NCBI RefSeq assembly: GCF_000302595.1
Contig: NZ_JH947126.1
Span: 156,454 to 220,453 of the forward strand
Direction of reading: 5' to 3'
Length of the DNA: 64,000 bases
Origin: Pedobacter arcticus A12
GTDB lineage: Bacteria; Bacteroidota; Bacteroidia; Sphingobacteriales; Sphingobacteriaceae
Shown: positions 1 through 64,000 of the stretch, piece by piece
How the letters are laid out: every line of letters begins with the position of its first letter
Position numbering within the stretch: the stretch's first letter is position 1
The notes under the pieces: generated by a model
What the model saw: only the letters and a program-made list of their open reading frames with translations
What the model was told of the DNA's origin: nothing
The model's database searches: none
Program-made: the position numbers and the translations under genes

Positions 1-332
1 TAACGCTTTGGGTTGTTTCGGTCTATCAGCATTCCGATTCCGTAATAAAAGCCGAGGTTGGCCCAATAAGCCAAAGAACTGAACGGTTTTATATTTAAAG
101 TTTTCTGCAAGCTATCGTTGAAAATCACCATTTTTAACTCGTTTTTGTTTCTGTCAACGGTTATCGTTCGGCTGGTAATGGTGTTTTTTAAAGTGTCGTT
201 AGCAACAATTAGTTGTGTGGGTTGGTTTGTATATACGTTGAGTGTTGTTTTTCGGGAGTTAAGAATAGTTGCACAAGAACTTAAAACCAGCGCTAATGTC
301 ACTAAATACAAGACCGTAAGGTGTATTTTCAT
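1..332 (-). CDS. Small lipoprotein, C-terminus beyond window (partial)
   Basis: Reading the minus strand from an ATG at 330-332 gives an open frame of 110 codons to the window edge. Residues 1-20 form a lipoprotein signal peptide (MKIHLTVLYL start) ending in the lipobox LSSC, with Cys20 as the lipidation site; the mature protein starts CATILNSRK. The CATI start and the LGFYYGIGMLIDRN stretch near the cut end are typical of small Bacteroidota envelope lipoproteins with a PEGA-like beta domain and a short hydrophobic C-terminus; that family assignment is inference. A plus-strand frame over 118-342 is a shadow of this gene. The stop codon lies outside the window. Confidence 0.75.
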   Translation of the reverse strand, partial: MKIHLTVLYLVTLALVLSSCATILNSRKTTLNVYTNQPTQLIVANDTLKNTITSRTITVDRNKNELKMVIFNDSLQKTLNIKPFSSLAYWANLGFYYGIGMLIDRNNPKR

Positions 333-493
333 AAGTGGTTAGCATTGTTTTTTATCAAATGCGTGGCTTAAATTACTGTTTTTTTTAAGTGGTAAGTTGT
401 ATTGTTAAACTGATGTTTTTAACGGTTTTTTGTTTGCCATTAATCCACCTCTTTCATTAAAAAACCTTTATCTACACTTTCGTTTATCAAGCT

Positions 494-1039
494 TTATTCA
501 TAGTTCCAAATTGTGGTAGAGCCCTCTTTAATTGCTTTTTTCTTATCGTAAACTTTTTGATAGGGCACATTAAATTCTGCCCAAGTGCCCCCATTATTTG
601 AAGTGTTTTGAAGCAAAGGTTCAAATCGATCCATTGACTTAGCAAACTTTGCATCATCTGTGATTCCTTCTTCAAACTCCTCCCAAATTGCTAAAAATTC
701 GTCCGCTTGTTCTTTGGGTAAAAGTCCGAAAATTCGTTTTGCTGCGGTAAGTTCTTCTGCAGTATTTGTATGGTTTTTTACGGTATCATAAATAAAAGTA
801 TCACCAGCATCAATTTCTACAATGTCATGGATGAGAACCATTTTCAAAACCTTAAGCACATCTATCTGTTTGTTTGAGTGTGTTGCCAATACAATCGTCA
901 TCATGGCCAAATGCCAACTATGTTCAGCGTCATTCTCGTGTCTGTCGCTGTTGAACAACCTGGTTTTCCGTTGAATGTACTTTAACTTATCAATTTCTTT
1001 TATGAAAGCTAGTTGTTTTAAAAGGTTGTTATGTTGCAT
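494..1039 (-). CDS. HD-domain hydrolase (5'-deoxynucleotidase / YfbR-HDDC2-like)
   Basis: A 181-aa protein with an HD metal-dependent phosphohydrolase domain. Visible motifs are RHENDAEHSWH (residues 33-43, containing the first metal His), HDIVEIDAGD with the HD pair at 71-72, and a distal Asp in MDRFEPL. Length and motif order match the YfbR/HDDC2 family, which removes phosphate from deoxynucleoside 5'-monophosphates; the substrate here is inferred from the family. I chose ATG at 1039, 7 nt after the upstream stop, over an in-frame ATG at 1066 that would overlap the upstream gene by 20 nt. It is probably co-transcribed with the 433-aa gene upstream. Confidence 0.82.
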   Translation of the reverse strand: MQHNNLLKQLAFIKEIDKLKYIQRKTRLFNSDRHENDAEHSWHLAMMTIVLATHSNKQIDVLKVLKMVLIHDIVEIDAGDTFIYDTVKNHTNTAEELTAAKRIFGLLPKEQADEFLAIWEEFEEGITDDAKFAKSMDRFEPLLQNTSNNGGTWAEFNVPYQKVYDKKKAIKEGSTTIWNYE

Positions 1040-1046
1040 TGGATTA

Positions 1047-2348
1047 TCAATTATACTCCCACTCAATATCCTCTATATCAACAATATACTTATTCAACAA
1101 TAAGAAATCAAAAAGCGGTTTAGCTTCGGGCGATACTTCTAGGTTTTTAGAAGTGACCATCTTTTTATTTTTAATGTCTCTGTAAGGAAAAGTTAGCAGT
1201 TTAACATTGCCACTAAACAGGTCGCTCACATAAGCCAAAAGCTCGTTGGTATAAGTGCTTCCGTAATTTTCGGAAAGGAAAATGTGTTTTAGATTTGCAA
1301 TACTGGTGGTAATCCCCACACTTTGTGGCTTGCATTTAGCCAAGTATTTGGCCAAGTTATTATGTCGGTTAAAGTTGGAGATAATTACCGCATGCCCCAT
1401 TTCTAATATATCTGATGCCCGTTTGGAAACCCGCTGCAACAACTCAGTGTCTTCCAAAGAAGCGGTTTCCATCATGTTGTTTAGCGTAAGTTCGGCCATA
1501 CTTAGCGAATCTACATCCTTAATCCCCATGTGAAACTTGTATTGCGTTACTGCATGAGTAAAAAGGTCGAAATCTGGTTTGGCTTTTTGATTAAAACGCG
1601 TACGCAGAATCATGATATGCTTTTTGTACATTAGATCTTTGGCTTGCACCACTCCTATTTCCGGGATAAAAACCGCCGCTGGGGAAAAACCTTTCTGTAT
1701 CAAATAAAGATTGACCAAAACCTCGCTCACGTTTCCAAAAGCAGGACCTTTCACGTTAATTAAATCAATCTCTACAGATCCCGGACTTAAATTATCAGCC
1801 AAAGATTCAATCATCATTTGGGTATTTCGATGATGGAAAAATGCTGTATAAACTAGGTTTACGCCCAAAATTCCTAGGATATTTTGTTGCAAAGTAGCAT
1901 CACTATCCAATAATCTAACGTGGAAAATAATCTCATTAGCTGGTCCGCCTGCTTCTAACTGAAATTTAATACCCAGCCAACCATGAGGATCATTAGACTT
2001 GTTATAATTTAAGGTTGTTACCGTATCTGCAAAGGAAAAAAACTTCCGTTCTTCGTACTTTACGCCATGTAAACGCTCGCACAAAAGTTCGAACTCGTGG
2101 TTTAGCATTTTTTCTAATCGAGATTTAGAAACATACCGACCAGATTCTTCGGCGCCGTAAATTTCGTTGCTAAAAGTCATATCATAAGCCGACATGGTTT
2201 TAGCAATGGTTCCTGAAGCCGCACCTGCGGTGAAGAAATTTCTTGCTACCTCTTGCCCTGCACCTATTTCGGCGAATGTGCCGTATATATTTTGATCTAA
2301 ATTTATGGTTAATGCCTTACGACGGGTATCGAGTGTTTCTAATAACAT
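1047..2348 (-). CDS. Conserved 433-aa cytosolic protein of unknown function
   Basis: A 433-aa soluble protein without signal peptide or membrane segments, starting MLLETLDTRRKAL. I recognise it as a conserved family widespread in Bacteroidota; relatives carry conflicting database names, including nicotinate-nucleotide adenylyltransferase and TonB-dependent receptor. I see no nucleotidyltransferase HxGH motif and no barrel signature, so neither name is supported. Conserved-looking stretches are EIGAGQEVARNFF (about residues 27-39) and SVEIDLINVKGPAFG (about 190-205). It directly precedes the HD hydrolase gene and likely forms a transcription unit with it. Function is unknown. Confidence 0.8.
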   Translation of the reverse strand: MLLETLDTRRKALTINLDQNIYGTFAEIGAGQEVARNFFTAGAASGTIAKTMSAYDMTFSNEIYGAEESGRYVSKSRLEKMLNHEFELLCERLHGVKYEERKFFSFADTVTTLNYNKSNDPHGWLGIKFQLEAGGPANEIIFHVRLLDSDATLQQNILGILGVNLVYTAFFHHRNTQMMIESLADNLSPGSVEIDLINVKGPAFGNVSEVLVNLYLIQKGFSPAAVFIPEIGVVQAKDLMYKKHIMILRTRFNQKAKPDFDLFTHAVTQYKFHMGIKDVDSLSMAELTLNNMMETASLEDTELLQRVSKRASDILEMGHAVIISNFNRHNNLAKYLAKCKPQSVGITTSIANLKHIFLSENYGSTYTNELLAYVSDLFSGNVKLLTFPYRDIKNKKMVTSKNLEVSPEAKPLFDFLLLNKYIVDIEDIEWEYN

Positions 2349-2380
2349 GGGGCAAATTTAAGAATAAATTACGCTTTCAT

Positions 2381-3436
2381 TTAAGCTTCCTTATCGTAAA
2401 ACAGTGTAATGTAGTTTTTACCTTTTATATCGTCAAAACCTTGCTCTAGCATACTTCTATCACCATGAATGTAAACATGGAAGTTTTTATCTAGTTTTAA
2501 AACGGTTTTATAGTTAGCGTTCTGTTTTTTAACAGCTTGTGATGAGATATCAAAACCACCACTTAAAGGTGTATCGAACTCTTGTTCGTAACTGCTCATC
2601 ATGTTTTTAAAGGATTTAGAAGCCACTTCATTCCCTATAACTTCATCAGAAAATTCCTCTAGATCAAACTTCTCCTTTTCTTTAAAATACTTCATTGATT
2701 TGTTGAGCAAATCAATTTTATCGGGTTTAGAGATTTCAAAGTCTTCACTTATCTTTTCGGTTACAAAGTTTTTATAAAGCCCTAAAACATTGTGTGTTTG
2801 GTTAAAACTGTCGTTACGGATTTTAAGTTTTAAAAAGTCATCCTTCCAATAAACCGCTTCACCACTTTTATTGGTTTGATCAATCACAAGCACTTTATAA
2901 CCTTCTTCTGCTTCGGTATTAATGATTAAGCAACCTTTGTCAAGTTTCTGTATATTAATAGCTTCCTGCTCATAACTTAAAGAAAAACCTCCAGCATCTG
3001 GGTACACTTTTAGGTACGTTTCTTTGGTTTCTGATTTAAAGATACCGATAGCTTTATGCAGTTCGCCTTCAATTTGTACCGACTCGAAATTGACGATATA
3101 GACCTCTCCTGCCTTGATTTTTGGATGCGTAGAAACATCGTATAGATGGCGGGTAATCTGCTGACTGATGTCGTGGAAATTGCTTCCACTTTCGAAAGCT
3201 TTTTTTGCGAAGTGGTAAATTTCGTTCAGCGCCAGATCATCTGTGGCATGTGTAAATCGATAAACCTCGTTTACTTTTTCGAATGGCTTCAGAAAATAGG
3301 TCATCAACAGGTTTTTAAGCATTTCATCTTCAATACCCAAAGGCTGTTCAGATAAAACCATGTATTCGTCTTGCGCTTTATTGCCTACTTTATGTACCGA
3401 TATCTGATTTAACGATGCTTCAAATGATGTAATCAT
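2381..3436 (-). CDS. Nucleoid-associated protein, NdpA/YejK (37 kDa) family
   Basis: A 351-aa protein whose overall sequence fits the 37-kDa nucleoid-associated family (NdpA/YejK). Supporting features are the N-terminal VHKVGNKAQDE segment, the central AGEVYIVNFESVQIEGELHKAIGIFKSE strand-rich block (cited in part), and a charged C-terminus. Family members bind the nucleoid; their precise role is poorly defined. It is cytosolic, with no signal peptide. Only 3 nt separate its start from the stop of the histone-deacetylase-like gene upstream at 3440, so the two are very likely translated from one mRNA. Confidence 0.8.
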   Translation of the reverse strand: MITSFEASLNQISVHKVGNKAQDEYMVLSEQPLGIEDEMLKNLLMTYFLKPFEKVNEVYRFTHATDDLALNEIYHFAKKAFESGSNFHDISQQITRHLYDVSTHPKIKAGEVYIVNFESVQIEGELHKAIGIFKSETKETYLKVYPDAGGFSLSYEQEAINIQKLDKGCLIINTEAEEGYKVLVIDQTNKSGEAVYWKDDFLKLKIRNDSFNQTHNVLGLYKNFVTEKISEDFEISKPDKIDLLNKSMKYFKEKEKFDLEEFSDEVIGNEVASKSFKNMMSSYEQEFDTPLSGGFDISSQAVKKQNANYKTVLKLDKNFHVYIHGDRSMLEQGFDDIKGKNYITLFYDKEA

Positions 3437-3439
3437 GTT

Positions 3440-4342
3440 TTAAAAATAAATTTGGTGTGCCGTTTTAAAAGTGTTGCAATGTGCATTAACAATAAGTTTT
3501 ATATCGGCAGAATAACCACCTCCCATACTCACCTGTACAGGTATTTTACGTTGATAACATGCTTCAAAAACCATTTGATCTCTTTGCTGACATCCTTTTA
3601 AACTGAGTGCAAGTTTACCTAATTTATCTGTTTCCAGCACATCAACTCCAGAAAGAAAAAACACAAAATCGGGTTTAACCTGATCAAATAATTGCGGAAG
3701 TTGTTGAGCCAGAAGCGCTAAGTACGTTTCATCCCCAACCCCATCTGGCAAAGGAATATCCAAATCAGATTTCTCTTTTCTGAAAGGAAAGTTATTAGCT
3801 CCGTGGACGGAAAAAGTAAAAACGTTTGGGTTGTTTTCGAAAATTTGAGCCGTTCCATTTCCTTGATGAACATCTAAATCAATAATTAAAATAGAAGAAG
3901 CTAATTTATTAGCTAGCAAATAATTACAAGCTATTGCTTGGTCGTTCAACAAACAAAAACCTTCGCCCCAGTTACTGCCAGCGTGGTGTGTTCCGCCTGC
4001 TACGTTAAAAGCAACGCCGTTTGCAATGGCATGGTCACAACCGTCAATTGTGCCTTTGACAATCCGCAGTTCTCTTTCTATCAATTTAGCACTTAGCGGA
4101 AAACCTGTGCGCTTTTCTTCTTGGTAACTAAGGTTTATGTTTTTTAGTTTCTGCCAGTAATCTGCATCGTGGGTTAGTAAAACCCATTCTTCGGCACAGA
4201 TCGCCGGTGAAAACAAGTTTTCGTCAATGATTATTCCCTCGTGTTTTAGCTGTAACGGAATTAATTCGTACTTCAACATCGGGAAACGATGACCAACTGG
4301 TAAAGGATGAGCGTAAATGGGATCGAACGCGATTTTAAGCAT
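3440..4342 (-). CDS. Histone-deacetylase / acetoin-utilisation family hydrolase
   Basis: A 300-aa arginase/deacetylase-fold enzyme. The active-site elements are intact: the double His in GGTHHAG (His119-His120), the zinc-binding DLDVHQGNG stretch (Asp157, His159), the third zinc ligand in SGVD (Asp234), and GGGY at 274-277. Family members hydrolyse amide bonds of acetylated lysines, polyamines or small molecules; the substrate here cannot be told from sequence. Its start overlaps the end of the TspO-like gene by 8 nt, implying translational coupling, and the nucleoid protein gene follows 3 nt downstream. Confidence 0.88.
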   Translation of the reverse strand: MLKIAFDPIYAHPLPVGHRFPMLKYELIPLQLKHEGIIIDENLFSPAICAEEWVLLTHDADYWQKLKNINLSYQEEKRTGFPLSAKLIERELRIVKGTIDGCDHAIANGVAFNVAGGTHHAGSNWGEGFCLLNDQAIACNYLLANKLASSILIIDLDVHQGNGTAQIFENNPNVFTFSVHGANNFPFRKEKSDLDIPLPDGVGDETYLALLAQQLPQLFDQVKPDFVFFLSGVDVLETDKLGKLALSLKGCQQRDQMVFEACYQRKIPVQVSMGGGYSADIKLIVNAHCNTFKTAHQIYF

Positions 4343-5144
4343 TCAACTGATGTTTCTTATAGGTTGCTATTTTGTACCATTGAAATACAGTTAATACAGC
4401 CACTATTCCAAAACCAATCCAGGCAGTTAAAATTACATTAGCGAAAACTGTTTCGTCAACGGCTGTTCTTTTTAAAACAATGCCGTAAAGTGCCCAAACT
4501 ACCACCAAGCCAAAAAATGGGTTTTTCTTTACAGTGATTATAAAAATCGATAGTAACACAGTTATCACGATCATCAGCATTGCCCAAGTACTAGGATCGA
4601 TTCCGAAGCCGTCCCAATTTTTTGAAACTAGGTAAACAGAAATATTAGCGATGTTGGCCACGCATAACCAAGCGAAGTAAATGGTTAAAGGAAACTGCGT
4701 CAACAGCTTATTAGTGAATGTTTTATCGTTATCAAAAAGATTAAGATTAATAAAGATTTTGATCAAAGTAATCAGCTGAATGATAATGAGCAACATGGAC
4801 GTAAAAAGGTATTCGTACGTGAAAGCGAAAACCCAGAAAGTGGTTGCTATGTTATTGATGATAAAGAGATTTCCTATTTTTAGGATATCCTGATTTGCGT
4901 CAGCATGGATGTCATCCTTGTATGCCCTAACGAGATGGTAAATCGCAAAGCCAAATAAAGAAAGATATATCACGCCCCAAATAGCAAATGTTAAACCTGC
5001 CGGTGTAAAAACGGTGTCATACTTGTCAGAAATATCCTTATTTGTACCTCCACCAAATATTCCAAGCTGACTTAAATTAGAAACTGCAAATGCAATTACA
5101 TAAATCAAAAGATTTAGCGTCGCCAAGATTTTTACTTTTTTCAT
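4335..5144 (-). CDS. TspO/MBR-like (tryptophan-rich sensory protein-like) membrane protein
   Basis: A 269-aa polytopic protein with about seven hydrophobic segments. The FTPAGLTFAIWGVIY motif near residue 50 and later Trp-rich helices resemble TspO/MBR-type proteins, which bind tetrapyrroles and isoprenoid ligands. It is longer than classical TspO (about 160 aa), so this is a relative and not a canonical member. ATG at 5144 is preferred over the upstream TTG at 5162. Its 3' end overlaps the deacetylase-like gene by 8 nt. Confidence 0.68.
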   Translation of the reverse strand: MKKVKILATLNLLIYVIAFAVSNLSQLGIFGGGTNKDISDKYDTVFTPAGLTFAIWGVIYLSLFGFAIYHLVRAYKDDIHADANQDILKIGNLFIINNIATTFWVFAFTYEYLFTSMLLIIIQLITLIKIFINLNLFDNDKTFTNKLLTQFPLTIYFAWLCVANIANISVYLVSKNWDGFGIDPSTWAMLMIVITVLLSIFIITVKKNPFFGLVVVWALYGIVLKRTAVDETVFANVILTAWIGFGIVAVLTVFQWYKIATYKKHQLNA

Positions 5145-5181
5145 GTTGTTTTTATGTTTCAAATGTTGAGTTTTCTTTTTT

Positions 5182-5682
5182 TTACGATTTCTTGAAATCT
5201 ATCTCTTCATGATTACCTTCGCTATAGGTTTCGCCTTTAACAATAGCCTTTATGAGGTTAAAAAGCACAACCATATCACTTGCAGAACTATCCCAATACT
5301 CTGCTTTTAATACCTCAACCCTAATTAGTGTGAGGCGAGGATCGGTTTTGCCTTTCGGGAACCATGCTTTCATTGCGGGTATCCAAAGTTGCTCAATTTT
5401 ATCCTGATCATGAGCCAAGTATAGCCTTCCGCTTAAAGCGATGTACGTATTGTTTTCTGGGTTGGTGTAGGTTACAGATACGTTATTATTGATCGCGACA
5501 TCATGCTCATCGGGTGTATGTTCGTCAGAAAAGAAGTATAGATTTGCATCGTCATCAAGCTCCATCGTGTTCATCGGGCGACTATAAAATTCTCCATTCG
5601 CCTTTAAAGAGTTGAGCATTGCAACGTTTACTTCATTAATCAACGTTCTTAGCTTGTCTATTTTTTTTGATTTATTGTTCAT
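5182..5682 (-). CDS. Pyridoxamine 5'-phosphate oxidase-fold protein (general stress protein 26-like)
   Basis: A 166-aa soluble protein with the split-barrel flavin-binding pattern. FYSRPMNTMELDDDANLYFF (residues about 32-51) is the conserved N-terminal strand pair, followed by VSVTYTNPENNTYIALSG and the WFPKGKTDPRLTLIRVE block typical of general stress protein 26 relatives. Such proteins bind flavin or F420-type cofactors and are linked to stress responses. The reaction is not predictable. It sits 37 nt upstream of the TspO-like start and may share its transcript. Confidence 0.8.
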   Translation of the reverse strand: MNNKSKKIDKLRTLINEVNVAMLNSLKANGEFYSRPMNTMELDDDANLYFFSDEHTPDEHDVAINNNVSVTYTNPENNTYIALSGRLYLAHDQDKIEQLWIPAMKAWFPKGKTDPRLTLIRVEVLKAEYWDSSASDMVVLFNLIKAIVKGETYSEGNHEEIDFKKS

Positions 5683-5771
5683 TTCTATGATTATAGCAAT
5701 CTCTAATTAACAAAAAAACTGCCAGATTGATGAGGTTATTTATCTTGATAAAAACAGAGAAACTGGTCGCT

Positions 5772-7580
5772 TTAAACCGATTCGTTAATGTTTAAACCTA
5801 TTGCACTTAACAGAATAGAGGCGTTAAAAGTTTTACATTCGCCGTTTTTAATCTTGTAGTCAAAATACATTTCCTCATCCTTAATTTGGATGTCAAAATG
5901 GAAGTTTCTCAGCTGTTTTGGAAAGTCCGATTCCAATTCCGCAATCTGTAAATCATGAGTGGCTATAAATCCGGGTGTTCCTTGTTTAATTAGTGCTTTT
6001 ATAAAAACTTTAGAGCCTAAGTATTTATCTCTGCTGTTTGTGCCTCTCAGCATTTCATCGACCAAAACGAATGCATATCTGTCTGCTTTTGTATGGTCCA
6101 AAATCATTTTTAAACGATCAATCTCTGCCTTAAAGGTTGAAGTTTGACTTGCTAGTGAATCTTTGATTCGCATGTAACTGATCAAATTAAAGATAGAGGA
6201 TTCAAAATGTTGAGCGCAAACATTTGCACCTGCGAAAGCAAGCACCATATTGGTACCCACGCTACGTAAAAACGTAGATTTTCCTGCCATATTTGAACCT
6301 GTAATTACATCTATTGTAATGTTTTGTGCTAAATGAAAGTTATTAGAAACGCTGTGTTCTGGCTTTATTAAAGGATGCATAAGCTCTTCTGCAGAAAAAC
6401 AGTAGCTTTCTTTAATGTTAGGAACCGTCCAAGCTGGATGATTCATATTTAAAGTTGCGAAAGTTATTAACGCTTCAAAATCGCCAATAAGCGCAATACC
6501 TTTAATAACGTTTGTTTTATTGGTCTGCTCCCACTTTGCTAATCGCTGTAAACAGCGCAAATCCCACTGAAAAAATAGGTTTAAAAATATCCCCACAATT
6601 GGATTAAGTCTGGCGTTTAATGAGTTCAAGATCTTAGCCAGCTCAGCAATTTGTAAATGAAGAGGCTGTTTGGTTAAAATCGACTGCTGTTTTTCCTTTA
6701 ATAACTCGCTCGTCCAAGTTACTTCTTCAATCCACTTGATGTTGGGAGCATAACCCTTTAATACATCAACACTACTTCCAATATTTTCATGCAGGTGATC
6801 TATTTTTGCTTTGTACATAAAATAAAACACTCCACTAAACAGTAAACCAAACCCTAAAAGACTCCAAAATATACCTCCTATAAATATCGCTAGAAACAAT
6901 AAAACAACATTTAAAACGGTGAGTGCCGTTACTCCGATGGTGATTGGTTTTGAAGAAATAAAATCAATATTTTTTGGTAGATAATCTAGAAAGAAAGCTT
7001 CAATTCTTATGGCTTGGTTGGTATCTAATTTGAATAATCTAGCTCTAAAATTTAATAGCTCCGAAAAATAATTAGTTAGCTCTTTTATAGCGTTTTGCCT
7101 ACCTTCAATTATATTTTTAGTTGATGCCTTTTTTAACCATGAAGCCAAGGTTGTTTTACCACTTTTAGTTACACTTCTGTTAATGTATGCAAACAGTGAA
7201 AAATCGCCAAATATATCCAAATCATCGGTATAAGCGTGTTGCGGATTCTGATATTCACTTCCGTTTGGATAAATATTCACTCCACCTAATCTAAGTTGAA
7301 TTTCATTTTCTGTGAGCTCAAGCTTTGTGCGGGTAAAATCATAAATATTCTGAAAATTGACCTGCTTTTTTATCAAGATTAAAAATGCGACAATCATCAA
7401 AAAACCAATGATAGCCAATGCTATTAATCCATCGTTAAAAAACAAATAAGCTAGTAATACAGCAAGCGCAAATACACCCAAACGTAAGTACGAATAAAGA
7501 TTTATTTTACGCTTTAAGCCATCTATTTCAAGTTGTAATTGTTGTTTTAAAGATTGCTGATCTATTGGTTGATGAATCAT
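5772..7580 (-). CDS. Membrane-anchored MutS-like DNA mismatch-repair-type ATPase
   Basis: A 602-aa protein that has a MutS-family ATPase at its C-terminus but lacks the mismatch-recognition N-terminal domains. The P-loop is GSNMAGKST (428-436), the Walker B region is FVLVDEMLRG with Asp508-Glu509, and the DSLASQTSTFKAE segment between them is the MutS-type loop. Two hydrophobic hairpins, at about 30-72 and 212-256, look like membrane anchors, which canonical MutS does not have. Its substrate is unknown. The family is common in Bacteroidota and its members are often annotated simply as DNA mismatch repair protein; that role is doubtful for a membrane-bound form. Confidence 0.83.
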   Translation of the reverse strand: MIHQPIDQQSLKQQLQLEIDGLKRKINLYSYLRLGVFALAVLLAYLFFNDGLIALAIIGFLMIVAFLILIKKQVNFQNIYDFTRTKLELTENEIQLRLGGVNIYPNGSEYQNPQHAYTDDLDIFGDFSLFAYINRSVTKSGKTTLASWLKKASTKNIIEGRQNAIKELTNYFSELLNFRARLFKLDTNQAIRIEAFFLDYLPKNIDFISSKPITIGVTALTVLNVVLLFLAIFIGGIFWSLLGFGLLFSGVFYFMYKAKIDHLHENIGSSVDVLKGYAPNIKWIEEVTWTSELLKEKQQSILTKQPLHLQIAELAKILNSLNARLNPIVGIFLNLFFQWDLRCLQRLAKWEQTNKTNVIKGIALIGDFEALITFATLNMNHPAWTVPNIKESYCFSAEELMHPLIKPEHSVSNNFHLAQNITIDVITGSNMAGKSTFLRSVGTNMVLAFAGANVCAQHFESSIFNLISYMRIKDSLASQTSTFKAEIDRLKMILDHTKADRYAFVLVDEMLRGTNSRDKYLGSKVFIKALIKQGTPGFIATHDLQIAELESDFPKQLRNFHFDIQIKDEEMYFDYKIKNGECKTFNASILLSAIGLNINESV

Positions 7581-7593
7581 GATAAAAATGGGA

Positions 7594-7626
7594 TAAAAAA
7601 AACCGCTGGAGATTGATCCAACGGTT
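7594..7626 (-). terminator. Intrinsic terminator of the OmpA-lipoprotein gene
   Basis: Arms at 7601-7610 and 7617-7626 form a 10-bp stem (one G-U pair on the minus strand) with a 6-nt loop. On the minus strand it is followed by a run of T. It lies 28 nt past the stop of the OmpA gene and just before the start of the MutS-like gene, so it separates the two. Confidence 0.75.
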
Positions 7627-7653
7627 ATAAAAGTATAAAATAAAATGTTTGTT

Positions 7654-8247
7654 TTATTTTTCGGGAGTTATTTCAACTCTACGGTTTAAAACTCTTCCAC
7701 TTTCGGTAGCATTATCAGCAACAGGCTGTGCCTCTCCATATCCTTTGGTAATTAAACGGCTAGATGCAACTCCGTTGTTTACTAAGTACGCTTTAACCGC
7801 ATTAGCTCTATCAACAGAAAGTGCCATGTTCCTTTGTTCTGTACCTTCGGCAGACGAGTGTCCGTTCACTAAAAATTTAGTTTTTCCGGAGGTTTTAATT
7901 TGTTGAGCTATTGTTTCTAAAACTGCGTATGAAGATGTTTTTAGTACTGATGAATTAAATTCAAATTGAATGTTCTTATAATCGTAAACCTTCATTTCTT
8001 CTTTGGGGCAACCGTTGTTTGATGCGTCGCCTTTAACCTCGGGACATTCATCTATTGAATCTGGCACTCCGTCTCCATCAGTATCAACCTCTTTAACAGG
8101 CTCTGCTGGTTTTGCAGGTGGCGCAACTTCAACAATTTCTTCTTGAGGTTTAACTACTGGCTTTTTAGACTTACAAGAAGAGTAAAATAGGGCAACAAGC
8201 GACAAACTTAATGCAAGAACAATGGTTTTAAAATTTACTTTGATCAT
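7654..8247 (-). CDS. OmpA-family outer-membrane lipoprotein with TSP3-like calcium repeat
   Basis: A 197-aa protein. Residues 1-25 are a lipoprotein signal peptide ending in YSSC (Cys25). A Pro/Val/Glu-rich linker follows, then a thrombospondin type-3-like repeat, DTDGDGVPDSIDECP (about 56-70). From about 88 to 197 is an OmpA-like peptidoglycan-binding domain, with NGHSSAEGTEQRNMALS and the closing LNRRVEI typical of the fold. It likely ties the outer membrane to peptidoglycan. It is monocistronic, with its own terminator at 7594-7626. Confidence 0.88.
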   Translation of the reverse strand: MIKVNFKTIVLALSLSLVALFYSSCKSKKPVVKPQEEIVEVAPPAKPAEPVKEVDTDGDGVPDSIDECPEVKGDASNNGCPKEEMKVYDYKNIQFEFNSSVLKTSSYAVLETIAQQIKTSGKTKFLVNGHSSAEGTEQRNMALSVDRANAVKAYLVNNGVASSRLITKGYGEAQPVADNATESGRVLNRRVEITPEK

Positions 8248-8589
8248 GATTTTATTTATTGATATAATTCAAATAAGTGCAATTATAACACCAAAATATG
8301 GAAATAGTAAATCTAATGCTTAATAATTTCCAACAGTATAATAATCTGTAAATTCAAACCGTTTTAGTCGGCAAGAACAATAACAAATTAAATCTTTTTA
8401 AAAAGATTGGGCTGATTATTTTTTTCATTAAAAGCGAGTTCTGGATACTTATAAGAGCCAATTTGGTCGAAAAACACAGAAAAATGGATTCAAGTGAAAA
8501 TATTTAGAAATCTGTTTTAAACCTTTGAAATAATTAGTTACTTTTATTGATTAAGAATTGTAAAATATTTAGATTTTGGCTAATCCATT
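8248..8589. other. Divergent intergenic region, very AT-rich
   Basis: This 342-nt gap between the OmpA gene (minus) and the response regulator (plus) must hold both promoters. It has no coding frame of note. A perfect 18-nt palindrome lies at 8391-8408 (AATCTTTTTAAAAAGATT), which could be a protein-binding site or a hairpin. No promoter could be assigned with confidence. Confidence 0.5.
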
Positions 8590-8967
8590 ATGCAGAAGAT
8601 TTTAATTATAGACGACGAGATTGGAATATGCTTAATCATGTCTAAATTTCTAACAAAAAACGGATATCAAACTGTTATTGCGGAAAGTGGTGCCACAGCT
8701 TTTGAGTATTTAGAAAACGAAAGCTTTGATTTGGTATTGAGTGATTTCAGGTTAGAGGACACCAACGGAAGAGAAATTTTAAGACGTATAAAGTCTGATT
8801 ATCCAGAGCTGATTGTGATTATTGTGAGTGGTTTTGGTGATACTAATTTGGCTGCAGAGTTAATACGTATGGGGGCTTATGATTTTATAAACAAGCCAAT
8901 TTACCCTAATGTGATTTTAGAAGCTGTAAAAAGCGCTTTAGAATCTAGAGACACCACTGTTAGTTAA
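8590..8967 (+). CDS. Stand-alone response-regulator receiver domain
   Basis: A 125-aa protein consisting only of a CheY-like receiver domain. The acidic pair is Asp8-Asp9, the phospho-acceptor is Asp52 (in LSDFRLED), the switch residue is Ser80, and the conserved lysine is Lys102 in NKP. There is no output domain, and no histidine kinase is adjacent, so its partner is elsewhere. It probably acts by protein-protein interaction in a phosphorelay or on an unlinked effector. Confidence 0.88.
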   Translation: MQKILIIDDEIGICLIMSKFLTKNGYQTVIAESGATAFEYLENESFDLVLSDFRLEDTNGREILRRIKSDYPELIVIIVSGFGDTNLAAELIRMGAYDFINKPIYPNVILEAVKSALESRDTTVS

Positions 8968-9107
8968 ACTCCGACTTTCTTAGATCTTTACAAAAAAGCG
9001 AGATATATTCTTGTCATTTTTTGTTTGATAACCTATTTATATCCCAACCGAAACCAAGCCTGCGGAAAACTAAATATTTTTAAGCTTCGTTCATAATCAG
9101 CAACGCA

Positions 9108-9581
9108 ATGAAAATTACTTTAATAGCTATAGGAAAAACAGATGATGCCTACATTATTGAAGGAATTGGCAAGTACCTCAACCGTTTAAAGCATTATATT
9201 AAATTTGAGATCAAAATTATTCCCGATTTAAAAAAAACCAAAAATTTAAGTCAAGACGAGCAAAAAGCTAAAGAAGCAGAGCTGTTTTTTAAACATATTA
9301 ATTCCACTGATGAAGTAATTGTTTTAGACGAACGTGGCGTGGAACTGAGCTCAATGCATTTTGCAGATTTGCTGAACAAAAAAATGATTGGAAGCGTACC
9401 GAATTTGGTGTTTTTAATTGGCGGACCTTATGGTTTTGATAATTCTATTTACCAAAGAGCACATTATAAATTGTCGTTATCCCGTATGACGTTTTCTCAT
9501 CAGATGATTAGGCTGTTTTTTGCAGAACAAGTTTACCGAGCATTTACCATATTAAAAGGCGAACCTTATCACCACGAATAA
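9108..9581 (+). CDS. rlmH: 23S rRNA pseudouridine(1915) N3-methyltransferase RlmH
   Basis: A 157-aa SPOUT-class methyltransferase of normal length for RlmH. The SAM-binding knot shows as VFLIGGPYGFD (about 101-111), and the C-terminal signature MTFSHQMIRLFFAEQVYRA followed by GEPYHH is diagnostic. It methylates pseudouridine 1915 in helix 69 of 23S rRNA on assembled 70S ribosomes. A 42-aa membrane-protein frame begins 2 nt after its stop. Confidence 0.95.
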   Translation: MKITLIAIGKTDDAYIIEGIGKYLNRLKHYIKFEIKIIPDLKKTKNLSQDEQKAKEAELFFKHINSTDEVIVLDERGVELSSMHFADLLNKKMIGSVPNLVFLIGGPYGFDNSIYQRAHYKLSLSRMTFSHQMIRLFFAEQVYRAFTILKGEPYHHE

Positions 9582-9583
9582 AA

Positions 9584-9712
9584 ATGGATTTATTTGGCAA
9601 TAAAAGACATTACTCCTTTAAAGGTGGAAACAAGAACAACGAAAACCGATTGTTTTGGATATTGGCTATTGTGGTGAGTTTGGTGTTTCTGGTTATCGCA
9701 CAATACGTTTAA
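9584..9712 (+). CDS. Short (42-aa) single-pass membrane protein
   Basis: ATG at 9584 begins 2 nt after the rlmH stop and encodes 42 residues: a basic, Asn/Lys-rich N-terminus (MDLFGNKRHYSFKGGNKNN) followed by one hydrophobic helix, FWILAIVVSLVFLVIA, and the ending QYV. The topology fits a small inner-membrane protein with a cytoplasmic basic tail. Tight spacing suggests translation from the rlmH transcript. I do not recognise a named family. Confidence 0.6.
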   Translation: MDLFGNKRHYSFKGGNKNNENRLFWILAIVVSLVFLVIAQYV

Positions 9713-9834
9713 ATTTGGCATTTACGCTCCTCCTACCTTAACAACTCAAGCGTTTTAAAATCAAAACTAAGTCAGCATTTTAAAATGTACCCAAGCAAAA
9801 CAAACAAAATTAAAAATTAGCTGTATTTTTGGCT

Positions 9835-10959
9835 ATGAATATTCCTGAGCTATTAAATAGGGCACTCAACTTTGAGTTTTTAACTTTAGAGGAAGGCCTT
9901 TACCTCTATCATAACGCTTCTACTCCGGAGTTAATGTACGTTGCCAATGAGCTAAGAAAAATTCAGGTTCCACATGGAAAAGTAACTTGGCAAATTGATA
10001 GGAATGTAAATACTACGAACGTTTGCATTGCAAACTGCAAATTCTGTAATTTTTACAGAAGACCAGGGCATGACGAAAGCTACATCACAGATATTGAAAG
10101 TTATAAAATAAAGATAGAAGAAACCATAAAATTTGGAGGTGACCAATTGCTTTTGCAGGGTGGACACCACCCAGATTTAGGACTTAAGTTTTACGCAGAT
10201 TTATTTAAGGAACTTAAATCATTATACCCAACTATTAAACTTCACGCATTAGGGCCGCCAGAGATTGCTCACGTTGCAAAACTGGAAAATAGGAGTCACT
10301 ATGAGGTGCTTAAAGCATTGCAAGAAGCTGGTTTAGATTCACTTCCTGGGGCTGGTGCAGAAATTTTGAACGACCGTGTGCGCAGGTTGATCTCTAAAGG
10401 GAAATGTGGCGGGCAGGAGTGGTTAGATGTAATGAGAGCTGCACATCAGCTTAATATACCAACTTCTGCAACCATGATGTTCGGACATATCGAAACTATA
10501 GAAGAACGTTTTGAGCATTTGATTTGGATTCGTGAAGTTCAAAGCGAAAAACCGGAAGGAAATTACGGCTTTATTGCATTTATTCCTTGGCCTTTTCAGG
10601 ACGACGGAACCTTGCTTAAAAAAGTACGTGGAATTACCAATAACGTAAGTGGCGACGAATACATTAGAATGATTGCTCTTAGCCGTATTATGTTACCAAA
10701 CATTAAAAACATACAAGCTTCTTGGCTAACGGTTGGCAAGCAGGTTGCTCAAATCTGTTTACACGCTGGCGCAAACGATTTTGGATCTATCATGATTGAA
10801 GAAAATGTTGTAAGTGCTGCAGGCGCTCCCCATCGTTTCACATCTAACGGTATACAAGATTCTATAAAAGACGCTGGCTTTGAGCCTCAGTTACGTACGC
10901 AACGTTATGAATGGCGAACAGACGTAAAAGAGTTGGCGCAACAGGAGATTGATTATTAA
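9835..10959 (+). CDS. mqnC: Cyclic dehypoxanthinyl futalosine synthase MqnC (radical SAM)
   Basis: A 374-aa radical-SAM enzyme of the futalosine route to menaquinone; it cyclises dehypoxanthine futalosine. The [4Fe-4S] cysteines are in CIANCKFC (Cys64, Cys68, Cys71 from the ATG). The QGGHHPDLG and PGAGAEIL motifs and the ending with an intact C-terminal domain match MqnC and its paralogue MqnE; the short N-terminus and QVPHGKVTWQIDRN favour MqnC. The ATG at 9835 is preferred over a TTG two codons upstream. No other mqn gene is in the window. Confidence 0.9.
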   Translation: MNIPELLNRALNFEFLTLEEGLYLYHNASTPELMYVANELRKIQVPHGKVTWQIDRNVNTTNVCIANCKFCNFYRRPGHDESYITDIESYKIKIEETIKFGGDQLLLQGGHHPDLGLKFYADLFKELKSLYPTIKLHALGPPEIAHVAKLENRSHYEVLKALQEAGLDSLPGAGAEILNDRVRRLISKGKCGGQEWLDVMRAAHQLNIPTSATMMFGHIETIEERFEHLIWIREVQSEKPEGNYGFIAFIPWPFQDDGTLLKKVRGITNNVSGDEYIRMIALSRIMLPNIKNIQASWLTVGKQVAQICLHAGANDFGSIMIEENVVSAAGAPHRFTSNGIQDSIKDAGFEPQLRTQRYEWRTDVKELAQQEIDY

Positions 10960-11237
10960 GGATTGGATTTTAGGATGCTTAGTATTTAAGTAAACCAAGT
11001 TGGCTGATAGGTAAAATAAAGACTGGGTATTATAGAATGTTGCATATCGGAATTAAACAGAAACATTCCTGTTTACGGTTATATTTTAGTTAATTGATGC
11101 ATGCAGAATTGCAACGTCCGGTTCTTTTTAAATTTTTAGTTATAAAGAGAGGTTTCGGGAGTATTCCTCAATCAATCAACGCTATCTAAATCTTTCTGTA
11201 AAATCACATCCATAATCAGGTATAATTAAAGTCCACA
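10960..11237. other. Non-coding stretch after mqnC
   Basis: No credible coding frame, tRNA or recognised RNA element is visible in this stretch between convergent mqnC and the cold-shock gene. The only clear structure is the terminator that begins at its right end. Confidence 0.45.
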
Positions 11238-11270
11238 AAAAAACCGGCTCAATTTCTTGAACCGGTTTTT
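11238..11270 (-). terminator. Terminator of the cold-shock gene (symmetrical)
   Basis: A near-palindromic hairpin with AAAACCGG and CCGGTTTT arms, inner TCAA/TTGA pairing and a 4-nt loop. It lies 21 nt beyond the stop of the cold-shock gene. Because A and T tracts flank both sides it could also stop plus-strand transcription from mqnC. Confidence 0.78.
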
Positions 11271-11291
11271 GATCCCCTTTTGATAATTTGA

Positions 11292-11486
11292 TTATATCTT
11301 CTTTACATTCACTGCTTGCGGGCCTTTTTGACCGTCAGCAACTTCAAATTCTACCTCGTCATTGTCTTTGATAGCATTTACACCACCTTCAACATCTTTA
11401 AAATGTACAAAGATGTCTTTACCCTCGTAAATAATAAAACCAAAACCTTTTTGGGCATTAAACCATTTAACGGTACCGTTTTTCAT
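11292..11486 (-). CDS. Cold-shock-domain RNA-binding protein (CspA family)
   Basis: A 64-aa single-domain OB-fold protein. Both RNA-binding motifs are intact: RNP1 in KGFGFI (about 13-18) and RNP2 in DIFVHF (about 24-29), preceded by the family start GTVKWFNAQ. Such proteins act as RNA chaperones that keep mRNA unfolded. Length is standard for the family. It is monocistronic and followed by a strong terminator. Cold induction is common in this family but cannot be shown from the leader here. Confidence 0.95.
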   Translation of the reverse strand: MKNGTVKWFNAQKGFGFIIYEGKDIFVHFKDVEGGVNAIKDNDEVEFEVADGQKGPQAVNVKKI

Positions 11487-11556
11487 AAAATATTGATATT
11501 TAGAATTATAATATAACCCAAATATAAAATATTTTTTAAATTAACTACAGTGCAAA

Positions 11557-12189
11557 TTATTTATTTGGCTGCGGAGTCATTCTTAAATATGGCTTTATCT
11601 CCGTAAATCCTTTCGGAAATTTTGCCGCGATGTCTTCCGTTTTAATAGCTGGAGACACTACTACGTCTTCTCCGTCTTTCCAATCTGCAGGAGTAGCTAC
11701 ACTATGGTAAGCAGTTAACTGCAATGAATCAATAACACGAATAATCTCATCAAAGTTTCTTCCGGTAGATGCAGGGTAAGAAATAATCAATTTAACGGTT
11801 TTGTCTGGCGCAATTATAAATAAGGACCTCACAGTAAACGTAGCTGATGCATTTGGGTGCATCATACCATAAGCTTCTGCAACTTCTTTACTCTCATCAG
11901 CAATGATTGGAAAATTAACCACACAATTTTGTGTTTCGTTAATATCCTTAATCCAACCTTGGTGAGATTCAACCGAATCAACACTCAATGCCATTACTTT
12001 AACATTTCTTTTGTCAAACTCTGGCTTTAATTGCGCAGTTCTACCTAACTCAGTTGTACAAACAGGAGTATAATCTGCAGGATGCGAAAATAATACGCCC
12101 CAGCTGTCTCCTAAATATTCATAAAAATCCACTTCACCAGATGAGGTTTTCACTTTAAAATTTGGTGCAACGTCTCCTAATCTTAACAT
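11557..12189 (-). CDS. Peroxiredoxin, Prx6 / 1-Cys type
   Basis: A 210-aa thiol peroxidase. The peroxidatic cysteine is Cys44 in HPADYTPVCTTELG, and the extended C-terminal region with RMTPQPNK matches the Prx6-like (AhpC/TSA plus 1-cysPrx_C) class. It reduces hydrogen peroxide and organic hydroperoxides. A second cysteine, Cys90, is present, but not in the usual resolving position of 2-Cys enzymes. The gene stands alone, with no adjacent AhpF or thioredoxin. Confidence 0.92.
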   Translation of the reverse strand: MLRLGDVAPNFKVKTSSGEVDFYEYLGDSWGVLFSHPADYTPVCTTELGRTAQLKPEFDKRNVKVMALSVDSVESHQGWIKDINETQNCVVNFPIIADESKEVAEAYGMMHPNASATFTVRSLFIIAPDKTVKLIISYPASTGRNFDEIIRVIDSLQLTAYHSVATPADWKDGEDVVVSPAIKTEDIAAKFPKGFTEIKPYLRMTPQPNK

Positions 12190-12344
12190 AATTATTTATT
12201 TTAAATTTTACTCTACTAAATTAGTAGAGATTTATTTATTTACCAAAACATTGTTGATAAATAACAAATTATGACATAAAAAAGGAATTGTTTGTTAACC
12301 TTAGGGTTCTTTTTTTGATTTACGTGAGGATTAACTTAACGTTT

Positions 12345-12439
12345 CGTCATGTTGAACGATAGTGAAACATCACACAAACAGGTGTTACGTATTATACGCA
12401 AACCTCGCCAGTGAGATGTCTCGTATCCTCGACATGGCG
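12345..12439. repeat. Dispersed imperfect inverted repeat, copy A
   Basis: Left arm 12345-12371 begins CGTCATGTTGAACGATAG; right arm 12413-12439 reads, in reverse complement, CGCCATGTCGAGGATACG. The arms match imperfectly over about 27 nt around a 40-nt centre. Related half-copies lie at 26348-26374 and 30880-30910. This is the main content of the 323-nt gap between the peroxiredoxin and SlyD-like genes; 12190-12344 otherwise shows nothing. Confidence 0.7.
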
Positions 12440-12462
12440 GGGTGGTAGAAAACATTCGAAAC

Positions 12463-12492
12463 AAAAAAGCACCTTCCGTTTGGGAAGATGCT
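12463..12492 (-). terminator. Terminator of the SlyD-like gene
   Basis: A 10-bp stem (12468-12477 with 12483-12492, one G-U pair) and a 5-nt loop, followed on the minus strand by six T. It lies about 20 nt past the stop of the SlyD-like gene. Confidence 0.8.
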
Positions 12493-12512
12493 CTTCGTAA
12501 GATCAAATAATA

Positions 12513-13007
12513 TTAGTGCTGGTGACCACCTTCACCATGTACGTGACCGTGATCCAACTCTTCTTGAGTTGCTGGTCTAACATCTTGAATAGTTCCGTTA
12601 AAATGTAATATGTGGCCGGCCATTGGGTGATTCAAATCAACCAAAACAGCATCTTCTGCAATAGAGACTACCCTACCTTGGAATTGTCCACCGTTATTAT
12701 CCTGTAAAGGTAAAATAGCGCCAACTTCTGGTAAAGGTTGATCCCCAAACATATCTTTTGGAAGTGGAGCAACAGCTTTTTCATCATATTCACCGTAACC
12801 ATCTGCAGCACTTAATGTAAATGCATAATTATCGCCAGTTGATAAACCTGTTAAATGCTCTTCAAACTTTGGCAACATCATCCCTACTCCGTAAAGAAAT
12901 ACCAATGGATTTTCTGTTGTTGCACTTTCTACGTGTTTTTTTTCTTCGTTTTCTGTTACGTGTAAATCATAGGTTAATGATACTACGTGGTTATTATCAA
13001 TCTTCAT
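12513..13007 (-). CDS. FKBP-type peptidyl-prolyl isomerase, SlyD-like, His-rich tail
   Basis: A 164-aa soluble protein of the SlyD group, in which an FKBP domain carries an insert-in-flap chaperone domain. Visible landmarks are the N-terminal VVSLTYDLHV, the PLVFLYGVGMMLPKFEEHL block (about 34-52) and the MAGHILHFNGTI return strand (about 130-141). The C-terminal GHVHGEGGHQH is a short metal-binding tail like that of SlyD. Expected roles are proline isomerisation, folding help and possibly nickel handling. No signal peptide, so cytosolic. Confidence 0.9.
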   Translation of the reverse strand: MKIDNNHVVSLTYDLHVTENEEKKHVESATTENPLVFLYGVGMMLPKFEEHLTGLSTGDNYAFTLSAADGYGEYDEKAVAPLPKDMFGDQPLPEVGAILPLQDNNGGQFQGRVVSIAEDAVLVDLNHPMAGHILHFNGTIQDVRPATQEELDHGHVHGEGGHQH

Positions 13008-13028
13008 GTGTTGGTAATTGCGAAACCC

Positions 13029-15044
13029 TTATGGCTTCTGTTCAAAAATTTGTTTAATTGCTTCACTCACATCGCTCACCGGCAGCCTACAGCTTTTATC
13101 TTTACAAACAAAAATTCTGGTTTCGCCAACAAACTTGTCTTGCAACAAAGGTAAATTTCCTTGCTTACCTCCCAAAATAATCTTGTTAGGAATGTAAAGT
13201 TTTTCTAATTCTTTACGTTTTTCAGCAAAATCATCGCCCGTAATTGCAATTTCGAAGCTTCCTGTCACTTCTTGCAGCAACAACGATGCCCAATTGGAAT
13301 AGCCAGAAGCGTAGCTTTTGATATTTGGAGCTACAGTTTTCAGCATGTGCTTATATATATTGTGATAGCGTTGGTTATCAAAAAGCAAAGAAAGTTTCTT
13401 TAAGTTATGAGCCATTACGGAGTTTGAAGCTGGAATTACGTTATCCAATACTTCATACTTTCTGGCAATCAAAGCTTCATCCTCATCAGAAGTATAAAAA
13501 AACATTCCCGATTCGTCATCTCTGAAATGATCCAACACAAAATCTGTTAGTTCTCTGGCTTGTTGCAATTTTGCTTCGTCAAAAGTTATTTCGTAAATAT
13601 TGATCAGCGCCTGGATAAATAAAGCGTAGTCATCTAAAAAGCCGTTAATAGTCGCTTTACCATTTTTATAATTGCGATATAAACCACCCTTAGGCTTTAC
13701 TATTTTTTCTTCTAAAAACTTGATGTTTTCCAAAGCCAATTCCAAAAACTGTTCATCGGCAAAAGCCTGATAAGCATTGCACAAACCGCTTAGCATCAAG
13801 CTATTCCACGAAGTCAGAATTTTATCATCCAAACCAGGATGAATCCTTTTATTCCTAACAGTTAGTAGTTTTTCTTTTGCTTGCGCCAGTTTGTTAGCCA
13901 GTGTTGCTTCGCTGATGTTAAAAGCATTTGCAACATCTGCTTTCTCTTTCCTGACCCACAAATTGTTGATGTGCTCCTCTTCCCAATTGCCATCTTCACT
14001 TACTTCATAAAAGGTATTGAACAATAAAGCATCTTCCCCTAAAATTTCATCGATTTCTTTTTTATCCCAAGTATAAAATTTACCCTCTACGCCTTCACTG
14101 TCTGCGTCCAACGCCGAGTAGAACCCTCCTTCAGGCGAGGTCATCTCTGCTTTCAGCCAATCAAAGGTTTCATAAACCACTTCTTTATAGCGTTCTTCTC
14201 CGCACCATTTATAAGCATCCGCAAAAAGCGACATTAACTGTCCGTTATCATAAAGCATCTTTTCAAAATGCGGAATGTGCCATTTTCCATCCACGGAATA
14301 CCGAGAAAAACCACCACGCAGATGATCGTAAATTCCACCTGCAGCCATTTTATCTAGCGTTAAGCGCACAATTACATGCGCTGCTTCATCTTTTAACAAA
14401 TGAGCAGCTTCCATTAAAAAGCTCCAATTATTGGGCATTGGAAATTTAGGTGCTCGGTTATGTCCGCCTTCTGTAAAGTCAAATAACATTTTCCAAGGCT
14501 CCAAAATCTCCGATAAATCTTCTTTGGTAAAATCTCTTTCTGTGGTAACCAGCGTTAGTAATTCAGACTGTTTGATTCCTTCGGTCAGTTTTACGGCATA
14601 TCCTTCGGCTTCATCGGGTTTGGTGTCATAAAAATGCGCTAAATTAGTTAACAGATTCATCCAATCTTTTTTAGGAAAATAAGTTCCACCGTAAATAGGA
14701 CGTTGATCTGGTAAACAGAAACAGTTTAAGGGCCAGCCTCCGCTTCCAGTCATTAACTGCACTGCGGTCATGTAAATCTGGTCAATATCGGGACGTTCCT
14801 CTCTATCAATCTTTATACACACAAAAAAACGGTTCATTAGTTGGGCGACTTCCTCACTTTCAAAACTTTCATGCTCCATTACATGGCACCAATGGCAAGC
14901 CGAATAACCGATACTCACCAATATGAGCTTTTTTTCCGCTTTGGCTTTGTCCAACGCTTCTTTACCCCAAGGATGCCAATTAACGGGGTTATTTGCGTGT
15001 TGTAGCAGGTATGGAGAGGATGAGTTTTTGAGTTGATTTGCCAT
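13029..15044 (-). CDS. DUF255 thioredoxin-fold protein (YyaL / spermatogenesis-associated 20-like)
   Basis: A 671-aa protein with an N-terminal thioredoxin-like domain, beginning at the diagnostic [20 protein letters not shown] (residues about 7-26) and containing a CHWC motif (Cys50, Cys53). The rest is an alpha/alpha-barrel resembling N-acylglucosamine 2-epimerase and glycosidase folds, including the [13 protein letters not shown] motif. The family is widespread and without an agreed function. I prefer ATG at 15044 to an upstream GTG at 15092 because the conserved N-terminus begins there. Confidence 0.9.
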
Positions 15045-15123
15045 GTTTTTGTTTTTTGTAAAGATGGGTTTTCTAGAATTGCGAATTGTCACGATATTTT
15101 GAAAAAAATACTAAATTTAGTTT

Positions 15124-16221
15124 ATGAAAATTAGCCATATCCACATTTATCGCTTTAGTATTCCTATGGAGCCATTCGCCATTGCAACAGGAACCATGGA
15201 CTTTGCCCAAAACCTTTTCATTAGAGTTTACACAAACGAAGGTATAATTGGAGTCGGTGAATCATCTGCTTTCCCAATGATTGTGGGTGAAACGCAAGAG
15301 ACCATGTTAAAAATGGCTCAGGATTTCGCAAAGCTTTGGATAGGCAAAGATCCATTGGCTATTGATAAACGATTAGCAGAATTGAATGCATTTACGGCTT
15401 TCAACTCGACTTGTAAAAGTGCTTTTGATATGGCTTTGTATGATATCGCTGCGAAACATGCAAAGCTTCCGCTGTATCAGTTTTTAGGAGGCGAGATAAG
15501 AAAAGCATTAACGGATATTACTGTAGGGATTGATGAACCCGAAATAATGGCAACAAAAGCCAAAGATTTTGTAAAGAATGGAGCCACTATTATTAAAATA
15601 AAGCTAGGTAAAAACTTAACAGATGATTTAAAACGAGTAGCTAAAATTAGAGAAGTTATTGGTGATAAAACGCGACTGCGGTTAGACGCAAACCAAGGCT
15701 GGACCTTTGAGGAAGCTTTATTAGGTTTAAACGAGCTCAATAAATATAAGATAGATTTTTGCGAGCAACCTATGCGTACATGGTTCGATGATGAATTACC
15801 GGAGCTGGTTAAACGTTCGCCCATTAAAATTATGGCTGACGAAAGTTGTTATAATCACCACGACGCCAGACGTTTGATTAACAATAATGCCTGCGATATG
15901 ATAAATATTAAATTGGCAAAATCTGGTGGGATAAACGAGGCATTAAAAATCTACCACACAGCTACGATGAATAATATCCCCTGTATGATTGGCGGAATGC
16001 TGGAAAGTCGTTTAGCGGCAACAGCTTGTTTACATTTTGCTTTTGCCTGCAAAAAAATCAATCATTTTGATTTAGACACTAGCTTACTTGGACATTTGGT
16101 TGACCCGATAGTTGGTGGTTTGGGCTATCATAATTACGAAATGACTTTGCCGCAAACAACTGGAATTGGTGCAGATGTGAATGAAGATTATTTAAAAAAT
16201 TGTGAAATGTTTGTTATATAA
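15124..16221 (+). CDS. Dipeptide (L-Ala-D/L-Glu type) epimerase, enolase superfamily
   Basis: A 365-aa enolase-superfamily enzyme. The general-base lysine motif KIK is at 158-160, the Mg ligands are Asp188 (LRLDANQGW), Glu214 (CEQP) and Asp239 (ADES), and the second lysine is Lys263 (NIKLAKSGG). This spacing matches the dipeptide-epimerase branch of the muconate-lactonising group, which helps recycle murein peptides. Exact dipeptide specificity cannot be read from sequence. It is divergent from the DUF255 gene, with a 79-nt shared promoter region. Confidence 0.88.
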   Translation: MKISHIHIYRFSIPMEPFAIATGTMDFAQNLFIRVYTNEGIIGVGESSAFPMIVGETQETMLKMAQDFAKLWIGKDPLAIDKRLAELNAFTAFNSTCKSAFDMALYDIAAKHAKLPLYQFLGGEIRKALTDITVGIDEPEIMATKAKDFVKNGATIIKIKLGKNLTDDLKRVAKIREVIGDKTRLRLDANQGWTFEEALLGLNELNKYKIDFCEQPMRTWFDDELPELVKRSPIKIMADESCYNHHDARRLINNNACDMINIKLAKSGGINEALKIYHTATMNNIPCMIGGMLESRLAATACLHFAFACKKINHFDLDTSLLGHLVDPIVGGLGYHNYEMTLPQTTGIGADVNEDYLKNCEMFVI

Positions 16222-16222
16222 G

Positions 16223-16486
16223 TCAAACAATCGTAGAAACTATAAAACTTTCGGCTAGTCGCTTTATTTCTGGAATGTCAAGCTTTGTGTCTGCATTGGG
16301 ATATTGTTCTATAAAAGCTTCTTTAATTTTTAAAACACCATTGGTTAATTTAATGATGATCGTATCCTCGGTATGGTAATAATGCTCAATATAGCCACCC
16401 ATATCTTTTTGGAGCTTACGCACTTCGGACAGTAAACTTAATAGCCTAGTTTTCTCTGAATCGTTATGTTGATTTGGGGTTAACAT
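16223..16486 (-). CDS. Small hypothetical protein (87 aa)
   Basis: Starting from ATG at 16486 the frame encodes 87 residues, MLTPNQHNDSEKTRLL onward, with an amphipathic LLSEVRKLQKDMGGYIEHYY helix and a mixed C-terminal half. No signal peptide, membrane helix or known motif is seen. An extension to 16555 would add an unlikely Cys/aromatic-rich N-terminus. It is convergent with the dipeptide epimerase and divergent from the metal-efflux operon. Function unknown. Confidence 0.55.
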   Translation of the reverse strand: MLTPNQHNDSEKTRLLSLLSEVRKLQKDMGGYIEHYYHTEDTIIIKLTNGVLKIKEAFIEQYPNADTKLDIPEIKRLAESFIVSTIV

Positions 16487-16623
16487 AGTAAATTGACTAA
16501 TTTTTAAACTGTTCCAATATAAACAAAAACATTTTTGAACCAATACAGTAGACATTAAACATCATAAAGTAACATTTTTATTGTTTTAGGCTTTTACATA
16601 AAAATATTTTAATTTTGTGAAGA

Positions 16624-17067
16624 ATGAAAAAAATTAAGTCAGGTATAGTTTTGTTGCTTTCTATGATGGTATTTATCACCTCATCTGGGATGGCTGTGAA
16701 CTTACACTATTGCGCTGGCGATTTACAAAACGTTTCATTTAACCAAAACAACCACAATTGTGGTATGGAATCTACTACTGCAAAAGAAAATTGCGACCTA
16801 GATTCAAAAACCACCTCTATTAAAGAAATAGACAACTGCTGCCAAAACACGCATATCGTTGCAAAAACGGATGCCAAAATTTCTGTCGCAAAAGAAAAAG
16901 ACCAATCGCTATTTGCTAAAACCTTTACTTTTATCAACCATTATTTCATCAGTCTGTTTAATAATAACCAAGACTGTGAAAAAGAAAAAGACGAGGGTGC
17001 AGAAATATCTTTATTCCCTTTATTAAAGCAAGGTTTGTACATCTTGCTACAGCAATTCCGTAATTAG
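16624..17067 (+). CDS. HYC_CC_PP family secreted protein, metal-efflux operon leader gene
   Basis: A 147-aa protein with a signal peptide and the family's defining motifs: HYC at 28-30, a CC pair at 72-73, plus Cys46 and Cys57. The C-terminus FPLLKQGLYILLQQFRN contains the final conserved proline region. This Bacteroidota family is typically found beside heavy-metal efflux genes; the Cys/His content suggests periplasmic metal binding, which is inference. It is the first gene of a plus-strand block running to 24627. Confidence 0.78.
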   Translation: MKKIKSGIVLLLSMMVFITSSGMAVNLHYCAGDLQNVSFNQNNHNCGMESTTAKENCDLDSKTTSIKEIDNCCQNTHIVAKTDAKISVAKEKDQSLFAKTFTFINHYFISLFNNNQDCEKEKDEGAEISLFPLLKQGLYILLQQFRN

Positions 17068-17096
17068 AATTTCCCTTTCTTCCCTTTAAATTCTAA

Positions 17097-17127
17097 AGCT
17101 TGACTATTTCAAGCTAATCCATTTTTT
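17097..17127 (+). terminator. Hairpin between HYC_CC_PP gene and pump gene (possible attenuator)
   Basis: Arms AGCTTGA (17097-17103) and TCAAGCT (17109-17115) form a 7-bp stem with a 5-nt loop, followed after 5 nt by T-rich sequence. It could partly terminate transcription before the efflux pump genes. The spacing to the T tract is longer than ideal. Confidence 0.35.
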
Positions 17128-17144
17128 ATTTATTTTTTTTATTG

Positions 17145-18428
17145 ATGATTGAGAAACTGATTTCATTATCACTTCGAAATAGATTTCTGGTGCTTTTAGT
17201 AGCAGTTGTGATTTTTGGATTTGGCGTTTTTGCCGTACAAACCAATAAAATCGATGCTATTCCAGATTTATCCGAAAACCAAGTGATTGTTTTCACCGAG
17301 TGGGAAGGCAGAAGCCCCCAGATTATTGAAGACCAAATTACCTATCCGTTAGTTACCGGTTTGCAGGGCATACCGAAAGTGAAATACGTAAGGGCAAACT
17401 CTATGTTTGGGATGAGCTTTATCTACGTGATTTTTAAAGATAATGTTGACCCTTACTGGGCTCGCTCTCGCGTTTTGGAGAAACTGAGTACGGTCAACAA
17501 TACGTTGCCAACAGGTGTCGCTCCTACTTTAGGTCCAGACGGAACAGGCGTTGGACATATCCTATGGTACACTTTAGATACCCAAGGGATGGATTTGGGT
17601 GAACAGCGGGCTTTACAAGATTGGTACGTAAAGTTTGCCTTGCAAAATGTGGATGGCGTAAGTGAAATTGCTTCTTTCGGTGGTTTCCAAAAGCAATATC
17701 AAATTAGCATTGACCCTAATAAACTGAGCTATTTCAAACTTGGAATCAACCAAGTGATGGATGCTGTAAACAACAATAACAACGAAGCTGGAGGGCGAAA
17801 ATTCGAGCTCAGCGATATGGGTTATATCATTAAAACATCGGGTTACCTCAAATCTATCCAAGAAATCGAAAATCTGGCCATTCAAACCAACCAGTCCATC
17901 CCTATTAAAATAAAAGACATCGCCAATGTGCAAATGGTGGGCGATAGCCGTTTAGGGATTTTTGATTTAAACGGCGAAGGTGAAGCCGTGGGCGGAATTG
18001 TGGTGATGCGTTCTGGAGAAAATGCTGACGAGGTCATCACGCGGGTAAAAGCTAAAATGACAGAAGTTGCAAAGGGCTTGCCCGACGGCGTAAAATTCAA
18101 CATCGTTTATGACAGAAGCGGATTGATTAAGGAAGCGATCAGCAGTGTACGGAATACACTCATTGAGGAAATGATTGTGGTTTCTTTGATAGTTTTTCTT
18201 TTTCTGTTACACTGGCGAAGTGCCATCAGCATCATTATCCAAATTCCAATTACCATTGCGGCGAGCTTTATCCTACTGAATGCTTTCGATATCAGTTCAA
18301 ATATTATGTCTTTAACAGGGATTGCGCTAGCTATTGGGGTAATTGTGGATAATGGCATCATCATGTCGGAGAACGCTTATAAACAGTTGTCTGTTCGTCA
18401 GGCAGAATTAAACTCTAAATCGGAATAA
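17145..18428 (+). CDS. cusA: CusA/CzcA-type RND efflux pump, N-terminal half (split gene)
   Basis: A 427-aa product equal to the first 40% of a heavy-metal RND transporter: TM1 (LVLLVAVVIFGFGVFAV), first periplasmic porter region with TEWEGRSPQIIEDQITYPL, then TM2-TM4 ending with GIALAIGVIVDNGIIMSENAY, which holds the TM4 acidic proton-relay residue. It stops at TAA 18426-18428 in the cytosolic loop before the next helix, and the remainder of the pump starts 1 nt later in another frame. ATG at 17145 is preferred over TTG at 17142. Together the two halves total 1071 aa, a full-length pump, so this is either a frameshifted gene or a real fission with coupled translation. Confidence 0.85.
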   Translation: MIEKLISLSLRNRFLVLLVAVVIFGFGVFAVQTNKIDAIPDLSENQVIVFTEWEGRSPQIIEDQITYPLVTGLQGIPKVKYVRANSMFGMSFIYVIFKDNVDPYWARSRVLEKLSTVNNTLPTGVAPTLGPDGTGVGHILWYTLDTQGMDLGEQRALQDWYVKFALQNVDGVSEIASFGGFQKQYQISIDPNKLSYFKLGINQVMDAVNNNNNEAGGRKFELSDMGYIIKTSGYLKSIQEIENLAIQTNQSIPIKIKDIANVQMVGDSRLGIFDLNGEGEAVGGIVVMRSGENADEVITRVKAKMTEVAKGLPDGVKFNIVYDRSGLIKEAISSVRNTLIEEMIVVSLIVFLFLLHWRSAISIIIQIPITIAASFILLNAFDISSNIMSLTGIALAIGVIVDNGIIMSENAYKQLSVRQAELNSKSE

Positions 18429-18429
18429 C

Positions 18430-20364
18430 ATGAAGAATATATTTAAGAAAAGTTCCGAAAAGGATTTCGTTAAACTCGATAATCAGGAACGTTTAACCAT
18501 TATTGAAAGAGCTTGTAAGCAGGTTTCTCGCGGGGTTTTCTTCTCTACGGTTATCATAATCGCTTCGTTTTTGCCTGTGTTTTTATTAACCGGACAAGAA
18601 GGAAAACTCTTTCATCCCTTAGCTTACACTAAAACTTTTATTTTAATAGTAGATGCCTTATTGGTGATTACGCTGGCACCTGTTTTAATTTCCTTTTTTA
18701 TGAAAGGGAATTTCAGACCCGACGATCATAATCCCATCAACAGGTTTTTAGAGCGTATTTACGAGCCTACCATCAAAGCCTGTTTAAAGCACCGAAAAAC
18801 TACCCTCGGGGTAAATATTGTGGCTTTGCTCATCAGCATTCCATTGTTGTTTAGCTTAGGAAGAGAGTTTATGCCTCCACTGGATGAACAATCTATCCTA
18901 TTTATGCCGGTGACATTGCCAGATGTTTCCAACTCGGAGATCAAAAGAATTTTGCAGGTACAGGATAAAATCATCAAATCAACGCCAGAAGTTGAACAAG
19001 TGCTAGGAAAAGCTGGAAGGGCAAATACTGCCACGGACAACTCTCCGATCAGCATGATTGAAACCATCATTCAGCTGAAGCCAAAAAGCCAATGGCGTGA
19101 GGGAATGACTAAGAAAAAGATTGTAGACGAGCTGGATGCCAAACTGCAAATCCCTGGTGTGGTTAACGGATGGACGCAACCTATCATCAACCGTATCAAC
19201 ATGCTTTCTACCGGAATCCGTACCGATGTAGGTATTAAAGTTTACGGTCAGGATTTAACAGAAATCGCTAAAGTTGAAGAGCAGATCAAAGAAAAACTAA
19301 CGGGAATAGATGGTATTAAAGACCTTTATGTAGAACCTGTAACCGGAGGAAAATACCTGAATGCTGACATTAACAGAGAAGCCTTAACTCGCTATGGTTT
19401 AACGGTAAAAGATATTAATGAGGTAGTAGAATCTGCCATTGGCGGAGTGCCTTTTACCAATACCATTGAAGGCAGGGAACGTTTTGGAATTTCCGTCCGT
19501 TTGGGTGAGGATTACCGAAACAGCGTTGCTAAACTAAAGCGAATTCCTATCAGTTCGCCAGATGCAGGAATTATTCCGCTTTCTGATGTAGTTGACTTTT
19601 CTTTCACTGATGGTCCGCCAATGATTACTTCAGAAAATGCTTTATTACGAGGTGCAGTGATGTTTAATGTGCGTGACCGCGATTTAGGAAGCACTGTAAG
19701 TGATGCTAGAAACCACGTTAATAAAGAACTTAAATTACCGAAAGGTTATTTTGTAGAATGGAGCGGACAATATGAAAATTTAATCCGTGGCGAGAAAACC
19801 TTGTTGCTCATTTTGCCTTTTGTGCTGGTGATTATTTTCCTAGCGCTTTACTTGGCATTCAATTCTATCCGGGAAGCATTCCTAAGCTTGGTTACCATAC
19901 CTTTTGCTTTAATTGGCGGAGCTTTATTAGTTTATTTCTATGGAGTTAACTTGTCTATCGCTGTGGCAGTCGGTTTCATTGCTTTGTTTGGAATTGCTGT
20001 TCAAACTGGTGTAGTGATGGTGATTTACCTCAATGATGCCATGCAACAATTGGTGAAAGAAAAAGGGAATAGCCGAGAAACCATCACCAAAGAAGACATT
20101 AAAGAGTATGTGATTATGGGAGCTTCTAAACGTTTGCGACCAAAAATTATGACCGTTTGTGTGGCACTATTCGGGTTAATTCCCGTTTTATGGAGCACTG
20201 GCGTTGGGAGTGATGTGATGGTTCCCATCGTTTTACCGATGATTGGTGGCGTTTTAACCTCATCCACACATATTTTATTAGTTACCCCGCTTATCTTTTT
20301 AATGACCAAAGAATATGAGCTTAAAAAATTTGGAAAAATGGAGGTGTTAGATGCTGTACATTAA
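18430..20364 (+). CDS. cusA: CusA/CzcA-type RND efflux pump, C-terminal half (split gene)
   Basis: A 644-aa product beginning in a hydrophilic cytosolic loop (MKNIFKKSSEKDFVKLDNQE) and continuing RACKQVSRGVFFSTVIIIAS into the next membrane helix. It contains FLPVFLLTGQEGKLFHPLA, the second periplasmic region and the last helix bundle, with GVGSDVMVPIVLPMIGG near the end, all typical of Cu/Ag or Co/Zn/Cd RND pumps. It lies in the +1 frame relative to the first half, separated by TAACATG. The frame is open back to 18412, so a single-base change near there would restore one protein. Confidence 0.85.
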   Translation: MKNIFKKSSEKDFVKLDNQERLTIIERACKQVSRGVFFSTVIIIASFLPVFLLTGQEGKLFHPLAYTKTFILIVDALLVITLAPVLISFFMKGNFRPDDHNPINRFLERIYEPTIKACLKHRKTTLGVNIVALLISIPLLFSLGREFMPPLDEQSILFMPVTLPDVSNSEIKRILQVQDKIIKSTPEVEQVLGKAGRANTATDNSPISMIETIIQLKPKSQWREGMTKKKIVDELDAKLQIPGVVNGWTQPIINRINMLSTGIRTDVGIKVYGQDLTEIAKVEEQIKEKLTGIDGIKDLYVEPVTGGKYLNADINREALTRYGLTVKDINEVVESAIGGVPFTNTIEGRERFGISVRLGEDYRNSVAKLKRIPISSPDAGIIPLSDVVDFSFTDGPPMITSENALLRGAVMFNVRDRDLGSTVSDARNHVNKELKLPKGYFVEWSGQYENLIRGEKTLLLILPFVLVIIFLALYLAFNSIREAFLSLVTIPFALIGGALLVYFYGVNLSIAVAVGFIALFGIAVQTGVVMVIYLNDAMQQLVKEKGNSRETITKEDIKEYVIMGASKRLRPKIMTVCVALFGLIPVLWSTGVGSDVMVPIVLPMIGGVLTSSTHILLVTPLIFLMTKEYELKKFGKMEVLDAVH

Positions 20365-21598
20365 AAAAATATTTATAACGCTTCCGCTGATGCTGGTGGC
20401 ACATTTAGGGCTGTTTGCGCAGGATGTAATCTCGATAGATTCGGTTTTAAAAGCCGTTGAAATCCACAATCCCGAACTTAAAATTTACGATGAGCAAGTA
20501 AAACAGCAAGATGCACTGGTAGCCGGTGCCGGTGCATGGAAAGCACCGATGGTTGGTGTAGGAACAAACATGACACCTTATAATAATTTCAGCAGAGATC
20601 GCGATATGCGTAGCGGTGCTTTGATGATTAGCGCGGAGCAAGAAATCCTAAATCGAAGTAAAAGCGAAAGTGAAAAAGCTTACCTAGCCGTTCAATCGAC
20701 GATTACCAAAGCTAAAAAAACCAATAACTTAAATGAGTTGAAAGCGCTGGCTCGCTCCTACTATTACGAAGTGGTTTTGGAAGAAAAGAAAGCAGGTTTT
20801 ATCAATAAAAACATAGAGATTTTAACCACCTTGAAGAAGGTTTCCAACATTCGTTACACTTATAACAAAGCTGACTTAGCACAAATTTATAGTTTAGACG
20901 GTAAGATTTATGAAGCTAACAACAAACTGACTACCGCACTTGCTAATGCACATATCGGAAAAATAAGATTGAACGTATTGATGAACAACCCTTATAACAG
21001 TCAGATAAAAGTTGATACGGCTTTGGTGATGAATCATTATCTAGTGGAAGACATTGATTCGGTTGTTGCGAATAGAAGTGTGATGAAAGAAACCGAAGCG
21101 CAAATCAACAGCCTACAACTGGCAAACAAGATGATTACGAGCGAGAGCAAACCGAGTTTTAATATTTCATTTGACCACATGATTACCTACAATAACATGA
21201 TGCCGAACGAATATTCCTTAATGGCAGGCATAAGCATTCCAATAGCTCCTTGGTCAGCAAAAAGCTACAAAAGCAAGCTTAAAGCCAATGAATTTGAACG
21301 AAATTCAATGCAATTGGAAAAAGACAACCTGCAGAGCAAACTCCGAGGGATGATCAAGAGCTACGAACAGCATTTGGAGCACATGAGTACCGAGCTGGAA
21401 ACTTACCAAAAGCATATTTTACCTTCTTTTCAAAAAAGTTATGAAGTGATGATGCTCAATTATCAGGAAAACAAAACGGATTTAAGTGCGGTGCTGAATA
21501 GCTGGAAGGATATAAATGATAGCCAGATCGATTACCTCAATTTGTATAACGATTATTTTAAAATGTATGTGGAATATGAAAAGAATGTGGAGCGATAG
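20351..21598 (+). CDS. cusC: TolC-family outer-membrane efflux channel (CusC-like)
   Basis: A 415-aa outer-membrane factor. Residues 1-23 form a cleavable signal peptide (ending GLFAQ), followed by two halves of long helical coiled-coil sequence with ISIDSVLKAVEIHNPELK at the start of the mature protein. It would connect the RND pump to the outside of the cell. The start overlaps the end of the pump gene by 14 nt, supporting translational coupling. Confidence 0.88.
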   Translation: MLYIKKIFITLPLMLVAHLGLFAQDVISIDSVLKAVEIHNPELKIYDEQVKQQDALVAGAGAWKAPMVGVGTNMTPYNNFSRDRDMRSGALMISAEQEILNRSKSESEKAYLAVQSTITKAKKTNNLNELKALARSYYYEVVLEEKKAGFINKNIEILTTLKKVSNIRYTYNKADLAQIYSLDGKIYEANNKLTTALANAHIGKIRLNVLMNNPYNSQIKVDTALVMNHYLVEDIDSVVANRSVMKETEAQINSLQLANKMITSESKPSFNISFDHMITYNNMMPNEYSLMAGISIPIAPWSAKSYKSKLKANEFERNSMQLEKDNLQSKLRGMIKSYEQHLEHMSTELETYQKHILPSFQKSYEVMMLNYQENKTDLSAVLNSWKDINDSQIDYLNLYNDYFKMYVEYEKNVER

Positions 21599-22913
21599 CC
21601 TTTTAGGTCGCTTAGTGGAATCAAGAAGCAAGTATCGAGAACCAAGAGATTTGCTTGGTGGCTTTGAACGGTTGAATAATTTTGGGCCTAAGGATAGTTT
21701 TTTTAGACGAGCTAAATCTCACTACTCACTACTCAATACTCACTACTGTAAGCTAATCTTTTTGTTTACTTTAATCTCTGTCTCCGCCTGTAATTCTGAT
21801 TCGAAGAAAGCAGAGACTCATCAGCAATACACCTGCTCCATGCATCCGCAGATTGTGGAAGATGGACCGGGAAGCTGTCCCATTTGTGGGATGGATTTAA
21901 CGCCTATCCGTGGGCAGCACCAAGCAACACACTCGGCAGATAGCATTTTAGCGATAGGAAATAATCCGGAACACGCCACAGTAACAATGGTGGTAAAAGA
22001 CGTCTTATACAGTCCTGATATTGCTTTGGATGGAACCGTGACCTATAACACCAATCAGGTAAAAAGCATTTCGGCAAGGGTAAGCGGGAGGATTGAAAAG
22101 AGTTTTGTGAAGTACAACTTTGAACCGGTAAAAAAAGGACAACTTTTACTCAAAGTTTATAGCGAAGATTTGGTAGCGATACAACAGGAAATGCTTTATT
22201 TAAAATCACAAAATGATACCGACTTGCTGAATAAAACAAAAACGAAATTGAGTTTGTTGGGAGTTTCTACTCAACAAATCAACCAAATTTTGCAAAGCGG
22301 AAAAGCAGATTACACCATTAATATTTATAGCAATTATGATGGTTATCTATTAAACCCAGATGCAAGTAATGAAGGTGGTTTTCAGTCGGCCAATACGCCT
22401 TTGAACATTAAAGAAGGTCAGTACATAAACAGTGGCGATTTATTATTTAAAGTTTTTAACAATAGCAACTTATGGGCTGAGTTTTACACTAACACTTTAG
22501 AAAGTGAATGGCTAAAAGTTGGCACTGCTTTGAATCTAAATATCAACGGACAATCCATCAAGAGCAAGGTCGATTTTATACAGCCTTTCTTTAAAAACAA
22601 CCAAAATTACAAAGTAATTCGGGTGGTGCTTAACAACCAAAAGCATCATTATAAAATAGGTGAACTGGCTAAAGCCACCTCAACAGCTTCACCCATCCGC
22701 GGACTTTGGATTCCTCAACAGGCGGTTTATCAATCGGGAGAGAAAAGCCTCGTTTATATCAAAATAGAAAACAGCTTAAAACCTATGGAAGTCCAAGTTT
22801 CGGCGAAAGCCGGTGATAATATTTTAGTAAAAAAAGGATTGGCAAGTGGCGATGAAATCGCGGCGAACGCCAGTTATTTAATCGACAGCGAAAGCTTTAT
22901 TAATAGCAAATGA
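21576..22913 (+). CDS. cusB: Heavy-metal RND periplasmic adaptor 1 (CusB-like) with metal-binding domain; abnormal N-terminus
   Basis: From ATG 21576 the frame gives 445 aa. The real domain content begins late: a signal-like helix KLIFLFTLISVSAC with lipobox Cys (codon at 21789-21791), a heavy-metal-binding domain YTCSMHPQIVEDGPGSCPIC, then barrel-sandwich, hairpin and beta-barrel adaptor domains. The first 71 residues are encoded by the end of the TolC gene plus repeat-like DNA (about 21600-21756) and look unlike a signal peptide n-region. No ATG lies closer to the signal helix, so the start is uncertain and the native start may have been lost. It overlaps the next adaptor by 4 nt. Confidence 0.75.
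   Translation: MKRMWSDSLLGRLVESRSKYREPRDLLGGFERLNNFGPKDSFFRRAKSHYSLLNTHYCKLIFLFTLISVSACNSDSKKAETHQQYTCSMHPQIVEDGPGSCPICGMDLTPIRGQHQATHSADSILAIGNNPEHATVTMVVKDVLYSPDIALDGTVTYNTNQVKSISARVSGRIEKSFVKYNFEPVKKGQLLLKVYSEDLVAIQQEMLYLKSQNDTDLLNKTKTKLSLLGVSTQQINQILQSGKADYTINIYSNYDGYLLNPDASNEGGFQSANTPLNIKEGQYINSGDLLFKVFNNSNLWAEFYTNTLESEWLKVGTALNLNINGQSIKSKVDFIQPFFKNNQNYKVIRVVLNNQKHHYKIGELAKATSTASPIRGLWIPQQAVYQSGEKSLVYIKIENSLKPMEVQVSAKAGDNILVKKGLASGDEIAANASYLIDSESFINSK
21600..21756. repeat. Repeat-like DNA between channel and adaptor genes
   Basis: This stretch contains AGTATCGAG (21631-21639) and a run of direct CTCACTACT-type units (about 21717-21746). The first motif recurs at 24640-24650, downstream of the DUF3347 gene. 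The stretch lies between the TolC stop and the adaptor's signal helix, where a short spacer and start codon would be expected. Confidence 0.55.
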
Positions 22914-24079
22914 AAAGTACCATTAGTATAATTATAGTTCTTGTCTCTTTCTTTTTGTCTTCTTGTGGCAACTCGAATAAAGAAAAACAAGCGCAAAACG
23001 CAACGGAAAAGGTAAAATACACCTGCCCTATGCATCCGCAGATTGTGGAAGACCAACCGGGCTCCTGCCCCATTTGTGGGATGGACTTAGTAAAAGTTCA
23101 AGACACCGACACCGATGAAATCATCTTGGATGAAAACCAAATTAGGTTGGCCAATATCAAAACGCAGAAAATGGTTTTGGGTGCTTACCAAAACACTATT
23201 CTATTGAACGCCCGAGTGGTTAGTAATCCAGAAAGTAACTCGGTAATTTCCAGCCGTTTTAAAGGTCGGGTGGATAAACTTTATCAGCAAGAAATCGGCG
23301 CAAGCATTAAAAAAGGCACACCTTTGTATCAAGTTTATAGCGAGGAATTATTGGCTTTACAGAAAGAATACCTATTAAACAAAAAGCTACAAGCAGAATT
23401 TCCGTCAGAAAGTATTTACAAAAAGCTAGCGGAAGCCAGTAAAAGCAAACTCCAATTGTATGGGTTAAGCAACAACGATGTTGACCGTATAAAAAATCAT
23501 TCGCAACAGGCGCATATCACGGTTTATGCCCAAAAAACTGATATAATCACAGGAATTTCCGTTACCGAAGGACAATATCTGATCGAGGGAACACCGGTTT
23601 TTACTTTAGAAAACCTAGACAAAGTTTGGATAGAAGCAGATTCATATCCGCAAGAAGCGAAGGCTGTTAAAATTGGCTCAGCTATAACGGTTAACATTAA
23701 CGGAAACCAGCATCAAGCAAAAGTGGAGTTTTTAAGTCCCCAATTAAACAGCAATACTCAAATTATCACCTTACGGACAAGCATTGCCAACGCAAATCAG
23801 CAATATTTCCCCGGAATGAAAGCGAGTGTTATATTAAATAGCAATACTCATAAAGATGCGCTAACTTTGCCCGTTAACGCAGTCATCCGTACAGAAAATG
23901 GTGTTTACATTTGGGTAAAACAAGAACATGGGTTTGTGCGTAAAACTGTTGAAATTGCTTCGGAAAACAAGAATGACGTGTTGTTAAAAGACAGTTTAAC
24001 AAAAAATGAAGAGCTGGTGATCAGTGGCACCTATCTTTTAGAAAGTGAATACAAATTAAGAACAGGAAAGAACAATTAA
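22910..24079 (+). CDS. Heavy-metal RND periplasmic adaptor 2 (CusB-like) with metal-binding domain
   Basis: A 389-aa lipoprotein adaptor: signal peptide with lipobox LSSC (Cys19), heavy-metal-binding domain with YTCPMHPQIVEDQPGSCPIC and GMDL, then HlyD-type barrel-sandwich (RFKGRVDKLYQQEIGASIKK), helical hairpin and beta-barrel segments. It starts at an ATGA overlap with adaptor 1 and resembles it throughout, so the pair arose by duplication or both are needed as a hetero-hexamer. It has a normal short N-terminus, in contrast to adaptor 1. Confidence 0.9.
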   Translation: MKSTISIIIVLVSFFLSSCGNSNKEKQAQNATEKVKYTCPMHPQIVEDQPGSCPICGMDLVKVQDTDTDEIILDENQIRLANIKTQKMVLGAYQNTILLNARVVSNPESNSVISSRFKGRVDKLYQQEIGASIKKGTPLYQVYSEELLALQKEYLLNKKLQAEFPSESIYKKLAEASKSKLQLYGLSNNDVDRIKNHSQQAHITVYAQKTDIITGISVTEGQYLIEGTPVFTLENLDKVWIEADSYPQEAKAVKIGSAITVNINGNQHQAKVEFLSPQLNSNTQIITLRTSIANANQQYFPGMKASVILNSNTHKDALTLPVNAVIRTENGVYIWVKQEHGFVRKTVEIASENKNDVLLKDSLTKNEELVISGTYLLESEYKLRTGKNN

Positions 24080-24102
24080 TTAAAACCTTAAATAAATATC
24101 AA

Positions 24103-24627
24103 ATGAAAAATTACATCTTGGGTTTAGCCCTTACCGGAATGATTTACAGTGCTTACGCTTGTACTAATCCGTCAGCAAACAACACCAACGCAGAAAACAC
24201 GAAGACTTCTGCCGAACAAGCTCAAAACAATCCTAAATTTGCCGATGCAAAAGTGAACGAAGTTTATCAGCATTACATTCACTTAAAAACCGCTTTGGTT
24301 AACGAGGATAATAAGGAAGCTACAGTTGGTGCAGAAATGCTTTCAAAAGCGATAAAAGATGCTGGTATCGAGTCAAAAATTATCAAAGGAATGGTTAGTG
24401 CTAAAGATTTGACAGCGAAAAGAGCTCAGTTTAGCAATTTATCGAACGAGTTAGCTGATACTTTTCGTAAATCTAAATTGGAAAGTGGCGTGGTTTATAA
24501 GCAATATTGCCCAATGGCTAATGACAATAACGGAGGTTACTGGTTGGCAAGCGAAAATAAAATCCAAAATCCTTATTACGGAAGCAAAATGATGAGTTGC
24601 GGAAGCGTGGAGGAAGAGATTAAGTAA
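24103..24627 (+). CDS. DUF3347 lipoprotein, metal-resistance accessory
   Basis: A 174-aa lipoprotein with signal peptide and lipobox SAYAC (Cys20), a linker rich in Asn/Thr, and a DUF3347 domain from about residue 48. The domain's conserved end, YCPMANDNNGGYWLAS and YYGSKMMSCG, provides Cys and Met residues suited to binding Cu(I) or Ag(I). In other Bacteroidota this domain occurs fused to CusB-like adaptors; here it is separate and last in the operon. Metal binding is inferred. Confidence 0.83.
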   Translation: MKNYILGLALTGMIYSAYACTNPSANNTNAENTKTSAEQAQNNPKFADAKVNEVYQHYIHLKTALVNEDNKEATVGAEMLSKAIKDAGIESKIIKGMVSAKDLTAKRAQFSNLSNELADTFRKSKLESGVVYKQYCPMANDNNGGYWLASENKIQNPYYGSKMMSCGSVEEEIK

Positions 24628-24639
24628 CTATAAGTAACT

Positions 24640-24723
24640 AGTATCGAGTAACAAGACATTAAACTTCTACTCGATACTTAATTTTTACCTTCTACTTGAT
24701 ACTTGCTACTTCTTAAAACTTAT
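24640..24723. repeat. Inverted repeat downstream of the efflux operon (also terminator-like)
   Basis: AGTATCGAGTA at 24640-24650 and TACTCGATACT at 24668-24678 form a perfect 11-bp inverted repeat followed by TAATTTTT, so it may terminate the operon. Further degenerate CTACTTGATACTTGCTACTT sequence runs to about 24712. It shares AGTATCGAG with 21631-21639. Confidence 0.6.
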
Positions 24724-24758
24724 CACCTATAACTTACAACCTTCAGTTTACAAAAAAG

Positions 24759-25457
24759 ATGTTCCAAAAAGACCTCTACGGTACAATATTAAAAGATTTC
24801 TACAACGGAAAAACTGATTTGGAAGTATTGCTCCACAACCATTATGGCGAGGCGGAGGACTACCCTATTCCGATGTTTTTTCGCGAAGAAAAGGATATGC
24901 CCGAAGCGGAAACCATTGCTTTAAACTTATGCAAAGGAAAAGTTTTAGATTTAGGTGCCGGTAGTGGAAACCATGCACTTTGTTTGCAACAAAAAGGTTT
25001 TGAGGTTACAGCAATTGATATTTCGGAAGGTGCCTGTGAGGTGATGAAGCTACGTGGCGTAGAAAAAGTGGTTTGTGCGGATGTAATGAAGTATAGCGCA
25101 GAAAAGTTTGATACGCTTTTGCTGATGATGAATGGCATTGGTTTCTGTGGTTATATTGATGACTTGAAGCTTTTCTTAAAACACGCAGAAACGCTTTTAA
25201 ATCCTGGTGGGCAAATTTTATTCGATTCCTCGGATGTTGCCTATTTATATGAAGATTTGGATCGCACCGCCGAACCTTATTATGGCGAAACCGATTACCA
25301 ATACGAATACCAAGACGAAAAAGGGGAATGGTTCTCCTGGCTTTACATTGATGAATGGACTATGCGAAAAGTGGCCAAAGAATGCGGATGGGAATTACAG
25401 GTGGTTTACCAAAATTTGAATGATAATTATCTGGGGAGGTTGACTAAAACCGCCTAA
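24759..25457 (+). CDS. Class I SAM-dependent methyltransferase
   Basis: A 232-aa Rossmann-fold methyltransferase. The SAM-binding motif I is VLDLGAGSGNHALCLQQ (about residues 62-78), followed by the acidic strand-2 end VTAIDIS and motif FDTLLLMMNGIGFCG. Substrate cannot be predicted. It follows the efflux operon on the same strand, but 131 nt of repeat DNA lies between, so a shared function is not implied. Confidence 0.88.
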   Translation: MFQKDLYGTILKDFYNGKTDLEVLLHNHYGEAEDYPIPMFFREEKDMPEAETIALNLCKGKVLDLGAGSGNHALCLQQKGFEVTAIDISEGACEVMKLRGVEKVVCADVMKYSAEKFDTLLLMMNGIGFCGYIDDLKLFLKHAETLLNPGGQILFDSSDVAYLYEDLDRTAEPYYGETDYQYEYQDEKGEWFSWLYIDEWTMRKVAKECGWELQVVYQNLNDNYLGRLTKTA

Positions 25458-25589
25458 ATAGCTTCCGTATTATCCAATCAAAGCCCTGACATTAATTATT
25501 AAGCTTTAATTCGCCCTTGGAATTTGCGGTTGTGATGAAGAAGTAAAACCACTGCCTTTCATAGCAAATTCCGCAGGCTACAGTTTTTG

Positions 25590-25615
25590 GTTACTTTTTT
25601 CTGTAAAAAAGTCAC
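25590..25615. repeat. Short inverted repeat (GTTACTTTTTT type)
   Basis: GTTACTTTTTT at 25590-25600 and AAAAAAGTCAC at 25605-25615 pair almost perfectly around a 4-nt loop. It could act as a weak terminator for the methyltransferase gene. Confidence 0.45.
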
Positions 25616-25662
25616 TACCATTGCCCGGCTGAGGGCAGGCAAGGCTGTGTGTGTAGGCAAAT

Positions 25663-26130
25663 CTACGGCTTAATTATCGCCCAACCTTGCGCATTTCTAA
25701 TAATCAGTTCCCCGTTTCCGCTTGGAACAACACCAATAAAAGATAATAGCTGATTACGGTTTAACCCTTGCTCTGCCAGAGAATTATTGCACTGAACAAT
25801 AATCACCCCTTTTTTCAATAAATCTTTCAAAGCCGCCTCGTAAATACTTCCTTTCAACATTACCTTAGTTCCTGCAGAAAAAGCGACCATCTCAATCTTA
25901 ACTTTCCCTGTCAATCTTGGATCGGTAAGTGCATTATTAATATTTCTGATTGCTTTCTCTACCGTTTTAGGCTCGTCGGTATCTAACTGATAAATCGCAT
26001 AATAATTTTCACGGCCAGCCACTGCACCTTCAAACTTTTGGTTTTCTACTTCCACCGCTGATGGTTTAATTTTTTGGCTACAAGCACCTAAGGCTAACAA
26101 TAGAATAAATAAAGGGAATAATTTTCTCAT
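25663..26130 (-). CDS. DsrE-family lipoprotein
   Basis: From ATG 26130 the product is 155 aa: lipoprotein signal peptide MRKLFPLFILLLALGAC, then a DsrE/DsrF-like alpha/beta domain with KIEMVAFSAGTKVMLKG and GVIIVQCNNSLAEQGL. The Cys in VQCNNS occupies the usual DsrE cysteine site. DsrE-fold proteins handle sulfur or interact with such proteins; a lipid-anchored form suggests an envelope role. A longer frame to 26208 would add an implausible N-terminus ahead of the signal peptide. Confidence 0.78.
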   Translation of the reverse strand: MRKLFPLFILLLALGACSQKIKPSAVEVENQKFEGAVAGRENYYAIYQLDTDEPKTVEKAIRNINNALTDPRLTGKVKIEMVAFSAGTKVMLKGSIYEAALKDLLKKGVIIVQCNNSLAEQGLNRNQLLSFIGVVPSGNGELIIRNAQGWAIIKP

Positions 26131-26347
26131 CTTGAAACTGAAATATGTGATAAAAGGTAAAATAGCCTTGGCTGATTTACTCCAAAAAAGAAGCCAAGAT
26201 AAAGACATATTTGTTTTTTTCTGAAAGAAGGTAGGTCATTGTTTTCTAAATTAACCGAGAGTCTGCATATTTCCATCCATAATGTAATGACAACCGACTT
26301 TTCTTTAAACCACGGACGTTGAATCCTAAGGTGTACTCAAGAACTGG

Positions 26348-26374
26348 CAGATCTCTCCTATCGTCGAGATGACG
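26348..26374. repeat. Dispersed inverted-repeat family, half-copy B
   Basis: In reverse complement it reads CGTCATCTCGACGATAGG and so on, matching the arms of the element at 12345-12439. The partner arm upstream is too degraded to delimit. Confidence 0.55.
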
Positions 26375-26385
26375 CAACGTTAAAA

Positions 26386-26426
26386 ACAAAAAAAGCTGCT
26401 TCAATTTTTAAATCGAAACAGCTTTT
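26386..26426 (-). terminator. Terminator of clpC
   Basis: Arms AAAAGCTG (26391-26398) and CAGCTTTT (26419-26426) with additional TTCAAT/ATCGAA inner pairing form a long hairpin followed by T on the minus strand, about 20 nt past the clpC stop. Confidence 0.75.
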
Positions 26427-26447
26427 AAAAAATTAATCAAATTTTAT

Positions 26448-28991
26448 TTACTCAGCACCACTTTCCTTCTCTTCTTCTTTTTTCTTCTTTTTCTTAGCAG
26501 TTTTGGCAACGATAGTAATCTCCTCTTTTTCTTTGTCAAAGCCAACTTCCATTGTATCTCCTTCGGATAGTTCGCCTTTAAGAATTTCCTCTGCAATTGG
26601 ATCTTCTAAGAATTTTTGGATTGCTCTCTTCAACGGTCTTGCTCCAAAAGCCGGATCGAAACCTTTTTCTGCAATATGTTCTTTTGCTTCATCAGTCAGT
26701 TTAATCTGATAACCTAAAGTCTGCACCCTACCAAACAACGCTTTTAGCTCGATATCAATAATTTTGAAGATTTCTTCTTTTTGTAGCGAGTTGAAAACAA
26801 TTACATCATCTACCCTATTCAAAAACTCTGGAGCAAATGCTTTTTTCAAAGCACCTTCAATTACTGATCTACTGTGGCTCTCGGTTTGTGAACTTTTTGC
26901 AGCAGTTGTAAAACCAACTCCTTGTCCAAAATCTTTCAACTGGCGAGCACCAATATTAGAAGTCATAATTACGATTGTATTTCTAAAATCGACTTTACGA
27001 CCTAAAGAATCTGTTAATTGGCCTTCATCCAAAACTTGTAATAAGATATTGAACACATCTGGATGCGCTTTTTCAATCTCATCTAACAAAATTACTGCAT
27101 AAGGCTTTCTACGAACTTTCTCTGTTAATTGTCCGCCTTCTTCGTAACCTACATATCCCGGAGGCGCTCCAACTAAACGTGAAACCGCAAATTTCTCCAT
27201 GTATTCACTCATGTCAATCTGAATCAAAGAATCATCAGAATCAAACATAAACCTTGCTAACTCTTTAGCCAATTCAGTTTTACCAACACCTGTGGGACCT
27301 AAAAAGATGAAAGAACCAATCGGTTTTTTAGGGTCTTTTAACCCTGCTCTTGTTCTTTGGATGGCTTTGGTTAATTTCTTAATCGCATCATCCTGACCAA
27401 TGATTTTCTCATTGATTTTATCGAACATGTTCAAAAGCTTAGCGCTATCAGTTTGCCCAACGCGTTGCAAAGGAATACCAGTCATCATGGAAACCACTTC
27501 AGCAACATTATCTTCCGTAACGGTATAGCGTTTTGTTTTTGTTTCCGCTTCCCAAGCTACTTTTGCGGTCTCTAACTCTTCTAAAAGGTTTTTCTCTGTA
27601 TCCCTTAGCTTTGCTGCTTCCTCGTATTTCTGGCTTTTTACTACACGGTTTTTCTCAACTTTTATCAATTCAATCTTCTCCTCAATATCAATGATATCTT
27701 GCGGAACATGAATATTAGTTAAGTGAACACGCGATCCAGCCTCATCTAAAGCGTCAATTGCTTTATCAGGTAAAAAACGGTCGGTAATATATCTAGAAGT
27801 TAAGTTAACGCAAGCGTTAATTGCTTCGTCGGTATAAGTTACCCCGTGGTGATCTTCGTATTTATCTTTAATTCTGTTTAATATCTCTGTAGTTTCTGCT
27901 GGAGTTGCAGGCTCAATCATTACCTTTTGGAAACGACGATCCAATGCACCATCTTTTTCAATGTACTGACGGTATTCATCTAGAGTTGTTGCACCAATAC
28001 ATTGAATTTCTCCTCTTGCCAAAGCTGGTTTAAACATGTTGGACGCATCCAAAGAACCAGAAGCACCGCCAGCACCAACAATGGTATGGATTTCATCAAT
28101 AAACAAAATCACATCTGGAGATTTCTCCAACTCGTTCATCACGGCTTTCATACGCTCTTCAAACTGACCACGGTATTTTGTACCAGCCACCAAAGAAGCT
28201 AAATCAAGCGTAACTACTCTTTTATTGAACAGAACACGCGATACTTTACGCTGTACAATCCTCAGAGCTAAACCTTCTGCTATGGCAGATTTACCCACAC
28301 CCGGCTCACCAATTAAAATTGGATTGTTCTTTTTTCTACGAGATAAAATCTGAGAAACACGCTCAATTTCTTTTTCGCGACCAACAATTGGATCCAACTT
28401 TCCGTCTTCCGCCATCCTGGTTAAATCTCTTCCGAAATTATCTAAAACCGGTGTTTTGGATTTGATATCAGAAACCTTTTTCGGAGCTGTGAAAGCGTCA
28501 TCATCTCTAAAATCGTCTCCTTCAGTTGCAGAGTTAGAAGGCTCATCTCTGAAACCGTCTTTATTGTGTTCCACTTCTGCTTTAAAAGTTTCGTAATTCA
28601 AATTGAACTGCGCTAAAATCTGTGAAGCAATATTGTCTTCTTCTCTCAATACAGAAAGCAATAAATGTTCTGTACCTATAATATCACTTTTAAAGATTTT
28701 CGCCTCTAAGTAAGTGATTTTTAAAACTTTTTCTGCCTGTTTGGTCAATGGGATATTCCCTAAATTAACCGTAGTTCCAGAATTGCCTTTTACAGCGTCT
28801 TCCACTGCCCTACGTAGTTTAGAAGTATCAACACCTAAAGATTTTAAAATCTTTATCGCCATTCCATCTCCTTCTCTAATCAAGCCGAGTAATAAGTGCT
28901 CTGTGCCAATATAGTCGTGACCTAACCTTAAAGCTTCTTCTCTACTGTAAGAAATTACGTCTTTGACTCTTGGTGAAAATTTAGCTTCCAT
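26448..28991 (-). CDS. clpC: ATP-dependent Clp protease ATP-binding subunit ClpC
   Basis: An 847-aa Hsp100 AAA+ unfoldase. Order of domains: two Clp N-repeats (residues 1-145), AAA1 with Walker A GEPGVGKS (228-235), a middle region with a UVR-type helix pair (about 450-490) that marks it as ClpC, AAA2 with Walker A GPTGVGKT (565-572), and a charged Lys/Glu tail. It feeds unfolded proteins to ClpP for degradation. No clpP lies in the window. The gene is monocistronic, with a strong terminator. Confidence 0.95.
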   Translation of the reverse strand: MEAKFSPRVKDVISYSREEALRLGHDYIGTEHLLLGLIREGDGMAIKILKSLGVDTSKLRRAVEDAVKGNSGTTVNLGNIPLTKQAEKVLKITYLEAKIFKSDIIGTEHLLLSVLREEDNIASQILAQFNLNYETFKAEVEHNKDGFRDEPSNSATEGDDFRDDDAFTAPKKVSDIKSKTPVLDNFGRDLTRMAEDGKLDPIVGREKEIERVSQILSRRKKNNPILIGEPGVGKSAIAEGLALRIVQRKVSRVLFNKRVVTLDLASLVAGTKYRGQFEERMKAVMNELEKSPDVILFIDEIHTIVGAGGASGSLDASNMFKPALARGEIQCIGATTLDEYRQYIEKDGALDRRFQKVMIEPATPAETTEILNRIKDKYEDHHGVTYTDEAINACVNLTSRYITDRFLPDKAIDALDEAGSRVHLTNIHVPQDIIDIEEKIELIKVEKNRVVKSQKYEEAAKLRDTEKNLLEELETAKVAWEAETKTKRYTVTEDNVAEVVSMMTGIPLQRVGQTDSAKLLNMFDKINEKIIGQDDAIKKLTKAIQRTRAGLKDPKKPIGSFIFLGPTGVGKTELAKELARFMFDSDDSLIQIDMSEYMEKFAVSRLVGAPPGYVGYEEGGQLTEKVRRKPYAVILLDEIEKAHPDVFNILLQVLDEGQLTDSLGRKVDFRNTIVIMTSNIGARQLKDFGQGVGFTTAAKSSQTESHSRSVIEGALKKAFAPEFLNRVDDVIVFNSLQKEEIFKIIDIELKALFGRVQTLGYQIKLTDEAKEHIAEKGFDPAFGARPLKRAIQKFLEDPIAEEILKGELSEGDTMEVGFDKEKEEITIVAKTAKKKKKKEEEKESGAE

Positions 28992-29184
28992 AATAAAACC
29001 TTTCTCTATAATGTGTTGAACGTCCCAATGTATAAAATTGTTTTATAAACCGAACAGTTGACTTGGTGTGTATTTATCAACAATACTACCATTTACGTGG
29101 AAAACTATCAATCCGTTTCCAAATCGATATTAATTACCCAAATTTGACTAAAAAAACGATATTAGCAATTATTTAAAGGAAAAA

Positions 29185-30864
29185 ATGGCAGACGAGAAAA
29201 TTATATTTTCGATGGCAGGCGTAAACAAGATTTACCCGCCTCAGAAACAGGTGTTAAAGAATATTTATCTTTCTTTTTTTTATGGAGCGAAGATTGGCGT
29301 GATCGGGTTGAACGGTTCTGGAAAATCTTCTGTACTAAAAATTATTGCTGGATTAGATAAAGCTTATCAGGGCGAAGTAGTTTTCGCTCCAGGTTATACT
29401 GTAGGATATTTAGCTCAAGATCCACAATTAGATCCTACAAAAACTGTTAAAGAAATTGTTGAGGAAGGCGCAAAAGAAATCACAGATATCATCAAGGAAT
29501 ACGAAGAAATCAATGAAAAATTTGGTTTACCTGAGGTTTATGAGAACGCTGATGCGATGGAAAAACTGATGAACCGCCAAGGTGAATTACAGGATAAAAT
29601 TGACGCAGTCGATGGCTGGAGTTTAGATACAAAGCTAGAAAGAGCGATGGATGCTTTACGTTGCCCAGAGCCTGATACAAAAATAGCCACATTGTCAGGA
29701 GGAGAACGCAGACGAGTGGCACTTTGTCGTTTATTAATACAAGAACCTGATGTTTTATTGTTGGATGAGCCTACGAATCACTTGGATGCAGAGTCTATTG
29801 ATTGGTTAGAACAACATTTACAACAATACGCAGGAACGGTGATTGCCGTAACCCACGATAGGTATTTCTTGGATAATGTTGCTGGTTGGATTTTAGAATT
29901 AGACCGTGGCGAAGGTTTACCTTGGAAAGGAAACTACTCGAGCTGGTTAGACCAAAAATCAAAACGCTTAGCTCAGGAAGAAAAAACAGAAACCAAGCGT
30001 CAGAAAACTTTAGAACGTGAGTTGGAATGGAGTAAAATGGCGCCGAAAGCTCGTCATGCTAAATCTAAAGCTCGCTTATCCAACTACGAAAAATTAGCTT
30101 CGGAAGAAACTAAGGAACGCGAAGAAAGATTAGAGCTCTTCATCCCGCCAGGACCACGTTTAGGAAATGTAGTAATTGAAGCAACCAATGTTACCAAAGC
30201 TTTTGGCGATAAAGTATTGTTTGATAATTTGAATTTCTCTTTACCTCCAGCTGGAATTGTTGGAATCATCGGTCCCAACGGCGCTGGTAAAACCACTTTA
30301 TTTCGGTTAATCACTGGCCAAGACCAACCAGATAGCGGAACTTTTAGAGTCGGCGAAACGGTTAAGTTGGGTTATGTAGATCAAAGTCACGATGATTTAG
30401 ACCCGAATAAATCTGTTTGGGAGAATATTACCGGCGGTTTAGAAAGTATGCAACTAGGAAACAAAGTTACTAATTCTAGGGCTTACGTTTCTCGTTTCAA
30501 CTTTAACGGCGCAGATCAACAGAAGAAAGTTGGTGTATTGTCTGGTGGAGAAAGAAACCGTGTGCATTTAGCTATTACCTTAAAAGAAGGCAGTAACGTT
30601 TTATTACTGGATGAGCCAACGAACGATATTGACGTAAATACTTTACGAGCTTTAGAAGAAGCTTTAGAAGATTTTGGTGGTTGTGCAGTAGTGATTTCTC
30701 ACGATAGATGGTTTTTGGATCGGATTTGTACGCATATTTTAGCTTTTGAAGGCGATTCTCAGGTTTACTTTTTTGAAGGAAACTATTCGGATTATGAAGA
30801 GAATAAGAAGAAACGTTTGGGTGATGTTGCTCCGAAAAGAATTAAGTATAGGAAAATCGTTTAG
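29185..30864 (+). CDS. ettA: Energy-dependent translational throttle protein EttA (ABC-F)
   Basis: A 559-aa ABC-F ATPase with two nucleotide-binding domains: first P-loop GLNGSGKSS (41-49), signature LSGGERRRVAL; second P-loop GPNGAGKTT (about 355), signature LSGGERNRVHL. The intervening linker helix and the absence of membrane segments fit ABC-F. Length and the C-terminal YSDYEENKKKRLG region match EttA, which binds the ribosomal E site and gates translation according to ATP/ADP ratio. It is divergent from clpC. Confidence 0.93.
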   Translation: MADEKIIFSMAGVNKIYPPQKQVLKNIYLSFFYGAKIGVIGLNGSGKSSVLKIIAGLDKAYQGEVVFAPGYTVGYLAQDPQLDPTKTVKEIVEEGAKEITDIIKEYEEINEKFGLPEVYENADAMEKLMNRQGELQDKIDAVDGWSLDTKLERAMDALRCPEPDTKIATLSGGERRRVALCRLLIQEPDVLLLDEPTNHLDAESIDWLEQHLQQYAGTVIAVTHDRYFLDNVAGWILELDRGEGLPWKGNYSSWLDQKSKRLAQEEKTETKRQKTLERELEWSKMAPKARHAKSKARLSNYEKLASEETKEREERLELFIPPGPRLGNVVIEATNVTKAFGDKVLFDNLNFSLPPAGIVGIIGPNGAGKTTLFRLITGQDQPDSGTFRVGETVKLGYVDQSHDDLDPNKSVWENITGGLESMQLGNKVTNSRAYVSRFNFNGADQQKKVGVLSGGERNRVHLAITLKEGSNVLLLDEPTNDIDVNTLRALEEALEDFGGCAVVISHDRWFLDRICTHILAFEGDSQVYFFEGNYSDYEENKKKRLGDVAPKRIKYRKIV

Positions 30865-30879
30865 ATTTCTCTAAGTCAT

Positions 30880-30910
30880 CGTCATGCTTATTAAGTAGGA
30901 AGCATCTCAT
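30880..30910. repeat. Dispersed inverted-repeat family, copy C
   Basis: CGTCATGCTTATTAAGTAGG followed by AAGCATCTCAT is a compact version of the family seen at 12345-12439 and 26348-26374. It sits between the ettA stop and its terminator. Confidence 0.55.
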
Positions 30911-30925
30911 ATGAATTTGTGTCCA

Positions 30926-30961
30926 AGCAGGGTCTTTCGCAGAAAAGACCCTGCTTTTTTT
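30926..30961 (+). terminator. Terminator of ettA
   Basis: A GC-rich 12-bp stem with AGCAGGGTCTTT and AAAGACCCTGCT arms, short loop CGCAGA, and a T tract. One of the strongest terminators in the window. Confidence 0.85.
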
Positions 30962-31059
30962 GTTGTTTCTTTTCTTGCGGTTGGTACGGGTATGTAACCA
31001 CCACTCGTTATTGGTACGGTAAATATATCAACTGTAGAAGCAACTATTATTTTAACGAT

Positions 31060-31160
31060 CATTTCAGGTTAGGGATTGCAACGATATCCTTTTTTTTGTA
31101 AGCCTGAGCGGTGCCGAAGGATGTACAAAAAAAAGATTTAGTGTAAAGCCCGTTAAAACC
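31060..31160. repeat. Dispersed intergenic repeat with T8/A8 inverted arms
   Basis: The arms ATCCTTTTTTTTGTA (about 31086-31100) and TACAAAAAAAAGAT (31124-31137) pair with one bulge around a GC-richer centre (AGCCTGAGCGGTGCCGAAGG). GGATTGCAACG before and AAAGCCCG after are recurrent in intergenic repeats of Pedobacter relatives as I recall them. It fills much of the 343-nt gap between ettA and truC. Confidence 0.5.
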
Positions 31161-31208
31161 ACCAAATAAAAAACCGAATCCCGAATAATTTTCATTATTT
31201 CGCAAGGA

Positions 31209-31892
31209 ATGTTAGAAATTATCCATCAAGACGAAAACCTAGTTTTAATTAATAAACCACACGGCTTGTTGGTACATCAATCGCCTATTGCTAGGGATGC
31301 GGAAGAGTTTGCACTCCAGATGCTGAGGGATCAGATTGAGCAGAATGTGTGGCCTGCACATCGATTAGACCGTAAAACCGGCGGACTTCTACTTTTTGCT
31401 TTGAACAAAGAAACTAACGTTCTATTGCAAACTCTTTTTAGAGACAACTTAGTTAGAAAGAAATACCTAGCCATTGTACGCGGGCATACGCCAGATGAAA
31501 TGGATATTGATTATCCGTTAAGAAAGGAAAACGGTGTAATGCAAGAAGCTTTTACGCATTTTAAAACCTTACAGCGGGCAGAAATCCCCGTTGCTTTGGG
31601 TAAACATAGTAGTTCTCGATATTCCTTGGTAGAAGCAGCACCAGAAACTGGGCGCATGCATCAATTAAGGAAGCACTTTGCCCACATAAATCATCCTATA
31701 ATTGGAGACCGACCACACGGCTGCAATAAACAGAACAAACTTTTTAAAGAAACCTGGCAAATGGACACGATGATGTTACATGCCTCGGAACTTTCATTTA
31801 TACATCCCCACACTAAACAAGAAGTCCGTTTTAAAGCCAAACTCCAAGCAGAATTTTTGCGGATGTTTGAGTTAATGGATTTTTCTGTTTAA
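31209..31892 (+). CDS. truC: tRNA pseudouridine synthase TruC-like (RluA family)
   Basis: A 227-aa pseudouridine synthase. The catalytic aspartate is Asp54 in HRLDRKTGG, and GRMHQLRKHFAHINHPIIGD is the characteristic RluA-family core (cited in part). There is no S4 domain, and the length suits TruC, which modifies U65 of tRNAs. Specificity within the RluA family is inferred from length and similarity. Confidence 0.85.
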   Translation: MLEIIHQDENLVLINKPHGLLVHQSPIARDAEEFALQMLRDQIEQNVWPAHRLDRKTGGLLLFALNKETNVLLQTLFRDNLVRKKYLAIVRGHTPDEMDIDYPLRKENGVMQEAFTHFKTLQRAEIPVALGKHSSSRYSLVEAAPETGRMHQLRKHFAHINHPIIGDRPHGCNKQNKLFKETWQMDTMMLHASELSFIHPHTKQEVRFKAKLQAEFLRMFELMDFSV

Positions 31893-32026
31893 ACCTTTTT
31901 GGCTCAAACAAGTTTAACGAGTGCTTGGTCCTGAGGTTTAAAAAACCATCAATCTATTTAATTTTGATTTTGGTAGCTATTATTTAAGCTCTCGTATCAT
32001 TTAATTTAAATTTTGCTTGGCAAGCT

Positions 32027-32034
32027 TAGATTTG
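32027..32034 (+). promoter_or_regulatory. Candidate -7 promoter element (TAGATTTG)
   Basis: Exact match to the Bacteroidota TAnnTTTG element 20 nt before the ATG at 32054. No clear -33 TTTG at ideal spacing is visible. Confidence 0.4.
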
Positions 32035-32053
32035 TTTAGTTAATAAATTAGGT

Positions 32054-32893
32054 ATGAAAAAAATTACGTTAAAATATACTTGTGCGGTAATTTCCGGATT
32101 ATTGTTAAATGTTAGCCTTGTCTCTGCACAAAAATCAAGTGATATGCAAGAGGGCAATTTATTGGTCTCCAAAATAAAAGTAGACGGCAACTCGAATGAT
32201 TGGACCACGCCTTTAAAAGCATTTAATAAAAGTACTGGACTACATTATACTGTTGCAAATGATGATAAAAAGATATACATCATTATCCAAACGAGCGAGG
32301 TAAACACCACCCGTAAAATTTTAATGGGTGGCATTACATTTAGTATCAATGCGGACGGGAAAAAGAAAAGTGCGGAATTGGCCAGCTTAACCTACCCCGT
32401 AATTACCGGCAACAGCAGACGGAGCGCAATGGGTGGCGGTGGTAGCCAAAGATCTTTTGGGAATTACCAGACCATGACGCAGGCACAACGAGATTCAATG
32501 CAACTTGCTTTCGGGCAGAGACAACTGGAAGCTGCAAAAGACATTAAAATACACGGCTTTAAAACTGTGACTGATACCTTAGTTTCTATTTATAACGAAT
32601 ACAGTATTAAAGCCATGGCAACTCTAAACGCTACCGGAACTTACACTTACGAAATTGCGATTCCTTTAGCCCTGCTACCAGTTGATACTGATAAAGAATT
32701 TGGCTACAACGTTAAGGTAAATGGCTTACAAATGAGAAATTTAAATTCCGGTAACAATACAAGCAGACTAGGTGGCGGAAATGGCGGTGGTCGCCCAGCT
32801 GGAGGTACTCCGAGTGGAGGAAGAGGTGGCTTTGATTTTCAGGATTTAATGACACCAACGGACTTTTCCGGAAAATACACATTAGCTAAATAA
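32054..32893 (+). CDS. Secreted protein with CBM9-like domain and Gly-rich tail
   Basis: A 279-aa protein with a signal peptide (to about residue 25, ending SLVSA-Q). The mature N-terminal part, KVDGNSNDWTTPLKAFNKST followed by LHYTVANDDKKIYIIIQTS, resembles carbohydrate-binding-module-9 or DOMON-like beta-sandwiches. Gly-rich segments occur at about 128-135 and 236-262 (GGGNGGGRPAGG and GGRGG). The next gene, 23 nt downstream, encodes a barrel protein with its own Gly-rich loop, so the two probably work as a pair at the outer membrane. Ligand unknown. Confidence 0.68.
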   Translation: MKKITLKYTCAVISGLLLNVSLVSAQKSSDMQEGNLLVSKIKVDGNSNDWTTPLKAFNKSTGLHYTVANDDKKIYIIIQTSEVNTTRKILMGGITFSINADGKKKSAELASLTYPVITGNSRRSAMGGGGSQRSFGNYQTMTQAQRDSMQLAFGQRQLEAAKDIKIHGFKTVTDTLVSIYNEYSIKAMATLNATGTYTYEIAIPLALLPVDTDKEFGYNVKVNGLQMRNLNSGNNTSRLGGGNGGGRPAGGTPSGGRGGFDFQDLMTPTDFSGKYTLAK

Positions 32894-32916
32894 TTAGAAC
32901 TCTTTCACCATAAAAA

Positions 32917-35760
32917 ATGACAAAGTCCTTTTCTTGGCTTCTGAGCCTGTTTACAATGCTAATTACTATGGGAGTTCACTTTAACTCGTCCGCACAAACT
33001 ACACCTGCAAAACCACAGCCTATCCCTACAAGACAGGTAAGTGGAATTGTTAAAGATTCCACAAATCAGGGCGTTATTGGCGCTAGCGTAACACTAACTT
33101 CATCTGCAGATACCTTAAGAGGAAGCACCAATGAAGACGGAGTTTTTGTTTTTAGAAACGTTAAATCGTGGGTATTTACGTTGGATGTGAGGTCGCTTGG
33201 CTATGTAGCTAAAGTAATTTCTGGCAAATATAACGACGCAACTCCTCGGTTAACCCTAGATCCAATTATTCTAAAAACAGATTCGAGGATGTTAGATGCT
33301 GTGATTGTGAATGGCACACCATCCATTGTTTATAAAACGGACACTACTGAATACAGAGCAAGTGATTATGTGGTAAGAGCCGGCGCTACCGTTGACGAAC
33401 TTTTACAAAAGATGGAAGGTATGGAAGTTGGGAATGATGGTTCTGTAACTGTAAACGGAACTGCCATAGCAAAAGCGAGATTAAACGGCAAAGATATTTA
33501 TGGTGGTGATGTTGCCACAACCATACAAAACTTGCCAGCAGAAATAGTAGAAAAAATACAAATTGTTGATGACTATGGAAATACTGCTGCCCGAACTGGA
33601 ATAAAAGACGGTGATCCTACTAAAGTCTTAAACATCACTACGAAAACTGAGAAATCTGTCGGTAATATGGCGAGACTGAACTTTGGCGTGGGTACGCTAG
33701 ATCAATTAGAAGCAAGTGCTAATATCACACGTATCAATATGAACCAAACCCTTACCGCAAATGGAACTTTTATGCAAACACCAAACGGTATTGCAGGAGG
33801 CAACAGTAGTGTGGGGCGCTTAGGTTCTGGAAATAACCGTGGCGGGAGAAGTGGAGGCGGATTTGGTGGTGGAGGTAGTGGAAGTGCTTCTGGTGGTACC
33901 AGCTTAATAACTCGTCCGTCTTTTACCTACCGTGATAAGTTTGGTAAAAAACTTGATTTTTTAGCAAATTATGCTTTCCGTTATAACGACAACAACACCA
34001 TTACAAATAGCTATTCTGAGTTTAACAATATCCTAGAAAACAATCAGGTTGAGAAAACTTTCACCAAAAGGGATGCAGATAATCAAAACTTTGGTGGAAC
34101 GCACAACATCAATTTTGAATTAGAGTATGCGATTGACAGCGCTAATTTTTTACAGTTTAGACCTACTATTTCTTTAGGCAATACAGATTCGGAAAACACC
34201 TCTCGCACTTTTCAAACGGGTTTTATCCATCAAGATCAAACAAACAACAGCAAAATAACAGGCAAAACACCTAATATAAGTGGAACCGTAGCCTACCAAC
34301 ATTTATGGTTGCGCAAACCGGGAAGGGTGTTTTCTGCAGAAGCAACCATAGGGCGTCAAAAAAACGACAACGAATCCGAACAAAATAACTTCATTAGATA
34401 TTACGACGGTGCAAGTAATAATGTTGAAAAAGATTCAACAATCCACCGAGCAATAAACACCAATAACCTACAAAAAAACTACAGAGCAAGCCTTACCTAC
34501 TCAGAACCCTTAAGCGAGCTCTCTAGGCTAGAATTTAATGCGAATGTAGAGCGTAGAGGTTATGACAACAGCAAAATCACCAGCAATATCGACAATCTGA
34601 ATAATAGATCTGTAATAGATTCTTTAAGCAATATCTTCGATTACTTTTTTACGCAATACCGAAATTCTGTAAACTACAAGTACGGAAACAATAAATCAAA
34701 ATACAGTTTTTCTCTAGGCTTAACAGGCGTTAATACTTCCTTAGTGGGCGAAAAAGTTAGCTTAGGTACAAAAACAGATCAAAGTTATTTTAAGGTGATT
34801 CCAATTGCCCGTTTCCAATTGCGCTTATCAAGTACACACCAGTTGGCTGTTTACTACCGAGGAAATGCGAACGAACCTAATTTTGATCAAATACAACCTG
34901 TCCGCGATGTTTCAAATCCGCAAAGACCAATTGTGGGTAATCCTGATTTAAAAGCAGCCTTTACCCATTCTGTTGTTGGGCAGTACAGTAACTATATCGC
35001 AAACTCAAAATTAAACTATAGCGTACGGGTAAATTCTTCGATCACAGAAAACCAGGTAAGTAGCAATACTGTACCGATAAAAGATGTTTACGGAAGTTTT
35101 AAAAATGAAACTCGTTATATCAACATTAACGGAAATAATAAACAAAGTGTAGATTATAGTATCTCTAAACAAAGTAGCGACCGTAAATACAACCTTTCTT
35201 TAACAGGAAGCATAGACAAAAATAGAAGAGTTGCCATGAGCAATAGTGTAAAAACCACTTCGGATACTTGGGGTTTCAAAGAAAGTTTAGGTCCGCGAAT
35301 TAACCCAACTACTTGGTTAGAAATTAACCCGTATATCTCCTACGATTTCAACAAAACCTCCTACTCTATCGCCGATGGCATTACACAGCAGATTTGGTCG
35401 GTAAGTTTAGATGGTAACATTTACTTTTTAAAGAATATGCAGTTTGGATATGCGCTAAGTAAAAATTACGTAAGTGGAATCAATAACAACGTTACCAATA
35501 ACCCTTTTGTAATTAACACCATGCTACAGATGAAGGTTTTTAAAAATAAAGGTGCTTTACAGCTGAGGGCTTATGATTTGTTGAACCAAAACAATTTTAT
35601 CAACAGAACTACTTCTGATAACGGCTTTACAGAAATTGCAACCAACCCAAATAGCCGTTACGTCATGCTTAATTTAAGTATGAACTTACAAAAATGGACC
35701 GGCGCTGTGGGTAAAAAGAATCAGAACATTAGAAGAAGAGGTGATGGAAGTTTCTTTTAA
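32917..35760 (+). CDS. Outer-membrane beta-barrel protein with carboxypeptidase-regulatory-like domain
   Basis: A 947-aa protein: signal peptide (ending NSSAQ near residue 27), a carboxypeptidase-regulatory-like domain (RQVSGIVKDSTNQGVIGASV, about 39-58), a TonB-receptor-like plug region with VTVNGTAIAKARLNGKD, and a large C-terminal barrel with alternating aromatic strands. A Gly/Ser-rich insert (GGRSGGGFGGGGSGSASGG) lies at about residues 308-327. It resembles the outer-membrane beta-barrel family (PF14905-type) of Bacteroidota, related to TonB receptors. Substrate unknown. Confidence 0.82.
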   Translation: MTKSFSWLLSLFTMLITMGVHFNSSAQTTPAKPQPIPTRQVSGIVKDSTNQGVIGASVTLTSSADTLRGSTNEDGVFVFRNVKSWVFTLDVRSLGYVAKVISGKYNDATPRLTLDPIILKTDSRMLDAVIVNGTPSIVYKTDTTEYRASDYVVRAGATVDELLQKMEGMEVGNDGSVTVNGTAIAKARLNGKDIYGGDVATTIQNLPAEIVEKIQIVDDYGNTAARTGIKDGDPTKVLNITTKTEKSVGNMARLNFGVGTLDQLEASANITRINMNQTLTANGTFMQTPNGIAGGNSSVGRLGSGNNRGGRSGGGFGGGGSGSASGGTSLITRPSFTYRDKFGKKLDFLANYAFRYNDNNTITNSYSEFNNILENNQVEKTFTKRDADNQNFGGTHNINFELEYAIDSANFLQFRPTISLGNTDSENTSRTFQTGFIHQDQTNNSKITGKTPNISGTVAYQHLWLRKPGRVFSAEATIGRQKNDNESEQNNFIRYYDGASNNVEKDSTIHRAINTNNLQKNYRASLTYSEPLSELSRLEFNANVERRGYDNSKITSNIDNLNNRSVIDSLSNIFDYFFTQYRNSVNYKYGNNKSKYSFSLGLTGVNTSLVGEKVSLGTKTDQSYFKVIPIARFQLRLSSTHQLAVYYRGNANEPNFDQIQPVRDVSNPQRPIVGNPDLKAAFTHSVVGQYSNYIANSKLNYSVRVNSSITENQVSSNTVPIKDVYGSFKNETRYININGNNKQSVDYSISKQSSDRKYNLSLTGSIDKNRRVAMSNSVKTTSDTWGFKESLGPRINPTTWLEINPYISYDFNKTSYSIADGITQQIWSVSLDGNIYFLKNMQFGYALSKNYVSGINNNVTNNPFVINTMLQMKVFKNKGALQLRAYDLLNQNNFINRTTSDNGFTEIATNPNSRYVMLNLSMNLQKWTGAVGKKNQNIRRRGDGSFF

Positions 35761-35787
35761 CAAGTTGAAAACTAGAATTACAGCAAA

Positions 35788-35818
35788 AAAAGAGAGGCTT
35801 GTTACAAGCCTCTCTTTT
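35788..35818. terminator. Bidirectional terminator between barrel gene and dps
   Basis: AAAAGAGAGGCTTG and CAAGCCTCTCTTTT form a 14-bp perfect stem with a 3-nt loop, with A tract on the left and T tract on the right. It serves the convergent genes on both sides. Confidence 0.85.
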
Positions 35819-35840
35819 ATCATAGGTAATAAAGTAGATG

Positions 35841-36323
35841 TTAGTGTTTTCCAGACCAAGCTCTAAACATCCAGCTGGTCTTTTCTTGAAATCTTAAGAA
35901 GCCAATAATCATATCAGCTGTACCTTCGTCATTCGCGTTTTCAGTTGCATTCTCAATCACTTCTCGTTCTAAATCAATTAGGTGTTTAAAATCTTCTAAA
36001 ACGGCTTCAACCATTTTCTCTTCAGATAAGCCTTCTGTTTTAATCTCTTTTATTTCTGAGTTTTTAATGTAGTCAGCGTAAGTAGCCATAGGCGATTTTC
36101 CTAAGGTTAAAATACGTTCTGCTAATTCGTCAATGGTAAGTTGGGCGTTATTGTATAACTCCTCAAACTTAACGTGTAAATCAAAAAAGTGGTGCCCTTT
36201 TACGTTCCAGTGGCAACCTCTAACTTTTTGATAATGGATCTGATAATTTGCTAACAGGATATTTAAATGATCTGCTAATTCAATTACTGGTTTGTCTTTT
36301 AAGCCTATTTTATTTACGGTCAT
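35841..36323 (-). CDS. dps: Dps-family DNA-protecting ferritin-like protein
   Basis: A 160-aa four-helix ferritin-like protein. Ferroxidase-centre candidates, by family alignment, are His38 (in CHWNVKG), His50, Glu54, Asp65 and Glu69. Length and motifs match Dps, which oxidises and stores iron using hydrogen peroxide and protects DNA under starvation or oxidative stress. It is followed 32 nt upstream (on the plus axis) by the NfeD gene on the same strand, so the two may be co-transcribed. Confidence 0.92.
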   Translation of the reverse strand: MTVNKIGLKDKPVIELADHLNILLANYQIHYQKVRGCHWNVKGHHFFDLHVKFEELYNNAQLTIDELAERILTLGKSPMATYADYIKNSEIKEIKTEGLSEEKMVEAVLEDFKHLIDLEREVIENATENANDEGTADMIIGFLRFQEKTSWMFRAWSGKH

Positions 36324-36355
36324 GATATTATTTTGTTTAAAAAACCTGTTTGCAT

Positions 36356-37693
36356 TTAACTGTTCAGCTTTTTTACAACTAGGTTATAGTTTTCTATTTT
36401 AGATACAACAATATCTGTTCCATTTTCTATATAGCCATCGTTAGACACCGCTTGATACCATTCCCCATCAATTTCAATTTTACCCGATGGCCTTAAATCT
36501 GTTTTTGCAAAACCATTTTTTCCTAAAAGCTCAAAATTAGGTTTGGTAACTTGGTAACCTTGGTCAGACTGCTGTTCGTCCTGCAACACAAGCCTTTGAA
36601 AAGCTTTGGAGCGTAAAATATTACCACCAAAAACCACCGACAAAAATATCGACCCTATAATAGAACCTAATACAATTAAAAAAGACTGCACAATACGCTC
36701 GCTCCCACTTACACTTAAATCAAAAAAATCATTCATTACCAAACTCATAGCCAAACCTACCACCATACAAATAATGCCTGCTATACCAAACACTCCAAAT
36801 CCAGGAATAAGGAATATCTCTAAAACCAAAAGAACAATACCCGCAAGAAAAAGTAGAATCTCCCAATTGTCGGCCAAACCTTCTAAATATAAAGGTGCAA
36901 AAAACAGCAGCCCTGCTACAACGGCCACTAATAAGGCAAACCCAATTCCAGGCGTTTGCAACTCAAAATAGATACCGCCAATCATCAAAAGAATAAGAAC
37001 GCTACTTACCGCTGGGTTGGTCAGCATGCCTATAATATTATCCGTTAAGGTTGGTACATGCACTTCCTTAGTATAATTGGAAATATTTTCCTGTTGCAAA
37101 ACATCTTCAATGGACGACGCTTCACCATCACAATAACCAGTTTTAAGCGCTTCTGCGGTGGTTAAAGTAAGTACTTTTCCTTTTTGGTTAATCCCTTCTA
37201 CAGCTACGTCTGGATCCACAAAAGCTTCCGCAATTTTCGGATCTCTACCTTTGCTTTCTGCTGTGGTACGCATTAAACCTCGCATGTACGACTGATATTT
37301 TTCTGGCAAAACCTCGCCTTGCCCATTTACTACGCTTGCTGCACCAATAGTTGCACCTTTGCTCATGTAAATTTTATCGCAGGCAATAGAAATCAATGCT
37401 CCGGCAGATGCCGCATTATTATCGATGTAAACAATTGTTTTTAATTTGCTGTTCAAGATTTTTGTACGGATAGAATCGGCATAATCCAACATCCCGCCAT
37501 AGGTGTTCATATCTATAATTAAAACGGTTGCACCGCTTGCTTTTGCTTCCGCGAAAGCTTTTTGTGTTGAACGCCATGCTGCGGGGTTAATCTCGTCTTT
37601 TAAAGAAAGTTGATAAACTTTTGTTTGTGCAAGGGTCAATAAACTGAAGCTACTCAGTAAAAAAAACAAGCTCAAACACTTAATGAATTTCAT
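36356..37693 (-). CDS. NfeD-family membrane serine protease (ClpP/SppA-like)
   Basis: A 445-aa protein with signal peptide, an N-terminal ClpP-class protease domain with candidate nucleophile Ser96 in NNAASAGAL, followed by four hydrophobic helices (about 225-340) and a C-terminal OB-fold NfeD domain (about 375-445). This is the long NfeD type, in which the protease, membrane and OB parts are all present. Such proteins are linked to membrane quality control together with flotillin/stomatin proteins; no stomatin gene is adjacent here. Confidence 0.88.
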   Translation of the reverse strand: MKFIKCLSLFFLLSSFSLLTLAQTKVYQLSLKDEINPAAWRSTQKAFAEAKASGATVLIIDMNTYGGMLDYADSIRTKILNSKLKTIVYIDNNAASAGALISIACDKIYMSKGATIGAASVVNGQGEVLPEKYQSYMRGLMRTTAESKGRDPKIAEAFVDPDVAVEGINQKGKVLTLTTAEALKTGYCDGEASSIEDVLQQENISNYTKEVHVPTLTDNIIGMLTNPAVSSVLILLMIGGIYFELQTPGIGFALLVAVVAGLLFFAPLYLEGLADNWEILLFLAGIVLLVLEIFLIPGFGVFGIAGIICMVVGLAMSLVMNDFFDLSVSGSERIVQSFLIVLGSIIGSIFLSVVFGGNILRSKAFQRLVLQDEQQSDQGYQVTKPNFELLGKNGFAKTDLRPSGKIEIDGEWYQAVSNDGYIENGTDIVVSKIENYNLVVKKLNS

Positions 37694-37713
37694 AATTGTT
37701 AGTTTTGATAGAA

Positions 37714-38463
37714 ATGGTTACAAATAAAGATACGCTAAAGCCCGCATACTCCGCCAAATGCGAAGGGATAATTTGGAAAATTATTTTAGACGAAAATAAA
37801 AAAATAATAGTTTGGGAGTGTAGAACCAAGGATAAAAAGGTTTCTTTTTACGCTTATGATTTTAAAAATCAGGTCACTTTACTCCACAATTTTAAATTTG
37901 ATGACGATTGGGAGTTGAGTATCAATACAGTTAAAGATGGGATTCTTTATTTTAACGGTCACGAATCTGATTTTTCACCGGTACAAAAAGGGTTGCTCGC
38001 TTTCGATTTACAAACCAAAAAAATCATTTGGCAAAATTTCAGCATCAGCGCACAGCTTTTTTGCAATGATGGAATCATCATTTTTGACACAAAAATATTA
38101 CCTCGTAAATACCGTTTGATAGCCTATGAAACTGGGCAACAACTCAGCGAGTTAAATGTTGGCGATTTAGCTAATTATAGAGGTTTAAACAATACAATCA
38201 TTTTACCTAGCATGACTGAAGCTAAAGATATCATCGATACTACTTACCTGCTAACGTTCAACAATTTAAACATCTGCTCCTATTACCAAAAAAAAGGCGA
38301 AGCAATTGATCAATACATCAGGGTCGAAAAAAACGGTGAGATTTTAATGACAGAAATTTTAAACGAGCAGATACAAAAGATAAGTTTTGATACGTTCTTT
38401 GTGTGGCACAATCATTTGTTTTATATCAAAAACAAGACTGAAATTGTGAGTTATTTCGTATAA
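37714..38463 (+). CDS. DUF4905-like protein
   Basis: A 249-aa protein from ATG 37714, starting MVTNKDTLKPAYSAKCEGIIW. No signal peptide or membrane helix. Repeated short beta strands of the form IIWKIILDE, KIIVWECR and LLAFDLQTKKIIW suggest a beta-propeller-like fold. I recognise it, with moderate confidence, as the Bacteroidota-specific DUF4905 family. It is divergent from nfeD, with an extremely short intergenic region, and just upstream of the LysM gene. Function unknown. Confidence 0.7.
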   Translation: MVTNKDTLKPAYSAKCEGIIWKIILDENKKIIVWECRTKDKKVSFYAYDFKNQVTLLHNFKFDDDWELSINTVKDGILYFNGHESDFSPVQKGLLAFDLQTKKIIWQNFSISAQLFCNDGIIIFDTKILPRKYRLIAYETGQQLSELNVGDLANYRGLNNTIILPSMTEAKDIIDTTYLLTFNNLNICSYYQKKGEAIDQYIRVEKNGEILMTEILNEQIQKISFDTFFVWHNHLFYIKNKTEIVSYFV

Positions 38464-38479
38464 TTGCAAAATTTTTAAA

Positions 38480-39451
38480 ATGAATAATTATCATTTCATG
38501 AATTACAAAAGCCTTCTTTTTTTATTGTTTATCATTACCTCAACAAATGTTTTTGCAGGCGGTTTAATAGATTCCATAGGGGTTGAAAATGTAGGTGGAA
38601 AAAAAGTTATTCTACATAAGATTGAACCTAAAGAAACCTATTACGCTTTAGGTAGAAAGTATAATATTAGTCCTAGTTTAATTATGGACTATAACGGAAA
38701 TGTAACCTTGCATCCTGGCGAAGTTGTTAAAATACCAACCTCTCAAAGCTTTAACGCTAACAAATCCACCGCCACAAAACCCGAAGCAAGCAAAAAAAAC
38801 GTTAGTAAGCCCGTTGTTTTCTCCTCTCCTCCAAAAGAAGAGTCTCCTAAAAAGAAAGAAAAAATCCATAAGGTTGGGCCAGGCGAAACACTTTACGCAA
38901 TTGCCAGTCAATACAACATGCGGGTTGATGATTTAAAACTCTTAAATCAGTTAAAAAGCAACAACCTAAGTGTTGGCCAAAGCTTAAAAGTGATCAGCAG
39001 TGAGGAAGTAAGTTTAAACCCAACGGTTGAGAAAAATGCGGCAGGAAAACCGGTAGTTTTAGAAAAGAAGCCAGAAACAAAGATTACCAATCCAAATAGG
39101 ATTAAATATTTGGATTCAACAGATTCGCAAAACAGTATTGATATACCAAAAAACAGATATGGTATAACAGAAATGAATGATAAAGGCTTAGCGGTTTGGA
39201 TTAGCGACAACAACATGGATGCTACAAAAAGCTATGCTTTACACCGTGTTGCACCCGTTGGAACAATCATCAAAATAACAAATCCAATGTCTAACAAAAG
39301 TGTGTTTGCAAAGGTAGTTGGCAGGTTCACCGAAAACGAAACCACAAAGGATGTGATTATTGTAGTTACAAAATCATGTGCTGATGCTATTGGTGCTTTA
39401 GATAAAAGATTTTTAGTAAACATCACTTTTGGCTTGCCTAATGAGCAATAA
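38480..39451 (+). CDS. Secreted protein with two LysM domains and an RlpA-like barrel
   Basis: A 323-aa protein with signal peptide (ending NVFAGG). Two LysM peptidoglycan-binding repeats lie at about 45-88 (ETYYALGRKYNISPSLIMDYN) in first position and about 128-172 (GETLYAIASQYNMRVDDLK) in second, separated by a Lys/Pro/Ser-rich linker. The C-terminal region from about 220 (GLAVWISDNN to VNITFGLP) resembles the double-psi barrel of RlpA-type septal ring lytic transglycosylases. A role in cell-wall remodelling is likely. A second ATG at 38498 would give a more standard signal peptide. Confidence 0.82.
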   Translation: MNNYHFMNYKSLLFLLFIITSTNVFAGGLIDSIGVENVGGKKVILHKIEPKETYYALGRKYNISPSLIMDYNGNVTLHPGEVVKIPTSQSFNANKSTATKPEASKKNVSKPVVFSSPPKEESPKKKEKIHKVGPGETLYAIASQYNMRVDDLKLLNQLKSNNLSVGQSLKVISSEEVSLNPTVEKNAAGKPVVLEKKPETKITNPNRIKYLDSTDSQNSIDIPKNRYGITEMNDKGLAVWISDNNMDATKSYALHRVAPVGTIIKITNPMSNKSVFAKVVGRFTENETTKDVIIVVTKSCADAIGALDKRFLVNITFGLPNEQ

Positions 39452-40079
39452 AAAACCTTATGTATTAGGTGTTGCGGGTGGAAGCGGGTCTGGAAAAACA
39501 TTTTTTCTGAAGGCTTTCTTAAACCACTTTGCTGCTGACGAAATTTGTCTGGTATCTCAGGACGATTATTACATACAGCAGGGCGAAATGACTCCCGAGC
39601 AAAACAAGCTTCACAATTTTGATCTGCCAAGCTGTATTGAAGTTGAACAGTTTGAAAACGATGTTTTCGATTTATTGAACTACAAAACGGTTTATAAAAA
39701 AGAGTACACGTTTAATAATCCACACCTTAAGCCAAAGATTTTAGAGATCAAACCTGCTCCAATTTTAATACTGGAGGGTTTATTCATTTATCACTATCAA
39801 AAAATAGATTCTATTTTTGATTACCGCATATTTATGGATGCAGCCGTAGAAATAGCATTAGAGCGCAGGTTAAAACGCGATTTGGTTGAACGTAACTATT
39901 CGCAAGATGACGTGATGTACAAATGGGAAAACCATGTAATGCCATCTTACAATGAGTTTTTGCTACCTTATCGTGATAAATGTGATAGCGTAATTGATAA
40001 CTCAACAAATCAGCTGGAAAACATGCTACTAATTACAGAAAAAATATCATCTGATTTAAAGGAAAAACTCGCATTATAA
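39441..40079 (+). CDS. udk: Uridine/cytidine kinase
   Basis: A 212-aa P-loop kinase: Walker A GGSGSGKT (13-20), then SQDDYY typical of uridine kinases, with a lid region around ERRLKRDLVERNYS. It phosphorylates uridine or cytidine in pyrimidine salvage. I chose the ATG at 39441, which overlaps the LysM gene by 11 nt; a frame-internal TTG at 39429 is less likely. Some family members in Bacteroidota are longer; this is the short standard size. Confidence 0.88.
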   Translation: MSNKKPYVLGVAGGSGSGKTFFLKAFLNHFAADEICLVSQDDYYIQQGEMTPEQNKLHNFDLPSCIEVEQFENDVFDLLNYKTVYKKEYTFNNPHLKPKILEIKPAPILILEGLFIYHYQKIDSIFDYRIFMDAAVEIALERRLKRDLVERNYSQDDVMYKWENHVMPSYNEFLLPYRDKCDSVIDNSTNQLENMLLITEKISSDLKEKLAL

Positions 40080-40208
40080 TAAGCTTAGTACAAGCTACAT
40101 GATTGAGTAATTGCTTTTTGCCTTAAGATGTATTATATTTATCCGAGCATTTTAATAAATATATTCCTCAAAAATATACAGACCTATAAAAAAAGACAAA
40201 GGTTTACT

Positions 40209-40216
40209 TAGATTTG
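40209..40216 (+). promoter_or_regulatory. Candidate -7 promoter element (TAGATTTG)
   Basis: Exact TAnnTTTG match 55 nt before the DUF4290 start. It would give a 5' leader of about 45-50 nt. Confidence 0.45.
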
Positions 40217-40270
40217 CACAAATTTTGTCTTAAAGACGAAGAAGCTTCACAGAAGCGCTAAATTTCAAAA

Positions 40271-41014
40271 ATGGTTAATACAACAGAACAAACTTTTGAT
40301 TATAATACCTCAAGAGAAAAACTCATTTTAGCAGAATACGGCCGAAATGTACAAAACATGGTAGAGTATATTGTGGCCCTACCAACCAAAGAAGAACGTA
40401 ACAGATACGCCCAAGTGGTGATAGATATGATGGGTTTTTTAAATCCACATTTAAGAGATGTTCCCGATTTTAAACATAAATTATGGGATCATTTACAGAT
40501 TATCTCCAAATTTAAGATTGATGTTGATTCGCCATATCCATCTCCCACGGCTGAGGCAATCAATTTTAAGCCAGAAGCTTTAGGTTATCCGCAAAAGCGT
40601 ATCAAGTTTAAGCATTACGGCCATACCGTAGAAATGATGATTAAAAAAGCATTAGCAATTACTGAGCTTGATAAAAGAGCGCACATGACTAATTCTATTG
40701 CTAACTTTATGAAAATGGCTTACGTTGTTTGGAATAAAGACCACGTTGCTGATGAGCAGATTTTGAGTGATTTAACAACTTTATCAAATGGTGAGCTGGA
40801 TGTAACTAATGTTGTGCTTAATAAAGTGGAGGTTAAACCACCAAACACCAACAACAACACCGGTGGTCGTCAGCAAAAAACAGGCGGACGCAGTAACGGC
40901 GGAAGTGGAAGCGGTGGCAGACAGCAGAACAATAACAACAATAAAGGTCGCCAGCAAAGGAGCTACAGCAGCAATAATAACAACAGCGGTGGCGGTGGCA
41001 GAAGACCAAATTAA
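40271..41014 (+). CDS. DUF4290 protein with Asn/Gly/Arg-rich tail
   Basis: A 247-aa soluble protein. Residues 1-180 form a DUF4290 domain, with LAEYGRNVQNMVEYIVALPT and MGFLNPHLRDVPDFKHKLWDH as landmarks (cited in part). From about 193 to the end is a low-complexity tail of NNNN, GGR and QQ units, which resembles RNA-binding RGG-type or phase-separating sequences. The gene lies directly before murA, 44 nt apart, and the pairing suggests shared transcription. Function unknown. Confidence 0.8.
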   Translation: MVNTTEQTFDYNTSREKLILAEYGRNVQNMVEYIVALPTKEERNRYAQVVIDMMGFLNPHLRDVPDFKHKLWDHLQIISKFKIDVDSPYPSPTAEAINFKPEALGYPQKRIKFKHYGHTVEMMIKKALAITELDKRAHMTNSIANFMKMAYVVWNKDHVADEQILSDLTTLSNGELDVTNVVLNKVEVKPPNTNNNTGGRQQKTGGRSNGGSGSGGRQQNNNNNKGRQQRSYSSNNNNSGGGGRRPN

Positions 41015-41058
41015 TATCCAATTATTTAACATCATCATCCTAAAACACAGCATATTTT

Positions 41059-42363
41059 ATGAATGCATTTGAGATTCGTGGAGGTAAGCCATTAAAAGGC
41101 GAAATTACCCCTCAAGGAGCTAAAAATGAGGCATTACAGATTATTTCGGCAGTTCTGCTTACACCAGAAAAAATAACCGTAAGCAATATTCCCGATATTA
41201 AAGATGTTAACAAACTCATTGAATTAATTCAAGATTTGGGTGTTAATGTCAAAAGAATTTCAAAAGACACTTACGAATTTCAAGCGGCAAATATAAATCT
41301 TGATTTTTTCCAGTCACAAACCTTTAAATCTAAAGGTGGCAGTTTGCGTGGTTCCATTATGATTGTTGGACCATTGTTGGCCAGGTTTGGAAAAGCAGCA
41401 ATCCCAAAACCAGGTGGTGATAAAATTGGAAGAAGACGTTTAGACACTCACTTTTTAGGATTCGAAAAACTAGGTGCTAAATTTATTTACAACGCCGAAA
41501 CCGGATTTTTCAATATTGATGCTAGCCAATTAAAAGGTACTTTCATTTTATTAGATGAAGCATCTGTTACCGGTACTGCAAACATTGTGATGGCAGCAGT
41601 TTTGGCTAAAGGTACAACCACCATTTATAACGCAGCTTGTGAGCCCTATTTGCAACAGCTTTGCAAAATGCTTAACCGCATGGGCGCAAAAATATCTGGT
41701 ATCGGTTCTAACCTGTTAACTATTGAAGGTGTTAAAGAATTAGGTGGTACAGAACACCGTTTACTGCCCGATATGATTGAAATTGGTTCTTTCATTGGTT
41801 TAGCAGCCATGACGGAATCTGAAATCACGATTAAAGACGTTTGTTACCAGGAATTAGGAATTATTCCAGATGTTTTTAGACGTATAGGAATTCAATTTGA
41901 GCTACGTGGAGACGATATTTATATACCCGCGCAAAAGCATTATGAAATAGACACCTTTATTGATGGTTCTATTTTAACCGTAGCAGATGCGCCTTGGCCA
42001 GGCTTTACACCAGATTTACTTTCCATACTTTTAGTGGTAGCAACACAAGCGAAGGGTTCTGTACTTATCCACCAAAAAATGTTCGAAAGCCGTCTGTTTT
42101 TTGTAGACAAGCTGATTGATATGGGTGCACAGATTATTCTTTGCGATCCACACAGAGCAACCGTTATTGGTTTAGATAAGAAATATCAGTTAAAAGGAAT
42201 TGAAATGACCTCGCCAGATATTAGAGCCGGTGTATCCTTACTAATTGCCGCATTATCTGCTTCTGGCCGAAGCATCATTCACAACATAGAACAGATTGAA
42301 AGAGGTTATCAGGATATTGATACCAGATTAAAAGCTTTAGGCGCAGACATCAGAAGAATTTAA
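41059..42363 (+). CDS. murA: UDP-N-acetylglucosamine 1-carboxyvinyltransferase MurA (Cys to Asp active site)
   Basis: A 434-aa EPSP-synthase-fold enzyme that catalyses the first committed step of peptidoglycan synthesis, transfer of enolpyruvate from PEP to UDP-GlcNAc. Substrate-binding motifs KNEALQII and LLARFGKAAIPKPGGDKIG are intact, except that the usual GGC loop cysteine (Cys115 in E. coli) is Asp at residue 121. The same replacement occurs naturally in mycobacterial and chlamydial MurA and gives insensitivity to fosfomycin. All other signatures look functional. A terminator follows directly. Confidence 0.93.
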   Translation: MNAFEIRGGKPLKGEITPQGAKNEALQIISAVLLTPEKITVSNIPDIKDVNKLIELIQDLGVNVKRISKDTYEFQAANINLDFFQSQTFKSKGGSLRGSIMIVGPLLARFGKAAIPKPGGDKIGRRRLDTHFLGFEKLGAKFIYNAETGFFNIDASQLKGTFILLDEASVTGTANIVMAAVLAKGTTTIYNAACEPYLQQLCKMLNRMGAKISGIGSNLLTIEGVKELGGTEHRLLPDMIEIGSFIGLAAMTESEITIKDVCYQELGIIPDVFRRIGIQFELRGDDIYIPAQKHYEIDTFIDGSILTVADAPWPGFTPDLLSILLVVATQAKGSVLIHQKMFESRLFFVDKLIDMGAQIILCDPHRATVIGLDKKYQLKGIEMTSPDIRAGVSLLIAALSASGRSIIHNIEQIERGYQDIDTRLKALGADIRRI

Positions 42364-42368
42364 TTTAA

Positions 42369-42394
42369 AAGCTCTCCAAAACGGAGAGTTTTTT
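42369..42394 (+). terminator. Terminator of murA
   Basis: CTCTCC (42372-42377) and GGAGAG (42383-42388) with A/T extension form a stem with loop AAAAC, followed by six T. It begins a few bases after the murA stop. Confidence 0.82.
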
Positions 42395-42503
42395 GTTTGT
42401 AACAGATTTATTCCGCAAACAAGAAAACGATTCACCGAATTAAACGTTAAAACCACAAGACGTGTTCTGTCGTAAATCATTACGCACATAATTTAAAAAC
42501 AGC

Positions 42504-43298
42504 ATGAAAATATTTCAAAATATATCCATCGTTTTATTGATTTTCTTGGGAGCAGTGGCTTGCGCAAACGGAACAAAAAAAAACAATAGTTTTCAAGAAT
42601 CTGTGCAAACACAAAAATCTGATGATGACGTCTCGACTGCGGTAAACCATACTGCATTTGATAAACTGTTGCAGGCAAACGTTTCTAACAAAGGAAGTGT
42701 TGACTATAAAGCATTTGTAAAAGATAAGACCGCTTTAGAAAATTACATTGTAAGTTTAACAAAAGTAGATGCCCGTAAACTTTCTAAAAACGAAGCTATT
42801 GCCTTTTGGATTAATGCATACAACGCCTTAACAATAGACCAAATTGTAAGAAATTATCCGGTGGCTTCCATTACTAAAATTGCTGGCGGAAAAGTTTGGG
42901 ACCAGCCCCTACCCTTTAAGTTTCAAGGAAAAACACTTACTTTAAATGATATCGAAAAAAAAATATTGTTAAGTGGCGATTTATTTGACGGAAGAATCCA
43001 TTTTGCGGTAAACTGTGCTGCACTATCATGCCCAACCTTATCCAACAAAGCTTTTACCGGTGCAAATGTTCAAGAAATGTTAACTAAAAACACAAAAGCA
43101 ACTTTAGCTAATCCAGATTTTAATAGAATCACGGAGAAAAATGCCTCCATCTCAAAACTTTTTGATTGGTATAAAGCAGATTTTGTAAAGGCAGAAGGAA
43201 GTGTTGTAAAGTTTATCAACAGATATTCTACAACTAAAATTAGCAATCAAACTAAAATCACCTATCTTGATTATAATTGGAGTTTAAATGGAAAATAA
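42504..43298 (+). CDS. DUF547 lipoprotein-like protein
   Basis: A 264-aa secreted protein: lipoprotein-type signal peptide ending in AVACANG, then a DUF547 domain with FWINAYNALTIDQIV (about residues 95-109) and HFAVNCAALSCPTLS (about 170-184). The conserved Cys, His and Asn residues of these motifs resemble a papain/transglutaminase-like active site, but function is unproven. It precedes the FAD oxidoreductase by 24 nt. Confidence 0.82.
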   Translation: MKIFQNISIVLLIFLGAVACANGTKKNNSFQESVQTQKSDDDVSTAVNHTAFDKLLQANVSNKGSVDYKAFVKDKTALENYIVSLTKVDARKLSKNEAIAFWINAYNALTIDQIVRNYPVASITKIAGGKVWDQPLPFKFQGKTLTLNDIEKKILLSGDLFDGRIHFAVNCAALSCPTLSNKAFTGANVQEMLTKNTKATLANPDFNRITEKNASISKLFDWYKADFVKAEGSVVKFINRYSTTKISNQTKITYLDYNWSLNGK

Positions 43299-43322
43299 AT
43301 TCGATAAATCCTTAACCTCAGT

Positions 43323-44645
43323 ATGAAAGTAGTAATTATTGGAAACGGAATAGCTGGCATTACCACAGCCAGACATATCAGAAAACAAAGTGACCATGAA
43401 ATTTTAGTTATTTCTGCTGAATCAGAACATTTTTTTTCCCGCACTGCGCTAATGTACATTTACATAGGGCATATGAAATACCAACATACCAAGCCTTATG
43501 AAGATTGGTTTTGGGAGAAAAACAGAATCAACCTTCATAAGGCTTACATCAATACTATCGATTTTGATACCAATACATTAAAAACAGCTAACAGAGAAGA
43601 AATTTCTTACGATAAACTGGTAATTGCTACAGGTTCTGTTACTAAAAAAATTGGCTGGCCCGGAGAAAATTTAAAAGGTGTGCAAGGTTTGTACAGCAAA
43701 CAGGATGTAGAGCTGATGGAAACCAATACCCAAAACGTTAAACATGCAGTAATTGTGGGTGGCGGTTTAATTGGAATTGAAATGGCAGAGATGCTACATA
43801 GTCGTGGTATTGAGGTTACTTTTTTAATTAGAGAAAACAATTATTGGAATAGCGTACTGCCAATAGAGGAAGCTATGTTAGTGAGCAGGCACATTGCAGA
43901 ACACGGTATTAATTTAATACCAAACACCGAATTGGAGGAAATAATCGGTGATAACGATGGTCGGGTAAAAGCAGTTAAAACAAAAACCGGAAAAACCATT
44001 GACTGTGAGTTTGTGGCTTTAACTACTGGTGTAACACCTAATATTGATTTTTTAAAAGAATCGGCTTTAGAAACGGATAGAGGAATATTGGTAAATGATT
44101 TTTTAGAAACCAACATTCCAAATGTTTATGCATTGGGAGATTGTGCGCAGTTTAAAAATCCAAAGGAAAACCACCCGCCGGTTGAACAGCTTTGGTACAC
44201 AGGTAAAATGCAGGGAAAAGCTTTGGCTAAAACCATTTGTGGGCAAAAAACAAAATACGAAAGGGGAATTTGGTTTAATTCGGCCAAGTTTTTAGACATT
44301 GAATACCAAACTTATGGTTTGATGTTCAATAAGCCGTTTGCTACAGAAGATACTTTTTACTGGGAGCACCCGAAAGGAAAAATAGGGATGCGGGCAAATT
44401 TTAGTAAAACAGATGGAAGTCTTAGCGGTTTCAATTTTTTTGGGATGCGCTTTAAACAAACTGTTGCAGATACGTGGATTAGAAACGGGAACCATATCAG
44501 TAACTGTATTGCTCAATTAAACGAAGGTTTTTTTGATGCAGAATTTAACAAAAATCACCATAAAAAAATTGTAGAAAGCTTTAATACGGCGCATCCCAAA
44601 CATCAAGCAACAATCGCTAAAAAGAAGAAATTTTTAATTTTTTAA
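43323..44645 (+). CDS. FAD/NAD(P)-dependent pyridine-nucleotide-disulfide-type oxidoreductase
   Basis: A 440-aa flavoenzyme. The FAD dinucleotide motif is GNGIAG (7-12), the second Rossmann motif is VGGGLIGIE (about 145-153), and NVYALGDCAQF supplies the FAD-binding Asp. It lacks the CxxxxC redox pair of disulfide reductases, so it more resembles rubredoxin/ferredoxin or nitrite-type reductases. It sits immediately upstream of an iron-sulfur membrane protein and may deliver electrons to it; that link is inference. Confidence 0.85.
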   Translation: MKVVIIGNGIAGITTARHIRKQSDHEILVISAESEHFFSRTALMYIYIGHMKYQHTKPYEDWFWEKNRINLHKAYINTIDFDTNTLKTANREEISYDKLVIATGSVTKKIGWPGENLKGVQGLYSKQDVELMETNTQNVKHAVIVGGGLIGIEMAEMLHSRGIEVTFLIRENNYWNSVLPIEEAMLVSRHIAEHGINLIPNTELEEIIGDNDGRVKAVKTKTGKTIDCEFVALTTGVTPNIDFLKESALETDRGILVNDFLETNIPNVYALGDCAQFKNPKENHPPVEQLWYTGKMQGKALAKTICGQKTKYERGIWFNSAKFLDIEYQTYGLMFNKPFATEDTFYWEHPKGKIGMRANFSKTDGSLSGFNFFGMRFKQTVADTWIRNGNHISNCIAQLNEGFFDAEFNKNHHKKIVESFNTAHPKHQATIAKKKKFLIF

Positions 44646-44663
44646 TCCGATTAAACAGAAAAT

Positions 44664-46196
44664 ATGAAAATCATTCAAAAAATCGGGTTAGCAATCTTTT
44701 TAATTTGCTTCGCAATTTTTATATCGCTGTTGGGTTTAGGCAAATATCAACTTACGGAAGTAAGCTTTAAAGCTTCTGTAACCGACAGTACGCATCAAGC
44801 TTTATTAGCACCAAACATTCAACAAATGCTCGGTAAAACTTATGATAGCAAAATCGATTTCATCACAGATTACAACAAATCGCTCGATAAAACCAATCAA
44901 AAATTTAAGGACAACCAAGAATGGGATAAAGTAATTTACACTGATTATGCCTTAGCAATTACAAAAAACAGCACCATTGGTTTTGTTAAAGACAATCAAA
45001 TGTTGTTGTTTTATATCTGTTTTGTAATTAGTGCATTAGGCGGTGCTATTTATATGGTTGCTGATCTATTTATCCATCCTGTTGCAGGTATAAAAAACAA
45101 TGATATTTTTAAAAGAAGCATCACCAGCCGTGGAATTATAGCGATATTCTTTAGCGTTTTCTTGGTTGTATTTTACCTGTTTCTATATAAAGCACCAGCT
45201 TACATTAGCAATTGGGTCTTATTGGTGGATCCCTTAAGTTTTTCGCTAACTGGCGGCGAGGCTAGTCATTGGTTTTTGTACGGCTTCCTTTACTCCATCA
45301 TTATGTTAACGATGGGTATTAGAATGTATGTAAAATATCGCCACAATACTTACCAAATGGTACGAACCACTTCGGTTATATTTTTCCAGTTGGCCTTTGC
45401 GTTTATGATTCCCAACATTTTAACCAAACTGCAGTTGCCCGCTATGGATTTTAAAAATATGTGGCCATTGGATTATACCTTCTTTTTTGATTATCGCTTA
45501 GACAGCTTACTATCTGCCGGAATGTTGGGTTATTGGATGTTGGGCTGGGGAATATTTTTATTTGTTGTTGGCGTACCTGTAATGGTTTACTTTTTCGGAA
45601 AAAGATGGTATTGTAGCTGGGTTTGTGGCTGTGGTGGCTTGGCAGAAACCTTTGGAGATCCGTTTCGTCAACTTTCTGATAAAAGTTTGAAAGCCTGGAA
45701 ATACGAACGGGTGATTGTACACAGTGTTTTGGTTTTTGCAGTAATTATGACCGCTGCTGTACTCTACACCTTCTTTACAGGCGCTTCTACCATCTTAGGA
45801 ATTAATACGTATGCAATTAGAGAAATTTATTCTTTTGCTATTGGTTTTGTTTTTGCCGGCGCAATTGGAACGGGTTTTTATCCTTTAATGGGAAATAGGG
45901 TTTGGTGCAGATTTGGTTGTCCGCTCGCAGCTTATTTAGGTTTAGTGCAACGGTTTAAATCACGATTTAGAATTACCACCAATGGCGCACAATGCATATC
46001 TTGCGGAAATTGCTCCACCTATTGCGAAATGGGGATCGACGTTAGGGCTTACGCCCAAAAAGGAGAGAACATCATCAGAGCATCTTGCGTAGGTTGTGGC
46101 GTTTGTGCGGCAGTTTGCCCAAGGGGTGTTTTAAAATTAGAAAATTTAGCAGAAGAAGGTAGGTTTGATATTTATACCAGACCAGAAGAGCAGTAA
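44664..46196 (+). CDS. Polytopic 4Fe-4S membrane protein (NapH/NosR-like)
   Basis: A 510-aa protein with about seven membrane helices and two C-terminal [4Fe-4S] ferredoxin motifs, CISCGNCSTYC and CVGCGVCAAVCP. WYCSWVCGCGGLAETFGDPF before the last helices is the NapH/NosR-type cysteine motif. An N-terminal periplasmic segment of about 80 residues lies between helices 1 and 2. Such proteins pass electrons across or along the membrane. Its stop overlaps the next start (TAATG). Confidence 0.83.
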   Translation: MKIIQKIGLAIFLICFAIFISLLGLGKYQLTEVSFKASVTDSTHQALLAPNIQQMLGKTYDSKIDFITDYNKSLDKTNQKFKDNQEWDKVIYTDYALAITKNSTIGFVKDNQMLLFYICFVISALGGAIYMVADLFIHPVAGIKNNDIFKRSITSRGIIAIFFSVFLVVFYLFLYKAPAYISNWVLLVDPLSFSLTGGEASHWFLYGFLYSIIMLTMGIRMYVKYRHNTYQMVRTTSVIFFQLAFAFMIPNILTKLQLPAMDFKNMWPLDYTFFFDYRLDSLLSAGMLGYWMLGWGIFLFVVGVPVMVYFFGKRWYCSWVCGCGGLAETFGDPFRQLSDKSLKAWKYERVIVHSVLVFAVIMTAAVLYTFFTGASTILGINTYAIREIYSFAIGFVFAGAIGTGFYPLMGNRVWCRFGCPLAAYLGLVQRFKSRFRITTNGAQCISCGNCSTYCEMGIDVRAYAQKGENIIRASCVGCGVCAAVCPRGVLKLENLAEEGRFDIYTRPEEQ

Positions 46197-46900
46197 TGGT
46201 AGAAAATTTAGAAAGCAGGAATATTTACGTAATTATTCCGGCTTACAACGAAGAAAAATCGATAGCAAAAGTCATCAATGATATTCCAAAATCTATTGTT
46301 AAGGAAGTTATTGTTGGAAACAATAATTCAAAGGACAATACACAGCTTGAGGCAGAAAACGCGGGAGCAACAGTAGTTTTTGCACCAATTGCTGGTTACG
46401 GAAATGCTTGCTTAAAAGGCATTGAATATTTAAAAGCAAAAGCAAAACCTCAAGATATCATCGTTTTTTTAGATGGCGATTATTCCGATTACCCTGATGA
46501 AATTCCCAAGATAATTGCACCCATTGACAACCGCGAAGCCGATTTAGTGATAGGTTCTAGAGCTTTAGGGGTAAAACAAAGTGGCTCTATGACTTTACCC
46601 CAAGAGTTTGGAAACTGGCTGGCAACACATTTAATGGATTGGTTCTACAAAGTTAAGTTTACAGATTTAGGTCCGTTTAGGGCAGTTAGCTGGCATAATC
46701 TAATGCTGATTAATATGCAGGACAAAACCTATGGTTGGACAGTGGAGATGCAGGTAAAAGCGGCTAAACTCAATTTAAAATGTGTGGAAGTGCCAGTTAA
46801 GTACAGAAAACGGATTGGTGTAAGTAAAGTTTCTGGAACCATAAAGGGCGTGATTATGGCTGGCTATAAAATCATCTGGACAATTTTTAAAAATCTGTAA
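46196..46900 (+). CDS. Family-2 glycosyltransferase (dolichol-phosphate mannosyltransferase-like)
   Basis: A 234-aa soluble GT-A glycosyltransferase. N-terminal NVYVIIPAYNEEKSI-type motif, a metal-binding-region DGDYSD, and a C-terminal RKRIGVSKVSG motif are typical of DPM1-like polyprenyl-phosphate glycosyltransferases without membrane helices. Coupled to the preceding gene by a TAATG overlap. Confidence 0.87.
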   Translation: MVENLESRNIYVIIPAYNEEKSIAKVINDIPKSIVKEVIVGNNNSKDNTQLEAENAGATVVFAPIAGYGNACLKGIEYLKAKAKPQDIIVFLDGDYSDYPDEIPKIIAPIDNREADLVIGSRALGVKQSGSMTLPQEFGNWLATHLMDWFYKVKFTDLGPFRAVSWHNLMLINMQDKTYGWTVEMQVKAAKLNLKCVEVPVKYRKRIGVSKVSGTIKGVIMAGYKIIWTIFKNL

Positions 46901-46912
46901 TTCATAAAAAAC

Positions 46913-48370
46913 ATGATTTGGCAAATTGCAATATTGGTTTTGTACGTTATTTCCCTTACAGTAATTCTGCTGTTTAGCCTAGGGCAAGCTTTTCTAATTT
47001 ATTTTTATCTGAAATCAAAAAAAGCTACACCCGAAAAAATAAGTATCGCGGGTGATTTACCCATAATTACCATACAGCTTCCTCTTTTTAACGAGCTTTA
47101 TGTTACAGAAAGACTATTAAACGCTGTTTGTAGTTTAGATTACCCAAAAGATAAATTAGAAATTCAGGTTTTGGACGACTCAACCGACGATTCATTGCTT
47201 CTTACAAAAAAGCTTGTCGCAGAAAAACTGCTGCAGGGTTTTGACATCAAGCAAATCACCAGATCTAAAAATATTGGATTTAAGGCTGGTGCGTTACAAA
47301 ACGGATTAAACCAAGCTAAAGGTGAACTTATCGCTATTTTTGATGCTGATTTTTTACCCGAATCGGATTTTTTAACCAAGCTTATCCCCTACTTTAACAA
47401 TCCGAAAATTGGGATGGTACAAAGTAGATGGGGACACATAAACGAGGATTACTCTTTGTTAACCCAAGTACAGGGTTTTGGTTTAGACGGGCATTTTACC
47501 GTAGAGCAGACCGGAAGAAATTCGGCACATCTGTTTATGAATTTTAATGGAACCGCTGGTATATGGCGTAAAAAATGCATTGTAGAAGCGGGTGGCTGGC
47601 AACATGATACCTTAACAGAGGATTTAGATTTAAGTTACCGAGCCCAGCTAAAAGGTTGGGAGTTCAAATATGTTGAAGAGATCACCACACCCGCAGAACT
47701 CCCCGTAGCATTAAATGCATTTAAATCACAGCAACATCGTTGGACTAAAGGAGCAATAGAAACTTCTAAAAAAATGCTATCACAGGTTTGGAAAGCCAAT
47801 GTGGGTTTAAAACGAAAGATATTTGCGAGTTTGCACTTACTAAATTCCTACGCTTTCCTGTTTATTTTCTTAACCAGCGTACTCAGCATTCCGGTATTAC
47901 TGATTAAAAACAATACGGAAATCCCACTTATTTATTTTCAGTTTTTAACGGTTTATGTAATTGGTTTTCTGGTGATTGTGGTGTTTTATCTCATTGCAAG
48001 CCTTTCCAAACATAAAAACTACGGAACTTTTATAAAACTTTTTCCAATGTTTCTTTCCGTTTCATTGGCTTTAAGTTTCCATAATACCATCGCTGTTTTA
48101 GAGGGTGTTTTTAATTTTAAGTCTGATTTTATACGTACGCCTAAATTTAATGTCACCACTCTAAAAGATAATTTCAAGAGCAACATCTATGTTCAGCATA
48201 AACTGCCGGCATCTTTTTATATGGAAGTATTTTTATGTTTTTACTTTTTAACGGGCATTATTGGTGCTTTTTATTACCATGATTTTGGATTGTTGCCTTT
48301 TCATCTGATGCTTTTTACAGGATTTTGTGTACTGAATTTTTATTCTGTAAAAGGAATTTTAACGAAGTAA
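46913..48370 (+). CDS. Membrane family-2 glycosyltransferase (cellulose-synthase-like)
   Basis: A 485-aa processive-type glycosyltransferase. One N-terminal helix, then a cytosolic GT domain with VLDDSTDDS, FDADF, TEDLDLSYRAQLKGW and QQHRWTKG (the QxxRW motif), then four to five C-terminal helices. This layout fits cellulose-synthase/mannan-synthase-like enzymes. Product unknown. It is the last gene of the series that starts with the DUF547 gene. Confidence 0.87.
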   Translation: MIWQIAILVLYVISLTVILLFSLGQAFLIYFYLKSKKATPEKISIAGDLPIITIQLPLFNELYVTERLLNAVCSLDYPKDKLEIQVLDDSTDDSLLLTKKLVAEKLLQGFDIKQITRSKNIGFKAGALQNGLNQAKGELIAIFDADFLPESDFLTKLIPYFNNPKIGMVQSRWGHINEDYSLLTQVQGFGLDGHFTVEQTGRNSAHLFMNFNGTAGIWRKKCIVEAGGWQHDTLTEDLDLSYRAQLKGWEFKYVEEITTPAELPVALNAFKSQQHRWTKGAIETSKKMLSQVWKANVGLKRKIFASLHLLNSYAFLFIFLTSVLSIPVLLIKNNTEIPLIYFQFLTVYVIGFLVIVVFYLIASLSKHKNYGTFIKLFPMFLSVSLALSFHNTIAVLEGVFNFKSDFIRTPKFNVTTLKDNFKSNIYVQHKLPASFYMEVFLCFYFLTGIIGAFYYHDFGLLPFHLMLFTGFCVLNFYSVKGILTK

Positions 48371-48390
48371 TATTGTTGCGTTAAGTATAG

Positions 48391-48453
48391 CAGTGGATAC
48401 CCGCCCTGTGGCTAAGGCTTTGAGCAGTATGAACGAATAGCCTGTTAAAACGC
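48391..48453. repeat. Dispersed intergenic repeat (GGATACCCG type)
   Basis: CAGTGGATACCCGCCC and AACGAATAGCCTGTTAAAACGCCC flank TTGAGCAGTATG. The pattern is like repeats I associate with Pedobacter intergenic DNA and shares the GTTAAAAC core with 31060-31160. No coding content. Confidence 0.4.
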
Positions 48454-48493
48454 CCATGAAATATTTTTCAAATAAAATCGAAATTACCTCCAA

Positions 48494-48530
48494 CAAAAAA
48501 AGGCTTATGATTTTAACAAACCATAAGCCT
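48494..48530 (-). terminator. Terminator of the DUF2911 gene
   Basis: AGGCTTATG (48501-48509) pairs with CATAAGCCT (48522-48530); a T tract follows on the minus strand. It lies 21 nt past the DUF2911 stop. Confidence 0.75.
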
Positions 48531-48550
48531 AATAATCAAAAAATATTCAA

Positions 48551-49072
48551 TTACTTAACCGAAAACGGTACAATTATATTTCCCCACATCAACTTAACTT
48601 CGCCAGATTTGTCGACGTTAAAAGTCATTTTTTCAGTCGCATCTTTTGCTGTTTTCGCTTTTACATTAATACGTAAAACATCGTCAGCTTCGGCGTATTT
48701 ACCGCTTCCCCACTGTTTCCACGTTTTATTAAAAATAATTGTCCACTCACTTTCTCCGGGAATGGTGAACAGCCCATATTTACCAGCTGGCAAATCTTTT
48801 CCATTAATTTTTACGGCTTTACTTACCTCAAAAACAGTAGCTTCATTAGCTCCGGTGCGCCAAACCTTGCCAAATGGCGCAATTTCTTTACCAATCGTTC
48901 TGCCTTTTACAGAAGGCTGGCTGTAATCAACCGTAATAACTGCGCCTGATTTAATGGTCGCTGTAACTTTATCAGGCGGACTTGGTCTATTACTTTTATC
49001 TGTTTGCGCACTTACTTTTACAGTCGCAAAAAAGATAAATAGACAGGCAAAAAATGCAATTTGTTTTTTCAT
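48551..49072 (-). CDS. DUF2911 secreted protein
   Basis: A 173-aa protein with a signal peptide (ending TVKVSAQ) and a DUF2911 domain, landmarks being VDYSQPSVKGRTIG (about 49-62), VWRTGANEATVFE and LPAGKYGLFTIPGE. The family is a beta-sandwich of unknown function common in Bacteroidota. It is divergent from the TonB-dependent receptor gene. Confidence 0.87.
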   Translation of the reverse strand: MKKQIAFFACLFIFFATVKVSAQTDKSNRPSPPDKVTATIKSGAVITVDYSQPSVKGRTIGKEIAPFGKVWRTGANEATVFEVSKAVKINGKDLPAGKYGLFTIPGESEWTIIFNKTWKQWGSGKYAEADDVLRINVKAKTAKDATEKMTFNVDKSGEVKLMWGNIIVPFSVK

Positions 49073-49209
49073 AATCTGTTTTTATTTTAATGGGGTTTAT
49101 AGCTAAACGAATTTTATTGATGATTGTTTTTTATTATAAAACACAAAGCAAACATTTTTGAAAGCTTTATGTTTAAGCATTATCATACAAGTTAAGCATT
49201 AAGCTTTAT

Positions 49210-49217
49210 TATCTTTG
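49210..49217 (+). promoter_or_regulatory. Candidate -7 promoter element (TATCTTTG)
   Basis: Exact TAnnTTTG match 32 nt before the receptor start at 49249. The expected leader is about 25-30 nt. Confidence 0.5.
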
Positions 49218-49248
49218 CAAAAAAAATTTCAAAACATATTAAATATTG

Positions 49249-51588
49249 ATGAATCTTAAACACCTATTCTTTTACCTCTTTATAGCTAGCTTTATTATCA
49301 ATATTACAACAGCAAATGCTCAAAAAAACAACATTTTAAATGGAGTTATCAAAGATGCAACAACGGGAGAAACCTTAATTGGCGCATCTGTTCAGGTAAA
49401 TGGCACCACTTCTTTAGGTACTGTTACCAATGCTTATGGCTATTATTCGTTAGCCATTCCTGCTGGTATTTACGAAGTAATTTACAGTTATGTAGGCTAT
49501 CAAACAATCAAAAAAAACATCAGTTTTTCTGGAGATTTAACGCAGAATATAGCACTTTTTTCCTCAAATCAACTAAACGAGGTCATTGTGAACGCCGAAA
49601 AGCGAAACAATAATGTTGAAAATCCTTTAATGGGCGTACAAAAACTGAACGTTAAAGAAATAAACAATATACCCGTATTATTTGGCGAAAGAGATATTTT
49701 AAAAACGCTACAATTGTTACCCGGTATAAAATCCGCCGGCGAAGGCAATAGCGGTTTTTACGTTAGAGGCGGTTCTACAGACCACAACCTTATATTGTTA
49801 GACGAAGCGCCGGTTTATAACGCCTCTCACCTATTGGGTTTTTTCTCAACCTTTAATTCTGATGCGATAAAAGACGTTACGGTTTATAAAGGTGGTATGC
49901 CAGCACAATACGGTGGTAGATTAGCGTCTGTTTTAGATATTAAGATGAACGATGGCAACAAGAAAGATTACACAATTGAAGGTGGAATTGGCTTAATTGC
50001 ATCAAGGTTGAAAGTTGAAGGACCCATTGAAAAAGATAAGAGTTCTTTTATGATTAGTGGTCGAAGAACGTATGCGGATAGTTTCCTAGCTTTCTCCTCA
50101 GACAGTAGCGTTAAGGGTAGTAGACTTTATTTTTACGACTTAAATGCCAAGGTTAACTTTATCTTAGACAGTAAAAACATCCTTTACCTTTCTGGCTATT
50201 TTGGCAGAGACAAACTAGGCTTAAAAGACAGCTTTGGCTTTGATTGGGGCAATACTACAGGAACAATAAGGTTAAATCATTTATTTTCTAATCGCCTGTT
50301 TTCCAATACTTCTTTAATTTACAGTAACTACAACTATTTAATTCAGAGTCTTTTGGAGGATAATGATTTTAGTGTAAAATCGTCTATCAAAGATTTTAAC
50401 CTGAAACAGGATTTCCAGTTTACGGCAAACAATGCCCATGAGATAAAATTTGGTTTAAACGCAATCCACCATACCATTACACCCGGTAAAATAACAGCCA
50501 GCCAAACTTCAAGCGTTAACGAAAGTGAAATTGAGAACAGAAAAGGCTTAGAACTGGCAGTTTATTTTTCTGACGAATATAAGGTGAGCGAAAAACTTAA
50601 TGTAGCTTACGGCGCTAGATTTAGTAATTATGCTGCTTTAGGAGCAGGAACATTTAAAACCTACGATACAAACGGAGACATCACCGGCTCTGAAACCTAT
50701 AAATCTGGCGAGCTGGTTAAAAACTATTTCAATCTAGAACCACGCCTATCTGCAGCTTATCAGCTTTCGGAAAGCAAATCTTTGAAAGCATCATTTACCC
50801 GCAATACCCAGAACTTACACTTAATGTCTAATTCAACAGCAACATCGCCTACAGATTTATACATTATGAACAGCAATAACGTAAAACCCGAAATTGCTGA
50901 TCAGTTTGCGCTGGGCTATTTTAGCAATTTCCGAAATGATAGCTACGAGTTTTCTACCGAGATCTATTATAAGGATATGAAAAACCAAATTGAGTACCGA
51001 AACGGTACTGATTTGCGTGGAAACCAAAATGTAGAAGGTGATTTGTTATTTGGCGACGGCAGAGCTTACGGAATTGAACTGTTTTTAAAGAAACGTTTCG
51101 GCGATTTTAACGGTTGGATTGGTTATACTTTAGCAAAAACAGAAAGACAGTTTGCGCAGATCAATGATGGCAAATGGTTTAATGCAAAACAGGACCGTAC
51201 GCATGATTTATCAATAGTTGGTATTTATAAAGCCAGTAAACGCTGGACGCTTTCTTCCACTTTTGTTTACAGCACCGGAACTGCAGTTACTTACCCTAGC
51301 GGAAAGTATCAGCTTAACGGAGAAACTGTTTTTTATTATTCAGAAAAAAACGGATACCGCACTCCTGCTTATCACCGTTTAGATTTATCGGCAACTTTAG
51401 AACCTAAGCTTGTACCAAATAGGAAATACCAATCAAGCTGGTCGTTCGGTATTTATAATGCATACAACAGAAAGAACCCTTTTTCTATTGATTTTAAAGA
51501 CAATCCAGACAATCCTACAAAAACACAAGCGGTACAAACTTCGTTATTTGGCATTATTCCATCAGTTACCTGGAATTTTAAATTTTAA
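49249..51588 (+). CDS. TonB-dependent receptor with carboxypeptidase-regulatory-like domain
   Basis: A 779-aa outer-membrane receptor: signal peptide (ending TTANAQ), carboxypeptidase-regulatory-like domain (LNGVIKDATTGETLIGASV, about residues 30-48), plug domain with GFYVRGGSTDHNLILLDEAPV (partly cited) and a 22-strand-type barrel ending in VTWNFKF with a C-terminal Phe. ATG 49249 is chosen over TTG 49246. The next gene is a DUF4249 lipoprotein, a pairing seen often in Bacteroidota. No SusD is present, so it is not a Sus-type pair. Substrate unknown. Confidence 0.9.
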   Translation: MNLKHLFFYLFIASFIINITTANAQKNNILNGVIKDATTGETLIGASVQVNGTTSLGTVTNAYGYYSLAIPAGIYEVIYSYVGYQTIKKNISFSGDLTQNIALFSSNQLNEVIVNAEKRNNNVENPLMGVQKLNVKEINNIPVLFGERDILKTLQLLPGIKSAGEGNSGFYVRGGSTDHNLILLDEAPVYNASHLLGFFSTFNSDAIKDVTVYKGGMPAQYGGRLASVLDIKMNDGNKKDYTIEGGIGLIASRLKVEGPIEKDKSSFMISGRRTYADSFLAFSSDSSVKGSRLYFYDLNAKVNFILDSKNILYLSGYFGRDKLGLKDSFGFDWGNTTGTIRLNHLFSNRLFSNTSLIYSNYNYLIQSLLEDNDFSVKSSIKDFNLKQDFQFTANNAHEIKFGLNAIHHTITPGKITASQTSSVNESEIENRKGLELAVYFSDEYKVSEKLNVAYGARFSNYAALGAGTFKTYDTNGDITGSETYKSGELVKNYFNLEPRLSAAYQLSESKSLKASFTRNTQNLHLMSNSTATSPTDLYIMNSNNVKPEIADQFALGYFSNFRNDSYEFSTEIYYKDMKNQIEYRNGTDLRGNQNVEGDLLFGDGRAYGIELFLKKRFGDFNGWIGYTLAKTERQFAQINDGKWFNAKQDRTHDLSIVGIYKASKRWTLSSTFVYSTGTAVTYPSGKYQLNGETVFYYSEKNGYRTPAYHRLDLSATLEPKLVPNRKYQSSWSFGIYNAYNRKNPFSIDFKDNPDNPTKTQAVQTSLFGIIPSVTWNFKF

Positions 51589-51591
51589 AAC

Positions 51592-52389
51592 ATGAGAGCA
51601 TTTTACATTATATTTTTTGCCATTACTACATCGGTGTTTTTTAGTGCCTGCGAAAAGGTGATTGATCTAGATTTAAAGAACACAAAACCTGTTATTGTAA
51701 TTGAGGCCAACGTAAATGATAATTTTTCGCAACAAGTTGTTAAAGTAACACAAACCAAGCCTTTTACAGAGGATAACACCATAGTTCCCGTTACTGATGC
51801 TGTAATTACTTTAAAGGATTTAACAGATAACAGAACTTACAATTTTACCCTGACAGATAATGAAGGAACCTACCTTTCAACTAACTTCCGCGGAAAACCC
51901 GGAAACACCTACGAACTGAATGTAAGTGCGAATAACCAGGTTTACATTGCAAAATCAACAATGCCAAAAAAAGTATTGTTAGATTCTATATCTGTGGCAG
52001 AGGTTACGTTTTTTGGAGAAACAAATAAATATATCAAGGTTCATTATGCTGATCCAATTCAATATGAGAACCAGTACCGTTACCTTTTAACCGTTAACCA
52101 AAAGCCATCGAAAGGTTATTTTGTAGATTCGGACCGGTTTAATAATGGAAAATATGTAAGCAACACCCTATTTGATAGTGATAACGACTTAAAATCTGGA
52201 GATGAGATCAAAGTAGAGTCTCAGTGTATTGATATGAACATCTATCGCTACTTCTTTGCCATTTCGCAGATTAGCGGAAACGGTGGCCCGCCTACTGCAC
52301 CTTCAAATCCCGATTCAAATTTCAATAATGGAGCTTTGGGGTATTTTAATGCGCACACTACGGAGGTTAAAATGGCAACGATACAGTAG
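51592..52389 (+). CDS. DUF4249 lipoprotein, partner of the TonB receptor
   Basis: A 265-aa lipoprotein with signal peptide ending in FFSAC and then EKVIDLDLKNTKPVIVIEAN, the typical DUF4249 opening of a beta-sandwich domain. It starts 3 nt after the receptor stop, so the two are translated together. It presumably sits on the cell surface or in the outer membrane as a substrate-binding partner; that role is inferred from the pairing. Confidence 0.85.
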   Translation: MRAFYIIFFAITTSVFFSACEKVIDLDLKNTKPVIVIEANVNDNFSQQVVKVTQTKPFTEDNTIVPVTDAVITLKDLTDNRTYNFTLTDNEGTYLSTNFRGKPGNTYELNVSANNQVYIAKSTMPKKVLLDSISVAEVTFFGETNKYIKVHYADPIQYENQYRYLLTVNQKPSKGYFVDSDRFNNGKYVSNTLFDSDNDLKSGDEIKVESQCIDMNIYRYFFAISQISGNGGPPTAPSNPDSNFNNGALGYFNAHTTEVKMATIQ

Positions 52390-52530
52390 TTAAGCTACCG
52401 AACCTTTTGTTTACATCGATCTGTAATGATTGTTTGCACTATGTAGAATTTCAATACTAAAAACGAAGTTTAAATCTAAAAATAGAATAAATGTTCTCAT
52501 CTATTTAATCTAAACTATATTCAAAATTTT

Positions 52531-52538
52531 TACCTTCG
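52531..52538 (+). promoter_or_regulatory. Candidate promoter of the lasso-peptide operon (TACCTTCG)
   Basis: One mismatch to TAnnTTTG, 55 nt before the first gene of the cluster. It lies in the 203-nt gap after the DUF4249 gene, the only promoter-sized gap ahead of the cluster. Confidence 0.3.
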
Positions 52539-52592
52539 CTTTTATTCAAAAACAAACTTTTATAAACTATCCCAAACAAAAAATTAAAACTA

Positions 52593-52868
52593 ATGAGTTT
52601 TCTAAGTAAAAAAATTATTCCTTCCGAAAATGCTGTTGTTCAAGAAATGGGTGAAGATATTGTTATACTTAATCTAAAAACAGAACATTTTTATGAACTT
52701 AAAGAAGTTGGAAAGAGAATCTGGGAATTATTATCTGAAAATCATAGTTATACTTTAACATTTGAAGCGATAAAAGGGGAGTATGAGGTTTCATCTGAAC
52801 AGCTTCATACCGATATGGAGCGTATAATAAATGGACTAATAAAAGCGGAACTTATCAAAATAAATTAA
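52593..52868 (+). CDS. Lasso-peptide B1 protein, PqqD-like RiPP recognition element
   Basis: A 91-aa protein of the PqqD fold. IVILNLKTEHFYELKEVGKR (residues about 24-43) is the characteristic strand-turn-strand with the leader-binding groove, and IWELLSE starts the first helix. In lasso-peptide systems this protein (B1) binds the precursor leader and hands it to the B2 protease. It is the first gene of the operon, and its stop overlaps the B2 start (TAATG). Confidence 0.88.
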   Translation: MSFLSKKIIPSENAVVQEMGEDIVILNLKTEHFYELKEVGKRIWELLSENHSYTLTFEAIKGEYEVSSEQLHTDMERIINGLIKAELIKIN

Positions 52869-53311
52869 TGTATTGTAGTAATGAGCTAAATAAGGTTAAT
52901 AAATGTTTAAGATCTCAAGATAATTTAGTTTTTTGGACAAGAGTATTCACTATATTTACCGAGGGCATTCTTCTTGCAACCAGCTTAAAAACCACCGAAA
53001 AACTATTGTCCGTGTTTAAAAAACACACCTTAACACTAGACCCAGAAGAAAAAATAATTATTGTTGATAGATATTTCACTATTATTAGCGAAATTAACCA
53101 GCAATCTTACCTAAAAGGAAGATGCCTTTCACAGTCTTTAATATTACGTTTACTTTTAAACAGAAAAGGAATCTTATCTCATCTAAAGATAGGAATGAGA
53201 CAATTAAACGGAAAGTTGGATGTTCATGCTTGGCTAGAAATTGATAATAAACCAATCAATGAGCACATTTCTGTAACCAAAAATTATCTCAAAATAATAA
53301 ATAAGAGCTAG
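52868..53311 (+). CDS. Lasso-peptide B2 protein, transglutaminase-fold leader peptidase
   Basis: A 147-aa protein. The catalytic triad of the B2 family is visible: Cys86 in GRCLSQSLILRLLL, His120 in VHAWLE, and a likely Asp126. Normal size for a stand-alone B2. It cleaves the leader from the precursor just before macrocycle closure. It is coupled to B1 upstream and followed 18 nt later by the cyclase gene. Confidence 0.88.
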   Translation: MYCSNELNKVNKCLRSQDNLVFWTRVFTIFTEGILLATSLKTTEKLLSVFKKHTLTLDPEEKIIIVDRYFTIISEINQQSYLKGRCLSQSLILRLLLNRKGILSHLKIGMRQLNGKLDVHAWLEIDNKPINEHISVTKNYLKIINKS

Positions 53312-53329
53312 GCCAAATTTTCAATTTTA

Positions 53330-55150
53330 ATGAGCGGATTCGTAGGAATTATAACTTCTAAATTAGAGCAGTTTGATATAGATATCTTAGACATTGCAAC
53401 AAGCTCTATGTGCCAAACTTGTGATGATTATTCGGGTTCGTGGCGAAGCGAGAAAGCTGATTTACGTTTTGCGTGGTTAAAAACCTTCGATGATACTGAT
53501 GATGAGCATCTTCCATTTACAATGGATGAAAATATCCGAATTATTGGAGATGTGCGACTAGATAATCGTATCAAACTTATAGGGGCGCTAAAGTTTATAT
53601 TTGGAGATGAGATCAGTAATTCAACTCCAGATTCCTACTTGGTCCTATATGCGTATAAGCAATGGGGAGAGCGTTGCCTAGACCACATTTCAGGAGATTA
53701 TGCATTTGCAATTTGGAATGAGAAAGAAGATTATCTTTTCTGCGCCCGAGATCATTTTGGTCTTGTGCCATTTTATTACACCCAACTCAACGATAAGTTT
53801 CTATTCACAAATTTTTACACATCCTTAAAAGATGTACCGAATCTTATTTCAGAGCTCGATGACGATGTTGTAAAGTCTTATTTATCCGCTGGATTGAACA
53901 ATTATTTTGATCAAACTATTTATAAAGACCTAAAAAAACTCCCACCAGCTCACCAACTTATTTATAAAAATGGAGTTGCTCATGTAAGTCGCTATTGGGA
54001 TGTACCAAATCAGATTAGCCCTATTCGTTACAAAACCACGAAGGAATACGTGGAGCACTTCTATCAATTATTTGAGCAATCTATAAATGATCGTACCCGA
54101 AACAGTAAGGTTGCGTCTTCTTTAAGTGGAGGTATGGATAGCTCTGCAATAACCGCAGTGACGAAAAAAGTTTTAAATGAGTGTTATGGTGCTAACCATG
54201 AGTTAAAATGCTTTAATATTGTTTATAAATATCTTGTGAACGAGAAAGAAGGTTTTTTTGGAGAAACGATAGCGAAACATTTAGATATACCGATAAACCA
54301 ATACGTAGCAGAGGATTACCTTAAAAAAATTTTAAAACCACTTGTCTCTTGGCTTCCCGAACCAATTGGGGTCCCGCATGCAACCCCTGAATCTCAGATA
54401 CTCTCAGACGTAGAAACATTTTCGCGAACTTATTTAACTGGGTTCGGTGGAGATCCTTTATTTGAATATGGAGAATCGGCTAAACAAAAGCTTAAAGAGC
54501 AAGGCTACAAAGTTCAGTCATATAAAGACGAGATTTTATTCTACCGCGTTTTCGGTCGCTTTTCTGGAACAAGCCTTCGGCATAAATTGATAGGTTTAAT
54601 TAAATCAAAACCTAAAAAAAACTTTAAAAAGTCAATCAACAACCACAAATATTCTCTTTTCAAAAATGTTTTTTCTTTCTCCAAAAAAACCGAGAATCTT
54701 GATTCTTTGCGTACTTACTTTGGAATGGTTAAAAATCCGTTTTGGTCCTCGCTATTTGAGATGTCTTATCCAGGATTTAATGGATATAAAGTTAAAGTAC
54801 GACAACCCTTCTTTTCTTTAGATTTATTTCTTTTTATCATTGCATTACCTCCACATCTGCTTTATAAAAAATCATTGCTACGCATGGCAATGACGCCTTA
54901 TCTCCCAACCGCAGTTATTACCCGACCAAAAACGCTTATTTTTAAAAATGCTCATTTTGAAAATTTACAAAATCATAATATAGCTGAAGTACTTAAAAAC
55001 AGTATTTCTAAAAAAAATAAAGTTTTCATTGGAAATGCAGATATGAAATCTTTAATAGAAGAAGCTACTAAATCTGATACATTAGCTAATTCAGATAGCG
55101 ACCTACTTATTATTTTTACAATCATGTCTTGGAACAATTGTGTTTTATAA
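53330..55150 (+). CDS. Lasso-peptide C protein, asparagine-synthetase-like macrolactam cyclase
   Basis: A 606-aa protein with an N-terminal class-II glutamine amidotransferase-like domain (1-200) that starts MSG instead of MCG, so the catalytic Cys2 is missing, and a C-terminal adenylating domain with the PP-loop SLSGGMDSSAI (Ser266-Ser272 region). This pairing is the hallmark of lasso cyclases, which activate an Asp/Glu side chain by adenylation and join it to the new N-terminus. The end overlaps the upstream region of the precursor gene frame, but the precursor ATG lies 33 nt after the stop. Confidence 0.9.
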   Translation: MSGFVGIITSKLEQFDIDILDIATSSMCQTCDDYSGSWRSEKADLRFAWLKTFDDTDDEHLPFTMDENIRIIGDVRLDNRIKLIGALKFIFGDEISNSTPDSYLVLYAYKQWGERCLDHISGDYAFAIWNEKEDYLFCARDHFGLVPFYYTQLNDKFLFTNFYTSLKDVPNLISELDDDVVKSYLSAGLNNYFDQTIYKDLKKLPPAHQLIYKNGVAHVSRYWDVPNQISPIRYKTTKEYVEHFYQLFEQSINDRTRNSKVASSLSGGMDSSAITAVTKKVLNECYGANHELKCFNIVYKYLVNEKEGFFGETIAKHLDIPINQYVAEDYLKKILKPLVSWLPEPIGVPHATPESQILSDVETFSRTYLTGFGGDPLFEYGESAKQKLKEQGYKVQSYKDEILFYRVFGRFSGTSLRHKLIGLIKSKPKKNFKKSINNHKYSLFKNVFSFSKKTENLDSLRTYFGMVKNPFWSSLFEMSYPGFNGYKVKVRQPFFSLDLFLFIIALPPHLLYKKSLLRMAMTPYLPTAVITRPKTLIFKNAHFENLQNHNIAEVLKNSISKKNKVFIGNADMKSLIEEATKSDTLANSDSDLLIIFTIMSWNNCVL

Positions 55151-55182
55151 AAAAAACGTTACTTTCGTTAAAAAACGACGAT

Positions 55183-55335
55183 ATGAACAAAGAAGAAACT
55201 ACTGGAAACTCTAAAAAAAACTACGCTGCACCAGAACTGAAGGAATTGGGGAAAATTGGAGAAATTACGAATACCACAAGTGCAGACAGCACTCATACTC
55301 AAGATGGTGGTGGTGGCCCAAATTACTATTCATAA
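55183..55335 (+). CDS. Lasso-peptide-type precursor peptide (50 aa)
   Basis: The likely ATG at 55183 gives a 50-residue peptide. The leader has the B1-recognition motif Tyr14-x-x-Pro17-x-Leu19-x-x-Leu22-Gly23 (YAAPELKELG), followed by KIGEIT. The C-terminal part is Thr/Ser-rich, then QDGGGGPNYYS. A ring-closing acid is likely Asp41: ring Ser33-Asp41 (nine residues, Thr31 at -2) or Ala34-Asp41 (eight residues, Thr32 at -2), leaving the tail GGGGPNYYS. The last residue, Ser50, suits phosphorylation by the HPr-kinase-like protein encoded next. An in-frame extension to 55129 overlaps the cyclase gene and is unlikely. Confidence 0.8.
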   Translation: MNKEETTGNSKKNYAAPELKELGKIGEITNTTSADSTHTQDGGGGPNYYS

Positions 55336-55349
55336 TTTGAAGTTATTGT

Positions 55350-56285
55350 GTGAAGTTTAAAATAGAATTCCACAATCTAACAGATTTTGATTTTTTGCTA
55401 CTGAAAGAAAAATTAGCATTTAAGCCTCATGAACAAAAATTTTCGCCAAATATATTTGGCGAAAATTTTTATACAGGAAGTAGTTTTGAATATGGTAATT
55501 GCTATCTGTTTGAGTATCGTGATGAACAAAAACCGATGGTTAGCTTCATCATTACTTCTGGTGGCAAAAATGTTTTCTGTAATTATCAGATTGAAGTCTC
55601 CCCTCAAACAGTTAGCTCGTTAATTAAGGGTAACATCAAAAAGTTTTGTTTGCAAGAACAGGGGTATTTTTGCTTGCATGCTTCGGCAATGCAGATAAAC
55701 GAAAAAATAATATTGTTTATGGGTAAAAAAGGTGCTGGAAAATCAACGCTAGCAAGTTTTTTTCACTTACAGGGACACGATATCTGGTGCGACGATTATT
55801 CTTTGCTACAGCAAGAAAAGAACTGCTTTCTTTCTTATCAAGGTGAAACCTCACTCAAAATCAATCCAGATATTTTATCTGCTTTAAATATTCCTAAGCA
55901 AAAAGTAAAAAATGTATTTGATCTTTCTGATGGTTTTAAAAAAAGCAATCAATATAAAACCTCTAGTTCTAAGGTCTACTTCCGCAATGATAAACCTGTT
56001 GAGAATAGCAACCCAAAACAGGTTGCAGCCGTATTTTTTTTACAGCAAAGAAGTTTTGATCCAGCGCTTTTAATTGAACCGATGAAGAAATCCGAAGCAC
56101 TTTCAACCTTAATGGAGGAAATACTATTGCCTGGTTTTAATTCAAAAGAATACCTAAAAACTTATTTCCAATCATCATTAAAACTTTTGGAACATGTACC
56201 TTGTTACAAAATACATGCTTCAAACGAAATTACCCGAATTAGTGAAGTATACCATTCTGTGTTTGAAACTTTAAACTTTTCTTAA
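55350..56285 (+). CDS. HPr-kinase-like protein, putative lasso-peptide C-terminal serine kinase
   Basis: A 311-aa protein whose C-terminal half matches the HPr kinase fold: P-loop GKKGAGKST (125-133), His110 in FCLHASA, and Asp148-Asp149 in WCDDYS, the positions used for catalysis in HPr kinase. In paeninodin-type lasso clusters such kinases phosphorylate the C-terminal Ser of the precursor, and this precursor ends in Ser. The start is GTG at 55350, 14 nt after the precursor stop; an in-frame TGA blocks any earlier start. There is no HPr nearby, so a carbon-control role is unlikely. Confidence 0.85.
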   Translation: MKFKIEFHNLTDFDFLLLKEKLAFKPHEQKFSPNIFGENFYTGSSFEYGNCYLFEYRDEQKPMVSFIITSGGKNVFCNYQIEVSPQTVSSLIKGNIKKFCLQEQGYFCLHASAMQINEKIILFMGKKGAGKSTLASFFHLQGHDIWCDDYSLLQQEKNCFLSYQGETSLKINPDILSALNIPKQKVKNVFDLSDGFKKSNQYKTSSSKVYFRNDKPVENSNPKQVAAVFFLQQRSFDPALLIEPMKKSEALSTLMEEILLPGFNSKEYLKTYFQSSLKLLEHVPCYKIHASNEITRISEVYHSVFETLNFS

Positions 56286-56287
56286 AC

Positions 56288-58363
56288 ATGTTGCAAGCTG
56301 CTGATGAATATCCGCTACTAGGTGCGGCAAAGGATTTCTTTTGTACGCTCCCCGAAACAATTGTTTCCGCTCCCCAGCTAGATTTGCTTAAAAAGGCTGC
56401 TGCTTTTTTTCCTCCTATTATCCGCTTTGCATTAGAGTGCCGCTTGAATAAGCAAGATCAGGTCGATCTGCAGTTTTGTATTAGAAGAGACGAGGACGAC
56501 TTGGCATCAATTTTAAGCTGGTTTGAGAGAAAACTTTCTGGAAATGGAGAAGATCAACTACTTCTTTCTTTTTTAAAAGAGTGGGCAGATAAGAACTCTT
56601 TTTATCACAAAAGTATACCTGAGATATTTTTAGAACTTGATGTTAATTCACCTAATTTAAATGTACCCCTTTTATTTTTTGAGCTAGAGACCAGCCTTAC
56701 CAGCACTCAAAGAAAAGATTATTCTTTATTTATCTTAAATAATACGTTAGGTAAAAACAAACCTTATTATAAGTTATTAGAGACGATTATAGAAGCCTGT
56801 CCAGATCCTGCATACCTAGCATACTTAGGAATTCTATTTTCTAGAAATAATGACGTTTTACGTGTAAATATAAAAAAATTACCATACTGCTCTGTAGTTC
56901 CTTTTTTACAGAAAACTGGTTATAAGTGGCTTAGTAAAGAGCTCGAGTATTGGCTGTCGTTAATATATACTTACGCAGACCGTATAACTTTATGTATCGA
57001 TATTGGCTCAGAAATTTATCCAAAAATTGGTTTTGAATGTTTTTGGAATGGGCAACCCAGCACCGAAACTTATTGGAAGGATTTTATTGAAAAGCTGAAA
57101 CTTGACAGTATACTTGAAAAAGACAAAATAAAAACAATACTAGAATGGAACGAAGATGTTTTTCCGGGGAAGATTGAGAATTGGCCAAGTCATCTTTGGC
57201 TAGATTCATTAGGTAAATCCGAAAGTGAATTTACCTACTTAAAAAAGTGGATTTCTCATTTAAAACTATCTTACCAGCCAGAGAATGAAATTGAAATAAA
57301 GGCTTATCTCGCTTATGAAAGTTTATGGATGTCTCAGAATACGATTAATTTAGATAGCTTACAAAAGCAAGAAAATCAAATTTACGATGAGCCTCAAGAA
57401 CTAGAAAAAGTAATCGACAAAGGAATCGACTTTCTTTTATCAAACCAAACTCAAGCTGGCTGGTGGAAAGATTTTCACCTAGAGCCAGGAACTAGCGATG
57501 AATGGGTAACAGCTTATGTTGCTTATTACCTTTCTAATTTAAAAACTCAAAAAACTCAAAAATCACTAGAAAAAGCTTGGGATATATTAAAGACGAGATA
57601 CCGCATGAATGAAGGTTGGGGTTATAATGCCTTAACACGAGGAGACGCGGATAGCACCACATGGGTTTTGCACTTTACTAACTCCGAGAACTTAATTGGC
57701 AACCTTGATATATGTTTTTTAAGTATAGTGGAAAAACATATTTCAGAGGATGGCGGTATAGTTACATACGCAAAGCGTCGCTCTTTAGAAAAAGAAGCAT
57801 TAGTTGCCACTAGTGTACTTTTCAACGGCTGGCAAATACCCCATAATTGCGTAACCGCAGCATATGCACTAACGGGAAAACAACATGCTATTGATTACCT
57901 AATTAATCAACAAGATAAAGACGGTTTTTGGTATGGTTACTGGTGGGATGGTTACGAGTATGCGACAGGGCTCGCTACAGAAGCACTTTATAGTAAAAAC
58001 GCAGAAAAATATAAGAAATCAATTGAAAGTGCTATAAACTGGGCAACGCATGAGGCAAATAGAATATTAAATGCATCCTTTCCTAACACTTTCAAACTTG
58101 CTTTTCTATTGCGGATACTATTATGCGATAATTCCGAAAAAGAAAATTCTATACTGAAGCAGAAAATAACTACAGTACTAATCAATTCACAAGAACAGCA
58201 AGGATGTTGGAAGTCTGATGCGATATTGAGATCTCCAAATTCTAACGATCGGAATCATGAAAACGGTAAAAATATACCAGTCTTTAAGGATCAGATGAAA
58301 AATTTTACTACAGTTACAGTTTTAGATGCGTTGAACAAATATGCGCTATCTCTTATTAAATAA
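56288..58363 (+). CDS. Lasso-cluster protein: unknown N-terminal domain plus squalene-cyclase-like alpha/alpha toroid
   Basis: A 691-aa soluble protein starting 2 nt after the kinase stop. Residues 1-370 are an unrecognised helical domain with a conserved-looking DIGSEIYPKIGFECFW stretch (238-253). Residues about 375-691 form terpene-cyclase/prenyltransferase-type toroid repeats with QW-like motifs: QTQAGWW (387-393), QQDKDGFW (541-548) and QEQQGCW (635-641), plus TSDEWVTAYVAYYL (402-415). GDADSTTW at 452-459 aligns with the DxDDT proton-donor motif of squalene-hopene cyclases, keeping Asp453 and Asp455 but with Ser456 for the third Asp. It may modify or prenylate the peptide, or act on a lipid partner; the substrate is unknown. 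The 3' end overlaps the opposite-strand gene by 18 nt. Confidence 0.8.
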   Translation: MLQAADEYPLLGAAKDFFCTLPETIVSAPQLDLLKKAAAFFPPIIRFALECRLNKQDQVDLQFCIRRDEDDLASILSWFERKLSGNGEDQLLLSFLKEWADKNSFYHKSIPEIFLELDVNSPNLNVPLLFFELETSLTSTQRKDYSLFILNNTLGKNKPYYKLLETIIEACPDPAYLAYLGILFSRNNDVLRVNIKKLPYCSVVPFLQKTGYKWLSKELEYWLSLIYTYADRITLCIDIGSEIYPKIGFECFWNGQPSTETYWKDFIEKLKLDSILEKDKIKTILEWNEDVFPGKIENWPSHLWLDSLGKSESEFTYLKKWISHLKLSYQPENEIEIKAYLAYESLWMSQNTINLDSLQKQENQIYDEPQELEKVIDKGIDFLLSNQTQAGWWKDFHLEPGTSDEWVTAYVAYYLSNLKTQKTQKSLEKAWDILKTRYRMNEGWGYNALTRGDADSTTWVLHFTNSENLIGNLDICFLSIVEKHISEDGGIVTYAKRRSLEKEALVATSVLFNGWQIPHNCVTAAYALTGKQHAIDYLINQQDKDGFWYGYWWDGYEYATGLATEALYSKNAEKYKKSIESAINWATHEANRILNASFPNTFKLAFLLRILLCDNSEKENSILKQKITTVLINSQEQQGCWKSDAILRSPNSNDRNHENGKNIPVFKDQMKNFTTVTVLDALNKYALSLIK

Positions 58364-59521
58364 AAAAGAATAAAAGAGTTTAAAAGACTTTGTTGGAATA
58401 ATTAACGGGATAGCCCAAGCTGGTTTATCCGTAAGTGAAAGATCATTGGTATTTGGCACAAGTAACCAGGAGTAAGCTTTAACCTTGAATTTTATCCGCT
58501 CTGTAAAATCTAGTTTTAGACCGATAAGTTTTATTTTCTTAAACAAATTTTCCCGGTCATTTTTTGCTTTCATAAAAGAAAACAGATGATATTTGATAGC
58601 TGGTTTCTCAGATAATGGTATTTTGATACCAACTATTTCTTCTAACGCATTAACACCTGACCAAAGAAAAGGCGAAAATTTATACCGTTTAAAACCTGCT
58701 GCTATCTCCTCCCAGTTTAGATTCTTACCAGATTTATCAATAATACATGCTAAATCAATTAAATACTTAAACTTCAGTAAAGGTTCTCTGATTAAGTGAT
58801 GAGAAGCGATACACAGAAAATCATAAGTTGGTGATAAGGCCATACTTATTGTTCCATTACTATCGTGAGTTAAATGTTTGGCTAAGAAATCATATTCATA
58901 AAATTTACCAAAATAATTTTCCACTAGTTTCCATTGTAATTCTACAGAACAGTTTATGCCCAATTTATCTTTTGGAGACTTAAGCGATAGCTCACGCTGA
59001 TACTTTTTCAAAAAACCAATTTGATGTTCTGAGACATCGTAAGTTGATATAAAATCGTTTGATAAAAGGCATTCTCTCAATTTACTCAAATCATCCTTTT
59101 TGATCAGGAAGTCTATATCAGCGCTTTCCCTCATAGATAATGATCTATAATAACGGTTGGCAAACCTTACACCTTTATAATTAATTACTCTTATTCCAAG
59201 ATTACTAAATTGTTGACTTAAATGGTTAAGTAATTGTAATTGATATTTACCGAACAATATAATACCTACGGTATCTTTTTTCAATGCATTAAAAACTGAT
59301 TGGTCTATCGAGATGTTTGAGGTTATTACAATTTCATAGACAAAACCTCTGATATCATTTAATTGAACCAGTTTATAGAACAACAACCAGTTTATCTCTT
59401 CCTTTTCTAAGAAATCGTTCACTTCTCCCACGCTTTGCTTATCAAAATATAAGCGTGTTATAAGAATTATCAACGTTTCCTCATTTCCATATATCGTTTT
59501 GAGGTGACCTATACTAAGCAT
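58346..59521 (-). CDS. Nucleotidyltransferase-family protein (NTP_transf_5 type)
   Basis: A 391-aa protein on the strand opposite to the lasso operon. The INYKGVRF segment (113-120, Lys116-Gly117) and the YRSLSMRESADIDFLI segment (residues 125-140) match the uncharacterised NTP_transf_5 family, with the Asp pair Asp135 and Asp137 where the family consensus has GDIDLLV; here Gly is Ala. ASHHLIREPLLKFKYLIDLACII is the second family block (cited in part). Such proteins are repeatedly found beside lasso-peptide and related RiPP clusters, with unknown function. It is 12 nt downstream of the Nif11-like gene. Confidence 0.82.
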   Translation of the reverse strand: MLSIGHLKTIYGNEETLIILITRLYFDKQSVGEVNDFLEKEEINWLLFYKLVQLNDIRGFVYEIVITSNISIDQSVFNALKKDTVGIILFGKYQLQLLNHLSQQFSNLGIRVINYKGVRFANRYYRSLSMRESADIDFLIKKDDLSKLRECLLSNDFISTYDVSEHQIGFLKKYQRELSLKSPKDKLGINCSVELQWKLVENYFGKFYEYDFLAKHLTHDSNGTISMALSPTYDFLCIASHHLIREPLLKFKYLIDLACIIDKSGKNLNWEEIAAGFKRYKFSPFLWSGVNALEEIVGIKIPLSEKPAIKYHLFSFMKAKNDRENLFKKIKLIGLKLDFTERIKFKVKAYSWLLVPNTNDLSLTDKPAWAIPLIIPTKSFKLFYSFLFNKR

Positions 59522-59533
59522 ATCTTACCAAGT

Positions 59534-59728
59534 CTAAAACTTATTTGAGTGTTTAACCCATCGCATCTTCCAATCTATTTGAAAAGCTGCTTCAAGATCA
59601 TTCTCAGAACAAGGAAGACCTTTTGTATCGGATAGTATAACTAAATCTTCCATAGTAGAAATTTTCGAAGCCTTGTTTTTCGATTCCCTAATATCTTTAA
59701 TAACTTTTAATGCATTCTGAATTGACAT
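59534..59728 (-). CDS. Small Nif11-like protein
   Basis: A 64-aa protein, MSIQNALKVIKDIRESKN followed by MEDLVILSDTKGLPCSENDLEAAFQ, that matches the Nif11 domain pattern: an N-terminal SxxNAL helix, a central LxxLxxxxG turn and an ELxxAF-like helix. The domain is the usual leader of nitrile-hydratase/Nif11-type RiPP precursors. Here only about 11 residues (WKMRWVKHSNK) follow the domain and no double-Gly cleavage site is present, so it could be a short precursor or a regulatory/adaptor protein. It is co-oriented with, and 12 nt from, the nucleotidyltransferase. Confidence 0.72.
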   Translation of the reverse strand: MSIQNALKVIKDIRESKNKASKISTMEDLVILSDTKGLPCSENDLEAAFQIDWKMRWVKHSNKF

Positions 59729-59850
59729 TTCTTAGACAGATTAAAATGTAAAACATCCAGATTTGAGCCCGGTTTCTTTTCGTAATTTTTCTCCATAAGA
59801 TAAACCTAGCTCTAACAAACTAGCTCCTAACAACCTAAGCACCTGAAAAA

Positions 59851-60222
59851 CTAATCATCCGCCAAGGCTTCCAAAATTAACTTAGCCGTTGCGGGATTTG
59901 TAGCAATTGGCACATTATGCACATCGCAGATACGCATCAACATTTGTACATCTGGTTCATGAGGGTGTTTGCCTAGTGGGTCTCTGAAAAACAGAATGCC
60001 ATCTAACAAATCTTCGGCGGCCATTGCAGCAATTTGTGCATCGCCACCGTTTGGTCCGCTCAGTTTTTTATTTACCTGTAAACCAGTTTGTTCCACATAG
60101 CCACCAGTAGTTCCTGTAGCTACTAGATCCATTCTCGATAAAATCTCTAAATGATCTTTTACAAAACCAACCATCTCTGCTTTTTTCCCGTCGTGGGCTA
60201 TCAATGCAATTCTCTTTTTCAT
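59851..60222 (-). CDS. mgsA: Methylglyoxal synthase MgsA
   Basis: A 123-aa protein in the normal range for methylglyoxal synthase, which converts dihydroxyacetone phosphate to methylglyoxal and phosphate. Catalytic Asp61 in SGPNGGDAQI and the second Asp81 in FFRDPLG are in place, together with the ALIAHDGKK phosphate-binding start. Cytosolic. It works as an overflow bypass of lower glycolysis under phosphate limitation. Its relation to the neighbouring RiPP genes is probably coincidental. Confidence 0.93.
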   Translation of the reverse strand: MKKRIALIAHDGKKAEMVGFVKDHLEILSRMDLVATGTTGGYVEQTGLQVNKKLSGPNGGDAQIAAMAAEDLLDGILFFRDPLGKHPHEPDVQMLMRICDVHNVPIATNPATAKLILEALADD

Positions 60223-60298
60223 TTGTTTATTTAATTGTTTTTAATGGTAATGAAGCAATCATATCCCCATGCACTTTGCCAAAACCATGATGGTTTCA

Positions 60299-61531
60299 TT
60301 ATTTAAAAAATATATATGCGATAAATATAGCCGCTAAAACTCCTGCTAACTCCGCCAAAAGCGCAGCAGGTAAGGCATGTCTGGTTTTTTTAATGGAAAC
60401 CGAACCGAAATAAATAGCTAAAACATAAAAAGTTGTTTCCGTAGAACCCTGTATTACACAGGCAACCCGAGAAGCAAAACTATCAGCACCAGTAGTATTC
60501 ATCAATTCCACCATCAACCCACGGGCACCACTCCCGCTCAAAGGTTTCATAAAGGCAACAGGCAATGCCGGAACAAAACCTGTATCTAATCCAGCGAAAG
60601 CTACCAGATGTTTTATGGCCTCCACTAAAAAATCTAAAGCGCCAGAACCTCTAAACACACCAACCGCAACCAAAATGGCCACCAAGTAAGGGATAATTTT
60701 TACGGCAATCTCAAACCCTTCTTTGGCACCTTCAATAAATGTTTCAAATACATTGATTTTTCTAAAAAGTGCCAGAATAATAAACGACAAAATAATACTG
60801 AACAGCAACACATTGCCCACCACACTAGAAACAATACTAATCTGATCTTGCGATAGCGTGGTAAAATAATATAATGTTCCGCCAATAACTGCGGCCGCAG
60901 AACCCAAATAAATAAGGATAGTTTTCTGGAAAAGATTGATTTTTTGATAGGTCGCTGTAACCACTAATCCCACTAAAGTGGAAAAGAAAGTAGCTAATAA
61001 GCAAGGAACAAAAACATCTGACGGATCTACTGCTCCTGCCGCTTTACGAAAAGCCATAATACTAGTGGGAATTAACACTAAACTCGATGCATTAAGCACC
61101 AAAAACATAATTTGGGCATTTGAAGCGGTATCTTTTTGCGGATTAATTTCTTGCAGTTCTTTCATCGCCTTTAAACCTAAAGGTGTTGCCGCATTATCTA
61201 AACCCAACATATTTGCCGAAAAGTTCATTAAAATAGAACCCATAGCAGGGTGGTTTTTTGGGATCTCTGGAAAAATTTTGCTGAAAAACGGACCAACAAG
61301 CTTAGCAAAGATATTGATCATCCCTCCTTTTTCGCCAATCTTCATAATACCCAACCAAAACGTCATTAAACCAATTAAGCCTAAGGAAATCTCGGCTCCG
61401 GTTTTCGACATATCAAAGGTGCTGTTTACAATTTCTTGAAAAATCTGATAATCCTGAAAAAATATCAGCCTAAATAATGCAACCCCAAACGAGATTATGA
61501 AAAAACCGACCCAAACGTAATTTAATGCCAT
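60299..61531 (-). CDS. Fused SpmA/SpmB-type nucleoside-recognition (Gate) membrane protein
   Basis: A 410-aa polytopic protein with two Gate-type nucleoside-recognition domains in tandem, corresponding to SpmA (N-terminal half, landmarks NFSANMLGLDNAATPLG) and SpmB (C-terminal half, landmarks MKPLSGSGARGLMVEL and GSTETTFYVLAIYFGSV). In Bacillus these are separate spore-maturation proteins; in non-sporulating Bacteroidota the fused form is common, of unknown transport function. About ten hydrophobic segments. It lies upstream of mgsA on the same strand. Confidence 0.87.
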   Translation of the reverse strand: MALNYVWVGFFIISFGVALFRLIFFQDYQIFQEIVNSTFDMSKTGAEISLGLIGLMTFWLGIMKIGEKGGMINIFAKLVGPFFSKIFPEIPKNHPAMGSILMNFSANMLGLDNAATPLGLKAMKELQEINPQKDTASNAQIMFLVLNASSLVLIPTSIMAFRKAAGAVDPSDVFVPCLLATFFSTLVGLVVTATYQKINLFQKTILIYLGSAAAVIGGTLYYFTTLSQDQISIVSSVVGNVLLFSIILSFIILALFRKINVFETFIEGAKEGFEIAVKIIPYLVAILVAVGVFRGSGALDFLVEAIKHLVAFAGLDTGFVPALPVAFMKPLSGSGARGLMVELMNTTGADSFASRVACVIQGSTETTFYVLAIYFGSVSIKKTRHALPAALLAELAGVLAAIFIAYIFFK

Positions 61532-61650
61532 GTAAAATTAAATATTGCTAAAGGTTATAATTTTTTACAAAATAAAAACGCATAAAATGTTTTTGATGAA
61601 TAAAAAAATCAAATTAACCTTATGCATCACAATTAATCAACAATTCTCTG

Positions 61651-64000
61651 TTAAGGTTTAATTAAATCGAAACCCCAATTTTTGCCTTTCTCGGTTGCTG
61701 GTACACCTTTCCCCATCCAAACAGGCATCAGCGCACCTTTCAAATAATGGTCAAAAAACTGCTGTTCCCTAATAGAAATATCTTTACGGTTCTGGCGCTT
61801 CATCAAATTATGTTCGTCGCCATTATAATTAAGCATCCAAACGGGCTTTCCTAATCTGCGCAAAGCAGTAAACATTTCTATCCCTTGGTACCATGGCACA
61901 GCACCATCGCCATCATTAGCCATAATCACAACAGGGGTTTGCACATTTGGCATTCTAAACAATGGAGAGTTTTCGGTGTATAATTCTGGTTTCTCCCAAA
62001 TTGTTGCACCTATTCTACTTTGCGTTTTTTCGTATTGAAACTGCCTGTTCATACCTGTTTGCCAACGTATACCGCCATAAGCAGAAAACATATTGACCAC
62101 CGGTGCGCCCGACCAGGCAGCAGCATATTTATCGGTTACGGTTATAAGGTGAGCGACTTGATAACCACCCCAGCTTTGCCCTTGTATGCCAATTTTGTTG
62201 CCGTTAACCCATGAGTTTTGTTTTAAATATTCAACGCCCGAATTAATAAATTCTTCGGCAGATTTGCCAGGATAGCCAATCTCGTAGCTGATATCTGGCG
62301 TAAAAACCAAATATCCATTGCTTACAAAATATGAAATATTTAATCGGGATGGCGTGGGCGCTGGTGCTTGATAGGCAAATAGCTTGTCCGACACTTTTTC
62401 ATAAAAATAAACAATCATTGGGTAGCTCTTTTTAGGATCAAAATCCTCTGGCTTATACAATACCCCAGTGGCTTTATAACCTTTCGGAGTTATCCAGTTC
62501 ACCAACATGGCATTTCCCCATTTATAATTGGCTTGTTGAGGATTGATATTGCTTAACTTAAGTTCGTTTTTAAAATTTGTGCTTGCATACACATCAGGAG
62601 AGTTTTGGTAATTTTCTTTCTGATAAACCATCATTTTGCTGTTCTCCGCTTTAATGGGTTTAGAAAAACTATAGTTTTCCATCACCAATTTTATTGGATT
62701 ACCAGGTTTGGCAATATCTTTTGTAAACCAGCCGTTTTGCTTAGTAAGCTGGTTAAAAGCACTTAACAATAGTTCACCTTTTTGGGGTACCGATTTTTTT
62801 TCTTTATCCAAAGCAGTGTAGCGAAACGTGGTTTTGTTTTGCTGGCCGAAAGCATTGGTCAAGTTTTTTCCAATACCTGTTTCGGGATTAAAAGACCAGA
62901 TGTCGTATTTATCATAAATTAAAACCTGTTTTTCATCTTCCGTAAAACCTCCATAATTATAAGATTTGGCATCATCGGGCACATCATTTTCATCATCGCC
63001 AAAAACACTACCTTTTTCTTGGATAATCTTGATCTTTCTATTTGTTAAAGCGCTGTAAGAAAACCAATTCTGTTCTTTTTCATCAAACCAAAGTACATGA
63101 TTTCCTTTCGGAGAAAATTTATATTCTGTTTTGGTGTTGGAACTAACCAGTGTCTTTTTACCAGTTTTCAAATTAATAAGATAGGCTGTTCTTAATGTTG
63201 CGCCATCCCACTGCATCGCAACCCTATTTCCAAAATCCGAAGAAAGCAAAGCGAAATCTTCATTTCCATCTTCTGGTAAATTAACAGTGTTTAGCTCCTC
63301 GGTGCCAAGCTGTAAAAACTTATTGTTTTTTAAGTCCACCATCGCCAAAAAACTCTCCTTTAGCTTTTTGCTCAAATTGGCTAATTGCATGGGTTGCAGA
63401 TATTCATCCTGGTAGTTCCAAATGTCTACTTTCGCAACTTCAAAATCAACAATGGTGGTATCCTTAGCTACAGGAATGGGCGCTGTTCCAAAAAACACCC
63501 GAGAACCATCTTTGCTAAAAAACACTTTCCCGTTTTCACTTACATGGTTATTTTGTGGCATGCCCACCGTTTTTGTAGAAACCAAGATGCTTGCGCTATC
63601 AGTAGTGAAATTATAAAAATAAAGATCATGAGGCTTTACCAAAGCTTTTTCCTCACTTTTATTACCCGTAAAAGCTATTTGTTTAGTTTTCTCATCAAAA
63701 GCGAAATTTTTGTACAATCCCTTACCACCGGTTAAAAATGTAGTTTTCTTACTGCTAGTTTCAAAAAGGTACACGCCTGGTTTTACAGAAGAATCCTTTT
63801 TTATCCCCGAACAGCTATAAATTAAATACTGCCCGTCTTTACTCAGCAGGTAATCATTTACACCTTTAAATTTAGCAGAATCTTTAGTTGCCAGATATTT
63901 TAAAACTAAAACACTACCTTCTTTAGCCTCGTTACTTTTCTCTTTCTCGTCTGCAAAAAAGTAAGCAGCATCTTGCAAACTTTCAGTCTTTTTAGTTTTG
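61651..64000 (-). CDS. S9-family prolyl-oligopeptidase-like protein, N-terminus beyond window (partial)
   Basis: The frame is open to the window edge; no start codon is reached (the TTG at 63976-63978 is internal and KTKKTESLQDAAYFF continues). At least 783 aa are visible. The N-terminal region is a beta-propeller; the C-terminal region is an alpha/beta-hydrolase peptidase domain with catalytic Ser in GQSWGGYQ, a probable Asp in MANDGDGAVPW and His in NGDEHNL. It is likely a periplasmic dipeptidyl or oligopeptidase. The signal peptide, if any, is outside the window. Confidence 0.88.
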   Translation of the reverse strand, partial: KTKKTESLQDAAYFFADEKEKSNEAKEGSVLVLKYLATKDSAKFKGVNDYLLSKDGQYLIYSCSGIKKDSSVKPGVYLFETSSKKTTFLTGGKGLYKNFAFDEKTKQIAFTGNKSEEKALVKPHDLYFYNFTTDSASILVSTKTVGMPQNNHVSENGKVFFSKDGSRVFFGTAPIPVAKDTTIVDFEVAKVDIWNYQDEYLQPMQLANLSKKLKESFLAMVDLKNNKFLQLGTEELNTVNLPEDGNEDFALLSSDFGNRVAMQWDGATLRTAYLINLKTGKKTLVSSNTKTEYKFSPKGNHVLWFDEKEQNWFSYSALTNRKIKIIQEKGSVFGDDENDVPDDAKSYNYGGFTEDEKQVLIYDKYDIWSFNPETGIGKNLTNAFGQQNKTTFRYTALDKEKKSVPQKGELLLSAFNQLTKQNGWFTKDIAKPGNPIKLVMENYSFSKPIKAENSKMMVYQKENYQNSPDVYASTNFKNELKLSNINPQQANYKWGNAMLVNWITPKGYKATGVLYKPEDFDPKKSYPMIVYFYEKVSDKLFAYQAPAPTPSRLNISYFVSNGYLVFTPDISYEIGYPGKSAEEFINSGVEYLKQNSWVNGNKIGIQGQSWGGYQVAHLITVTDKYAAAWSGAPVVNMFSAYGGIRWQTGMNRQFQYEKTQSRIGATIWEKPELYTENSPLFRMPNVQTPVVIMANDGDGAVPWYQGIEMFTALRRLGKPVWMLNYNGDEHNLMKRQNRKDISIREQQFFDHYLKGALMPVWMGKGVPATEKGKNWGFDLIKP

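Follow-up and report, generated by a model that had tools for sequence, protein, structure and literature searches.

A candidate pathway to a terpene-bearing lasso peptide in Pedobacter arcticus A12

Described systems closest to the locus

Lasso peptides are prized drug scaffolds whose known rings have seven to nine members, whereas terpene-decorated ribosomal peptides are very recent. A natural cluster combining the two would yield a knotted, lipidated and ring-decorated peptide from few genes. Several described systems share parts of the locus from P. arcticus A12 considered here. The paeninodin and pseudomycoidin clusters (PadeK, PsmK, PsmN; PMC9266682) resemble it in having B1, B2 and C, a precursor with a C-terminal Ser and an HprK-like kinase, and the psm cluster of pseudomycoidin also has a nucleotidyltransferase gene nearby. 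By contrast, these clusters come from Firmicutes, follow another gene order and have no described prenyltransferase or terpene cyclase. NctPC (Hubrich et al., 2024, as described in PMC13290415) is an ABBA prenyltransferase followed by an MstE-like cyclase in one RiPP-modifying protein, as is the 691-aa protein of P. arcticus (hereafter T), but NctPC acts on Trp, whereas the P. arcticus precursor is of the lasso type and its core lacks Trp. MstE (PDB 6sbb-6sbg) and the prenylcyclase 6ij1 are homologous to the C-terminal half of T, with the GDAD[ST]T motifs aligned, although MstE is a monodomain, stand-alone enzyme acting on a small prenylated substrate. In collinodin and other Trp-prenylated lasso peptides, too, a lasso peptide bears a prenyl group, but the acceptor is Trp, and PMC13352647 mentions no cyclised terpene. 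Finally, MppC/MppE represent an ABBA-type lanthipeptide prenyltransferase that depends on a Nif11 leader (PMC12715784); there the leader lies in cis with the core, whereas the Nif11-like domain of P. arcticus is a separate protein. Fused prenyltransferase-cyclases and Trp prenylation of lasso peptides are thus known, and we found no description in the literature of a lasso peptide with an enzymatically folded terpene. Our main reading, to which we assign a probability of about 0.68, is that the product of the P. arcticus operon is a lasso peptide to which a cyclised terpene is attached.

Gene content and conservation of the cluster

The window analysed is a stretch of 64,000 nucleotides (64 kb). 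Its lasso operon consists of six tightly spaced plus-strand genes (52593-58363), for B1, B2, C, the precursor, an HprK-like kinase (K) and T (Table 1). B1 and B2 overlap by 1 base, and the following gaps measure 18 bp (B2-C), 32 bp (C-precursor), 14 bp (precursor-K) and 2 bp (K-T). Two further genes of the cluster, for an NTP_transf_5 protein and a Nif11-like protein, lie on the minus strand (58346-59728) and carry its boundary to 59728. No transporter gene was found within the operon and no prenyl diphosphate synthase gene near the cluster, both PF00348 genes of the genome being located outside the window.

Table 1. Features of the P. arcticus A12 cluster, with positions in the window
Feature	Position	Strand	Evidence
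B1, PqqD-like leader-binding protein (RRE)	52593..52868	+	PF05402, lasso_PqqD_Bac
B2, leader peptidase	52868..53311	+	NF033537, PF13471, alignment
C, asparagine-synthetase-like lasso macrolactam cyclase	53330..55150	+	NF033535
Precursor A, 50 aa, leader with YAAPELKELGKIGEIT	55183..55335	+	ORF, lasso_cyano, lasso_leader_L3 (both below cut-off)
Proposed core SADSTHTQDGGGGPNYYS	55279..55332	+	Five-precursor alignment and cut-site scan; inferred
K, HprK-related kinase	55350..56285	+	TIGR04352 (below cut-off), P-loop
T, fused prenyltransferase-terpene cyclase, 691 aa	56288..58363	+	Predicted fold and sequence homology
T N-terminal domain, ABBA aromatic prenyltransferase fold	56288..57337	+	AlphaFold2, VIA-align, Foldseek
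T C-terminal domain, class II meroterpenoid cyclase, MstE type	57350..58360	+	phmmer, motif alignment
DADST motif of the T cyclase domain	57644-57658	+	Aligned to MstE
NTP_transf_5 nucleotidyltransferase, convergent with T, 18 bp overlap	58346..59521	-	PF14907
64-aa Nif11-like three-helix protein	59534..59728	-	Co-occurrence with lasso-type prenyltransferase

The lasso class of the cluster is well supported, as a PqqD-like B1, a transglutaminase-like peptidase B2 and an asparagine-synthetase-like C without Cys2 are all encoded; a lasso topology is predicted for the product. B1 matches PF05402 (PqqD; E = 1.6e-11) and lasso_PqqD_Bac (E = 1.3e-14), and C matches the lasso cyclase model NF033535 (E = 4e-78). 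Both proteins score under the cut-offs of their exception models, lasso_PqqD_Bac and NF033535, yet these models are their best matches. C has an SGGMDS loop at 266 and begins with MSGFVG, hence the lack of Cys2. B2 exceeds the cut-off of NCBIfam lasso_biosyn_B2 (NF033537; 49.4 bits versus 33) and matches PF13471 (E = 9e-15). The 50-aa precursor carries the leader YAAPELKELG, with the YxxPxLxxxGx5T motif intact, and gives hits below the cut-off to lasso_cyano (E = 0.004) as well as lasso_leader_L3 (E = 0.06). Of the possible readings, the original prediction of a modified lasso peptide is the one best supported by these B1, B2 and C genes, by the leader motif and by the Asp position in two related precursors (see below); its six consecutive, tightly spaced ORFs are all where it placed them, and its PqqD-like B1, Cys2-less C, YxxPxLxxLG leader and HPr-kinase-like protein were all recovered. 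The Cys-His-Asp triad that it ascribed to B2 is retained in Cys86 and His120 but not in the Asp, which is replaced by Glu132; in an alignment, all four relatives have Asp at this position and a longer C-terminus. Likewise, the precursor-after-C order, described as unusual, is so in comparison with the best-known clusters, but is normal within this clade and thus no oddity of the genome.

Four other species share the operon, their C proteins being 40-56% identical (56% in Pedobacter cryoconitis), which indicates that the gene arrangement is not due to chance. The order B1-B2-C-A-K-T with a fused T recurs in P. cryoconitis and Chitinophaga varians, and two Mucilaginibacter carry the same operon with the prenyltransferase alone. 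In one Mucilaginibacter, a DADDTA motif occurs in a separate protein of 351 aa encoded next to the Nif11-like gene; no cyclase was found at the M. straminoryzae locus. The NTP_transf_5 gene occupies the same place in three loci (L048, L049 and L035) and lies nearby in two others (L050 and L058). The last of these belongs to a different lasso lineage and combines a fused T of its own with a P450, a sulfotransferase and a kinase; its precursor ends in TASGPFGTSVESGSYGS, with Glu at position 9. The existence of several related clusters makes the terpene-lasso idea testable. Distant relatives of the prenyltransferase are found in other RiPP clusters, adjoining LanM and Nif11 or nitrile-hydratase-type precursors, suggesting that the family modifies ribosomal peptides.

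The right flank of the cluster (methylglyoxal synthase and a transporter) is kept across the genus. An empty-site test on four relatives did not detect the left-flank genes next to this flank, which left no clean insertion site to delimit. No sign of an island is seen in the GC content (0.32-0.36 within the cluster versus 0.33-0.39 in the surroundings), sigma-70 promoter and terminator scans of the cluster remained at or below shuffle level, and a PADLOC search returned no matches.

Tailoring enzymes and the proposed pathway

T had been predicted to be a toroid-fold enzyme; it is no generic enzyme of that kind but a fusion, the first half being an ABBA prenyltransferase. In the AlphaFold2 model (pLDDT mostly 75-95 in the N-terminal domain), residues 8-347 adopt the ABBA fold, aligning with CymD 6os3 in VIA-align (Z = 18.4, rmsd 3.7, 294 aligned) and matching AmbP3 in Foldseek (E = 3.7e-6). 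A sequence profile of this domain found no ABBA enzyme among solved structures; the fold alone gives the match. Residues E50, R52, R186, R192, K326, K338 and Y340 are conserved across nine homologues, a pattern compatible with prenyl transfer and reaching no further than that. Residues 355-658 match MstE (6sbf; phmmer E = 7e-45) and the prenylcyclase 6ij1 (E = 5e-26); the alignment to MstE, with E = 3e-45 over 300 residues, places GDADST opposite GDADTT, in agreement with the DxD[S/T/D]T acid motif. As the AlphaFold2 model of this domain is of low confidence, its assignment as a class II meroterpenoid cyclase of the MstE type rests on sequence. T thus has the architecture of an NctPC-type maturase, in which a single protein encoded in a RiPP cluster combines an ABBA domain with an MstE-like domain behind it. 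Given this fusion, we predict that the product is a knotted peptide with an enzymatically folded terpene.

K matches HprK_rel_A (TIGR04352; E = 5e-11, below the cut-off) and has the P-loop GKKGAGKS at 125. As in paeninodin-type systems, the HprK-like kinase is accompanied by a precursor ending in Ser, which K is expected to phosphorylate by analogy with PadeK (PMC9266682). The NTP_transf_5 protein (PF14907, E = 2.6e-32) possibly adds a further group, a role like that reported for PsmN, the nucleotidyltransferase of pseudomycoidin (PMC9266682). Overall, the gene content points to prenylation and terpene cyclisation by T and phosphorylation of the C-terminal Ser by K as the modifications of the lasso peptide, whose nature the original prediction had not recognised.

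The 64-aa Nif11-like protein is encoded in 3 of 399 family genomes, exactly the three with a lasso-type prenyltransferase (Fisher p = 1e-7, relatedness ignored), and in none of the five prenyltransferase-free lasso loci with detectable B2. PF07862 (Nif11) is matched by two of six members (best E = 3.9e-5), the P. arcticus copy itself giving no match; TIGR03798 matches the family only below its cut-off, and Foldseek found no significant match for the model, a negative that carries no weight. By analogy with leader-dependent prenyltransferases, the protein probably serves the prenyltransferase by supplying a leader in trans. This strict pairing suggests how a tailoring enzyme moved from one RiPP leader to another class, and bears on the recombination of RiPP pathways.

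In the proposed pathway, B1 would bind the leader and B2 remove it, whereupon C would join the new N-terminus to Asp41 by an isopeptide bond and thread the tail GGGGPNYYS through the resulting ring. In T, the prenyltransferase half would take a C15 or C20 polyprenyl chain from its diphosphate and attach it to the peptide; a C-terminal Tyr is the most likely acceptor, since the Tyr residues are the only aromatics of the core besides one His. The cyclase half would protonate the chain end via the middle Asp of DADST and fold the chain into a ring system, in the manner of MstE acting on prenylated phenols. Phosphorylation of the C-terminal Ser would fall to K, the NTP_transf_5 protein may place a further group on the phosphate, and the Nif11-like protein probably gives the prenyltransferase in trans the leader that its lanthipeptide-cluster relatives read in cis. 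The complete version of this scheme, with a polycyclic terpene on a C-terminal Tyr and the fused enzyme directed by a separate Nif11-like leader, is only tentatively put forward, as less likely than not.

Core peptide and competing explanations

From an alignment of five orthologous precursors and a cut-site scan, we propose the core SADSTHTQDGGGGPNYYS, with a putative ring from Ser1 to Asp9, a tail including Tyr16 and Tyr17, and the C-terminal Ser18. The conservation of Tyr was rejected as proof of the prenyl acceptor: the Y-x-S ending recurs in lasso precursors whose clusters have no prenyltransferase (L040, L044 and L046) and is thus not specific to T. The distance from Asp to the C-terminus is 10 residues in P. 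arcticus, P. cryoconitis and C. varians, and 9 in the Mucilaginibacter MAG. The insertion in the P. arcticus precursor is shared in kind by that of L050.

The Thr at -2 of the canonical cut is conserved in all five precursors, and the cut yields D9 in P. cryoconitis and C. varians and D7 in M. straminoryzae; in P. arcticus, where it falls after TN, it puts Asp at 5 and 11, not at 7-9. A nine-residue ring on Asp41 requires cleavage two residues later than usual, and in a shuffle test such a fit arises 30% of the time. The peptide might instead be cut canonically at Thr29-Asn30 and closed into an 11-residue ring at Asp41, giving either a variant lasso or a loop without threading, as the invariant Thr and the Asp at 11 in both P. 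arcticus and the Mucilaginibacter MAG would allow. We consider this unlikely, given the size range of known rings, the D9 of P. cryoconitis and C. varians, and the second Thr that both precursors with a two-residue insertion have at -2 exactly two residues further on, restoring D9. That the P. arcticus cluster is decaying and yields no product, its relatives being productive, appears quite improbable: B2 does lack the catalytic Asp of the four relatives and differs from theirs at its shortened C-terminus, and the precursor has an insertion, but all ORFs are intact and full-length, the motifs of C, K and T are conserved, the change from Asp to Glu is conservative, and the insertion has its counterpart in L050.

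Other explanations concern T and the Nif11-like protein. In the same family, lasso loci free of a prenyltransferase commonly encode the kinase and the NTP_transf_5 protein (L042, L044 and L046), and ABBA enzymes and MstE also accept small phenols and indoles; the product could therefore be an ordinary phosphorylated, perhaps glycosylated, lasso peptide of the paeninodin/pseudomycoidin type, with T making an unrelated small meroterpenoid or lipid. This seems improbable to us, considering that T directly follows K here and in four other species, that the separate lasso lineage of L058 has its own fused T, that distant relatives of the prenyltransferase domain adjoin RiPP precursors, and that no gene for a small aromatic acceptor was found near the cluster. 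Very improbable is a role of the Nif11-like protein as the substrate of the prenyltransferase, that is, as a second leader-type precursor rather than a helper. Its strict co-occurrence with the prenyltransferase, the use of Nif11 domains as RiPP leaders and the invariant Arg56-Trp57 pair in its last helix, with Trp57 unchanged in all six members and Trp being the target of NctPC, would all fit such a role. However, the protein ends a few residues past the predicted helix 42-61, so that it has neither a separate core nor a GG cleavage site, its gene has no protease or transporter gene nearby, and it is the lasso precursor that shares a gene string with T.

The lasso operon and its last protein

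Six consecutive open reading frames, separated by at most 32 bp, were recovered with the coordinates of the original prediction. In agreement with that prediction, model searches identified B1 as a PqqD-like protein; C, which lacks Cys2, finds its best match in the lasso cyclase model; the precursor carries the leader YAAPELKELGKIGEIT; and the fifth gene encodes an HprK-related kinase whose P-loop is intact. Among known enzymes, PadeK phosphorylates Ser and PsmN has been linked to hexose addition (PMC9266682). B2 passes the curated lasso model, but the Cys-His-Asp triad ascribed to it is Cys-His-Glu in the window copy, because Glu132 aligns where four relatives have Asp.

The sixth protein, T (691 aa), had been described as a toroid-fold enzyme, a description that overlooked its being a fusion of two domains. 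In a sequence search of solved structures, residues 355-658 match MstE (E 7e-45), the GDADTT motif of which aligns opposite GDADST of T, as well as the prenylcyclase 6ij1 (E 5e-26). The C-terminal half is, by sequence, an MstE-type cyclase, the assignment resting on sequence because the AlphaFold2 model of this half is poor. Profile searches with the first 350 residues yielded no convincing Pfam or NCBIfam family. The AlphaFold2 model of the N-terminal half is confident and resembles CymD (Z 18.4, 294 residues, 3.7 A) and AmbP3 (Foldseek E 3.7e-6); as modelled, this half is an ABBA aromatic prenyltransferase fold. As described in PMC13290415, NctPC likewise combines an ABBA prenyltransferase with an MstE-like cyclase, geranylgeranylating a peptide Trp and cyclising the chain, so that the fusion itself is already known, as is Trp prenylation on lasso peptides (PMC13352647). 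No fused prenyltransferase-cyclase joined to a lasso cluster was found in the literature searched; the mining list of the NctPC study may include such loci.

Related operons and the precursor core

The gene order B1-B2-C-A-K-T recurs with a fused T in Pedobacter cryoconitis and Chitinophaga varians, and with a prenyltransferase-only protein in Mucilaginibacter straminoryzae and a Mucilaginibacter MAG (locus L050). In the latter, a Nif11-like gene adjoins the gene for a separate 351-aa protein that bears the motif DADDTA and is probably a split cyclase. Locus L058 (genome G323), the C protein of which shows only 32% identity across 227 matched residues, is a separate lasso lineage with its own arrangement. 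The cluster is rare in the family sample: a lasso-type prenyltransferase occurs in 3 of 399 genomes and, within the window genus, in the window's own genome only (1 of 18 sampled). Lasso isopeptidases are S9-like; neither the S9 peptidase gene of the window nor its TonB-dependent receptor and lipoprotein-like genes were found at the relatives' clusters.

Features at and around the clusters
Feature	Position	Strand	Remarks
TonB-dependent receptor and small lipoprotein-like gene	49246-52389	+	directly upstream of operon
S9 peptidase, prolyl-oligopeptidase-like	61651-63978	-	near cluster
L058 cluster	G323:C1:14001-34000		P450, fused T, two precursors, kinase, sulfotransferase, C, B1, NTP_transf_5, Nif11-like gene
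Class II lanthipeptide clusters (LanM), Bacteroidota	L036:9402-16353; L071:7733-14679		core about AGCGTSSTLPNPSYTMDCGASTQRCLCTL; ABBA-type prenyltransferase relative
LanM/JmjC clusters, Pedobacter genus group	L072:4529-10522; L073:4012-10006		nitrile-hydratase-type precursor

In the alignment, KIGE[IV]TN and a terminal Tyr-x-Ser are common to the five orthologous precursors. With Thr at -2 of the cut, the ring acid is Asp9 in P. cryoconitis and C. varians, Asp7 in M. straminoryzae and Glu9 in L058. The window and L050 precursors carry two extra residues after TN; cutting the window precursor after TN itself, the alternative, would place Asp at 11. Both precursors, however, have a second Thr exactly two residues on, which at -2 returns Asp to position 9 and leaves tails of 9 (window) and 8 (L050) residues. 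From this comparison, the window core is most likely S33-S50. Shuffling yields such a fit in 30% of cases, and the argument therefore rests on the precursor comparison rather than on the window precursor alone. Elsewhere, six tandem lasso-type precursor genes (MKNQEI...) precede a lasso C gene (L044:6468-8052); five have Glu at 9 after a Thr-Leu cut and one lacks a ring acid.

The Nif11-like gene

Of the six lasso loci that bear a prenyltransferase, five place a Nif11-like protein of 63-71 aa next to their NTP_transf_5 gene. In L050 it adjoins the 351-aa toroid protein instead, and NTP_transf_5 lies a short distance away on the other side. It is absent from all five prenyltransferase-free lasso loci with detectable B2. 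Open-frame matches occur only in the three family genomes (of 399) with a lasso-type prenyltransferase and, among 295 class genomes, only in G000 and G323, the absence elsewhere being the informative part because the six training sequences all came from the prenyltransferase-bearing lasso loci. G323 has a second copy directly behind an apparent cyclase C-terminal fragment (L096), about 10 kb beyond the L058 cluster. Two of the six family members match Pfam Nif11. Given that MppC, a prenyltransferase of lanthipeptides, requires a leader of the Nif11 type (PMC12715784), the stand-alone domain may, by analogy, replace such a leader in trans for the T prenyltransferase.

Distant relatives in other clusters

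Distant prenyltransferase-domain relatives lie in lanthipeptide clusters, either with LanM and a Nif11-leader precursor (L036, L071) or with LanM, a JmjC protein and a nitrile-hydratase-type precursor (L072, L073). On cyanobacterial plasmids, further relatives lie close to precursors of the Nif11 or nitrile-hydratase type. Cores in L036, L071 and three short ones in locus L062 contain Tyr without Trp, and those of L072 and L073 Trp without Tyr, a sequence pattern that fits an aromatic acceptor. L036 and L071 also encode a 450-aa companion without a Pfam family. Stand-alone relatives at L059:10136-12231 and L061:9707-10777 adjoin pro-kumamolisin peptidase genes, with no obvious RiPP precursor seen beside them. 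A 654-aa relative of the cyclase half, itself without a Pfam family, is found at L037:9846-11810, where its neighbours are a PhyH dioxygenase and a 2708-aa protein that matches DUF6443.

Follow-up and report, generated by a model that had tools for sequence, protein, structure and literature searches.

The locus described here raises a simple question: what does an enzyme related to terpene cyclases do in an operon that makes a lasso peptide? The gene concerned, here called PC, lies at 56288-58363 on the forward strand of the window (the whole stretch of DNA analysed, 64,000 nucleotides from Pedobacter arcticus A12), begins with ATG and encodes 691 residues. Computation provides a fold for each of its two domains, together with the conservation of a catalytic Asp, the conservation of the operon, and a link between the enzyme and a motif in the precursor peptide. 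From these sequence comparisons and structural models we conclude that PC is a real and conserved tailoring enzyme of the lasso pathway, whose function can be predicted.

The genes on the forward strand are in the order B1-B2-C-A-K-PC. B1 (52593..52868) is a PqqD-like leader-recognition protein, above the cut-off for PF05402 and matching NF033536 with E=1e-14. B2 (52868..53311) is the leader peptidase, above the cut-offs of NCBIfam NF033537 and of PF13471. C (53330..55150) is the asparagine-synthetase-like lasso macrolactam synthetase, above the cut-offs for PF00733 and PF13537; its match to NF033535 has E=4e-78, yet is under the curated cut-off of that model. These three genes adjoin the gene for the 50-residue precursor peptide A (55183..55335), as is usual for a lasso cluster. 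K (55350..56285) is an HprK-like lasso precursor kinase (HprK_rel_A, E=5e-11), in which H110, G125, GKS130-132 and D149 are invariant in the alignment and D148 is conserved in at least 90% of sequences. This is the same set of residues as in the motif of the kinase BsfK (PMC10368454), and the His-Gly-GKS-Asp-Asp motif is matched by a Ser at the C-terminus of the precursor. The kinase stop codon ends at 56285, so that K and PC are only 2 bp apart. The sequence-only reading, which had placed the gene inside a lasso operon and in translational adjacency to the kinase gene, was thus right on both points.

On the opposite strand are a nucleotidyltransferase gene (NTase, NTP_transf_5; 58346..59521; PF14907, E=3e-32), which is convergent to PC, overlaps its end by 18 bp and has a conserved position in six PC loci, and s64 (59534..59728), which encodes a stand-alone Nif11-like protein of 64 residues. 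Directly upstream of the operon, at 49246-52389, there are genes for a TonB-dependent receptor and a DUF4249 lipoprotein-like protein. They were excluded from the cluster because no homologue is present in any related locus. No lasso D-type ABC transporter was found near the Bacteroidota clusters of this kind (52593-59728 of the window, and L030-L037). The cyanobacterial relatives discussed below do have an ABC transporter.

The C-terminal part of PC, residues 369-691 (57392..58360, forward strand), is, on the evidence of sequence and modelled fold, a monodomain class II terpene cyclase resembling MstE. The motif GDADSTTW, which had been likened to the DxDDT motif of such cyclases, is found exactly at residues 452-459, and QW motifs (strict or loose) begin at residues 378, 533 and 630, within a few residues of the three places previously named. 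The core Q-x2-5-G-x-W occurs four times, against 0.15 expected from shuffling the protein, and a fraction of 0.0005 of the shuffles reach four. Pfam SQHop_cyclase_C scores 37.7 bits against a cut-off of 26.1; PF00432 was not reported for PC in the Pfam search. The best match in the PDB by sequence is MstE (phmmer, E=7e-45), with 30–32% identity and with squalene-hopene cyclase far behind; a profile of the family matches MstE with E=1.5e-66. MstE also comes first when the full-length model is compared using Foldseek (6sbf; E=5e-16, TM 0.81 on target), followed by drimenyl diphosphate synthase, oxidosqualene cyclase and squalene-hopene cyclase. The weak stretch in the AlphaFold2 model of the toroid is residues 497-514.

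Asp455 (codon 57650-57652), previously suggested as proton donor, is a good candidate for the catalytic acid: it aligns with Asp109 of MstE, the residue mutated in 6sbd (D109A) and 6sbe (D109N), and lies within a D-x-D-(S/T)-T motif. Across nine fused PC proteins, drawn from two phyla, there is no variation in D453, D455, S456, T457 or W459, nor in the QW cores. Two other assignments were considered. A full-length, two-domain squalene-hopene cyclase is not indicated, TIGR01507 scoring 35.8 bits against a cut-off of 431 and the motif being DADS rather than DxDD. A kinship to the β subunit of protein farnesyl/geranylgeranyl transferases, which had been raised earlier, is not seen either: FTase-beta is absent from the PDB sequence matches and from the 50 Foldseek matches listed, and the cyclase half matches MstE and class II cyclases instead.

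MstE (PDB 6sbb-6sbg) therefore shares with this domain its fold, general-acid Asp and QW cores. It is a stand-alone enzyme, which cyclises geranylgeranyl-dihydroxybenzoate via protonation of the terminal double bond (PMC9401909), whereas the C domain of PC is fused to a second domain and encoded in a peptide operon. The substrate of MstE, a prenylated phenol acid, is chemically close to a prenylated tyrosine.

The N-terminal domain had been described as having an unknown fold. It can now be modelled. The AlphaFold model of residues 1-350 (56288..57337, forward strand), generated from 15 sequences, has a mean pLDDT of 87 and a pTM of 0.85, and consists of five beta-beta-alpha-alpha units, in other words the ten-stranded barrel of alpha-beta-beta-alpha units that defines the ABBA prenyltransferases. 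Every one of the 50 PDB matches listed by Foldseek is an ABBA prenyltransferase, with E-values from 1e-6 to 2e-4; among them are EpzP, NphB, IptA, AmbP3, FamD1, PriB, MpnD and the peptide geranyltransferase PirF. With solved ABBA enzymes the model gives moderate TM-scores (0.4–0.56), so that the relationship is a distant one despite the clear fold. Searches of the PDB by sequence (phmmer, hmmsearch) found no ABBA enzyme for this domain, giving chance SH2 matches, and no Pfam family is above cut-off over the N-terminal 370 residues. A match to DUF244 at residues 287-389 is under cut-off and spans the linker, and was taken as chance. The basic and Tyr residues R186, R192, K326, K338 and Y340 are invariant, and are no more than candidates for binding diphosphate. 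On the basis of the model, the N-terminal domain (hereafter the P domain) is an ABBA-fold prenyltransferase, predicted to be active on peptides.

If PC belongs to the lasso pathway, it should be found with lasso genes elsewhere. A collection of 84,980 genomes was scanned using a three-row alignment, which returned 14 loci. In six loci, from Pedobacter cryoconitis, P. sp. ok626, Chitinophaga varians, C. dinghuensis (two) and C. rhizosphaerae, B1-B2-C-A-K-PC recurs as an operon, together with NTase and s64 in convergent orientation; the co-occurrence with lasso genes is therefore supported. More distant PC fusions are present in lasso clusters of an alphaproteobacterial MAG (L042) and of a member of the same class as the window (L052, G643). 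The latter cluster (6517-19498) encodes a PC fusion of 675 residues, a cytochrome P450, a sulfotransferase, a kinase, a nucleotidyltransferase and a 36-residue precursor ending in Y-G-S. The P domain is found alone in the lasso clusters of two Mucilaginibacter, including M. straminoryzae, and four cyanobacteria. M. straminoryzae is, like the source of the window, a member of the Sphingobacteriaceae. In a tree, the lasso P and PC sequences form one group, apart from the lanthipeptide and Nif11 sequences, with support 93/92. Most simply, the fusion was gained once and lost in the two Mucilaginibacter.

A search of the phylum also found stand-alone P domains, in lasso and in Nif11/lanthipeptide clusters. 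Outside lasso clusters, P accompanies LanM (L028, L043 and Nostoc L056) or Nif11/NHLM genes (L022, L023), so that its homologues are mostly found in three kinds of RiPP cluster: lasso, LanM lanthipeptide and Nif11/NHLM. In L022 (1-10054) and L023 (1-9698), P alone lies downstream of transporter genes, which in L022 are of the NHLM type, and of genes for Nif11-type precursors. P-like proteins were also seen with no recognised RiPP core genes nearby, at L019 9149-11232 (a tandem pair), L054 9590-10669 and L053 7708-8778. Among the loci examined from the plasmid collection, relatives were P alone or cyclase alone, and none was fused.

This distribution bears on whether the cyclase is used at all. 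The P-only sister clusters of M. straminoryzae and the cyanobacteria have no MstE-like domain, and Mucilaginibacter RYN_333 (L034) has only a divergent toroid nearby, as might be expected if the C domain were an idle relic or a binding domain and the product were a linear prenyl lasso peptide. The complete conservation of the catalytic motif and QW cores across two phyla is unlike decay, and we regard an idle C domain as very unlikely. The L034 toroid is a separate protein of 351 residues (7056-8111, reverse strand) with the motif DADDTA, encoded alongside P alone. It was considered as a split-off C domain, but the similarity is weak; it is possibly a replacement cyclase.

The precursor peptides give an indication of the residue that may be prenylated. 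In the window, the leader (55183-55278) contains the YxxPxL motif and has Thr at position -2; the core (55279-55332) is SADSTHTQD-GGGGPNYYS, with Asp at core position 9 and Ser50 at the C-terminus. Altogether, 14 precursors were collected from the P and PC lasso loci and aligned. Lasso ring closure needs an Asp or Glu at position 7, 8 or 9 of the core. If the core is taken to start a constant number of residues after the leader Tyr, such a residue is in place in 13 of them, and in the remaining one, from L052, a ring Asp/Glu fits with a different core start.

The other common feature is at the opposite end. Thirteen of the 14 precursors end in Tyr-x-Ser, with Tyr at -3, the exception being that of L014, which has three Trps in its core and no Tyr at -3. 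As a control, kinase-lasso clusters without P were collected (20 regions, a few shorter loci, and second clusters in L038 and L040), and none of their 11 Ser-ending precursor candidates has Tyr at -3 (Fisher p=2.7e-6, a guide only, as the rows are related and not independent). Because of this association, Tyr48 (codon 55324-55326) is most likely the acceptor of the prenyl group. The motif alone is neither diagnostic nor proof, since paeninodin, which has a kinase but no known prenyltransferase, ends in Tyr-Asp-Ser.

Other acceptors must be considered. The window core also contains Tyr49 and His38, the L014 core has Trps and lacks the Tyr, and the acceptors open to ABBA prenyltransferases of RiPP pathways are Ser, Thr, His, Arg, Tyr and Trp (PMC12715784). 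Prenylation at Tyr49, His38, a Ser/Thr or the C-terminus is nevertheless unlikely, in that only the antepenultimate Tyr is common to 13 of the 14 precursors, and in several cores it is the sole aromatic or His residue. Another alternative is that PC makes a separate small meroterpenoid, from a free aromatic acid or free Tyr, and shares no more than the operon with the lasso genes. Such a product would be in keeping with the small aromatic acid used by MstE and with the small aromatics that are frequent substrates of ABBA enzymes, but the Tyr-x-Ser motif tracks P, PC has a fixed position beside precursor and kinase, and P homologues are mostly in RiPP clusters. We consider it highly improbable.

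A role for s64 is suggested by the loci in which it occurs. The copy in the window is below the PF07862 cut-off, but homologues in L014, L038, L041, L042 and L052 pass it, which identifies the family as a Nif11 domain. The protein is encoded in all 15 P and PC lasso loci, and in none of the 20 kinase-lasso regions without P (p=3e-10, again a guide only because the rows are related). A partnership with the NTase was considered and rejected, since s64 is missing from controls that have NTase and is found in P loci with no NTase nearby. The ABBA lanthipeptide prenyltransferase MppC requires a Nif11-like leader, although a leader given in trans did not support its activity (PMC12715784). The way in which s64 tracks P, and the requirement of MppC, by analogy suggest that s64 serves the P domain as a separate recognition domain, acting as a partner in trans.

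On the basis of these observations, we propose that PC is probably a bifunctional tailoring enzyme, which prenylates the lasso precursor, most likely at Tyr48, and cyclises the prenyl chain once it is attached. Its activity, the prenyl length, the acceptor residue and the order of steps are what we infer. The P domain would use a prenyl diphosphate, most likely C15-C20 by analogy with MstE and with the fused enzyme NctPC discussed below, to prenylate an aromatic side chain. The toroid of the C domain would then protonate the far end of the chain via Asp455, thereby building a polycyclic terpene on the peptide. Alongside these steps, the kinase would phosphorylate Ser50, which is the best candidate because the C-terminal Ser is the site used by such lasso kinases (PMC8498205), and the NTase would elaborate the phosphate, its likely substrate being the phosphorylated C-terminal Ser as in pseudomycoidin. 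B1, B2 and C would remove the leader and close the ring between Ser33 and Asp41; the lasso kinases studied act ahead of ring closure (PMC8498205). Of the steps offered by the sequence-only reading, peptide prenylation and cyclisation of an attached group are well supported by the two folds, while dehydration finds no support. A further speculation, which we regard as doubtful, comes from the Gly-rich tail between ring and Tyr: a terpene on the antepenultimate Tyr could be a bulky plug that locks this tail in the ring, with s64 acting in trans as a free-standing leader and delivering the precursor to the prenyltransferase.

It remains to compare PC with known systems. According to a 2026 review (PMC13290415, citing Hubrich et al., Chem 2024), NctPC combines an ABBA-fold prenyltransferase with an MstE-like cyclase in one protein, which attaches a geranylgeranyl group to Trp and subsequently cyclises that group, and ChrPC joins a cyclase to a trans-IDS-like prenyltransferase; both of these characterised relatives act on RiPP peptides, with Trp as the acceptor. 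Because these enzymes are published, the step is not wholly unprecedented, as had been proposed. Among the papers searched, in which the work of Hubrich et al. is represented by the review, none describes a lasso pathway with the PC architecture. As far as the review's description of NctPC goes, PC has the same architecture, with an ABBA P domain and an MstE-like C domain in a single RiPP maturase. It differs in that NctPC uses Trp, which is absent from the core in the window and from the remaining PC-linked cores that were found, the residue they share being Tyr; and the pathway is of the lasso type and includes a kinase, a nucleotidyltransferase and a Nif11-like protein encoded on its own.

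Proteins of the ChrPC type, seen in L015, L017, L018, L020 and L021, likewise have a C-terminal MstE-like cyclase fused to a prenyltransferase, but their N-terminal fold is unrelated to that of PC, being polyprenyl-synthetase-like with DDxxD-like motifs. Further genes for RiPP maturation are present in most of these loci. In L017, L018, L020 and L021 the gene adjoins one for a PqqD/M50-like protein, the L018 copy of which resembles the daptide intramembrane protease; radical SAM/SPASM maturases are nearby in L018 and L021, and L018 also has a P450-like gene.

MppC (PMC12715784) and the cyanobactin F family (PirF, PagF) use an ABBA barrel on RiPP precursors, as is predicted for the P domain, but have no cyclase domain; MppC depends on a Nif11 leader in cis, while in the window a separate gene encodes the Nif11-like protein, and the precursor has a leader of the lasso YxxPxL type. 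Prenylation of lasso peptides as such has already been reported (PMC12715784). Paeninodin and pseudomycoidin (PMC8498205) share with this operon the lasso genes and an HprK-like kinase acting on a C-terminal Ser, and pseudomycoidin also a nucleotidyltransferase; a prenyltransferase, a cyclase and a Nif11-like protein, all present in the window operon, are not reported for them.

What appears to be new is thus a conserved, lasso-dedicated branch of the fused prenyltransferase-cyclases. To the Trp known as acceptor of the fused peptide enzymes it would add a predicted Tyr, and the putative Nif11-like partner in trans leads to a testable question, namely how such an enzyme recognises a substrate whose leader is not of the Nif11 type. 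The combination of PC, kinase, Nif11-like protein and Y-x-S precursor would provide a handle for finding further examples in genomes. Lasso peptides and terpenes are two large classes of natural product, and if PC does build a terpene on a lasso peptide, it would join both in one molecule.
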